Assembly (NCBI GenBank): GCA_030159075.1 | Contig: BROG01000042.1 | Span: 1,178,501 to 1,242,500 of the forward strand | Length of the DNA stretch: 64,000 nucleotides | Reading direction: 5' to 3' | Source: Atrina japonica | Lineage: Eukaryota > Mollusca > Bivalvia > Pterioida > Pinnidae | In this document: one piece after another, positions 1 to 64,000 of the stretch | Numbering within the stretch: the stretch's first letter is position 1 | How the letters are laid out: the number at the start of each line of letters is the position of its first letter | Position numbers and translations under genes: made by a program | Notes under the pieces: generated by a model | Seen by the model: the letters and a program-made list of their open reading frames with translations, nothing else | What the model was told of the DNA's origin: nothing | Database searches by the model: none

Positions 1-1342
1 TAATGTCAAATATGGGCTGAACAAATGGTGGCAGTATAACAAGGTTTTACAGTAGTCTAACAACTTAACAACAGAGAATGCATGGTGACAGACAAAAAAC
101 ATTATCAATAGGTGACTTTGGCTCAGGTGACCTTAAATGAATACATAAATTAATAAAAACTGAAAATGTATTTCTATATGGTACAATAATCCATGTTATT
201 TCACGACAAAAAATTATGAAAGTGGTTCATCAAGTGTGTATAATGACTTCCAGCATGAAATTATTACAGATTAACAGTACATTTATCCAAATAATTCCTT
301 CTTAATTATTAAATGAATGATGAAAGAAATTCGTGACACTGGACACAAGAATGTCAAAGGTAAAACAAGAGACCAGTGGCACAGACTGATAAGTGTGCAC
401 ATTCTGTGTAAACACAAGGTAATAAGTATGATTCAACAAAGCCACAATAATTGTCAGAAATATGTCTTATCTAGTGCTTGTAAGTCAGATCAAGATTAAA
501 TCTGTGGTGAACAGTGTCTTTTTTAAGCTTTCTAGACCACCATTATGAGTTTTCACATACACAAATAAACATGGAAAAATCATCAGATATGTTGGGACTT
601 TAAGACAAGCAAAATGAATGAATTATTTGACAGAGAAATGAACGTTCATTAGTATAGAAGACATTACATATATATATATATCATAATAAGAGAATGGTAA
701 CATGGACATCCAACTCAAGGTTACTGACAGTCAATCTGTGAACCAGTTCAAAAGTCTGTAAATCAGCTATTGCTAAAGTTATCATACAAAATCAATACCT
801 ATTTCTGACATATTGTTAAATATTAACTTGTACTGACTTTGGCAGTAATACACCAGTGACACTAGGCTCAGACCTTACAAAATCAAAATGGCAACAATAA
901 CTTTCTTTCCCATGTACAGAATATTTCCAGTGTATATACTGAAGAAATACAATAAATTTTGCCATAGCTCATTCATTTGTAAAAAATATATATCTTTTCA
1001 ATATTTCAAAATTATATAAATGATATTAGATACAGGTATTCAACTGCAATAATTTCATTCATTAATACAGATACACTTCTCATATCATTCATGTTGCAAG
1101 ATAAAGATACCATACATTGATGTGGTTACACAGAAAAATAAAACTGATTCACTTGGTATCCAAACAAATCAAATATTTCTAGATGTTTTGATAATTTGCT
1201 AATTTATAATGAAAAAAAAAACAAACATAATTAGTTAAGAAACAGCAAAACAAAATGACACCAATTCCAATTTCAAATACCGATATGTAAAATTGTAATA
1301 AATAAATATCAAATAGAAAGTGACTTACCATGTACATTTATT

Positions 1343-1431
1343 AACTCATCAAACCCCTGAAAAACAATGGACTCTTCTGAAAATCAATGACAGACCAGTC
1401 CAAATGTGCCTTCAGGGGAAAATGAATTAAG
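1343..1431 (+). repeat. Dispersed repeat copy (partner at 47991-48080)
   Basis: About 88 bp, beginning AACTCATCAAACCCCTGAAA, recurs in the same orientation at 47991-48080 inside a VIPAS39 intron with about 85% identity by eye. The family is not recognised. It has no coding potential and no visible terminal inverted repeat. Confidence 0.75.
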
Positions 1432-3891
1432 ATAGACAAATACTGTTCATATTTTAACAGTGCTCTTTAACTAATTTTTTATGTTTTAAGAGTTGCTCTC
1501 TCAGTTAAGACAGAAAGGTGAGAAAGGAGCTATTTCTTACCATGATGATAAATTTAAAAACTTCTGAAATTTGTAGAATTTTTATAAATATGTAACCACC
1601 CAATAGCATTGTTGTTGTTTTGAGTGCTATATAGAAATAAAAGTAAACAAATCAAGCTTCACCAATTTTGCAGGTTAACAGATGTATATATCTTGTATCA
1701 GTTTTAAGTAAACCTACACTGAAGTTCTCTTTCATGCTCCAATGAGAAATAGTTTGTAGTATTACTTTATTCAAGAAAACTGATTAGTTGGAAATTGCCA
1801 CTATTCTGAGCTATCAGTTGTCGGAGTTTGATCCAATGTTACATGGTAAAAACAACGTTGAAATTAAGTGTAACAATTCATGTATATAAATACTGTTTCT
1901 TATTATGGATACAACAGAAACAAGAAAGTGTTTTGAAATTGTTGAAATTTGTAGTTTTGAAAAACTTGAAAAAATAAATATTAGAAATTTCATCCACTGC
2001 TTCCATTTCTTGTGGAGGGCCATATCTATTGTAGTAATACTATAAAATCATGACTGAAAATTCATTAAAATGGAATACAGTTAACAATGACAACTTCTTT
2101 CTTGGTTTATGGGATAGAATCTATTGAGTTCACAGTTGTTATTGCATAACATTGGTCAAAATTGGCTCTAATTACCTCATATGCCAGGTCTTGGTCTTGA
2201 TTCCAGACACAGATATGATTCGGAGTGATCAACTGTATTGTTGACATTTATTTTTTACTTTTATTTTTGTTAAATCTAAACCATTTTCTATTAAACATTT
2301 ATGATGTGGAACTAACAGGGCATTATATTTTATTTTGAAAAACAATGAATAAAAAGAAAAACATTCTTCATTCAAAATAACTACTAATATTAGAAAATAC
2401 TCTACCAACAAAATAGATCTATTTAACTAAGACTATTTATTTTAAAAAAACACATTAAATATAAATCTTATTTTCTTTGATGTAAAATATTTCAACAAGA
2501 CAACTGGTAAGGTTTATATTGTATTGATTTCTCATAATTAAATAAAATAGGCAATATACACATGTAGTAAAAATATAATATATTGAAATGCTTCTTATAT
2601 CATCACACAGAATTTGAAAAAAAAATATTCCAAATCTTAGATCATATTAGTTTTCTCATAAAAGGTTAGGGTTAGGTTAAAGCATGGCCTCAAATTAACT
2701 CTTGACTTTTCCCAGGACGAGATTAACCTTTATTTGAGGTGATTTTTAACGTCTTTTTATTTGCGTTAGTAAAATACAGTGAAAAGAACCAACACATACT
2801 TGAACATAGTTAGTTTATATTGTTATCTTTTACTGATGAGCAAAACTCTAACTTTGATTCTAATAACATAACTATATTTTGTTACTCAGTGGACCAAACA
2901 AGATACCCACATTTCTGTATCAGAATTAATTTGTGACTTGATTGAAATATGGTAGGATTTAATGTTATACAGTAGATTGAAAAATAAATCAGGATAATCT
3001 TATTAGATACAAACATACGTGACTTTAAATTCGACTAGTTAGAGAGAGAAGAACATTTTAGTAAAAAAGAGCATATTTAACTTAACTATAATACCAGATA
3101 TCAGTTGCTTTTTGCAATGAAACTGTAGAAATATATTAGAAAAAAAAAATCAGCGAAAGAATAAACAAATCAGTAAAAGAATGTAAATGAGACCAAATAA
3201 GTTTAAAATTTAACTTGAAAATTGAGATTCTGCCACATACCAAGATAGCACCAAAATTGATAGGGACACTAAGATGTTCTACAAACACTTTGATGACCAT
3301 GATTGTGAGGGAAGCAAAAACAAAAGAAAATGATTTTTTTTTCAATGAAGGTAAAATATTCAACAAACTCATCACTACTGTCACTTGGTACGTTGCTACA
3401 AGCCAGAGTAATTATGTCACTCATGTCATTTATTGACTAGTTACATGGGGAAATGCACAATAGTTAATGAGCAGGAGTAGGTTCAAAGGTCAAAGAAAGC
3501 AGTTAAAAATTGTATTAATTGGAGGACATACAAAGGGTGTAAATGGCTGTGAAAGTCCATACAGTTTACAAAATATGAATGTCTTGATACTGATAAAATA
3601 TGGTAAACAAATGACAAATAAATCACAAAATACATAACATAATTAGTACAGAATGCTAACATCCTCTTTATAACAAGGAAATGTATTAACAGTGTATCAA
3701 TTATTGCTCTGTATCTATCTTTCAAAATGTTCACATACATTAAAAGTAAAAATGGAAACATGAATGTATTTTGCATATTTGAGAAGATTGGAGACAACAG
3801 AATCTCCTACTGCAATGGTTTAGATTATTATAATCTTGTCAGTAATATAATGATACATGTATAATAAAATAGACCATCATTTAAATCTGTT

Positions 3892-3988
3892 AGATGTACC
3901 GTAACCCAGGCCTTTAGATGTACCGTAACCCAGGCCTTTAGATGTACCCCAATCCAGGCCTTTTTTATGTGCCCCAACCCAGGCCTTT
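3892..3988. repeat. 24-bp tandem repeat, about 4 copies
   Basis: The unit AGATGTACCGTAACCCAGGC plus CTTT occurs at 3892, 3916 and 3940, with a degenerate fourth copy to 3988. It is more GC-rich than the flanks. No function is apparent. Confidence 0.85.
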
Positions 3989-4756
3989 AGAAGTTATCAA
4001 TTTCTTTTAATGTTACACTGTAAAGCTGAGAGATTTTTTTAAAGAAAACAAAATGGACAAACTGCTTAGAAAAAATCAGGGTTTCAACATTTTAGTGGGA
4101 AATTAAGGGCAAATCAAACATAGGTTTTATTTAGGCCTCATTATTGCTATAAAGAATATTCATTGATATGATTTCAAACGCATGAACAATAGACACACAT
4201 TAACAACTGGCAAAGTGAAAACTTTTATATAATGAACTGTAGAATTTATGGAGATGATTTCTATGTAATGTTCAATTTGACAAAATTTGTAATGATCTTA
4301 TAGATAGGTCAGAGCAGGATATGATACAATATTTCTTTACCATGCTCACATAAATATCAAAAACTATAAAGAATAAATAGTGTTTTACTGCTATAATTAA
4401 TATTAGAAATATAAGTTTGAGTAAAGGAATTTGTGCTATGTCCAATGTTTTTTTGTAACATATTGTAGATCATAATATGCACAGTATCACATATACACCA
4501 CGTACACTGTATTTCTGACTTGTAAATACATCCCAATTATTGCTGATTGAATGCATACATAAATACTTTGTGTGCTTTTCTCCTTGCCTGAGGTACATTG
4601 TATTCACAAGAGCTTCATGATTAAAAGTAATAATAAAACAAACACTACATAAAAAGAACAGCAAGCTCCTCTCTGGAGAATCCTTAAAACAGTGTATGGT
4701 TTTGGTTATTTTGAATACATGCAAAGGAACACTGCTTTCACTTCAATGTATAAATT

Positions 4757-4762
4757 TTTATT
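4757..4762 (-). promoter_or_regulatory. ZFAND3: Candidate polyadenylation signal of ZFAND3
   Basis: Reading the minus strand, AATAAA lies 27 bases after the ZFAND3 stop codon. It is the first canonical signal downstream and would give a very short 3' UTR. Other AATAAA motifs further on make a longer transcript equally possible. Confidence 0.4.
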
Positions 4763-4789
4763 ACAAATCCACTACATTTGTATATAAAC

Positions 4790-19399
<14,610 letters not shown>

Positions 19400-20635
19400 G
19401 CCAGGAAGATCAAAAAATAAAAATACAGCCCGATCCGTGAAATTCACCTAGTGACAGAATGACAATCGACAGCTGGTTATTTGTGTTTCACTTCGAGGCT
19501 GAGATTAAATTTCCGGGTTAAAGGTTAAAGTGACCCAGTGATTATTGTTCGAGTTACTCCCCTTTGATAATCTACTTGCGATATGATGCATTAATGCCAA
19601 TTTATGGTGCCTTATGCTTAGGCTAAACATGTTGTTGGTCATGGCTTTTTTCCCACAAAAACTAAAATGATGAAAGAATACATAAAAAGTTAACCCTGAC
19701 TTTTTGGCAAAATCTCGTAAAAAATCGTTTTGTTCTTATGACAGACTATAAAAATTGTCCTTCCACATTAAATATCCCGTGTAATTTTTAGATGCTACCA
19801 ACTTGGAAAAATTGTATATGATCTGTTGTGCAAAATTATCGTTTTACTAAAACCATTTTATCCAAAGATGGCAGGGGCTGATCCAGATTTTTGTTCTCAA
19901 AAATTTGTTGTCATATTTAATTCGAACCTGCTTTTTAAATCGCGAGGTAATTGTTATGTTCTATACTGCATGTATAGAATAATCCAACTAGGATATACAC
20001 GTTTTTATATTTGATTCTAATTACATGTTACTATGTACAATACAAGAGTAAGACTGACAACTGATTAATTCGATACCACATTGCAGAGATAGAGCACAGC
20101 GCGTGTGTTTATTGTCATTTGCTAAAACAATAGAGAGTTCAGCTGAGGTTAAATTACAGCATCATGAGAATGTCAGTTTGTCTGATATGGGATTCGACCG
20201 TAGGTCATAAAACATTACTTATGTTAACACATCTCATTACAGCAATCATGTAAGCAAATTATTGCAAATGTAATTGTATATATTTATCGCATAAACAAAA
20301 GGCATATTATGGAAGCAAATTTTAAACCGGGGAAAATGTTTTCATAAAAAATGTATCCTCCCACACACACACTTTTGATTTGTTTCTATACCACTGCCTA
20401 ATGGACACAGGCAGGAGATTAACAATTAATATTACAAAATTGTTGATTTAGAACTACTTTCTTCAGTATTGTCTGTTTTGAAATGATATCTAATAAACAC
20501 CCCTTTATCTCATGCACATTATTTTGTTGTCTACCAGGTCCTGCTCAATGTACAATCATTTCACATAAACAGAGAAATTACTTGTGTCACAATGGCACTA
20601 GAGTAAAGAAATTTTGCCATTGATAAAATAACCCG
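19400..20635. other. ZFAND3: 5' flank of ZFAND3, no gene seen
   Basis: The stretch upstream of the ZFAND3 ATG is somewhat richer in GC and CpG than the window average up to about 19560, consistent with a 5' UTR or promoter. No TATA box is placed with confidence. An inverted pair GGGGTGGT...ACCACCCC lies just inside the first intron near 19241-19305. The rest is AT-rich and non-coding. Confidence 0.4.
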
Positions 20636-23600
20636 GGATGCTGGCCATTAGATATGTTTCATTATCTTATCTGAAGTACCGATAGTATCGAGTTGCCATC
20701 TAGATGCATGTTCACTGGGCCCGGGGTTATCAAGAGTATCGATAGTGCCCGTTATTGATTAATCTATTTGCATATGACCTGGGTTATCTGAAGTACTGAC
20801 AGTACCGCCGGATTGCTAGGTTTTTCAATCATCAATTTGCATGTGACTTGGGTTTATCTGAAGTACAGACAGTGCCGATTGTCGGGTTTTTCAATCATTT
20901 TATGAATGTGACCTGGATTACCTGAAGTACCGATAGTGCTAACTGAATTGTTTTTCTATCATTTATTTGCATGTGACTTTAGCTATCGGATTATTTGAAA
21001 TACCGATAGTGCTAACTGTCGAGTTTTTCAATCATTTATGTGCTTGTGACCTGGGTTATCTGAAGTACCGATAGTGTCGACTGCCGGGTTTTTCAATCAT
21101 TTATATGTATGTGACCCGGGTTATCTGTAATACCGATAGTGTCGACTGCCGGGTTTTTCAGTCATTTATATGTGTGTGACATGGGTTATCTGAAGTACCG
21201 ATAGTGTCGACTGTCGGGTTTTTCAATCATTTATATGCATCAGTGACTTGGGTTATCTGAAGTACCGATAGTGCAGACTACCGTGTTTTTCAATCATTTA
21301 TATGCATCAGTGACTTGGGTTATCTGAAGTACCGATAGTGTCGACTTTCGGGTTTTTCAATCATTTATATGCATCAATGACTTTGGTTATCTGAAGTACC
21401 GATAGTGTCAACTGCCGGGTTTTTCATTCATTTATATGCATCAGTGACTTGGGTTATCTGAAGTACCGATAGTGTCGACTGCTGGGTTTTTCAATCATTT
21501 ATATGCATCAGTGACTTGGGTTATCTGAAGTACCGATAGTGTCGACTGTCGGGTTTTTCAATCATTTATATGCATCAGTGACTTGGGTTATCTGAAGTAC
21601 CGATAGTGTCGACTTTCGGGTTTTTCAATCATTTATATGCATCAATGACTTTGGTTATCTGAAGTACCGATAGTGTCAACTGCCGGGTTTTTCATTCATT
21701 TATATGCATCAGTGACTTGGGTTATCTGAAGTACCGATAGTGTCGACTTTCGGGTTTTTCAATCATTTATATGCATCAATGACTTTGGTTATCTGAAGTA
21801 CCGATAGTGTCGACTGCCGGGTTTTTCAATCATTTATATGCATCAGTGACTTGGGTTATCTGAAGTACCGATAGTGTCGACTGCCGGGTTTTTCAATCAT
21901 TTATATGCATCAGTGACTTGGGTTATCTGAAGTACGGATAGTGTCGACTGCTGGGTTTTTCAGTCATTTATATGTGTGTGACCTGGGTTATCTGAAGTAT
22001 CGATAGTGTCGACTGCCGGGTTTTTCAATCATTTATATGCATCAGTGACTTGGGTTATCTGAAGTACCGATAGTGTCGACTGTCGGGTTTTTCAGTCATT
22101 TATATGTGTGTGACATGGGTTATCTGAAGTACCGATAGTGTCGACTGTCGGGTTTTTCAATCATTTATATGCATCAGTGACTTGGGTTATCTGAAGTACC
22201 GATAGTGTCGACTGCCGGGTTTTTCAATCATTTATATGCATCAATGACTTTGGTTATCTGAAGTACCGATAGTGTCAACTGCCGGGTTTTTCATTCATTT
22301 ATATGTATCAGTGACTTGGGTTATCTGAAGTACCGATAGTGTCGACTGCCGGGTTTTTCAATCATTTATATGCATCAGTGACTTGGGTTATCTGAAGTAC
22401 CGATAGTGTCGACTGCCGGGTTTTTCAATCATTTATATGCATCAGTGACTTTGGTTATCTGAAGTACGGATAGTGTCGACTGCCGGGTTTTTCAGTCATT
22501 TATATGTGTGTGACCTGGGTTATCTGAAGTATCGATAGTGTCGACTGTCGCGTTTTTCAATTATTTATATGCATCAGTGACTTGGGTTATCTGAAGTACC
22601 GATAGTGTCGACTGTCGGGTTTTTCAGTCATTTATATGTGTGTGACATGGGTTATCTGAAGTATCGATAGTGTCGACTGCCGGGTTTTTCAATCATTTAT
22701 ATGCATCAGTGACTTGGGTTATCTGAAGTACCGATAGTGTCGACTGTCGGGTTTTGCAGTCATTTATATGTGTGTGACATAGGTTATCTGAAGTACCAAT
22801 AGTGTCGACTGTCGGGTTTTTCAATCATTTATATGCATCAGTGACTTGGGTTATCTGAAGTACCGATAGTGTCGACTGCCGGGTTTTTCAATCATTTATA
22901 TGCATCAGTGACTTTGGTTATCTGAAGTACGGATAGTGTCGACTTTCGGGTTTTTCAATCATTTATATGCATCAATGACTTTGGTTATCTGAAGTACCGA
23001 TAGTGTCAACTGCCGGGTTTTTCATTCATTTATATGCATCAGTGACTTGGGTTATCTGAAGTACGGATAGTGTCGACTGTCGAGTTTTTCAATCATTTAT
23101 ATGCATCAGTGACTTGGGTTATCTGAAGTACCGATAGTGTCGACTGCCGGGTTTTTCAATCATTTATATGCATCAGTGACTTGGGTTATCTGAAGTACCG
23201 ATGGTGTCGACTGCCGGGTTTTTCAGTCATTTAAATGTGTGTGACCTGGGTTATCTGAAGTACCGATAGTGTCGATTGTCGGGTTTTTCAATCATTTATA
23301 TGCATCAGTGACTTGGGTTATCTGAAGTACCGATAGTGTCGACTGTCGGATTTTTCAATCATTTATATGCATCAGTGACTTTGGTTATCTGAAGTACCGA
23401 TAGTGTCGACTGTCGGGTTTTTCAATCATTTATATGTGTGTGACCTGGGTTATCTGAAGTACCGATAGTGTCGACTGCCGGGGTTTTCAATCATTTATAT
23501 GCATCAGTGACTTGGGTTACCTGAAGCATCAGTGACTTGGGTTATCTGAAGTACCGATAGTGTCGACTGTCGGGTTTTTCAGTCATTTATATGTGTGTGA

Positions 23601-23735
23601 CATGGGTTATCTGAAGTACCGATAGTGTCGACTGTCGGGTTTTTCAATTATTTATATGCACCAGTGACTTGGGTTATCTGTAGTACCGACAGTCCCGGGG
23701 ATTTGAATCATGCATGTGATCATGGTTATCCGAAG
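20636..23735. repeat. 67-bp satellite-like array, about 46 copies, 3.1 kb
   Basis: The unit is GACTTGGGTTATCTGAAGTA then CCGATAGTGTCGACTGCCGG then GTTTTTCAATCATTTATATG and CATCAGT. A 65-bp variant has TGTGTGTGACATGG in place of CATCAGTGACTTGG. Both ends are diverged (20640-21000 and 23640-23735), while the centre is 95% or more identical. Marker variants (GTCAACTGCC near 21407, 21675, 22274 and 23005) show that blocks of several units were copied together. CpG is frequent (CCGATA, GTCGAC). It sits between the divergent ZFAND3 and VIPAS39 genes. Confidence 0.97.
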
Positions 23736-23840
23736 TATTGTACATCAATCTAAGCCATAGTAAAAAAAAAATGAAATATATATTTGGAAACAAAGCTAAT
23801 GTCCCTTTAAAATTTGTTATTCTTAATATTAAGAAATGGG

Positions 23841-24292
23841 GAATAAATTCCACTTGGTTTGCTGGCAAGCCGTTGGGAAAACCATTCCCTATTTTTTAAT
23901 AACTACTAGTATAAACAAAAATAGATTTTTCTCAAATTGAAAATCAGTCGATTTCTTAATTTTAAAAAATCGTTTTCTAATAATAATAAAAAAAATCATC
24001 TATTGAAATTAGAAAATTCGACCTATTTAAAAAAAATCATTTTCTAATATTTAAAAGGAAGGCAAGGTGGAATTTATTACTAAATTTTAAATATTTTTAA
24101 GAGGACCCATTTTTGTTAAAAAGTCGGTATTTTTAATGTTAAAAATCTATTCATAATATTTGAAAATCGATTTTTTTCCAAATATTACTAGCGATATATA
24201 ACTCCTAACAATTAAGCTTTATAGATCGCTGATATTACTAAATAGGCAATAATTTCCCCAACGGCTTGCAAGCCGCAAAGTGGAATTTATTT
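23841..24292. mobile_element. Inverted-repeat element upstream of VIPAS39
   Basis: AATAAATTCCACTTGGTTTG ... AAGCCGTTGGG at 23841-23877 pairs with CCCCAACGGCTTGCAAGC ... GTGGAATTTATT at 24256-24292, about 36-bp arms. A third partial copy of the arm (GGTGGAATTTATTACTAAAT) is at about 24065. The interior is AT-rich. It ends roughly 230 bp before the VIPAS39 start codon. Confidence 0.65.
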
Positions 24293-24521
24293 TATATTAA
24301 AAATACAAAATTTTCTATTTAGAAAAATAGGGACTTGGTCAACAACGACTTGCCATAAGGACGCGTTTAATTTTTAATGATTCATTAACCCCCCCCCATG
24401 AATTTATTAGAACGCCTATTTTTTTATCCACCCTTTGTGTTTGTGGCTTAGCGAGTCTAGCGACCCGTCGTAGCATGACCACCGGTAATTTCCCTTTGAT
24501 GTAGAGGGCGTGTATTTCAAG

Positions 24522-24539
24522 ATGGCATCCTTCAGAAGG
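24522..24539 (+). CDS. VIPAS39: VIPAS39 coding exon 1 (start)
   Basis: Eighteen coding nt, MASFRR, followed by GTAAGA. The ATG context TTCAAGATGG is favourable. The start is chosen because the next exon continues in phase with the conserved N-terminal acidic-aromatic motif and because the vertebrate protein has a similarly short lead. Confidence 0.85.
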
Positions 24540-27500
24540 GTAAGACCACAATTAGGTTAATACAAGTTTATTATTTCAGCTATTTGTTCTGTTACACAAT
24601 GGCAATTCCATTTCTCCACAAGAAAAGCCATTTGCATGTCCGAATTGAATGTATATTCCCAGCCACAGCATGTACCAATACTCTAAAAGGGCACATGTTG
24701 ACCGGGAAATTGCAGGTTATCTGCCTTCTGGTATTTTTCTATTTGGTAATAATAAATTACAGGGTGATACTTAACCTTTATTGAAACGTCGAGTTCATAC
24801 TTCCACCTCAGTTTCTATTTGGTCGTTCATTTAACATGTGGGAAAAATCCCCAGCTGACAGGTCTTCTTTGAGTCGTTGAATTTTAATTTATTTTTACTG
24901 GAAATGCCAAAAATATTCACGGTTTGGGTTAATAAATAATCCATAATTTTTTTTGTTAGCGTGTCGAAAGATGAGCAGTATAATGTTATCGCACCGGTGG
25001 GTGGGAGTGCGGTTGGGTGGGTGCAATTCAGTTTCTGCGCAATAACTTGAGTAATTTGAAATTTTATGAGAAGGTTTATTGGCTTTAAAAACTCGGACAA
25101 GTTTGATAACCAAAATATGTCACCAGTTTTATTACTGAGTTATGGCCCCTTGAAGATTTGCAGAAACAGTTTCCTCTGAATAACTTGAGTAATTTATTAT
25201 TGTAAAAGAAAAAACAAGAATAGGCAGGACTCTATTTTCAGGGAGCAATGCTATTGAATCCATTAGTGAGACTATATTTTCACAATGTTCAACTACAGAT
25301 TAGTATTGTGCAATTTTTATTTTTATTTTTTTTTTGGGGGGGGGGGGGGGGGGTGTCTCAGCTCCCAAGACATTGAGTGAAAATGAATTTCTATAATTCT
25401 GACAATAAGACCAGATTTATAGTATAGGTTTTCAAACTTCTCAGAGCTAAGAAACTAACATTATCTACAGTCGATATTCAAGATTTATTCAATTATAGCC
25501 CTTGGTGACAAACTGCTCATGGACCCATGATGGGCGTACTATGTACAGCCTTTGCAGTATCCTTGTTTAAATCTGTCATACACTTAACAATGCTAATTGA
25601 CATTTGTCATAACTTAATCGTAGGAACAGAAAAACACTCAAATTTCACAAATTTTCGGCCACTTGGCCTTTATCAAGTGAAAGACGACAATATGTATATC
25701 AGTTACATAGTATTAAGTCTGCACAATACAAAGCTCCAGTGCAAAAATTGCACGGCAGAGGGCTGGCTCCAGGGTATGGCAAGATAGGTCCCAGAGGATA
25801 TCCCTCTTTGAATCTCTTCTCCTCCAGGATCTCTGCCTGAATTGAAAAATGGATTGTATTTCAGTGATCTACAGGGATGTATTATTCAAGTGTGTATTTT
25901 CTAGAAATTGGATAATATAAAATTCACAGATACCAAAATATTAATCTTCAGGATGTCCAGGATACAATATACAAATCCGGGGAACATTGGACAAACACAG
26001 ACCTCTAGAAATCTAGAGGTTGGATCAGGTGCCATGGAGGAGTAAGCATTTTCTTTTGGCCAGTCACACCCGACGTGACTCCACAATCAAATTCAAATTA
26101 TATATGTGAGGAAGTTTCAACTGGTACAGAGGACTTAATAAATTTTTGACGCATTTTTGAGGTCTCACTATGATGCATTCATTTTCATTTAATTACATGT
26201 AATTAGGTGAAAAATGTTTTGTGCAGTAACTTTGCTGAAAACTTTATATTTTTAATTTTTTTTTATGAATTTCTTAATACATATCCTGAAAAAAAAGATG
26301 GGTCAACTTGTTCTTGGAAACTACTTTATGAATTTTGGCGAAATTTTACTTGAAGCAAGTTCTCATTTTCTTCTACCGTATTTTTGTTTTTTGGCCAGAT
26401 ATCAGCCAACCTATTCTTCCTGCCAATTTTGGTCTTCTTATCACATTTGTAGATGGGTTTAATTTAGCTATACATTATTATTAAATTAAGTCAACATCTA
26501 CACATATTGCCAATAAAATTGTTCATAAACAAGCCTTTAGCTGTGTTTCAAATGACATAGGGTAGTTTTACACAAAACTGATTGACTTTTTTGTATACAT
26601 TGCACAAAGATATATGAGGAAGTTGTGCAGAATTATTAAAGGATCATTGTGACAAAGTTTCAAAGTCATGGGATCAAATGTCAAGGTCACAGGCACCTAC
26701 CATATTAGAAAATATCAGTTGCATACATGTAGTTGTACAATTGACCAAATTTGCCAGGTGAGTGCCTTAAGGTCCCTTCCGCCTTTTGTTTTTCATATGT
26801 AACAGTTTTTTAAATTCAGTTCAGAACACGAGCTCGTCGGGTAAGTTTGATTTTTTTTTCTGTGATGTTTGATGTTCTAAGTAGCTTCATAGAGAAAGTA
26901 CTTTGCTGTTGCTAGCTAGAGATTTTGTTTTTATTTCAGGATTCGGTAGAAGATGATGATTATTGGTCAGCGTCAAAAGTTAACAAAAGCAAATTTAATT
27001 TGTTTGATGACAATGTAAGTTTCCTTTTTGATTATCATTTTGGATTTTTGTTGAATTGTATGTACATACTGTTTGTATGTAAGCTAGTTATTGGTATATG
27101 ATTAGAAGCATTATACAAAATTGATAAAGAATCTGATAAATCTGATAAATAAATGAATTGGTGAAAATTTTATTCCAAATTATAGTTTTGAAATGTTATG
27201 TGTATTTTATATTTACTTGTGTCACATTCCATTTCAAATCCTCTTTATGTCATGATCATGATCAGGGTTATTATAGTATAAAATGCCACATGCTTAAAAT
27301 TTTTAATACATGTATGATTAAAAAACAACTTAAACACACATGTACATTGTAGGTGTACATTATATGTGTACTATCATAGTACTAAACATTTCTGTTGGAA
27401 TATTTCATTTTCTGAAGTCCTTTATGCTTTGCTTACCTTATTTTTAGAGATTGATGCATAATGCTTTTTAGCTCACCTGGCCCAAAGGGCCATGTGACCT

Positions 27501-30500
27501 ATTTCCATTACTTTGTGTCCATTGTCATAAACTTCTCATATTTTGGACTTGTTCTCCAAAACTGCTGAAGTGATTTTCACAGAACTATGCAGGAAGCAAG
27601 TCAAGGTTCTGATGCTAAAAAAATAGGTCAAACTTTAAAAATCTTTTTCTTTCCTTTGGCACATCAAAGGGGATAAAACTGAATACACTGTTAGAAATTA
27701 AGGAGTATAAACCTTCTAAATGTACTAAAATTGTGACATTTCAGGGCTCAACACTAAGGCACGTCCGACCGACCCTATAAACCTAGTAAAAAGATTGGTC
27801 CGGTCTAGTTAATTTGTGTCAAAGTACATGGTCGGGTTAAAAAAATATCACTCAAATAGACTGAAGATTATTATTAAAAATAATTGTTGGGAAAACCATT
27901 TTGTTCTTTTTGTAATTTATTTACCGATAGTGGGACATTTATTTACATTACCGGTGATTGTGATAATAGATATGTCGCTGAAATTACGTGCCGTATAGAA
28001 TACTTTCATTTCCTTGTGTCGCCATATAATGTAATACGCCCTCTGGTGAGAGACTGGTATATAAAATAACTGGAATAATAGTAATATTACCAGGATGACG
28101 CATAAAGCCACTGGAATGACACATCAGATTATGTTTTCATCATTTTTAGATTATTTATATACAACTAAGAAGAATAAACTATTTTAATGTGAGAAGGGAA
28201 ACAGTGTTCTATAATTTTGTACAAATTGTACGAGTAGTTACGTCGGGGTTCAATATCACACCATTAAATATGAAAAGCTAGATCGTAATACGAGGACAAT
28301 ACCGACAAAATACCTTTTCTATAATGTAAAACCTATATATTAATTTTAAAAGTAAATTATTCCACAAAAATTATCATTGTGATGGAAAGGAGCTTCAATT
28401 CAGTTACATGTCCCGTCATTCCGGTAATTGGCGTCATTTCGGTAATTCTATGGACCCGCAAAAATTCAGATTGAAAGTGAAACTGAAAGCATCGGTCATA
28501 AAATCACAAGTGTGTGTGCAGCTTCACTTGCTAGCCTAGGCATATAAACCGGGCATATAGAATGGTACGCTTCTTTTTTGATAGTTTTGTTTGAATTGAG
28601 TCACGATATCTCTAATAAAGCAGATCAACTTACGATGATATCTGTTTACACTGAGTGAATGACCTGGCTTCTTTATAGTACAGTAGTGGAGGCATAACTA
28701 GGATGAGGGTGTATCATAGAAATCAAAGGGTGGAACCAATATTAGCCTAAAAGAAAATTTTAAACGTAGAAATACTTGTTTCTTGACTTCTATAAATAAA
28801 TTGTCAAAGCATTCAAGCTAATCTATTCAGCTTTTATTTTGTTCTGGAAAATAAATCAGTGGACAATCAGCATGAATACAGTGTACAAATTGAGGATAAT
28901 TTACCCACCAAGAAAATGACATGTAGTTTTATACTGTAACAAAATATACTTGTATTCAAGTCCTACTTATTAGAGTTAGTAGGCTTGAGTACTCTAGAGA
29001 TTATATGGAATTATTTCAATCATGAAATATTCCATTAATTTCTTTCTGTACTTATTTGTTTTTCTATGTTGTTTAAAAAATCAGTTAAAGCAGTAAATAG
29101 CATTTAAATGGTGCAGCAATAGCTAAAAATGAGACATAGATGCACAAGTCCTCTGCCCGTCATCGAGTTCGCTGAAATTATAACCACTTATTAAAAATTA
29201 AAAATATAGTGTTTTCATTATACCCTTAAAATCTCTAGATGTAGCGTACCCTAATTAAGTAGGATATGAAAAACTGGAAGAGAGATATCGATAGATACGA
29301 TGTAACTGAGGTCAGGTCTAGTGATGTTGAGGTCAGGTCTAGTAAAATTTTCTGGTACTGGTCAGACTGGTCTAGTTCTTTTTAAAGATAATGTTGAGCC
29401 CTGCATTTATAACCTGTTATTACCCAGGGAGTTCATAGTCTGTGGTGGGACCAATATAGCCAATATATCATAGGAAATCTTCTCCTCTATAAACCTTCTA
29501 AATGTACTAAAATTGTGACATTTATAACCTGTTATTACCCAGGGAGTAAGGGTTCATAGTCTGTGGTGGGACCAATATAGCCAATTTATCGTAGGAAATC
29601 TTCTCCTCTATAAAACCTTCAAAATGTACTAAAATTGTGAAATTTATAACCTGTTATTACCCAGGGAGTAGGGGTTCATAGTCTGTGGTGGGACCAATAT
29701 ATCGTAGGAAATCTTCTCCTCTATAAACCTTCTAAATGTACTAAAATTGTGACATTTATAACCTGTTATTACCCAGGGAGTACGGGTTCATAGTTTGTGG
29801 TGGGACCAATATATCGTAGGAAATCTTCCCCTCTATAAACCTTCTAAATCTACTAAAATTGTGATGTTTATAACCTGTTATTACCCAGGGAGTAAGGGTT
29901 CATAGTCTGTGGTGGAACCAATATAGCCAATATATCATAGGAAATCTTCTCCTCTATAAGCATTCTAAATGTGCTAAAATTGTGAAAGTTATAACCTGTT
30001 ATTACCCAGGGAGTAGGGGTTCATAGTTGGTGGTGGGACCAATATAGCCAATATATCGTAGGAAATCTTCTCCTCTATAAACCTTCTAAATGTACTAAAA
30101 TTGTGACATTTATAACCTGTTATTACCCAGGGAGTAGGGGTTCATAGTCTGTGGTGGGACCAATATAGCCAATATATTGTTGGAAATCTTCTCCTCTCTA
30201 AACCTCTAAATGTACTAAAATTGTGACATTTATAACCTGTTATTATCCAGGGAGTTCATAGTCTGTGGTGGGACCAATATAGTCAATATATCGTAGGAAA
30301 TCTTCTCCTCTATAAACCTTCTAAATGTACTAAAATTGTGAAATTTATAACCTGTTATTACCCAGGGAGTACAGGTTCATAGTCGGTGGTGGGACCAATA
30401 TAGCCGATATATCAAAGGAAATCTTCTCCTCCATAAACATTCTAAATGTACTAAAATTGTGAAATTTATAACCTTTTATTACCCAGGGAGTACGGATTCA

Positions 30501-33500
30501 TAGTCTGTGGTGGAACCAATATAGCCAATATATTGTAGGAAATCTTCTCCTCTCTAAACCTCTAAATGTACTAAAATTGTGACATTTATAACCTGTTATT
30601 ATCCAGGGAGTTCATAGTCTGTGGTGGGACCAATATAGTCAATATATCGTAGGAAAATCTTTCTCCTCTATAAACCTTCTAAATGTACTAAAATTGTGAC
30701 ATTTATAACCTGTTATTACCCAGAGAGTACGGGTTCATAGTCGGTGGTGGGACCAATATAGCCGATATATCAAAGGAAATCTTCTCCTCCATAAACATTC
30801 TAAATGTACTAAAATTGTGAAATTTATAACCTGTTATTACCCAGGGAGAAGGGGTTCATAGTCTGTGGTGGGACCAATATAGCCAATATATCGTAGGAAA
30901 TCTTCTCCTCTCTAAACCTTAAAAAGTTTTGTGACAATAACCTGTTATTATCCAGGGAGTTCATAGTCTGTGGTGGGACCAATATATCGTAGGAAATCTT
31001 GTCCTCTATAAACCTTCTAAATGTACTAAAATTGTGAAATTTATAACCTGTTATTACCCAGGGAGTAGGGGTTCATAGTCTGTGATGGGACCAATATAGC
31101 CAATATATTGTTGGAAATCTTCTCCTCTCTAAACCTCTAAATGTACTAAAATTGTGACATTTATAACCTGTTATTATCCAGGGAGTTCATAGTCTGTGGT
31201 GGGACCAATATAGTCAATATATCGTAGGAAATCTTCTCCTCTATAAACCTTCAAAATGTACTAAAATTGTGAAATTTATAACCTGTTATTACCCAGGGAG
31301 AAGGGGTTCATAGTCTGTGGTGGGTCCAATATAGCCAATATATAGTAGGAAATCTTCTCCTCTTTTTCTATGCATTGAAGAGAAAAATTGAATACATTTT
31401 TAGAAGGAGCACAAAGCCATTTACCAAAATTGTCAGTAGTTTTATAGCCAAAATTGGCAAATGGGAGCAAAAAAAATATTTATAAAAAAATCTAACTTTT
31501 TGGAGTCATTTAAGGTGCCAGGAAATGACAAGAATGCAGGATTTTATCTAGAGCTTATGGGGACCTATGCAGCCCCCAAACCCCCAGCAATAAAGTTTTG
31601 CAACCCATGTTTTTCTACTTTTTTCTTATAACCCGAAATCATGTCTGTAAATTCTAAGGAAAATTTGAATATATTTTTAGAAAGAGCCCAATGCCTCCTA
31701 TCTAAATTGTGAATTTTATTATTACCCTGTGGGCAGGGTCTTGGGTGGGGCCAGTATGGCCATATATAGTGATCATGTTCTTTATCTGATAAAATCTTCT
31801 TCTTTGCATTGCAAAGCAAAATTGAATATAATTTTAGGATTTGTGAATGGTTATATCCAAGAGCAGGGGTTCAGGATCATGGGTGTGGCCAATATAGCCA
31901 TATAGTGATATGCTTAGTCATAGAAAATATTCTCCCTGTTAATAAAGGAAAAACATGACAAGCACAGGGGAGGCAGAGGGCAGGGATTTCTCTCTCATCC
32001 TTGATGATCATTCTATTTTATATTGATGTTATTATTAAATGCAGTTCAAGGATTTTTGTGTATTTGCCGTGTCATATTTAATGATGTAGTGAGAAAATTT
32101 CCTGATACATTAAATAGATATCTAAATTACTACCTATTAAGGTATTTTTTGCAACTTTTTGTACCTACATGTATGTCATTTATTTTCAAGACCAGGTTTG
32201 GACCAGGTTAAGTTTTTATATCTAACCTATATTTCCCACTGTAGGTTACGGTAGAGACAGCCGATGCTTTGGCAAAATCAAAGAAGTTACTGACTTCTGC
32301 TTTTGCTGATGATGATGAGGGTGATGAAGATGTAGAAAACATTAATTGGGATGGCACACCTGTGGCAGTATCATCTTCCAATACAGGTAGATATACCTGG
32401 TCATGCATTATCATTGTTTGTGAATTGATTTACAGATTTTAAAACTGTATCAAAATGTCACAGATTTTTTATTTTTTATATCAACATTATGTAATGTAGA
32501 AAAAAATTATTTGGCACAACTATTACAACATGTAAGTACTCTGTACTGGTATAATCAGATGCACTTACCATTTTAAATGATCCTTTATGAATCAAGATAA
32601 ATCTACTTGTATGTACATGTATATGCACAGAGCATGCTGAAATATTTTGGCGTCTTGTTATATGTATTTACTTCTTTATTTTACAATTTTTTTTTCTTTT
32701 CAGTTCTGTTCTCTTCATTCTTAAAACTTTTTTTTTCAAAAAGATTTTATTCATTTCTATTCATCTTAAAAATTGAAAACTATTTGAAAGTATCACTAAT
32801 AGTCTAGAATTTCTTTATGTAGAAATTTATGTAGGAATGTTTGTATTTTTTCTCTTTTTTATGAAATTGAAAGTAAAGCAGTGGCCTGTACCAAAACAAT
32901 TCTTCAAGTAAAGCTGTATAGAGGATTACAAAAGTTACTGCATTGAAATTCTTTATTTTAATTTTTCCTTGGAAATTCTTTTTTTTGGGGGGGGTTTCTT
33001 TTATTCATTCATGATAAAAGTTAATAAGATTAACTTTGAATGGTTATTTGACATCACAAGAGAGAAATCACAGTTAGGGTAAATCAAACTTGTCTTGAAG
33101 AGAAATTCTCTTTCATGTCTCTATTCATTTATACTTGTTATGAATTATAAACCTGATCTTATATTTTAAGTTGCATTTGATAATTTTGTTTTATCAATTT
33201 CTTATGTATGCAAAATATCCTTTGTGCTTTTAAATTAATCCTCTACACATATATTAATATCACATAATATCTTGAACACAAGCCTATCTATATAAAATCA
33301 CCCCTAAACCATAAAAAATCTTATAAGTTCCACTTGTATTTTGTTACCCAAATTATCTTGTCTTAAAGTTTAGTAGTATCACTCTTAAATAAATTACCAT
33401 CCTCTCTTTAAATATCTTTAGAAGGGTTTGTGTGTTAACAATATTAGCAGTATATTCTTAAGCTTGCTTTTTATGTACTGCTGCTTTCTAACCATGTAAG

Positions 33501-36500
33501 GTTACAGACAGGATGTTTCCCAAGCTGAGCTTCTTCCATCCTCATCCCAATACCCACCCTCTGCTGCCAGACAGACCTCCGGTAAACCTCCAACCCCTGC
33601 TTACATGACACATTCAAGGTCCCAGAGTGTCACTTTTGGTAAGTGTATGAAGAGAGAAAAAAAGAGTATTTGTCTGTATGTTAGATCACATTTGGTTTGA
33701 TACATGACAACATGGAAAGATGAATTGACATTTAAAATGTTTTCTACATAATGTCAGAAGTTCAGAACACATTTCAAACTTGTGAAATAATTACAGAAAT
33801 TTGTAAACAATCAACACTACAGCAATGTTGTAGAATAGCTTATCATCCAAATACATATTTGTATTTACTACTGAAAACAGTGAAATATCTCTGGATGACA
33901 AGGATAATTGTTTGAGAGAAAAAACAATTAGAAATTAGAATTTATCTATAAAAATTCTCACTGAAGGAAAAGTTAGGAATAAGGAAATGTTCAGAGTAAT
34001 TGGTCAGATTCAGATCTGCCTTTTTTTTTCCACAGGAATGTCCTACATTTATGTTATCTATTAAAGTTACAAATATATGTATATAAAAATCCAGTATGTT
34101 TTACTGTTAATTTGGTTTTATTTGTGAAAATATCTCTAGCACTCTGGCTCACGAAAATAATATTCTTGCTTAATTTTCTAACCTAATACTGAAAGTGAAA
34201 CTGAAATGTGCAATGCAACATTCTTGTCCCAGGGACATAAAAGAAAATGATAAGTTTTAAAAAATGGTTGATATTTATTGTGAGTCAACATTAGAATATG
34301 GCTGAACATGTACAGAGGACAACTTTTGTACTGACGTACAATAACAGTATGAGGAAATGGACATTTGAAATTGTGAAAATATCATCTTGCTAATAAATTT
34401 AGAACTGGTGTTTTGCGAAAATAAAGTCTCGCAATAATTACCAAATTTACAGTATTCATGCTATCAAGATAATGTATATTGCATGAATTACTTGATTAAA
34501 TCTGTTGACCTAATTATTCAGGGTATCACCTAGGCCTGTTCCTTACAGATATGACCTATCTATCTTATATTGTCTGCAGGTTGCTTGTAATAGCATTCTA
34601 TATAACTACTGTTTGAAATATGGCATATTTTAATAACAGTAAGCAAAATTGTTGTCATCATTTTCTTTTTTCATTTGGTATGGTTTTGGATAAATATTTT
34701 CAATATACTTTATTGCTATTATTTCAGTGGTTTTTTTTTATTTCTCAGTCATATATACATGTATATACAGTTGAAACCTGGCCTAAAGACCACTTCACTC
34801 AGGAGTCCAGCTTGTTTTTAAGACTGCAAATGTCTTGTAGTTGTATTTATAATTTCTGAGTATTTTGTATTACAGGTGTATATATGATTTCTGAGTATTT
34901 TGTATTACATGTGTATATATGATTTCTGAGTATTTTGTATTACATGTATATATATGATTTCTGAGTATTTTGTATTACATGTATATATATGATTTCTGAG
35001 TATTTTGTATTACATGTGTATATATGATTTCTGAGTATTTTGTATTACATGTATATATATGATTTCTGAGTATTTTGTATGTCATGTATATATATGATTT
35101 CTGAGTATTTTGTATTACATGTGTATATATGATTTCTGAGTATTTTGTATTACATGTGTATATATGATTTCTGAGTATTTTGTATTACATGTGTATATAT
35201 GATTTCTGAGGATTTTGTATTACGTGTATAATATGATTTCTGTGTTTTGTATTACATGTATTCATGATTTCTAAGTATTTTGTATTACATGTATTAGGTA
35301 TACAGTTCACCCCGATATGCCGCCACCTTTTGTTTTCCTGAATTTTGATGGGTTTGTCAATACATGTATATCAAGGTTTACTATTTTCGAGTTGTGGTCA
35401 TTTTCATCTTGACATGTCTTTAATCCCTGTTGCATATCATATCCTGTTTACAACTCATTATCGTAAATTTGGATATTTTGGCCATTGTTTAACTTTGGAC
35501 AATTTGGCCATCCTATTAAAATGGTCAAAATTAAACCGTCCAAAATATATTGTAGCAGTACGTGTTTGACGACCGAAAAATCTGGATCTGTTTCTAACAT
35601 TAGACACGAAACATTTCTAATGTTAACTTTCATCGTTTTTTTTGTTGTTGTTTAAAATAACTCTTTGACAGGGTGGTAATACAAGGCTTTAAGTTTACTC
35701 ATAATTATTTCTTGACGTGTATTTGCTGTGTAAATACACGACGTGTTGATATTTTCCAACTCTCACAGAAGCGTGACAGTCACAAGCTAATCCTTGTCTG
35801 AGCTCTACACTTTGTTCATACAACCAGATACCAGTTTATAACATTGGATATTCAAGTTATCTCCCTTTGCAGTCCAAATATGAATTAATTAAACAAGCTA
35901 CAGTCGGCTAACAGTTTTAGTCACATCTGTTTTTTCATCTGGGCTGGCGATATTTTGGAGGGATTTAACATGTTCAAATGACCATTTGTACTGGAGAATA
36001 GGCGGTGAGCAGTGAGGGAATTCAATGAGGGAATTATATGGGAGGAAATCCGTTCTTCAAGAAATAGCAGCGTTATGCAAGTTTGGCGTTATAACGGTGG
36101 TGAACTGTATATGATTTCTGAGTACTCTGTATGTTAAATATTCAGTTTATGTTGTAAAGATATACCGTACTTATAATACTTAATTTCAATTTTTGAGTGT
36201 GCTAATTCTGATATTGTTTGCACATTTCAAATAAACATTTTGTTTGATAAAATAATAATATGTAAACTTACTATTAATACCGCTTAGTGCTACTGATATT
36301 CTTCAGTGCTTTAATCATTGTCACATATAAAAATATGTTCATCTTTTATATTTTGCAATCATTTTACATGATTAACAAGCATTATTTCAGTAATTATTTT
36401 AAACTTTTACACATATCATGGCTTATTTTGTTATTTATAGGCATAACTCCAAAAACTTCTGTTCAGCCTAGCACTGGATCAGTTTCATATAGCAAATCCC

Positions 36501-39500
36501 ACGAGAAGCTTCCAACTTCACCCTCAAGTTTTCCAACTAGACCCTTATTTCAGAATGTCCCTTCTGGAGCCCCATCTCAAAGCATTCAATCTAGTACTAT
36601 ATCTCAAAGCAGTTACTTGGAAGATGGTAAGTTTTACATACTTTGCTGAGATAAAATAATATCTCTTTTAACATCACTTGAATTACTAATTGAAATTACG
36701 ACTAATAACTCCATGGTAGCAATGAAAGCATGTATTCCTTATGCTGTTTGGTAATGTTTCCAGTCATACAGTATTCAAACTTATATGTATAATTCAAAAT
36801 CCACTTTATTAATTTCACGGATGTAGAGAAATTGTTACTCCATGTTTCCAGTCATACAGTATTCAAACTTATATGTACAATTCAAAATCCACTTTATTAA
36901 TTTCACGGATGTAGAGAAATTGTTACTCCATGTTTCCAGTCATACAGTATTCACACTTATATGTACAATTCAAATTCCACTTTATTAATTTCACGGATGT
37001 AGAGAAATTGTTACTCTATGTTTTATCAAAGTGAAAATTTGAGGTCATGCAGGTTTTACTTTTCTTGTTGATTCTGAATGTGGCATAATTTGCTTTAAAT
37101 GATAAAATTAAATTACAATTAATGTTCAGCTAGGGAAGATATCCCTGAAAAGGGAATTATAGTGTACAACAAAAAGAGGTATCCCATAGACAGGAAATTT
37201 AGTGTATAACAAGGGGAGATAACCCCTAAAATGTAAATATTGTATATGACAAGGAGAGATAACCCCCCAAGAAGAAATATTGTTAAAAAGTACCTGCATT
37301 GTTGACCAAATTATTACATGTTCATTTCATCATTACACTTAATAAAAAAATTATTGTTGAACAGTAAAGATGTGGTTAACTACATATAGTGTTTGATTCT
37401 TGACAAAAATATTGAAATTTTTCCTAGCTTTGTCAGAATTTTGTTTCTGAGTTCACATTGGCTACAAAGACTTTAATGACTTTTCACTAACAAAATAAAT
37501 GACTTAATACATGTACTGATATTACTTTTCAGCTATGGAAAACAGTCATGCTAAACCACACTCCCAGGATCCTACTAAAATGGCTGAACAGATACAATTC
37601 TTACAGAGATCTTTGCAGGTTATTATTTGATATAATCACTTGTCAATTTGTTTCTTCAAACGTGATAAAAAAAATCTTACTGTCACATTTCACATAACAG
37701 AACATGCACTAATGTGTGTGTGTTTTCAAATTCATATGCAATTTTTATTAGTCCCCCATGCTTAGAGGGTGGGGGGGGGGGGAGTTTGGACCTTTAGTTT
37801 TGTGTTGTTTCCTTCTGTCCTTTTGGTGCTTTTGCCATATCTCTCTAACTTCTTCAGGTATGCTCGCCATATTTATTGAAGGTATAAATCATAAGTAGAT
37901 GGAGTGTCACATACAACAAATGTACTCCTATCACCCTTTGTTTTGAGAGTTATTTCCCTTTATTGAAGTTAATTGTCAGGACCAAGTCTAAGTCACCTTT
38001 TCACTTAGGTTCATTATAGTTGATGTAGATATGCATCTTAAGTAGGCAGTGTGTTGCATACAATAATTTTCATCCTGTCTCCCTTATTTTTAGAATTATT
38101 GCCCTTTTTCGGCTTTATTTGTTGACGCCATATCTATTTCATTATTTCCACTAGGCTCACCATATTTGGAACAGATTTACATCTTAGGTAGATGAAGTGA
38201 TTTTATTGATTTATGTATCTTGGCAATATATGGGGGACTACTGATTCTTTGAATTAGCCTTGTAAGCCTTGTAGCGGTGAAATTGAACTATTTTGTAAGA
38301 ACTGCTAGGCTTATTTATTCTATTCAAATTTGGTATCATATGTAACATCAAAAGTGTAAGGTTGAGAAAATTAGATTTACAGGTGCCCTTTGTTTTACAT
38401 GTTTTCACAGGAAGATGTTAATATGTGTGTTTTGAATGACTTTGAAACCAAAATGTTTAGAAATACTGTGTACCTATAATGGTGAAATTATCATGCTAAA
38501 ATTACAGGATCAATACAATATACTATGTACCTATACAGGTGACAATATCATGCTAAAATAACAGGATCAGTACAATATAACATGTACCTATACAGGTGAC
38601 AATATCATGCTAAAATAACAGGATTAGTACAATATAACATGTACCTATACAGGTGACAATATCATGCTAAAATAACAGGATCAGTACAATATACTATGTA
38701 CCTATACAGGTGACAATATCATGCTAAAATAACAGGATTAGTACAATATACCATGTACCTATACAAGTGACAATATCATGCTAAAATAACAGGATTAGTA
38801 CAATATACCATGTAAATTATACAAGTGACAATATCATCATGCTAAAATAACAGGATTAGTACAATATACTATGTACCTATACAGGTGACAATATCATGCT
38901 AAAATTACAGGATCAGTACAGTATACTATGTACCTATACAAGTGACAATATCATGCTAAAATAACAGGATTAGTACAATATACTATGTACCTATACAGGT
39001 GACAATATCATGCTAAAATTACAGGATCAGTACAATATACTATGTACCTATACAGGTGACAATATCATGCTAAAATAACAGGATTAGTACAATATACCAT
39101 GTACCTATGTACCTATACAGGTGACAATATCATGCTAAAATAACAGGATTAGTACAATATACCATGTACCTATACAGGTGACAATATCATGCTAAAATTA
39201 AGGATCAGTAGTACAAATATACTATACAGGTACCTATACAAGTGACATATATCATGCAATACAAAAATAACAGGATTAGTACAATATACTATGTACCTAT
39301 ACAGGTGACAATATCATGCTAAAATAACAGGAATAACAGGATTAGTACAGGTGACAATTAATACTATGTACCTATACATACAAGTGACAATATATCATAA
39401 CAGGCTAAAATAACAGGATTAGTACAGTATAACATGTACCTATACAGGTGACAATATCATGCTAAAATTACAGGATCAGTACAGTATACTATGTACCTAT

Positions 39501-42500
39501 ACAAGTGACAATATCATGCTAAAATACAATTAACATATACTATTAGTACAATATACTATGTACCTATACAGGTGACAATACTATCATGCAATATCAAAAT
39601 TACAGGATCAGTACAATATACCATGTACCTATACAGGTGACAATATCATGCTAAAATTACAGGATTAGTACAATATACTATGTACCTATACAGGTGACAA
39701 TATCATGCTAAAATTACAGGATTAGTACAGTATACCATGTACCTATACAGGTGACAATATCATGCTAAAATAACAGGATTAGTACAATATACTATGTACC
39801 TATACAGGTGACAATATCATGCTAAAATAACAGGATTAGTACAATATACTATGTACCTATACAGGTGACAATATCATGCTAAAATTACAGGATCAGTACA
39901 ATATACCATGTACCTATACAGGTGACAATATCATGCTAAAATAACAGGATACAGGATAGTACAATATACTATGTACCTATACAGGTGACAATATCATGCT
40001 AAAATTACACAGGATCAATACAATTATACTATGTACCTATACAGGTGACAATATCATGCTAAAAATTACAGGATCAGTACAATATAACATGTCAGTACCT
40101 ATACAGGTGACAATATCATGCTAAAATAACAGGATTAGTACAATATACTATGTACCTATACAGGTGACAATATCATGCTAAAATTACAGGATTAGTACAA
40201 TATACCATGTACCTATACAGGTGACAATATCATGCTAAAATAACAGGATTAGTACAATATACTATGTACCTATACAGGTGACAATATCATGCTAAAATAA
40301 CAGGATTAGTACAATATAACATGTACCTATACAGGTGACAATATCATGCTAAAATAACAGGATTAGGACATACAAATATACCATGTACCTATACAGGTGA
40401 CAATATCATGCTAAAATAACAGGATTAGTACAATATACTATGTACCTATACAGGTGACAATATCATGCTAAAATTACAGGATCAATACAATATACTATGT
40501 ACCTATACAGGTGACAATATCATGCTAAAATTACAGGATCAGTACAATATAACATGTACCTATACAGGTGACAATATCATGCTAAAATAACAGGATTAGT
40601 ACAATATACTATGTACCTATACAGGTGACAATATCATGCTAAAATTACAGGATTAGTACAATATACCATGTACCTATACAGGTGACAATATCATGCTAAA
40701 ATAACAGGATTAGTACAATATACTATGTACCTATACAGGTGACAATATCATGCTAAAATAACAGGATCAGTACAATATACCATGTACCTATACAGGTGAC
40801 AATATCATGCTAAAATTACAGGATCAGTACAGTAACATACCACATACCTATACAGGTGACAGTATGGTAAAATTATAGTATCATTAAAACATCAATTCTT
40901 GATTTACAGAGAGCAAAACAGTCGGGAATGATAGCACTTCCTGTTGATGATACAGTTAAAAGAATGATTAATGAAGAGGTATGTTACATAGACTCAAAGT
41001 TTACATCAGTTTTTACTGTATGTATGTCTTGTACTTGTAGATGAAAAAATCAAATATATCCAAAATAATCACTAACTGTTCATTAAAATGAAATACAGTT
41101 ATCTTTATATATTTAAGTTAATTATCAGTTACATTTTTCAATCATTCAAAAATCTGTTGATAAATTCATCTTGAGGTATATGAACACTGACTCTTTGACC
41201 CTCAACTGTCTTTATGGTATGCTTCTTTCTATTGGATCAGTCCATTGTAGGCTGCAGGGTTGAAAGGTTTGATGAAAGTACCTGTCCTCTACCTGTAAAT
41301 ATTGAACAATTACAAAAATTTAACCAAACTTTTTTCTGACACATTTTAATCGGCTTGATAATGTTTTTTATCTATGTGTGTCTCATTTCTGTTGACTTTC
41401 AATTTCAGCCTTACAGCTTGGAGATGTACAAGTCTAAAGAAGATAAACTAGCTCTTTTAGATCAAACCATTGCTTTACATGATGGGAATTCCATAATTGC
41501 TGTAAGTAATTCTTAGTAATGTGGTATTCTCCAATACTTTAAAAAAAAAATTCATATTGTATGCAAAAGTCCTAGACAGTGTGGAGATATGGTCTTTCCA
41601 GTCACTTGTATTAGAATTTCAAATGAAAATTCTCATCTAAAAGTGAGCAGAATAAAAGAAATTTTAGTAGAGAGAAGATTGAGAGACATTTGAATTTGTG
41701 GTTTAATTCAGTATTAAAAACATTCTAATTTATGTATACAACACAGTGAATTAGTAATTCAGTCCACCAAACCAAAGTGAATTATGTAAACAACAGTCAA
41801 TAAGAACTTCAGTCCACCAAACCAAAATGAATTTTGTAAACAATACAGTCAATTTGTACTTCAGTCCACAAAACCTAAGTGAATTATTTAAACAACAAAA
41901 TGCACCATAGATTAAATCATAATTATTGTATATATTACTGACATTTTTAAAAATGTTAATTTCCTGAGTATTTCCTTTTACCATTTACTTTTGTATTCTG
42001 TCGATAATATGTTTTCTGTTTTATATGTGTATTGTTTTCTGTTTTATATGTGTATTGTTTTCTGTTTTATATGCATATTGTTTTCTGTTTTATATGTGTA
42101 TTGTTTTTGGTTTATGTGTGTATTGTTTTCTGTTTTATATGTGTATTGTTTTCTGTTTGATATGTGTATTGTTTTCTGTTTCATATGTGTATTGTTTTCT
42201 GTTTCATATGTGTATTGTTTTTTGTGTTATGTGTATTGTTTTCTGTTTTATATGTGTATTGTTTTCTGTTTTATATGTGTATTGTTTTCGGTTTTGTGTG
42301 TATTTTCTGTTTTATATGTATATTGCTTTCTGTTTTATATGCGTATTTTTTTCTGCTTTATATGTGTATTGTTTTCGGTTTATGCATTGTTTTCTGCTTT
42401 ATATGTGTATTGTTTTCGGTTTATGTGTGTATTGTTTTCTGTTTTATATGTGTATTGTTTTCGGTTTTTTGTATGAATACAAATTGATATTCCATTGACT

Positions 42501-45500
42501 AAATTGATTGTTATTCTGTTTTTTAACAGATTATTTTATTCTTGAAGAAAAGTGTCAAACCTTCCATCTTTAACCTTGAACTTCAGAAGCGACCTGTAGC
42601 TGTAAATCATTATATCAGTTATCTACGAGCTCATTATGACTTTAAAGACTTGGTGGATTTATTAGGGTATGAAGATTATTTAAGTTATTTTTGTACTTAT
42701 TTGTGTTGAGGTAAGGAAAGTTTACAAATTTGTTACTTTGCATTGCAATGGGTACACTACAGGAGAAATGTTGTTTCTTTTTTATTTGTTTGTTAGTTTT
42801 TTTTTGGGGGGGGGGGGTGGGGGTAACCATGTATAGATAATTTTGTTGTGTATTTGTGTCAAGATGTGGGAAAGTATATAGTAAATATACTGGTGTTTAT
42901 GTTTTGTATTTATGTTAGGGTATGGGAAAATTGTATAGAAATTATTCAGATAATTTTGTTGTGTATTTGTGTTTGGGTATAGGACACTGTCTTAACAAAA
43001 CAAAACAAAATATAATTTTCAATTCATACTGCCTTCATGGAGGTAATATCCAAATGCCATTTATATACAGCTGAATTAAGTATATATCAAAGTGCATGTC
43101 TATATTTCTATAAGTTTTGAATTTGTTAATTCTGTCAGTCTGTGTGGTAAGGTGTTGGTTTAAAGGGGCATTATCTGTGTTGACAAAAAAAAAAATATTC
43201 TGATTTTTTCTATTTTTAGTTCTTGTACTTAATGTACAATAACAAATAAACACTATACACAGATATAGAAAAATCTTATATTCTTATATGTTTTGTGAAA
43301 ATAAGGTCAGGTCCAGTGTGGTATTCATATACAAATAGTAAGGTTAAGTTAATCAATTGATTATAAGTGAAAATGTGCCAAACCTAGGTTTCTCAAGCAA
43401 TTTTCACAAAATATTTAGGGATTTAAGAATTTTTATGCCTGTGCATATCTCTTTTTTGTTATTGTATATCAATCTCAGTGGGAAAAAGGGACAAAACAAA
43501 TTTTGGAAAAAACACAGATAATTCCCTTTTAAGTTTTGTAATTGCTCACCAGTCACTTAACTATGGCTTCAATGTTGATGACATGTATTGATTCATCTCT
43601 CAGAATACTTATTTAACTTATTTTCTGACTTTTAGGATGTTAAACAGAACAGAAGAAGCTTCGGTAATTAGTTTCTTTTTTATGTTGCCATTTGTCATTT
43701 TTTATCACGTAACTCATGAATATTCATCATATTCACGTAACTCATGAATATTCATCATTTATTGGAACTTATCTATATGAAGATATAATGACTGATGTGG
43801 ATATAACCACTACAACTAATCTAACTACTATTTAAATACTGACTCAGTCAACACACAATGATTCATTCAGCATGGTCTCATCTATTCACCAACATTTGGG
43901 ACTAATTTTTATTAAACTGTCGGATTTCTGTAGAATCATAAAATTTTGTTGGTTAAAATTTTGCTGGTTAAAAAATAAAAGAAATTCATTGACATTAATT
44001 TCAGTGAAGTGTAAAACCTGTTTGTAAAGGAACGTTTTACTATTGGTATAATTTATGTAAAACTTTGTCATGGTTTAAATTTCGTTGAAAAATGATAACA
44101 ATGAAATAAACGGAATTAAAACCACAAGAAAATTTTCTGATTCTATATAGATTCTATTGATTATTTTAGATGCTAAAGTACAAACAAGCCATATCTTCAT
44201 ATGATGCAAGAAGCAAAATAGCATGTTTAAAAGGTTGTCACAAGTAAGTGTGTATCGAGATTCCATAGACAAAAGTTCTCAATTCTAGAGTCTAAAGACT
44301 CTAATTCAGAGTCTCACATGTCAGACTTCTTATCCTCCTGATATTCTGAATCTCACATGTCAGACTTTTTATCCTCCTGATATTCTGAGTCTCATGTGTC
44401 AGACTTTTTATCCTCCTGATATTCTGATCTTCTGAGTCTTTATATTCGATATTCTGAGTCTCATGTGTCAGACTTTTATATATTCCTGATATTTATCTTC
44501 CTGAGTTCTCACTCATGTGTCAGACTTTCTTTTCCTGATATTCATGTGATATTTCCGAGTCTCATGTGTCAGACTTTTTATATTCCTGATATTCTGAGTC
44601 CTCCTGACTTTTTATATTCTGAGTCTCACGTGTCAGACTTTTTATATTCCTGATCTGAGTCTCCTGATATATTCTGAGTCTCATGTGTCAGACTTTTTAT
44701 ATTCCTGATATTCTGAGTCTCATGTGTCAGACTTTTTATATATCCTGATATTCTGAGACTTTCTCATATGAGTCAGACAGACTTTTATATTCCTGATATT
44801 CTGAGTCTCATGTGTCAGACTTTTTATATTCCTGATATTCTGAGTCTCATGTGTCAGACTTTTTATATTCCTGATATTCTGAGTCTCATGTGTCAGACTT
44901 TTTATATTCCTGATATTCTGAGTCTCACATGTCAGACTTTTTATATTCCTGATATTCTGAGTCTCATGTGTCAGACTTTTTATATTCCTGATATTCTGAG
45001 TCTCATGTGTCAGACTTTTTATCCTCCTGATATTCTGAGTCTCATGTGTCAGACTTTTTATATTCCTGATATTCTGAGTCTCACATGTCAGACTTTTTAT
45101 ATTCCTGATATTCTGAGTCTCATGTGTCAGACTTTTTATCCTCCTGATATTCTGAGTCTCATGTGTCAGACTTTTTATCTTCCTGATATTCTGAATCTCA
45201 CATGTCAGACTTTTTATCTTCTTTTAGCTACTTGATGAGCTTCTTAATGTCTGTGATATATTGTCTCTCTCATATTCATTTGTAATTTAATGAAGATATA
45301 CTGTATAATTATCTCTCAGATAAGAAAGGCTGAATTTAAAATGAAGGCAAAATTTTCAAGCTAAATTATTTGTTTGTTTGTTTATTGTTGTTTAATGTCC
45401 CACTCAAGAATCTTACACTCATATGGAGACATCACCAAATGCCGGTGAAGCGCTTCAAATTTTGGCCCATGCTTGGCACTTACAGCCATTGAGCAGTGAG

Positions 45501-48500
45501 GGTTCTTTAACGTGCCGACACCTACTGTGACATGGGACTTTGGTTTTTACTGTCTCATCTGAAATACAGGAAACCAACCTGCCGTCGGCTGGACTCAAAC
45601 TCACGACCTCATGATCAAGAGTGGAGCTCGCTACTGACTGAGCCAGGCTGGCTCTTCAAGTTGAATAATTGAAGCATTACCATTCATGCTGTCCATGTGG
45701 TTATGGTGATTTATGGCAAATTTAAGACTGTGAATGTTGTGTGTCGTAAAGGGCAAATATTTCCAGATAAACGGTGACCTCTGGGTCATCCACTAACATA
45801 AGTTCTACTTAGCTATCATGTCAATCTTTCATTCATATACATATACTTATCTGATATTGTAGAGCTCATTTTTCTATGGAACCTCAGTTGGGACATGAAG
45901 CCAGCTTAGTGCAGCAACACATATCAATATTAGAAAGACAGTGGCCATTAGAGGTACTATGTTTCTTTTTCAAGAGAAAATGTAGTTTTATTTCAAAATA
46001 ACTGAAAATTAATTCTTTGATTCTTAATATGTGACATAGTAGCATTTCATTTTATAAAGTGATTGTAAAATAACGTAATGTTCTGGTATGTGTTTTGTGT
46101 ATAGGCCTATAGATATATGAAGAAAACACACAATCAAGTAAAATTTCAAATATTGACTAACAAAGTAATTCTAGTGCTATAAAATGATTTATTTTATGTG
46201 GTATGTGTGTTGTGAACATGTATATGTATGTATGTGTGTACACATGTAGGTTTGTGTGCAGAAATAGATAGAAAGCAAGTTTAATGGGCATATAGAATGT
46301 AATGTAAAATATATGTAAAGTGCAAATGCACTTGTGTCTATGTGATATCTGATTCTGTTTGAGACATTTGTGTATGTAGAATTTATAAATAGTGCATTAC
46401 TGGTGTTAAGTGTATATGTTTTGGCCATATCGCGAAGCAAATTCCAGTCGAGGAATTGACAATGTCTGTCTGCACGTCATCTGTGATCTGTGTCATTAAT
46501 GTGATTATTATGTTGTATTTATCTCTGATGTGAGAAAGCTATTTAGAGTTCCATGTTGTCAGTTGATGGCCTTCAGCCTTCTTTTTGTACCTTGACCTTG
46601 ACTTTTTAAATATAATGCTTTGTAGTTCGGCCTTAAAGCCTTTAGCAGAGTCTTGTTCCTAAAATTTATTAATGTACTTGTATTTAATTTGTAAACTGTG
46701 TATACTTTTCTATACAGGATGCAGATGCAAATGCTGCAAAAAATACATTACATCCACAACATTCCAAGTTTAGACAGTATCCACGCAAAGCTAATCTCAT
46801 CAATATGCCTGTTATAACAACATTATATTACTGTTGTTTTTACCACAGTGGGCTTGGGGAGGTAAGCAAGATTTTTATCATATTGTTGACTATCACAGTG
46901 AACTAGGGGAGATAATCAAGATTTATATTATATTGTTGATTATCACAGTAAACTAGGGGAGGTAAGCTATATTTTTATCAATGACATACTGTTGTTTATG
47001 ACAGTGAAGTAGGGGAGATAAGCAAGATCTTTATCACACCGTTGATTATCACAGTGAACTAGGGGAGATAAGCAAGATCTTTATCATACTGTTGTTTATG
47101 ACAGTGAACTAGGGGAGATAAGCAAGATCTTTATCATACTGTTGTTTATGACAGTGAACTAGGGGAGATAAGCAAGATCTTTATCACACTGTTGTTTATC
47201 ACAGTGAACTAGGGGAGATAAGCAAGATCTTTATCACACTGTTGTTTATGACAGTGAACTAGGGGAGATAAGCAAGATCTTTATCACACCGTTGATTATC
47301 ACAGTGAACTAGGGGAGATAAGCAAGATCTTTATCACACTGTTGATTATGACAGTGAACTAGGGGAGATAAGTAAGATTTTTATCATACTGTTATTTATC
47401 ACAGTGAACTAGGGGAGATAAGCAAGATCTTTACTAGGGGAGATAAGCAAGATCTTTATCATACTGTTGTTAATGACAGTGAACTAGGGGAGAAAAGCAA
47501 GATCTTTATCATACTGTTATTTATCACAGTGAACTGGGGAGATAATCAAGATTTTTATCATACTGTTGTTTAGCACAGTGAACTAGGGGAGATAAGCAAG
47601 AATTTTATGAATGAAATCCTGTTGTTTATCATTTTTTCATTATTTATGTCCTTTCTCAATCAAAACTGAATATTGTTTTTGTTATTTGAACTTTTTGTAT
47701 GGCATAAAAATTGTATTTAATTTAGCCTATATTTTCAATGTAATCCAATTCCTTATTATCATAGAGTAATTTCTCCATAATACTCAAATATCAGTGTACT
47801 GCATTTTAGAAAATCATATACATATATAATATTTGTCTTTACAGAACAATTTAGCAAGTCCATTAGCCATTAAAAATGAACATCAGGTAAGATTGGGTAC
47901 CTACAGTATATTGTCTCCAAGACATGATATCTCTAAACTCTTGGGAAAAGACACATTGTCTTATGGAATATTAAAATCACGTTGTCTGTAAACTCATCAA
48001 CCCCTGAAAAACAATGGACTCTTCTGTAAATCAATGACTTAGACCAGTCCAAATGTGTCTTTAGAGGTGAATAAGTTAAGAAAGTATACTAGTATAGAAT
48101 TCTTAAATAGAATCTTTTAACAATAGAATGTGTCTATATAAGCTTACAATAAAATCTGTCTATATAATTGTAGCAAAGTGAAAGTCTTTGACTCAGGTTC
48201 TGTTTCTGTCTTTTATTTGCAATGTTGACATATACACGGTTAATCTTGAGCAGTAGTAACAAGGAACAGTAACTCTTTCTGCCAAACATGTCACCGATAT
48301 AAATTGTATTTATTCAAACATGGTATTTATTCCCAAAATAAAAAGGACGGAAATTATGTGATATCATTTAGATATAAACCAATGAGAAGGCTAATATAAA
48401 AGAAGCAGTAAATTTACAAAGAAAGTACTCAGCAACTCAATGCATATGCGCAGTAGAACTCAAATTTGCTCTAGGGCATTGGAATGACCTCAACCAAGAT

Positions 48501-51500
48501 AAGTGATCTAATGATTAAATTCTTTACAATCAATAATCAATACAATACAGATATTTATCTTCAGTTACACATTTTCAGTTCCCCACATAATCTTGTAAGA
48601 ATAAAATCTGTCAAGCTATGTAAACTTACAAGAATAGATTCTATCTACATATATATATATATATATATAATCTTGTTAGAATAGAATCTCTTTATACAGA
48701 TGTTATTTCACCATTTTTTTTGTCATTTAGTGTTTTTATTTACTAAAAATGTATCATGCATTGCATACTTTTAAAAACTGGATCCCAATAGAAAACTCAA
48801 AGGCTTGAAAAAAGAGCTATGCAGTGTAAAAATGCTTTATTTATCGGAATATCATATTATAATAACATTGTAACTTAATCACTAAAGTGGTAATACCAGC
48901 ATTGTTTTACAACTTCAGTTAACAGAAAAACAGTATGTATGGACAGCACTTAAAGCTAGATCTCGATTAAAACAGTGGAATGGAGTAGAAGAACTTCTTA
49001 AAACAAAGGTAAATTCATTATCCTATATGAGTTGTAAAGATCTGACACTTCACCGGCTTTCCAATATAAGAAATTATTTAAGACATGTAAAAAAATGTCA
49101 TGAATATATGTAATGACAAGGGAATGATTGTCATGAATATGTGTAATGACAAGGGAATGATTGTCATGAATGTAATGACAAGGGAATGATTGTCATGAAT
49201 ATCTGTAATGACAAGGCAATGATTGTCATGAATATCTGTAATGACAAGGCAATGATTGTCATGAATATCTGTAATGACAAGGCAATGTCATGAATGTCTG
49301 TAATGACAAGGCAATGATTGTCATGAATATCTGTAATGACAAGGCAATGATTGTCATGAATATCTGTAGTGACAAGGCAATGATTGTCATGAATGTCTGA
49401 TGACATGGCAATGATTGTCATGAATGTCTGTTATGACAAGGCAATGATTGTCATGAATATCTGTAAAAACAAGGCAATGATTGTCATGGATATCTAATGA
49501 CAAGGCAATGATTGTCATGGATGTCTGTAATGAATGTCTAATGACAAGGCAATAAGTTCTAATGACAAGGCAATGATTATCATGAATGTCTAATGACAAG
49601 GCAATGATTGTCATGGATGTCTGTAATGACAAGGCAATGATTGTCATGAATATCTGTAATGACAAGGCAGTGATTGTCATGAATGTCTAATGACAAGGCA
49701 ATGATTGTCATGAATGTATAATGACAAGGCAATGATTGTCATGAATGTCTATTGACAAGGCAATGATTGTCATGAATGTAATGACAAGGCAATGATTGTC
49801 ATGAATATCTGTAATGACAAAGCAATGATTGTCATGAATATCAAATGACAAGGCAATGATTGTCATGAATGTCTGTAACAACACAGCAATGACTGTCATG
49901 AATGTCTAATAACAAGGCAATGATTTCTAATGACAAGGTAATGATTGTCATGAATGTCTAATGACAAGGCAATGATTGTCATGAATGTCTGTAATGACGA
50001 GGCAATGATTGTCATGAATATCTGTAATGACAAGGCAATGGTAAGGTTCGGCAGGATGATGTCTAAAACTGACTTACATCAGGACCATATTGGGTGGATA
50101 GGAAAAATATTAGCTCACCTGGCCAAAAGGGTCAAAGTTACAGGCACTGTGATGGAAAATTTAAGTTGCATAATTGGCCAAATCTGCCAGTTGAGCATCT
50201 TAAGCCCCTATATTAATTATTGTAATTAACTTTTCTGTCTTTAACTCTGATCTTTAAACTACACATTATCTTGTATATATATATTAAAGTTGTGAACTTG
50301 TAGTTATCGAAGTGCTTGAGAAGCCCCTCTACAATATTATTCTTAACTCCAGTAAATGATTTTAAGCAAAATTTCAAATGATGGTGTCATGTTGTATAGA
50401 ATGATTTTATCTATTTGCTCTCATGTTCAAAAGTACCATTTTGAAGATTGTAAATCAGGAGAAGTCTGATTGGTCCATGGTTGAGGCACCTGATTGGTCT
50501 AAAGGAAGGTGTCTGACTGGTCTAGAAGGAGGAGGTTGATTGGTTGAGTAGATGAGAATGAAAATCCTTGAACAGATTTTTTTCTTATGAACCATTTATA
50601 TAAAACATTTTGAAGAATTAGTAATGAAAGTTTTGATAATGATTGCCTTTTTTTCAGGGCTGGTTTGGTAGTACAAAGTCACATTCTGTAATTGGTTTTG
50701 ATAGAGTCTGTGAAGTTTTATACAGTACTAGTGCACCACTTGATGTAAGTTATCTGTTGATATGATCATGTACTGCAATTACCAGTATTACAATATCTGT
50801 TCATCTTGAGATTTAGTTAAATTTGTTTAAAAAAAACCAGAGGGATAACTGTGTGATATTTACTTAATATTGCATGTGTGGAACTAGATTTCCTGATGAC
50901 AATGAACTCAAGGCTGCCATAGCAATGTGACTTCATGGCCAAACTGAAGACTTCCATTTTCAAAATACAATCTGAAGTTTAAATGGGCAAGTTGCAATAA
51001 GGTAACTGGAGACGTGTTAGAAGAATAACAGACATTGTCTGCTGCCACAATGTATACTGTGAACTTTTTAACTTGTATATTCCATTCCATATAACCTAAG
51101 GTGCAGTCTCATGAACCATTTCTTGACCTGGACAAGTTTAAATTTTAGGTTATGCAGCATGTAAACATTAAAATTACACCAACAAAAGTTATCGTTCCTA
51201 CTTATCACTATACACAAAGGTATCCAGTGGTCAATAAAACACATTTCCTGTGTAGCCTGTAATAACTGAAAAGTGAATAGAATCTTCCAAATGATGATCA
51301 AAATTATACTCTGCTAGCCAACTTATATGAATTGGGCACTGTCTTTATTCAGTGCCCCCAATAAAACTCTTGTATATATGATTTACTATTCAATTTTCTT
51401 TTATTTTCAGATATTGTCTAAATACTTGCGTCTAATTCAGAACCAAGAAAAAAGGATAAATATGGCAAAGAAATACAAGTGTCATGATGTTGCTGTTGAT

Positions 51501-52647
51501 GTAAGCATAGCTAGCTTAATATGAGTTCACATTTGGTTTTAAGTTCAACCCTTCTTCTTAGCCCAAATTCTGATGTTTTAGCATTCTGTGTGTTCGTATC
51601 ATCTGAATATTTTCTTTACACTGGCCATAACTTTATATATGCATGTACTACTTAAAACCGAGAAATATTGTGCTTCCGTACTTCACTTTGCAGTCCACTC
51701 CAGGATCACAAACTTTGAAAATGATGAGAAAGTCATGAGTAGTTTAGTTTAACTTTTGATTTACTCAAAGGCAGCATCAAAGAACTGGTGTAAGACTTAT
51801 GATTCCTAGCACATCCTGTACTTCAGATGACCTGTATCTTGTTGCAAAAATGACCCTGTTTTGGACTTTAAGAAGTTTAGTTTTAACACATTTTATTTCA
51901 TTAATAGAAATGGGATTGAGCATAAGTTTTTCCAGCATTATTTGTGCCCTCTCCCTAGTATGATAACGAACAAAAAAATGTGTCACAGTGGGAAGTATAT
52001 ACAATGCTTTTTAGTTTAGTTGAGGTCAGGTTTACCTACTTCTACCCCTCGTACATCAACCAATCTTGCATGGCGACTGATGTGATACTTAGCATATACT
52101 ATGATTCAGGTGCTGGACTGGACCTGTATTTTTTGCAAAAATGACCCTTCTCTTGGACCTAGTCTATTTTCACCACATGTTTACAGATAATCATACAAAA
52201 GTCAGTGCTCTATTTATTACATTTCAGACTCTTGTATCTCAAAAAGACCGTATACAACTGGAACAGTATACCAGTAAATTACCACAAGGGTCTAGGGAGT
52301 TCTTTTATGCCAGAGATGCTCTTCAAAGCTCTGTAAGTATTTCTGTTCTATCATAAGTTCTTTGTAGTCAAATGTAAATTCAGGGTACACAACTCCTACC
52401 CCTTTTGACAGAAGATCAAATGTTTCATTGTCAGAAATTACTGTACAGTAGAGTGATCAGAACCATTTATAATATAAATGGCAAGTAAAATGCACCAATG
52501 TCTATGAAAGCAAGACGTGCGTGTGTGTGTTCATGTCTATGATCAACATTAAGCAGGGCTCTACAACACTAAAAAAATTCACTCTTCATTTGGCCAGTGA
52601 ACCAGAAATTTTACTAGCCAGCCAGGAACTTTTACTCGCCAATATAC

Positions 52648-52679
<32 letters not shown>

Positions 52680-55650
52680 CTGTGTGTTCATGTGTTCTTA
52701 AAAAATCCACTGGATGAAAATATAGAAATGAAATAAAATATTAATTTTCTAAGTTTATGTAACATTTTATTGTTTCAATCCATTTAAAACAAGGTTATTA
52801 ACTGCATGTTGACCTTTTTGTGCATTTTTTATCAATCCAGTAGTGTTTATATGCCTATATTTTTCATGTTTGTTGCTCTAATATTGAGGCAACCTTAAAC
52901 TTTGTTTTTAAATATTTAGCAACCAGTTTCTTTTCGACAGAATTTACAAAAGAGAGACTGCCCACTAGAATTGAAATTTTTGTAAGTTAAAATTAGAGTT
53001 GACATGATCTGTATGAAGTTAAAATCTAGAGTTTGTCCAACACCCATTTGACAATTTTAATCGTACAGACAAAACAGTTATGAAGTTCTTGTTGCTTAAT
53101 ATTAGGTAAATTTGTTTTTAAATATTTCCAGTTTCTTTTCGGGTATTTGACTGCCCTCTAGATTGAAATTTTGCCTGTAAGTTTACTAGATCCAACAAAT
53201 GACATGATCGTCAGTATAAAACCAGTTCTTTAATTGTGGTGTTAATCCGACTTTGGGGACTCTCTACAGTCCGCGACCGTTTTATTGTGTTGCCCCGGCC
53301 GATTGTGTTGCCCCACGATAAAACGGCCACGATAGAATCCCCAAAGGAATTAGGCTGTGGTCTGCCTGCCCTCCTCGTCGAATACTAGTCCGAACTTTCT
53401 GCCCCGATTTTACCACTTAAAAATCGGTTAAATTAAAATCGAAAACGGGACAGAAAGTTCGGCCTAGTCGAACACTAGCCATAACTCTGTTCCAGTATTC
53501 CTTTAACCAAGATCATTTAAACTTAGTAGTGTCTAATGATGCTTCTGTTGAAATCGACCGAGAGAAGAAAATGTCATCGTGTGCTGTTAGGAAAATTTCA
53601 AGTTGAAAACATGAGAGCAATACAACGTGTTTTTATACAGTAATCCACGTGAGTTAGATGCTCTAGTTTATCGAAACTGAATAACCAAATTGGTTGTTGT
53701 AAAGCGCATAACAGACCATGATTTCGATAATGTAATTTTACAGCGAGAACGGACAAACTTTTTGATTTCCGGTTTGGGGAAAAACTGGTCGCAATGTGGC
53801 GACTGAATGAGGATAAACACTCGCCAAAATCTAAAAAATGGTCGCATTTGCGAGTGATTTGGTCGCATTGTAGAGCGCTGTTAAGTACATGTATTATTAT
53901 AAATCAGTCCAAGTTGGTCTATAGAGTCTATACTTCTGATTACAATAGAGCAGGGGCCCATTTTAAGAAAGGTCCTAAATTTTTGGTCATAACTACCATG
54001 GCAATGCATTGCTGATTGGTCAGTCCCATGACAATTAGGACTAAGACTTAGTATTTAGGACTTAATGCTTTTTGTAAAATGAGCCCTAGGTGGGTAATTT
54101 TACCAGATACAGGCTATGCTATATTAGACCTGTAAGACCATGACTCTTAAATTCTGCTGACTTGAAACAAAACAACAAAAAATAACCACCACAACCAGAT
54201 TGGAACTCACAACCACAGGTTCACCACCTTATAAACTATTTGACTCTCACACAGCTGCTGAGCTACTCTTGAGAATTATGTCTCACAACAAAAAGTCAGT
54301 ACTTTGAATCTTTGTAATCATGAGAGTGTTCAAGTAGATCCTAATGCATAGTAGTATACAAATGGCTTTGATTATCAATATTATAATTCTAGTTTAATAT
54401 AGCTGTTACAATGATTGACATCACAAAAGACATGATAAATGCATGGATAGAAATAACACACTGAATCTCCTTGGAAAAAGTCTCCGTTTTAGTGTACAAT
54501 ATTGTTTTGAAGCTGTAGAAACGGCAAGGAGTCAGAATCTCCACGATCCCTGTGTGAACGTTGAACTATGTTCAATGCCATAAAAATGCCATACTAACAA
54601 GACATTTTATCTTGAATGTTACATCTTTAGAATGTGTTAGTTTCATATTAATCTCCTACATGATATAAACAAAACTAGCCTACTGTTCATCTGTTACAAT
54701 AAACTTAAACGAGTAAATGATACAACCAGAGTTTATATTCTTATCCAGTTTAGTCAATATTACATAGTTTATTGAAGCTCAATTTATATGGAATATTCTT
54801 CATCAATATCTAATAAATGTATATCTTGAGAAATGAATCACTTTTATTTTATACATTTCAGACTGTAAAGTGGAAATGAATCACTTATAAATTTCAGACT
54901 GTGAAGTAGAAATGAATCACTTTTATTTTATACATTTCAGACTGAAGTGGAAATGAATCACTTAATTTTATACATTTCAGACTAGTGGAAATGAATCACT
55001 TTTATGATATACATTTCAGACTGAAGTGAAAATGAATCACTTATGTTATACATTTCAGACTGTGAAGTGGAAATGAATCACTTTATTTTATAAGTTTCAG
55101 ACTGTAGTGGAACTGAATCACTTTTATGTTATACATTTCAGACTGTAAAGTGGAAATGAATCACTTATGTTATACATTTCAGACTGTGAAGTGGAAATGA
55201 ATCACTTTTATGGTATACATATCAGACAGTGAAGTGGAAATGAATCATTTATGTTATACATTTCAGACTGAAGTGAAAATGAATCACTTTTATGATATAC
55301 ATTTCAGACAGTGAAGTGGAACTGAATCACTTATGTTATACATTTCAGACTGTAAAGTGGAAATGAATCACTTATGTTATACATTTCAGACTTTTAGTGA
55401 TATAATCATTTATGTTATACAGTTCAGAAAGTGAAAATGAATCACTTTTATGATATACATTTCAGACAGTGAAGTGGAACTGAATCACTTATGTTATACA
55501 TTTCAGACTGTAAAGTGGAAATGAATCACTTATGTTATACATTTCAGACTAGTGGAACTGAATCACTTTTATGATATACATTTCAGACAGTGAAGTGGAA
55601 CTGAATCACTTTTATGTTATACATTTCAGACAGTGAAGTGGAAGAACTGA
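24522..55650 (+). CDS. VIPAS39: VIPAS39/SPE-39, VPS33B-interacting protein (nineteen coding exons)
   Basis: The exons are 24522-24539, 26940-27014, 32245-32386, 33501-33638, 36441-36626, 37533-37618, 40910-40978, 41409-41501, 42530-42666, 43636-43663, 44170-44243, 45863-45953, 46718-46861, 47845-47886, 48919-49008, 50658-50744, 51411-51500, 52228-52332 and 55630-55650. They total 1716 nt, or 571 residues, longer than the human 493. The N-terminus is acidic with the conserved DDDYWSASK motif. Residues 80-187 are Ser/Pro/Gln-rich and probably disordered. From about residue 230 the Vps16-C-like helical region follows, with near-family signatures [46 protein letters not shown] and [11 protein letters not shown]. 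The last residues TVKWKN match the vertebrate C-terminus. VIPAS39 pairs with VPS33B in membrane tethering at late/recycling endosomes and lysosome-related organelles. All junctions are GT-AG and in phase. Exon 19 lies at the end of an array of its own copies. Confidence 0.96.
25318..25353. repeat. T-run to G-run junction
   Basis: A run of T followed directly by about 17 G. Similar T-to-G runs occur at 32979-32997 and 42797-42827. They are simple sequence and may be hard to sequence accurately. Confidence 0.8.
25990..26080. repeat. Dispersed repeat core (partner at 13555-13640)
   Basis: See the partner copy. GATCAGGTGCCATGGAGGAG to AGTCACACCCG is shared with diverged sequence at 13590-13637. 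It lies in VIPAS39 intron 1. Confidence 0.5.
26639..26790. mobile_element. 3' end fragment of 'AGCTCACCTGGCC' type dispersed element
   Basis: GGTCACAGGCACCTACCATA through AAATTTGCCAGGTGAGTGCC matches GTTACAGGCACTGTGATGGA through AAATCTGCCAGTTGAGCATC at 50134-50200. The whole class, beginning AGCTCACCTGGCC, is familiar from bivalve genomes by memory only. Confidence 0.5.
26940..27014 (+). CDS. VIPAS39: VIPAS39 coding exon 2
   Basis: A 75-nt exon encoding residues 7-31 ([19 protein letters not shown] and on). The EDDDYW...SK...F pattern is the conserved N-terminus of the family. Acceptor TTATTTCAG, donor GTAAGT, phase 0 both sides. Confidence 0.95.
27468..27736 (+). mobile_element. 5' part of 'TAGCTCACCTGGCCC' dispersed element
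   Basis: It starts TTAGCTCACCTGGCCCAAAG with an internal hairpin (GGCCCAAAGGGCC). It then runs into GGAGTATAAACCTTCTAAAT...ATTGTGACATTT, which is identical to part of the unit of the 29409-31372 array. The continuity is interrupted at 27742 by an inserted transposon. Confidence 0.7.
27742..29403. mobile_element. 1.66-kb DNA transposon, CAGGGCTCAACA termini, 5-bp duplication
   Basis: The left end is CAGGGCTCAACACTA and the right end, read on the other strand, is CAGGGCTCAACATTA. CATTT flanks both sides (27737-27741 and 29404-29408). Removing the element restores the repeat unit GTGACATTTATAACC exactly. The CAGGG terminus resembles hAT elements, but those usually make 8-bp duplications, so the superfamily is open. 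No transposase frame is recognised inside; the longest frames are about 60 codons. Confidence 0.85.
29409..31372. repeat. About 105-125-bp tandem array, about 17 copies
   Basis: The unit is TTATAACCTGTTATTACCCA then GGGAGTAGGGGTTCATAGTC, TGTGGTGGGACCAATATAGC, CAATATATCGTAGGAAATCT and TCTCCTCTATAAACCTTCTA, ending AATTGTGACA. Copies differ by short indels (for example loss of GTAGGGG or CCAATATAG). Degenerate related sequence continues to about 31900. It lies in VIPAS39 intron 2. Confidence 0.96.
32245..32386 (+). CDS. VIPAS39: VIPAS39 coding exon 3
   Basis: A 142-nt exon encoding residues 32-78. It contains [19 protein letters not shown] and [12 protein letters not shown], matching the acidic patch and the W-x-G-x-P-V motif of the vertebrate protein. 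Acceptor CACTGTAG, donor GTAGAT, ends in phase 1. Confidence 0.93.
33501..33638 (+). CDS. VIPAS39: VIPAS39 coding exon 4 (Ser/Pro/Gln-rich)
   Basis: A 138-nt exon, phase 1 on both sides, encoding residues 79-124 ([20 protein letters not shown] and on). It is low in conservation and probably disordered. The acceptor is chosen at ATGTAAG because the downstream ACAG alternative would break the frame. Confidence 0.85.
34861..35295. repeat. 35-bp minisatellite, about 12 copies
   Basis: The unit is TATTTTGTATTACATGTGTA then TATATGATTTCTGAG. It is regular until 35215, then decays. Another partial copy appears at 36108-36131 on the far side of an inserted element. It lies in VIPAS39 intron 4. Confidence 0.95.
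35303..36107. mobile_element. 805-bp element with CAGTTCACC termini and TA duplication
   Basis: It begins CAGTTCACCCCGATATGCCG and ends GTTATAACGGTGGTGAACTG. These form an inverted repeat, and TA lies on each side (35301-35302 and 36108-36109). The right flank resumes the 35-bp repeat (TATGATTTCTGAGTA). A TA duplication suggests a Tc1/mariner or related non-autonomous element. No coding frame is recognised. Confidence 0.75.
36441..36626 (+). CDS. VIPAS39: VIPAS39 coding exon 5 (Ser/Pro/Thr-rich)
   Basis: A 186-nt exon, phase 1 on both sides, residues 125-186, with repeated SS, PS and SQS runs and SYLED at the end. The frame extends upstream into the intron to 36287, but the TTATTTATAG acceptor and phase fix the start. 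Confidence 0.88.
36754..37020. repeat. 88-bp tandem triplication
   Basis: Three copies begin near 36754, 36841 and 36929, each opening ATGTTTCCAGTCATACAGTA and closing GTAGAGAAATTGTTACTC. They are almost identical. VIPAS39 intron 5. Confidence 0.93.
37533..37618 (+). CDS. VIPAS39: VIPAS39 coding exon 6
   Basis: An 86-nt exon encoding residues 187-215, ending [17 protein letters not shown], an amphipathic helix-like segment. Acceptor TTACTTTTCAG. The donor GTTATT is weak. Confidence 0.88.
37747..38242 (+). mobile_element. Dispersed element bounded by AGTCCCCCAT / ATGGGGGACT
   Basis: It begins TTAGTCCCCCATGCTTAGAG and ends TATATGGGGGACTACTGATT, an inverted pair. The interior (CCATATCTCTCTAACTTCTT, CTCACCATATTTGGAACAGA) repeats an internal motif twice. 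It resembles the element class at 13035. It lies in VIPAS39 intron 6. Confidence 0.6.
38470..40865. repeat. 57-bp minisatellite, about 42 copies, 2.4 kb
   Basis: The unit is TGTACCTATACAGGTGACAA then TATCATGCTAAAATAACAGG and ATTAGTACAATATACTA. Main variants are AATTACAGGATCAG, AACATG and ACCATG. Patches at 39200-39600 and 39950-40100 contain local scrambling and short internal duplications (for example ACAGGATACAGGATAG). It ends 45 bp before VIPAS39 exon 7. Confidence 0.97.
40910..40978 (+). CDS. VIPAS39: VIPAS39 coding exon 7
   Basis: A 69-nt exon encoding residues 216-238 ([20 protein letters not shown] and on), leading into the conserved region. Acceptor TTGATTTACAG, donor GTATGT. It is preceded directly by the 57-bp array. 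Confidence 0.9.
41409..41501 (+). CDS. VIPAS39: VIPAS39 coding exon 8
   Basis: A 93-nt exon encoding residues 239-269, [18 protein letters not shown] then [13 protein letters not shown]. This is one of the best-conserved segments of the family. Confidence 0.96.
41999..42466. repeat. 23-bp T-rich minisatellite, about 20 copies
   Basis: The unit is TCTGTTTTATATGTGTATTG plus TTT. It ends about 60 bp before the exon 9 acceptor, and the exon's pyrimidine tract (TTGTTATTCTGTTTTTTAACAG region) looks like a diverged unit. The Cys/Phe-rich reading frames it creates are not genes. Confidence 0.95.
42530..42666 (+). CDS. VIPAS39: VIPAS39 coding exon 9
   Basis: A 137-nt exon encoding residues 270-314, with [19 protein letters not shown] and the [14 protein letters not shown] helix pair. 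The acceptor follows a T-rich tract (CTGTTTTTTAACAG) that resembles the adjoining 23-bp repeat unit. Confidence 0.96.
43160..43532 (+). mobile_element. MITE, AAAGGGGCATTATCTGTGTT termini (copy 1)
   Basis: The left end TAAAGGGGCATTATCTGTGT pairs with the right end AACACAGATAATTCCCTTTT. The interior (GAAAATAAGGTCAGGTCCAG, TGTGGTATTCATATACAAAT) is shared with 61862-62241. VIPAS39 intron 9. Confidence 0.8.
43636..43663 (+). CDS. VIPAS39: VIPAS39 coding exon 10 (28-nt micro-exon)
   Basis: Only 28 nt, encoding MLNRTEEAS plus one base of the preceding Gly codon. It matches the FLDRTEE motif of the vertebrate protein, so it is real despite its size. Acceptor CTTTTAG, donor GTAATT. Confidence 0.93.
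44170..44243 (+). CDS. VIPAS39: VIPAS39 coding exon 11
   Basis: A 74-nt exon encoding residues 325-348, [20 protein letters not shown] and on. Donor GTAAGT, phase 2 end. Confidence 0.93.
44310..45222. repeat. 39-bp minisatellite, about 22 copies
   Basis: The unit is GATATTCTGAGTCTCATGTG then TCAGACTTTTTATATTCCT. The left part is disordered with internal deletions; from 44770 on it is regular. The length is divisible by three and has no stop in one frame, which yields a long 13-residue-repeat open frame that I do not regard as a gene. VIPAS39 intron 11. Confidence 0.96.
45368..45654 (-). mobile_element. tRNA-headed SINE (minus orientation)
   Basis: On the minus strand the head carries an A-box-like TGGCTCAGTCAG and a B-box-like GAGTTTGAGTCC (45591-45602). 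A conserved body follows, ending TTCTTGAGTGGGACATTAAA, with an AAACA-type tail. Imperfect direct repeats flank it: CAAGCTAAATTATT at 45357-45370 and CAAGTTGAATAATT at 45656-45669. The layout fits a tRNA-derived SINE; I do not assign a named family. Confidence 0.8.
45863..45953 (+). CDS. VIPAS39: VIPAS39 coding exon 12
   Basis: A 91-nt exon encoding residues 349-379. It contains the [12 protein letters not shown] segment that matches the family 'LLERQ' motif. Acceptor TATTGTAG, donor GTACTA. Confidence 0.93.
46718..46861 (+). CDS. VIPAS39: VIPAS39 coding exon 13
   Basis: A 144-nt exon encoding residues 380-427, with the hallmark [20 protein letters not shown] and ending YHSGLGE. Donor GTAAGC at 46862. 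The last 20 bases or so of the exon plus this donor are the founder of the 50-bp array that follows. Confidence 0.96.
46862..47612 (+). repeat. 50-bp array derived from VIPAS39 exon 13 and its 5' splice site
   Basis: The unit is ACAGTGAACTAGGGGAGATA then AGCAAGATCTTTATCACACT and GTTGTTTATG, about 15-16 copies. It is homologous to the exon end plus donor, ACAGTGGGCTTGGGGAG then GTAAGCAAGATTTTTATC. In the copies the donor GT has become AT (or AA), except at 46962 where GTAAGC persists. It occupies most of intron 13. Confidence 0.95.
47845..47886 (+). CDS. VIPAS39: VIPAS39 coding exon 14 (42 nt)
   Basis: Encodes [14 protein letters not shown], phase 0 on both sides, matching the 'SSPVNLKK' region of the vertebrate protein. 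Acceptor TTTACAG, donor GTAAGA. Confidence 0.93.
47991..48080 (+). repeat. Dispersed repeat copy (partner at 1343-1431)
   Basis: Begins AACTCATCAACCCCTGAAAA and ends GTGAATAAGTTAAG. See the partner entry. It lies just downstream of the exon 14 donor. Confidence 0.75.
48919..49008 (+). CDS. VIPAS39: VIPAS39 coding exon 15
   Basis: A 90-nt exon encoding [20 protein letters not shown] and [10 protein letters not shown], highly conserved. Donor GTAAAT. Confidence 0.96.
49090..50042. repeat. About 33-bp minisatellite, about 29 copies
   Basis: The unit is AATGATTGTCATGAATATCT then GTAATGACAAGGC. Copies vary by deletion of CTGT or of whole segments. The spacing is head-to-tail without spacers, so it is not CRISPR-like. 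VIPAS39 intron 15. Confidence 0.95.
50111..50206 (+). mobile_element. Short internally deleted 'AGCTCACCTGGCC' element
   Basis: It begins TTAGCTCACCTGGCCAAAAG like 27468 and ends with the same 3' segment as 26700-26790 (CCAAATCTGCCAGTTGAGCA). Only about 95 bp remain, so it is a deletion derivative. Confidence 0.6.
50658..50744 (+). CDS. VIPAS39: VIPAS39 coding exon 16
   Basis: An 87-nt exon encoding [20 protein letters not shown] and on, matching the W-L-G...IGF-R-V motif of the family. Acceptor CCTTTTTTTCAG, donor GTAAGT. Confidence 0.96.
51084..51332. mobile_element. MITE, unexpanded relative of 9585-10120
   Basis: It begins ATTCCATATAACCTAAGGTG and ends CTAGCCAACTTATATGAAT, an imperfect terminal inverted repeat. 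TCTCATGAACCATTTCTTGA corresponds to TCTCTTGAACCCTTTCTTGA of the 59-bp array unit, present here once. The right half matches 9965-10120. Confidence 0.7.
51411..51500 (+). CDS. VIPAS39: VIPAS39 coding exon 17
   Basis: A 90-nt exon encoding residues 501-530, ending [15 protein letters not shown], equivalent to LNLATKFKCHDVVID in vertebrates. Confidence 0.96.
52228..52332 (+). CDS. VIPAS39: VIPAS39 coding exon 18
   Basis: A 105-nt exon encoding residues 531-565, [20 protein letters not shown] and on, ending ALQSS. Donor GTAAGT. The next acceptor in a suitable phase is the first of about twenty near-identical ones beginning at 54862. Confidence 0.95.
52556..52640 (+). repeat. Dispersed repeat (partner near 11995-12065)
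   Basis: ATTCACTCTTCATTTGGCCA and GTGAACCAGAAATTTTACTA match AATCACTCTTCATTTGGCTA and GTGAAACAGAAACTTCACTA near 12006-12046. The family is not identified. A TA microsatellite follows at about 52645-52670. Confidence 0.6.
53248..53477. mobile_element. Two adjacent GC-richer foldback sequences
   Basis: CTTTGGGGACTCT...GACCGTTTTATTGTG pairs with CACGATAAAACGG...AGAATCCCCAAAG (53251-53346). AATACTAGTCCGAACTTTCT pairs with AGAAAGTTCGGCCTAGT (53380-53477). They stand out from the AT-rich intron by CpG content. Probably foldback-type element remnants, superfamily unknown. Confidence 0.6.
53707..53806 (+). repeat. Dispersed repeat (partner at 14545-14640)
   Basis: See the partner. This copy is followed by GGTCGCATTTGCGAGTGATT, which is absent from the other copy. 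Confidence 0.7.
53953..54088. mobile_element. MITE, GGGGCCCATTTTA termini (copy 1)
   Basis: It begins GGGGCCCATTTTAAGAAAGG and ends TTTTGTAAAATGAGCCCT, inverted repeats. The interior AACTACCATGGCAATGCATT is found in reverse at 61636-61783. Confidence 0.8.
54852..55629 (+). repeat. VIPAS39: Tandem array of VIPAS39 3' splice site plus terminal micro-exon
   Basis: About 19 copies of roughly 33-48 bp precede exon 19. Each has TTATACATTTCAG, then an exon-like piece (ACTGTAAAGTGGAAATGA or variants), then ATCACTT. First exon-like bases are at 54862, 54898, 54941, 54981, 55020, 55059, 55101, 55142, 55183, 55226, 55267, 55308, 55349, 55390, 55428, 55466, 55507, 55548 and 55587. Seven read TVKWK-stop and three TVKWN-stop in the phase of exon 18. 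One reads TVK-stop; the others are shifted by small deletions. All keep the CAG acceptor. Confidence 0.93.
55630..55650 (+). CDS. VIPAS39: VIPAS39 terminal coding exon 19 (authentic copy)
   Basis: ACAGTGAAGTGGAAGAACTG plus A reads TVKWKN then stop. This matches the vertebrate ending (I/V-R/K-W-K-N). It is the last copy of the upstream array and the only one with the full KN ending and unique sequence after it, so I take it as the founder. Any earlier in-frame copy used instead would give TVKWK or TVKWN. Confidence 0.85.
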   Translation, partial: TVKWKN

Positions 55651-58160
55651 AGCTGGAACAAGTAGAGAGACTATAAGCTGTCTGTGATATTTGGTGTTCA
55701 GTAAAGAGAGAAATGTGCAATCAAAACATTGTGATTTTATAGATATGAATATTACGTATTGAGTTTTACTTGTTGATCTGATGCCGTTCTTACAACATCC
55801 ACATTCTTGACATTCCAGTGGTCATATCTCATTGTCAGTTATCCTGACAGTCCTCTGCTAGTGATACTCGTTATGTGGCTGAATTGTTGATTTTTTTAGG
55901 CTTACTGGTCTTAATGTGCTAAATTACTTTAGGTCTCGTAGGTCCAGATCTTGTCTGTTATTCTGCTTGCGTATGTTTTGATTATTTTACATGTTTTAGA
56001 CTCACTCCTCTGAAGCTGTCAGACCAATTATTTTGGTATGAAGCATTTACATACTGTGTAAGGATAAAAAAAATTGTAAATTCTATAACGTGTAAGTAGG
56101 GGGTTTTGTATACAGGGCAAGAACTATCACCATCAAGGCCCTTTCAAGCAACTAGGACCCTTTCAGTCCTTTGTTTTTTGTTAATGATTTGTATTAAATG
56201 GTTCACATCAATAACCACACCTTATGCATGTGATTTTATCTGTTTGGCTTGATAAGCAAAATGTTTAATACATTATCATCGCTGTTGGAGTAGTAGTATT
56301 TGCATCGATACATTAAATGTGCAAAACATAATTTGACACAAACATTTTCATGGAGATTTTTAGGGGGTAAATTTTACATGAAATTAAAGTACAGCCCGTT
56401 GATTAATAACATTTATTACCACTGTTAACGATGCACATAGATCTCCTAACCCTCATGTTTTGTCCAGGAACGTAATATTTATAAGAGGGTTAGGATATCT
56501 CTGTCCATCATTGATAGTATTTGGGGTGCTAAGACCTACTCTACATAGTAAATCGTATAGTAGCTGATGAATATTTCAAGTGATTTTGAATGAAGCCAAT
56601 TTACTCACTCAGCCACTGCTTCACATTAAACCACTGCATTGTGAAATAACAACACCAAAAGTTGACTAAAGTTTTAAAAATATATTAATGATTTTAACAA
56701 TTCTTTGAACAAATTAGTGATGAAATTTTAATTTTCAAAATATAAACAGTTAATTTTAAAAGTTTTCTTACAATGTCTTCAAAACTTATCGTCCAACGTC
56801 ATAGCGATGTCACGTGAAAATTTTTGTCTTATCCTAACCCATAAAGAAAAGAAAATCTTTTCTGTTATTTTTGTGAATTCCCTTGACCACAGTGGGAGAA
56901 AAAGAATTCCAATATCCTTCTGACAGAAGACAACACATGACTGAATATTCCAGCATCCAAAATATTTTAATGTGTTATTTACAAATCATTGGCATTTATT
57001 TTTGCAGAAACTGAGAAACTTTCACGTTTTATTTATTTACTTCTGTTAAAGTAATCAGTTTGTTGAAATTATTTAATACAACTTGTAAATCATTATCACA
57101 AATATAATTACATTAATTAGGCATGTCTATATAATACTATATAACTACTATAAAGCACATGGTCCAGTAATGATTGTGACCCCTTTAAAAAAAAGAAAAC
57201 ATGTTGAGTTGAAACTATGGAATGTCCTCTATATGAATTGATTTGTTGATTCATTTTGGATTTTCTGTAAACAGACATTGAGTAGTTGATTAATTTTCCT
57301 TGTATTACAATTCCTAGCCAAAACGACATTATGGTATAACCTAAATTTGTGGAAAAGTTTATATGTAATCTGGTAATATACCTGGACTAATACAGAACAT
57401 ACAATAGACATATAATCAAATTACCCATTACCTAAAATAGAAAAATAATGGACAGAAAAACTTTGATATTCCAAAATATAATAAGTGCTCAAATGTTTAT
57501 GCAGATTATTTACAGTTTTGTATATTATTATTTATATGTACTATTAATAATAAAATATGTCACATGATTTATAAACCTCAGATTTCTTTCATTTGTAACA
57601 GGCAAGGAAAAATGTGACTGTCTAGCCGGTACACTTATGCCAGCAGGCGGTTCAAATCGTAACCGTCACACATTCATTCATGTATTTGAAACTATCACAT
57701 TGTCGTGGCAAAGAGCTGGGAAGCCAAACACTAATCATATGACCTTTATGACACTAATCATGTTGTAGTCAACACGACAAAGTTTGTAAATCTTAAAAGG
57801 TAGTATGATGTTAAATACGACAAAGTTGATTTGTAACGGAACTATAACAGGAAGTCCCTAAATAATGGAGCAGAAACTTTTCTCCACTTGCCCATGATTA
57901 CTCCAGTGTTTCACATGGATCCAGCACCTCACTTTAGAGAGACTAATCAGAGAAATTTCATCCAATCTGAAGCCTTGGCAATGATATTTGTTGGTAAAGA
58001 AGGCACATCTACAATTGCCTTGTATAGCACCTATAAATTTCAAGTAGGATTCGTCAAACTGCTTTTGAGAAATAGGTCTAAGATGGAGAAGAAAGAATGA
58101 TGATAATAATAATAAAAAACTTAGTAAACATGTGTTAACAATAACTGACTTACACAAAAA
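55651..58160. other. Convergent intergenic region and 3' UTRs of VIPAS39 and TARBP1
   Basis: No conserved exon is seen. The VIPAS39 3' UTR must begin at 55651; a plus-strand AATAAA lies at 57549-57554, but the true end is unknown. A short inverted pair CCTAACCCTC / GAGGGTTAGG lies near 56447-56494. Open frames on both strands around 57860-58160 overlap one another and lack recognisable motifs. Confidence 0.45.
57549..57554 (+). promoter_or_regulatory. VIPAS39: Candidate VIPAS39 polyadenylation signal
   Basis: AATAAA on the plus strand about 1.9 kb after the stop. It is one of few canonical plus-strand signals before the TARBP1 3' end. Assignment is uncertain because no transcript evidence is visible. 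Confidence 0.3.
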
Positions 58161-58166
58161 TTTATT
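58161..58166 (-). promoter_or_regulatory. TARBP1: Candidate TARBP1 polyadenylation signal
   Basis: AATAAA on the minus strand about 200 bp after the TARBP1 stop codon, the first canonical motif downstream. Confidence 0.4.
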
Positions 58167-58365
58167 GGTAACTAATTTGCTTCAAATGTTTGGCTATATC
58201 ACCATCTGGGTTTAAAAGGATGTAAATTGTATGCTTTGCTAAAGAAAATTCTATTAAATTGTGGATCATTTCAGTTGCTTTGTGTGATGCTTATAGACGT
58301 TTCACTCCATTTCTAAACCATTCAGCACAAATTCCTGCTCGGGCACTGTGTATTTGTTGTCCTAT

Positions 58366-58537
58366 CTAAGTCTGTGTAATTTGACTTCCTTTGTTTATCT
58401 GTTGTCTCCTGTACTCCCAGATCAAGAGGGCGCCACTAACATGTACATTGAGTGACCGTATAATTCCCTGCTGTGGTATCTCTACACACACATCCAGCAA
58501 GTTGATTAGATTGGCTGGGATTCCTTCTTTCTCATTT
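58366..58537 (-). CDS. TARBP1: TARBP1 last exon, SpoU motifs 2-3 and stop
   Basis: A 172-nt coding exon. It encodes [20 protein letters not shown] and [19 protein letters not shown], then [17 protein letters not shown] and a TAG stop. Acceptor TTTCTATATAG. It is nearly identical to vertebrate TARBP1 over the knot region, with a divergent last dozen residues. Confidence 0.96.
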
Positions 58538-59555
58538 CTATATAGAAACAATAAATAATTGGGATCACTTACATCATGGCAGAATAATTAAATAAATAAT
58601 AAAAATGAAAACTATTCCAGTGTTCTACCAGTACATGTGTTTAAGGATTGAATGTTATTTTCACTGCGTATACGGTAGTATGAACGCTGTTGTCAAGGCA
58701 CATTTTTTGGAGCTCTTTAGAGCTCCAAAGTGAATATGTGCCTTGACAATAGCGCTCATACTACCGTATATGCAATAAAAATAACATTCAATCCTTATAT
58801 TTACATCCCACTCACAGATTTTTTTATCATTTGAAATATGAAATTGATATACGTTGCTTATTTGGTAACTACGGTAAGTGACAGACAATGCGGTTGCTAG
58901 GGCTAAAATAGTCCCTATATTTTTCATCAATATTTCATTATCTGTTCACAAAATGTAAAAGAATATACTTGTATTATTTACAAAAATGTAGTATATATTT
59001 ATTTTCATTCAATACTTTGATTTAACAGTTTGAAAACATAACTAGCAATGCAATCTAATTTGGAGGTGACGTGTACCATTATTGCTAGCGAAGTTAAATG
59101 TGTACTTGCGAAATGTTAAATTGGTCAACAATCCTGAGGACGTGTATCTTGGATGCACCAAGAATGACAGAATGTCATGATTTGGTTGTTGAACCTCATC
59201 TGGTTGTGTGATGGTTTCCAAAGGAGAGAAGCATAACCCACCACTGAAACTTAAAGGCACAACGATGGTACACGTGGTACTGGTAGGCATACTGTGTGAC
59301 ACAGATCTGTTGGTCATTGGCTCGCCACACAGAGTTTCAGAAAGAGACTTCTTTTGTTGGTCAGAACAAGACCTGTTATATGATCTGACGGAAATTTCAG
59401 ACAGATGGCCACTCATGAGTAATACATGTATATATATTTACTGAAGAAGTCTGCAGTCATATTTGTGGTAATATATTGATCCGCATAGCCTTTTCACACT
59501 GCTTCATGCATGTATGAATGCAGTAAGCGCTTACTATATTAAAGAAGGGCAGATG

Positions 59556-59617
<62 letters not shown>

Positions 59618-62600
59618 AACAGTTTCTTTAAAAAAAATCTTCCCAAAGAACTATATGTGTATATTTATTTCTAATATCAATATTTTAGGACAATAGAAAA
59701 TTGTTATATCACAATATACAATACTACATTAGGAAATTGAAAAACAGCTTTGAGTATGTATTCAGAAGTTTGGTATAGGCTCAAACTATTTAAGTTTATC
59801 ATTTGTATACATAAACACAGTCATTATAAAAACTGGCAATGCACATACTGACACTGGAGATGTTATATTTACTACAACTTACCCCAGTAACAAAAGTGTT
59901 TTTGGCGGAAACTGAAAATCTGTTAAGGATACACTGTTTGCTGTTTGTTCTACACCAACTAACATATAACCCGACAGTTTTTTCTGCTGCAAATAGTCTG
60001 GTAACCGATCATGGTAAACCTAAGTATAAGAACAGACATTTTAATTTAGTACCATGTACAAACAGTCATGTGAACAAATTTATATACTTGTAACCTATGT
60101 ACACCTAATTTGGATAGCCAGGCGGACATATTGAATTTTACTGAATAATCAATTTGGCTTAATAAATAGAATTTTATACAGCAGGAAAAATGTTCTTGGA
60201 AAAAATGTGGTGTTATTGCAAGAATGGTGATAAATCGAGTGGCAATAATTAGAGAATTTACTGTATATGAGCCAGTGGCTGAAAAAAGGGTCCTTACGAC
60301 ACTTTAAAGGAGGCATATTGGGATTGTTATGACACTTTAAAGGAGGCATATTGGGATTGTTATGACACTTTAAAGGAGGGCATACTGGAGGCACTTTATA
60401 CTGGGATTGTTATGACACTTTAAAGGAGGCATACTGGGGCATTGTTGTTATGACACTTTAAAGGAGGCATACATACTGGGATTGTTATGACACTTTAAAG
60501 GAGGCATACTGGGATTGTTATGACACTTTAAAGGAGGCATACTGGGATTGTTATGACACTTTAAAGGAGGCATACTGGGATTGTTATGACACTTTAAAGG
60601 AGGCATACTGGACACTTTAAAGGGATTGTTATGACACTTTAAAGGAGGCATATTGGGATTGTTATGACACTTTAAAGGAGGCATACTGGGATTGTTATGA
60701 CACTTTAAAGGAGGCATACTGGGATTGTTATGACACTTTAAAGGAGGCATACTGGGATTGTTATGACACTTTAAAGGAGGCATACTGGGATTGTTTTAAA
60801 GGATGGGACACTTTTAAAGGAGGCATACTACTGGGATTGTTATGACACTTTAAAGGAGGCATACTGGGATTGTTATGACACTTTAAAGGAGGCATACTGG
60901 GATTGTTTATGACACTTTAAAGGAGGCATATACTGGGATTGTTATGACACTTTAAAGGAGGCATACTGGGATTGTTATGACACTTTAAAGGAGGCATACT
61001 GGGATTGTTATGACACTTTAAAGGAGGCATACTGGGATTGTTATGACACTTTAAAGGAGGCATACTGGGATTGTTATGACACTTTAAAGGAGGCATACTG
61101 GGATTGTTTATGACACTTTAAAGGAGGCATACTGGGATTGTTATGACACTTTAAAGGAGGCATACTGGGATTGTTATGACACTTTAAAGGAGGCATACTG
61201 GGATTGTTATGACACTTTAAAGGAGGCATACTGGGATTGTTATGACACTTTAAAGGAGGCATACTGGGATTGTTATGACACTTTAAAGGAGGCATATTGG
61301 GATTGTTATGACACTTTAAAGGAGGCATATTGGGATTGTTATGACACTTTAAAGGAGGCATATTGTGATTGTCATGTTTTTAGAAGTTTAATATGTGGAT
61401 TTGAAAAAAATACAATATGAGAATTAGTGCAGGCAACAGCTACTCCTTTTTTTCGGCACGAAAAATCTAGAAAATTAGACAAAATTCCTTGTTTTCTTGC
61501 ATTTCATCTCAACTGCTGGCTCTGTTTTCTTGCATTTCATCTCAACGACTGGCTCTGTTTTCTTGCATTTCATCTCAACTGCTGGCTCTGTTTTCTTGCA
61601 TTTCATCTCAACTGCTGGCTCATATATATAAATATGGGGCCCCTTTTATGAAAGGTCCTTAGTCCTAAATCTTAAGTCTTAGTTTAAACTGTCATGGGAC
61701 TGACCAATCAGCAATGCATTGCCATGGTAGTTAGGACTTAAAGTTATGATTTAGGACTTAGAACCTTTTGTAAAACGGGCCCCTGGTACCTATGTCCAAC
61801 TTTTGATGGCCAGGTGGACACATAGCCACTAAGTACATATATTACATTTATAAATCAGAATCAGTCAGCAAGGTTTTGCTTTAATATCAGTTGTTTAACC
61901 AAAAAAATATTTCGATTTGTTCTACTTTTACAACTTATACTTGATGTACAATAACAATTAAGTGCTATACACAACCGTAAAAAAGCTCATATTTATATAT
62001 ATTGTGTGAAAATAAGGTCAGGTCCAGTGTGGTATTCATATACAAATAGTAAGGTTGACTTAATCAATTGCAATTGAAAAAGTACCAAACCTGCATTTCT
62101 CAAGCAGTTTTCACAAAATATATAGGAATTAAAGAATCATCATGCCTGTGTATATCTCTTATTTGTTAGTGTATATCAATCTGAACAGTAAAATATGGAG
62201 AAATTTGTTTTGAAAAACCCATAGGTAGTGCCCCTTTAATATGTTAGCAAATTATACAAGAAAGACTCCCTCATTAAACCTAAGATTTCCATATTTACAA
62301 CCCATAAACAAGCTTGTGTTACAGGAAATAATTTGATAAATCTTAAAGCAAACAACCATTTTCACAAAAGTCAGGAAATGTGACTTACTTCTTTTATAGG
62401 CAGCCATTTTTGTGCAGTAACACTAAGGTTCTGAAACACTTTATCATCCAGATATTTCATTTTTCCAATCACAAACTCGGAAACTCCAAAGATTTCACTT
62501 GTTCTACAAAGACCTAAAAAAGGTGAAAATTTACAATGACTTGACTTAACATACCCATAGAAAATAAAGTTCTACATTTTTGTATGGGTAACACACTTCC

Positions 62601-63712
62601 ACCTACATACAGAATATAAAGTTCTACATGTTTGTATGTGCACCACACTTCAACATACCCACAAAATATAAAGTTCTACATGTTTGTATATGCACCACAC
62701 TTCAACATACCCACAGAATATTAAGTTCTACATGTTTGTATGTGCACCAAACTTCAACATACCCACAGAATATAAAGTTCTACATGTTTGTATGTCCACC
62801 ACACTTCAACATACCCACAGAATATAAAGTTCTACATGTTTGTATGTGCACCACCCTTCAACATACCCACAGAATATAAAGTTCTACATGTTTGTATGTG
62901 CACCACACTTCAACATACCCACAGAATATAAAGTTCTACATGTTTGTATGTGCACCACACTTCAACATACCCACAAAATATAAAGTTCTACATGTTTGTA
63001 TGTGCACCACACTTCAACATACACATAGAATATGTTCTTCAATATTTTTTATGCACCACACTACGATTTTTTCTGCCACCATCAGATTTTTTCCCTAACA
63101 ATTTCTGCCATCCTTAAAAATTTCCACTTTAAGTGTTTTGTTGTTTTAAAATGCACAATGGGTTGCTCGGTTGCTCAGTTATTTGGTTGCTCAGTTATTG
63201 ATAACCATCTGTTCTTGATGATAAAAAATGTATTTTCATCATTTTGATAAGCATCAATTCTAAGACACATTGAGAAGTCTGTCCCGAACCTAATGTCACC
63301 AAATTTATCCGATATTCAGCAAACTCTTTATGATTTTAAGACGAAAACCAAAAGATTTTATGCTGCATTTGTGTAAAAACATGACATACAATTGTATATA
63401 ATGATAAAAAAGACTGCTAATTTGAAGAAAGCTTCAGAAATATAAAAAATAATTGTAAGATTTTTGCAATACAAACAGATATATAATACTAAGATTTCTG
63501 CACTATAAATAGACATAATATTTTACCCCCTAAGTTTGGCACTTTGTCAATCAAGGAAGTGACCAAGATCAGACCGTCTGGATCATGTCTCTTTTTACTG
63601 TGTTCCAGCTCCTCAAGTACATCATCACCTGGATTCATTAGTCGCCATGGCATTATCTTTTTCTGGATGTCACCGTCTGTATTCTCTGACTCGTTGTTAT
63701 CTTCTGTTTCAA
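58366..63712 (-). CDS. TARBP1: TARBP1, SpoU-type tRNA 2'-O-methyltransferase, C-terminal part
   Basis: Four minus-strand exons are visible: 63527-63712, 62389-62513, 59883-60019 and 58366-58537. They make 620 nt, the last 205 or so residues. They cover the whole SpoU/SPOUT methyltransferase domain. Motif 1 is [20 protein letters not shown] with the catalytic-type Arg after NLGG. Motif 2 is LLLLGNEKEGIP. Motif 3 is [25 protein letters not shown] enzymes bind S-adenosylmethionine in a C-terminal trefoil knot and act as dimers. Vertebrate TARBP1 is the homologue of yeast Trm3, which methylates G18 of tRNAs. The very large N-terminal helical-repeat part of the family must lie beyond 64000, so the gene is cut by the window edge, not broken. 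Phases agree at all three junctions. Confidence 0.95.
58643..58796. mobile_element. Long near-perfect palindrome (foldback element)
   Basis: Arms of about 75 bp (58643-58717 and 58722-58796) begin AAGGATTGAATGTTATTTT and meet at GGAGCTCTTTAGAGCTCC. Only a handful of mismatches or small gaps are seen. It lies in the last TARBP1 intron. No clear target duplication is seen, so the element class is undetermined. Confidence 0.85.
59042..59416 (-). other. Unexplained GC-balanced open frame in TARBP1 intron
   Basis: A 124-codon frame on the minus strand (starting [20 protein letters not shown]) stands out because the sequence is less AT-rich than its surroundings. A shorter plus-strand frame overlaps it. 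I recognise no domain, and it does not fit TARBP1. It could be a transposon or retrocopy fragment, or chance. Confidence 0.2.
59559..59612. repeat. AT microsatellite
   Basis: An uninterrupted (AT)n of about 54 bp in the last TARBP1 intron. Confidence 0.97.
59883..60019 (-). CDS. TARBP1: TARBP1 exon, SPOUT core strand region
   Basis: A 137-nt exon encoding [20 protein letters not shown] then [17 protein letters not shown] and PPKTLLLL. The DYLQQKK..GY...GVEQTA pattern is the family's. Acceptor ATACTTAG, donor GTAAGT. The protein is encoded antisense to a spurious plus-strand open frame. Confidence 0.95.
60298..61374. repeat. 33-bp minisatellite, about 32 copies
   Basis: The unit is GACACTTTAAAGGAGGCATA then CTGGGATTGTTAT. 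Most copies are identical; a few have scrambled joins (60380-60480, 60600-60640, 60790-60830). It gives a meaningless 11-residue repeat on the minus strand. Confidence 0.97.
61486..61624. repeat. 33-bp tandem repeat at MITE end, 4 copies
   Basis: The unit TTTTCTTGCATTTCATCTCA then ACTGCTGGCTCTG is repeated about four times, the last running into the MITE terminus. It is independent of the other 33-bp array in the same element. Confidence 0.93.
61636..61783. mobile_element. MITE, GGGGCCCC/TTTTA termini (copy 2, inverted)
   Basis: It begins GGGGCCCCTTTTATGAAAGG and ends CCTTTTGTAAAACGGGCCCC. The interior reads ACCAATCAGCAATGCATTGC, the reverse complement of the 53953-54088 copy. Confidence 0.8.
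61862..62241 (+). mobile_element. MITE, copy 2 of the 43160-43532 family
   Basis: GAAAATAAGGTCAGGTCCAG, TGTGGTATTCATATACAAAT and AAATAGTAAGGTTGACTTAA match copy 1. The right end GTGCCCCTTTAA fits the AAAGGGGCA terminus. The left end is eroded. It lies about 150 bp from a TARBP1 exon. Confidence 0.75.
62389..62513 (-). CDS. TARBP1: TARBP1 exon, SpoU motif 1 end
   Basis: A 125-nt exon encoding [20 protein letters not shown] and on to [12 protein letters not shown]. The NLGG/GLCRT junction is the conserved SpoU active-site loop. Acceptor CACCTTTTTTAG, donor GTAAGT. Confidence 0.95.
62575..63030. repeat. 52-bp minisatellite, about 9 copies
   Basis: The unit is CTTCAACATACCCACAGAAT then ATAAAGTTCTACATGTTTGT and ATGTGCACCACA. 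The repeated frames on the plus strand are not genes. It begins about 60 bp from the TARBP1 exon at 62389-62513. Confidence 0.95.
63527..63712 (-). CDS. TARBP1: TARBP1 exon (penultimate three before the end), SpoU motif 1 start
   Basis: A 186-nt exon encoding [19 protein letters not shown], then [19 protein letters not shown] and [15 protein letters not shown], ending in phase 1 before GTAAAA. The downstream end is certain. The acceptor at CTCTTTACTACAG is the best pyrimidine-rich choice, but the frame stays open upstream, so the exon could start earlier. Confidence 0.8.
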
Positions 63713-64000
63713 CTGTAGTAAAGAGACTACTCATGTATTTGTACTGTAATACCATCAGTGATCTTTCATTCAACAAGATGTTAATGGAGTATATGTTGTA
63801 GACATTAACCTGGAGGACTTTTTTGCATTTTAAATGATGAGAGAAAAATTGCAAAATTAACCTCCATGAAAACAAATTACTTGGTCAATGAAAATCTTTA
63901 ATATTCCTCCTTATATATCTTTCATATTACTACTACTTATTTTTGGCATATATTAACCTCATTTAAATGATTTTGCATGAAAATATGCGAAATTATACCC
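63713..64000 (-). other. TARBP1: TARBP1 intron at window edge
   Basis: AT-rich sequence upstream of the first visible TARBP1 exon. The reading frame of that exon remains open for about 160 nt into it, but without conserved sequence. Further TARBP1 exons are expected beyond 64000. Confidence 0.5.

Follow-up and report, generated by a model that had tools for sequence, protein, structure and literature searches.

The last intron/exon boundary of the VIPAS39/SPE39 gene of Atrina japonica is repeated about twenty times in tandem, an observation confirmed here that is probably best explained as an acceptor-type mirage, i.e., a tandem duplicate of an intron/exon boundary, which is tolerated rather than selected. 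The features concerned, numbered within the window (the whole stretch of 64,000 nucleotides that was analysed), are as follows:

26940..55650, + strand: VIPAS39/SPE39 gene, exons e2-e18 (tblastn with scallop and mussel SPE39; junctions; terminal exon)
52228..52332, + strand: penultimate exon (TLVSQKDR...ALQSS), ending in phase 0 and followed by GTAAGT
54830..55643, + strand: acceptor-type mirage, about 20 units, each with a candidate branch site, tract, CAG acceptor, coding micro-exon and stop (TRF, acceptor list, alignment, shuffles)
54862..54879, + strand: first micro-exon copy, TVKWK-stop, behind the upstream intron flank
55630..55650, + strand: terminal coding exon TVKWKN-stop, which is copy 20, in its native 3' context (C-terminus conserved among homologues)

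The tblastn matches support the identification of the gene as VIPAS39 made in a preliminary description, which counted 19 exons; the present model places e2-e18 but not the first exon, and its terminal exon is e18. Judged by its homologues, the terminal micro-exon proposed there is genuine: [K/R]WK followed by at most one residue forms the C-terminal end in 55 of 60 homologues (isoforms and partial models included), and the scallop protein P0001 ends in DALKSSTVKWKN, close to the joined Atrina penultimate and terminal reading DALQSS-TVKWKN. The partial bird models P0008 and P0011 depart close to this ending, as if read into an intron. The penultimate exon ends in phase 0, and the claim that it sets the reading phase of the copies is supported. 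A wrong gene model, in which the real terminal exon lies elsewhere and TVKWKN resembles it by chance, could invoke the shortness of a six-codon exon, but the conserved ending, the likeness to P0001 and the agreement of splice sites and phase make it extremely improbable.

The array has a period of 41, 20.1 copies and 84% matches (TRF), and its unit combines the 3' end of the last intron with the complete coding portion of the terminal exon, with a mean identity of 83% among aligned copies. It contains 20 CAG acceptors spaced 36-43 nt apart, their last intron bases running from 54861 to 55629. A unit pattern derived from the array itself, searched with at most 3 mismatches, gave 12 matches in the window, all within the array, and none in 100 shuffles. 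These data support the earlier view of a minisatellite that arose from an exon together with its splice site, with CAG present in every copy (20/20). That the array is inflated or chimeric is highly improbable, even though an aberrantly assembled repeat of this kind was reported for an amphioxus draft (PMC3087553): the copies differ from each other and thus form no stutter, the array spans only 0.8 kb within a contig of >1.2 Mb (assembly 832 Mb, 2347 contigs), its 3' flank is single-copy in the assembly, and other genes hold similar arrays.

Read in the phase that the penultimate exon sets, the 19 upstream copies give TVKWK-stop (7), TVKWN-stop (3), TVK-stop (1) or are frameshifted (8), whereas copy 20 reads TVKWKN-stop. 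The ten TVKWK or TVKWN copies described previously are therefore recovered; the early stop also exists (copy 2), but it follows TVK and lies two codons, not one, before that of TVKWK-stop. The remaining copies are frameshifted as stated, except that one of these eight, copy 5, runs on into the following unit and yields an 18-residue tail still ending in TVKWK. In total, 11/19 upstream copies end in TVKWK or TVKWN, in agreement with the proposal that splicing into most copies would give a near-normal C-terminus, and the other eight have tails of 3-15 residues. A stop occurs 12-57 nt past the acceptor in each copy.

The array acceptors (n = 20) score 2.9-11.9 (median 9.5), inside the span covered by the remaining acceptors of VIPAS39 (n = 16; 1.5-14.0, median 7.3, leave-one-out), the scoring matrix being small. 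Fourteen score at least 6.9, which is close to or higher than the median of those acceptors, and the best are 54980, 54861 and 54940; the six weak ones (2.9-4.2) rank at roughly the 90th-95th percentile among 1469 other AGs of the gene, and an AG elsewhere in VIPAS39 reaches 16.1, more than any array acceptor. No other AG of the last intron exceeds 7.5. A candidate branch site, aTCAY, lies 20-22 nt upstream of the first exon base in 19/20 copies and 15 nt upstream in copy 2, and no GTRAG donor was found within the array. NAGNAG-type tandem acceptors also offer more than one usable 3' splice site in a row, but these are a few nucleotides apart and share one branch site, whereas the VIPAS39 acceptors are about 41 nt apart, each with its own branch candidate.

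The array would have arisen when a 41-43 bp segment, running from the 3' end of the last intron through all the coding sequence of the terminal exon, was duplicated in tandem, probably by slippage where the intron and exon flanks share a short match (GAA or TGAA), and would then have grown to about 20 copies. The junction flanks are GAGAA/ATGAATCAC and GTGGAA/GAACTG, and a homology of 3-4 bp could be coincidental. Because each copy has a branch candidate, a tract, CAG and an in-phase stop, with no GTRAG donor in between, the spliceosome could in principle splice any of them to the penultimate exon, the remainder becoming 3'-UTR. Ten of the 19 upstream choices would replace TVKWKN with TVKWK or TVKWN, and nonsense-mediated decay is not expected, since the stop sits in the last exon. 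The array would therefore be tolerated rather than selected, one or a few acceptors presumably dominating.

A second mirage of the same gene involves a donor:

46718..46861, + strand: VIPAS39 exon e12, from the 3' end of which the second mirage derives
46829..47608, + strand: donor-type mirage, 50-bp unit of the e12 end plus donor GGGGAG/GTAAGC (TRF, sequence)

The preliminary description did not include this array. Its extra copies mostly read GGGGAGATAAGC, with the donor lost, and GT is missing from 14/15 of them. Two chaperonin-family genes in this genome have donor-type mirages as well, and one of these mirages keeps 6 extra donors although reading past the donor hits a stop; none was found in 25 myosin stretches. 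Mirage recurrence in this genome is modest. VIPAS39 is itself minisatellite-rich, with 15 arrays covering 9.6 of 28.8 kb, and 2/15 arrays contain a junction versus 4.8 expected at random. The human IFI6 (6-16) minisatellite, reportedly described by Turri et al., is said to carry donor sites at a non-terminal exon, unlike the acceptors and terminal exon of the VIPAS39 array.

Mirages have been described in amphioxus, where intron/exon boundaries are tandemly duplicated in globin, Adh, TnC and PGBD5 genes (PMC3087553; PMC3902484). The BflGb6 unit comprises the 3' end of an intron and the 5' part of exon 2, two haplotypes carry 6 and 3 copies, and RT-PCR suggests that regular splicing is undisturbed (PMC3087553); mirages of PGBD5, Adh and TnC have a like anatomy (PMC3902484). 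Neither the name nor this precedent appeared in the preliminary description. The VIPAS39 array resembles these cases in its boundary anatomy and in recurrence across genes of one genome, and differs in its mollusc host, 41-bp unit and 20 copies. Its unit, unlike theirs, includes all of the terminal exon's coding sequence with the stop, and therefore every copy offers a full alternative ending. In amphioxus, length polymorphism and the outcome of splicing have been reported, whereas the VIPAS39 array is known here from sequence. Human ABCA7 has a 25-bp intron-18 minisatellite (VNTR) of highly variable length, in which the native donor of exon 18 forms the first two bases and a repeat copy serves as an alternative donor (one unit retained; PMC5954066); it differs in being on the donor side of an internal exon and in that alternative use breaks the frame. 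Relative to what these sources describe, the mollusc host, a unit that carries a full coding ending and the recurrence within this one genome are new.

Whether the copies matter to splicing can be weighed from their pattern of change. Nine of the 19 upstream copies are broken, mostly by frameshifting indels (-2, -4, -5; one -3), and the copies show no coding constraint. No change destroys CAG versus 1.8 expected (P 0.15), which is within chance and what shared ancestry gives. Slight signs that the splice signals are constrained come from 16/26 substitution events in 18 exon columns (P 0.034) and 0/7 indel patterns in branch and acceptor columns (P 0.038), both post hoc, uncorrected and based on short repeats whose tree is poorly resolved. 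The redundant, "buffered" terminal exon suggested previously, in which several acceptors are used and kept to secure or tune the last splice, with C-termini or 3'-UTR lengths varying between individuals, would fit this slight excess of exon change, the universal CAG, the many high scores and near-normal endings, and the contrast with the VIPAS39 donor mirage, which lost most of its donors. Absent coding constraint and with CAG retention plausible by chance, however, selected buffering is unsupported, and the donors kept in the chaperonin-family mirage despite a stop indicate that splice-site retention does not track harmlessness; we regard buffering as unlikely.

Somewhat more credible, yet still doubtful, is that splicing always goes to a single acceptor, either the first or the native last, with the remaining copies inert as intron or 3'-UTR. 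The reportedly undisturbed splicing of amphioxus mirages (PMC3087553; PMC3902484), the free build-up of frameshifts in upstream copies and the in-frame reading of both copies 1 and 20 favor such silence. Many copies nevertheless have near-identical splice signals, and some besides 1 and 20 score equal or higher, so that exclusive use of one copy would lack a visible sequence basis, position aside. We infer that passive tolerance is the best reading of the array. The cell would have up to twenty possible splice places at its disposal, more than half of them leading to an almost normal protein end, and the VIPAS39 array represents a striking case of a little-known kind of repeat, earlier found mainly in amphioxus.

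On the plus strand of the window, SPE39/VIPAS39 of scallop and of mussel can be aligned one exon after another between roughly 26.9 and 52.3 kb, a span that includes the following exon:

52228-52332, plus strand, penultimate exon of VIPAS39, ending ...ALQSS in phase 0 and followed by GTAAGT

Read in phase 0, the exon after it gives TVKWKN-stop, and the scallop protein has the C-terminus DALKSSTVKWKN. Among 60 homologues, in a count that takes in isoforms and partial models, 55 terminate in [K/R]WK with no more than one further residue, and therefore the terminal micro-exon proposed in the preliminary description is genuine and conserved. Another phase for the last exon is ruled out, since the penultimate exon ends in phase 0 and homologues end in [K/R]WK. 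The five homologues with a different ending are P0033 (KWR), P0048, P0050 and two bird models, P0008 and P0011, which diverge from SILSN onward as if read into an intron. The best matches, both to bivalves, have 65% identity across 52% of the first composite and 57% across 99% of the second. PF04840 is present in many homologues; in the first composite itself, scanning against Pfam found no domain above the cut-off. Searches for a VIPAS39 relative among solved structures found none (one was empty, and the other returned two weak, unrelated matches).

This micro-exon and the intron end before it are the repeated element of a minisatellite delimited by TRF at 54830-55643 (41-bp period, 20.1 copies, 84% matches). 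The intron part of the unit comprises ATCAC, a T-rich stretch and TATACATTTCAG, of which variants occur, and the exon part after the acceptor is typically ACWGTRAAGTGGAA plus TGA. Twenty CAG acceptors, 36-43 nt apart, have their last intron bases at 54861 to 55629. A unit pattern derived from the array finds 12 matches in the window when up to three mismatches are allowed, all within the array; shuffling 100 times yields no match. Together with the TRF result and the 20 acceptors, this bears out the tandem acceptor and micro-exon array first noticed from the sequence. The 3' flank of the array occurs once in the assembly (832 Mb, 2347 contigs), in which the window has the coordinates G000:C42:1178501-1242500. 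As a separate observation, the penultimate exon's own acceptor at 52216-52229 (TTACATTTCAG/AC) is very similar to that of the array, probably by chance.

Read in the phase of the penultimate exon, seven of the 19 upstream copies give TVKWK-stop, three TVKWN-stop and one TVK-stop, and eight are frameshifted; among the last, copy 5 reads onward and ends in TVKWK-stop. No GTRAG donor was found inside the array, and thus splicing to any of the acceptors would start a last exon that extends to a poly(A) site, for which ATTAAA from 56193 and AATAAA from 57549 are candidate signals 3' of the array. Cassette micro-exons inside the array are ruled out on the same ground, as far as donors of the GTRAG pattern, the only one scored, are concerned. 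Nonsense-mediated decay is not expected for such transcripts because the stop sits in the last exon.

The splice signals of the copies were scored with a small acceptor weight matrix built from this gene's 16 other acceptors only. The 20 array acceptors score 2.9-11.9 (median 9.5), and the native ones 1.5-14.0 (median 7.3, leave-one-out). Compared with 1469 other AGs in the gene, among which the top score is 16.1, 19 of the 20 exceed the 90th percentile or, in one case, barely miss it at the 89.7th, and 11 exceed the 99.5th; no AG of the last intron outside the array scores above 7.5. The strongest are 54980 (11.9) and 54861 and 54940 (both 11.3), the native-context copy at 55629 scores 7.3, and six weak ones (55019, 55225, 55307, 55427, 55465 and 55586) score 2.9-4.2, near background. 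A candidate TNAY branch site (aTCAC or aTCAT) precedes the first exon base by 20-22 nt in 19 of the 20 copies and by 15 nt in copy 2.

The unit spans intron and exon across a junction placed by homology and splice sites, and splice signals are retained in many units (CAG in 20 of 20, scores within the native range, six of them weak), so that the array is well supported, by its anatomy, as an acceptor-type mirage, a mirage being an intron/exon boundary duplicated in tandem. A donor-side human case is reportedly found in the IFI6 minisatellite. The ABCA7 VNTR is another (PMC5954066), and mirages of lancelets include PGBD5, Adh and TnC (PMC3902484). In the amphioxus report, AG or GT is kept in many copies, RT-PCR suggests that regular splicing is undisturbed, and lengths are polymorphic between haplotypes (PMC3087553); the VIPAS39 array fits the same anatomical definition. 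An intronic 27-bp minisatellite of an abalone TSSK1-like gene varies in number between individuals and is not said to span a junction (PMC6905558). Among the titles listed from the open literature (10 of 57 on mollusc precedents and 10 of 347 on VIPAS39 and repeats), none indicated a case of this kind. What is new relative to the literature compared is the mollusc host phylum and a unit that carries a complete coding ending (acceptor, codons and stop), owing to which over half of the splice choices would be nearly harmless.

The preliminary description had seen in the array a redundant or buffered terminal exon, or a source of alternative C-termini and 3' UTR lengths, and had pointed out that every copy keeps CAG. 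All 20 do, but this retention does not clearly exceed chance: the 19 units between acceptors yield a tree with 26 substitution events, of which none falls in CAG against 1.8 expected (P 0.15). Selection preserving CAG is therefore not significant, and retention is what recent shared ancestry would give. As regards homogenisation within the array with diverged copies at its boundaries, units 8, 13 and 17 are identical, as are 12 and 16, and the tree of these short units is poorly resolved. Two hints are post hoc: the 18 exon columns hold 16 of the 26 substitutions (P 0.034), and the seven distinct indel patterns all spare the columns of branch site and acceptor (P 0.038). Deletions may simply be promoted by a direct repeat, GTG..GTG, in the part of the unit that is exon. 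As for coding constraint on the copies, which the buffered exon would imply, 9 of the 19 upstream copies are broken and the exon indels are of -2, -4 and -5 with a single -3, and therefore no coding frame is kept. We conclude that nothing maintains the array copies as coding exons, and passive tolerance is preferred over selected buffering.

The edges of the array suggest how it may have arisen. On the left the array begins with GAGAA/ATGAATCACTT and on the right it closes with GTGGAA/GAACTGAAG; most internal junctions have GTGGAA/ATGAATCAC or GTGGAA/CTGAATCAC. If the duplication arose by slippage at the shared GAA, that step alone would yield the in-frame stop of TVKWK-stop, and a TGAA slippage duplication followed by a 3-bp loss could have produced TVKWN-stop.

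Minisatellites are dense in this region, for example:

20775-23526, dense minisatellite
29404-31363, dense minisatellite
38463-40865, dense minisatellite

The VIPAS39 span holds 15 arrays (period of 15 bp or more, hand-merged from TRF) that occupy 9.6 of 28.8 kb, a third. Only two of the 15 hold a splice junction, where random placement would give 4.8 (P(<=2) 0.07), as would fit a situation in which exon edges tolerate arrays only if an edge copy preserves the junction. Of the VIPAS39 junctions, 2 of 32 tested (17 acceptors and 15 donors, the e3 donor left out) have tandem copies, the second case being a donor-type mirage:

46829-47608, VIPAS39 donor-type mirage, 50-bp unit formed by the end of exon e12 and its donor (GGGGAG/GTAAGC)

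The donor position in its 15 extra copies reads GT once, AT 13 times and AA once. Elsewhere in the window, a 33-bp minisatellite (ATACTGGGATTGTTATGACACTTTAAAGGAGGC) at 60294-61376 has long open frames on both strands; its minus-strand neighbour is presumably TARBP1-like.

For other genes of this genome, 46 of 49 matches to the chaperonin family PF00118 were examined (167 kb; the three omitted, at loci C151 and C447, have long open frames). Four overlap an array and three more lie within 60 bp of one. On reading, two of the four overlaps are clear donor-type mirages; the third (contig C97) is an intronic array adjoining a donor, and the fourth (C77) is not among the clear mirages.

G000:C658:87373-87746, minus strand, chaperonin-family donor mirage (locus L034), exon end IVFGGGAPEISCSLAVAEAANK/GTAGGT, 93-bp unit, 4 copies
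G000:C322:145882-146562, chaperonin-family donor mirage (locus L051), exon end GPQQAVGLDIKTG/GTAAGT, 13 units

The first keeps GTAGGT in 4 of 4 copies (native counted) with the frame open throughout the repeat, such that use of later donors would add in-frame 31-residue repeats. The second keeps CTGGTAAGT in 7 of 13 units (native counted), and read-on past its donor meets a stop. A rule that extra donors disappear where they do harm and persist where they do none fits the donor mirage of VIPAS39 and the in-frame one of 93 bp, and was dropped because the 13-unit mirage keeps six extra donors despite the stop. No mirage was found in 25 stretches around myosin-head exons (from the 79 matches listed), where one array (locus L052) ends in the intron and does not touch an exon. 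A second acceptor-type mirage was not found among the 32 VIPAS39 junctions, the 46 chaperonin-family matches and the 25 myosin stretches. Mirages thus recur in this genome at a low rate, in a sample that is small and non-random.

A bolder reading, which we advance tentatively and consider rather unlikely, is that the array functions as a terminal exon with many acceptors, in which the spliceosome's choice is spread over many of the 20. A hypervariable minisatellite would then determine the assortment of VIPAS39 mRNAs that each individual makes, with 3' UTR steps of about 41 nt and C-termini in KWKN, KWK, KWN or novel tails; more broadly, boundary mirages would be a recurrent source of redundant splice sites in molluscan and amphioxus genes. 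Whichever acceptor the spliceosome takes (the first, the nearest, the strongest or a spread of them), 20 closely similar acceptors in one intron, many of them sequence-tagged, are a natural experiment on competing 3' splice sites. The VIPAS39 array, the VIPAS39 donor mirage and the two chaperonin-family cases suggest that boundary mirages, represented in the literature compared by amphioxus with donor-side human cousins, recur in a mollusc too, where they may contribute to redundancy of splice sites, to changes in introns and to alternative ends.
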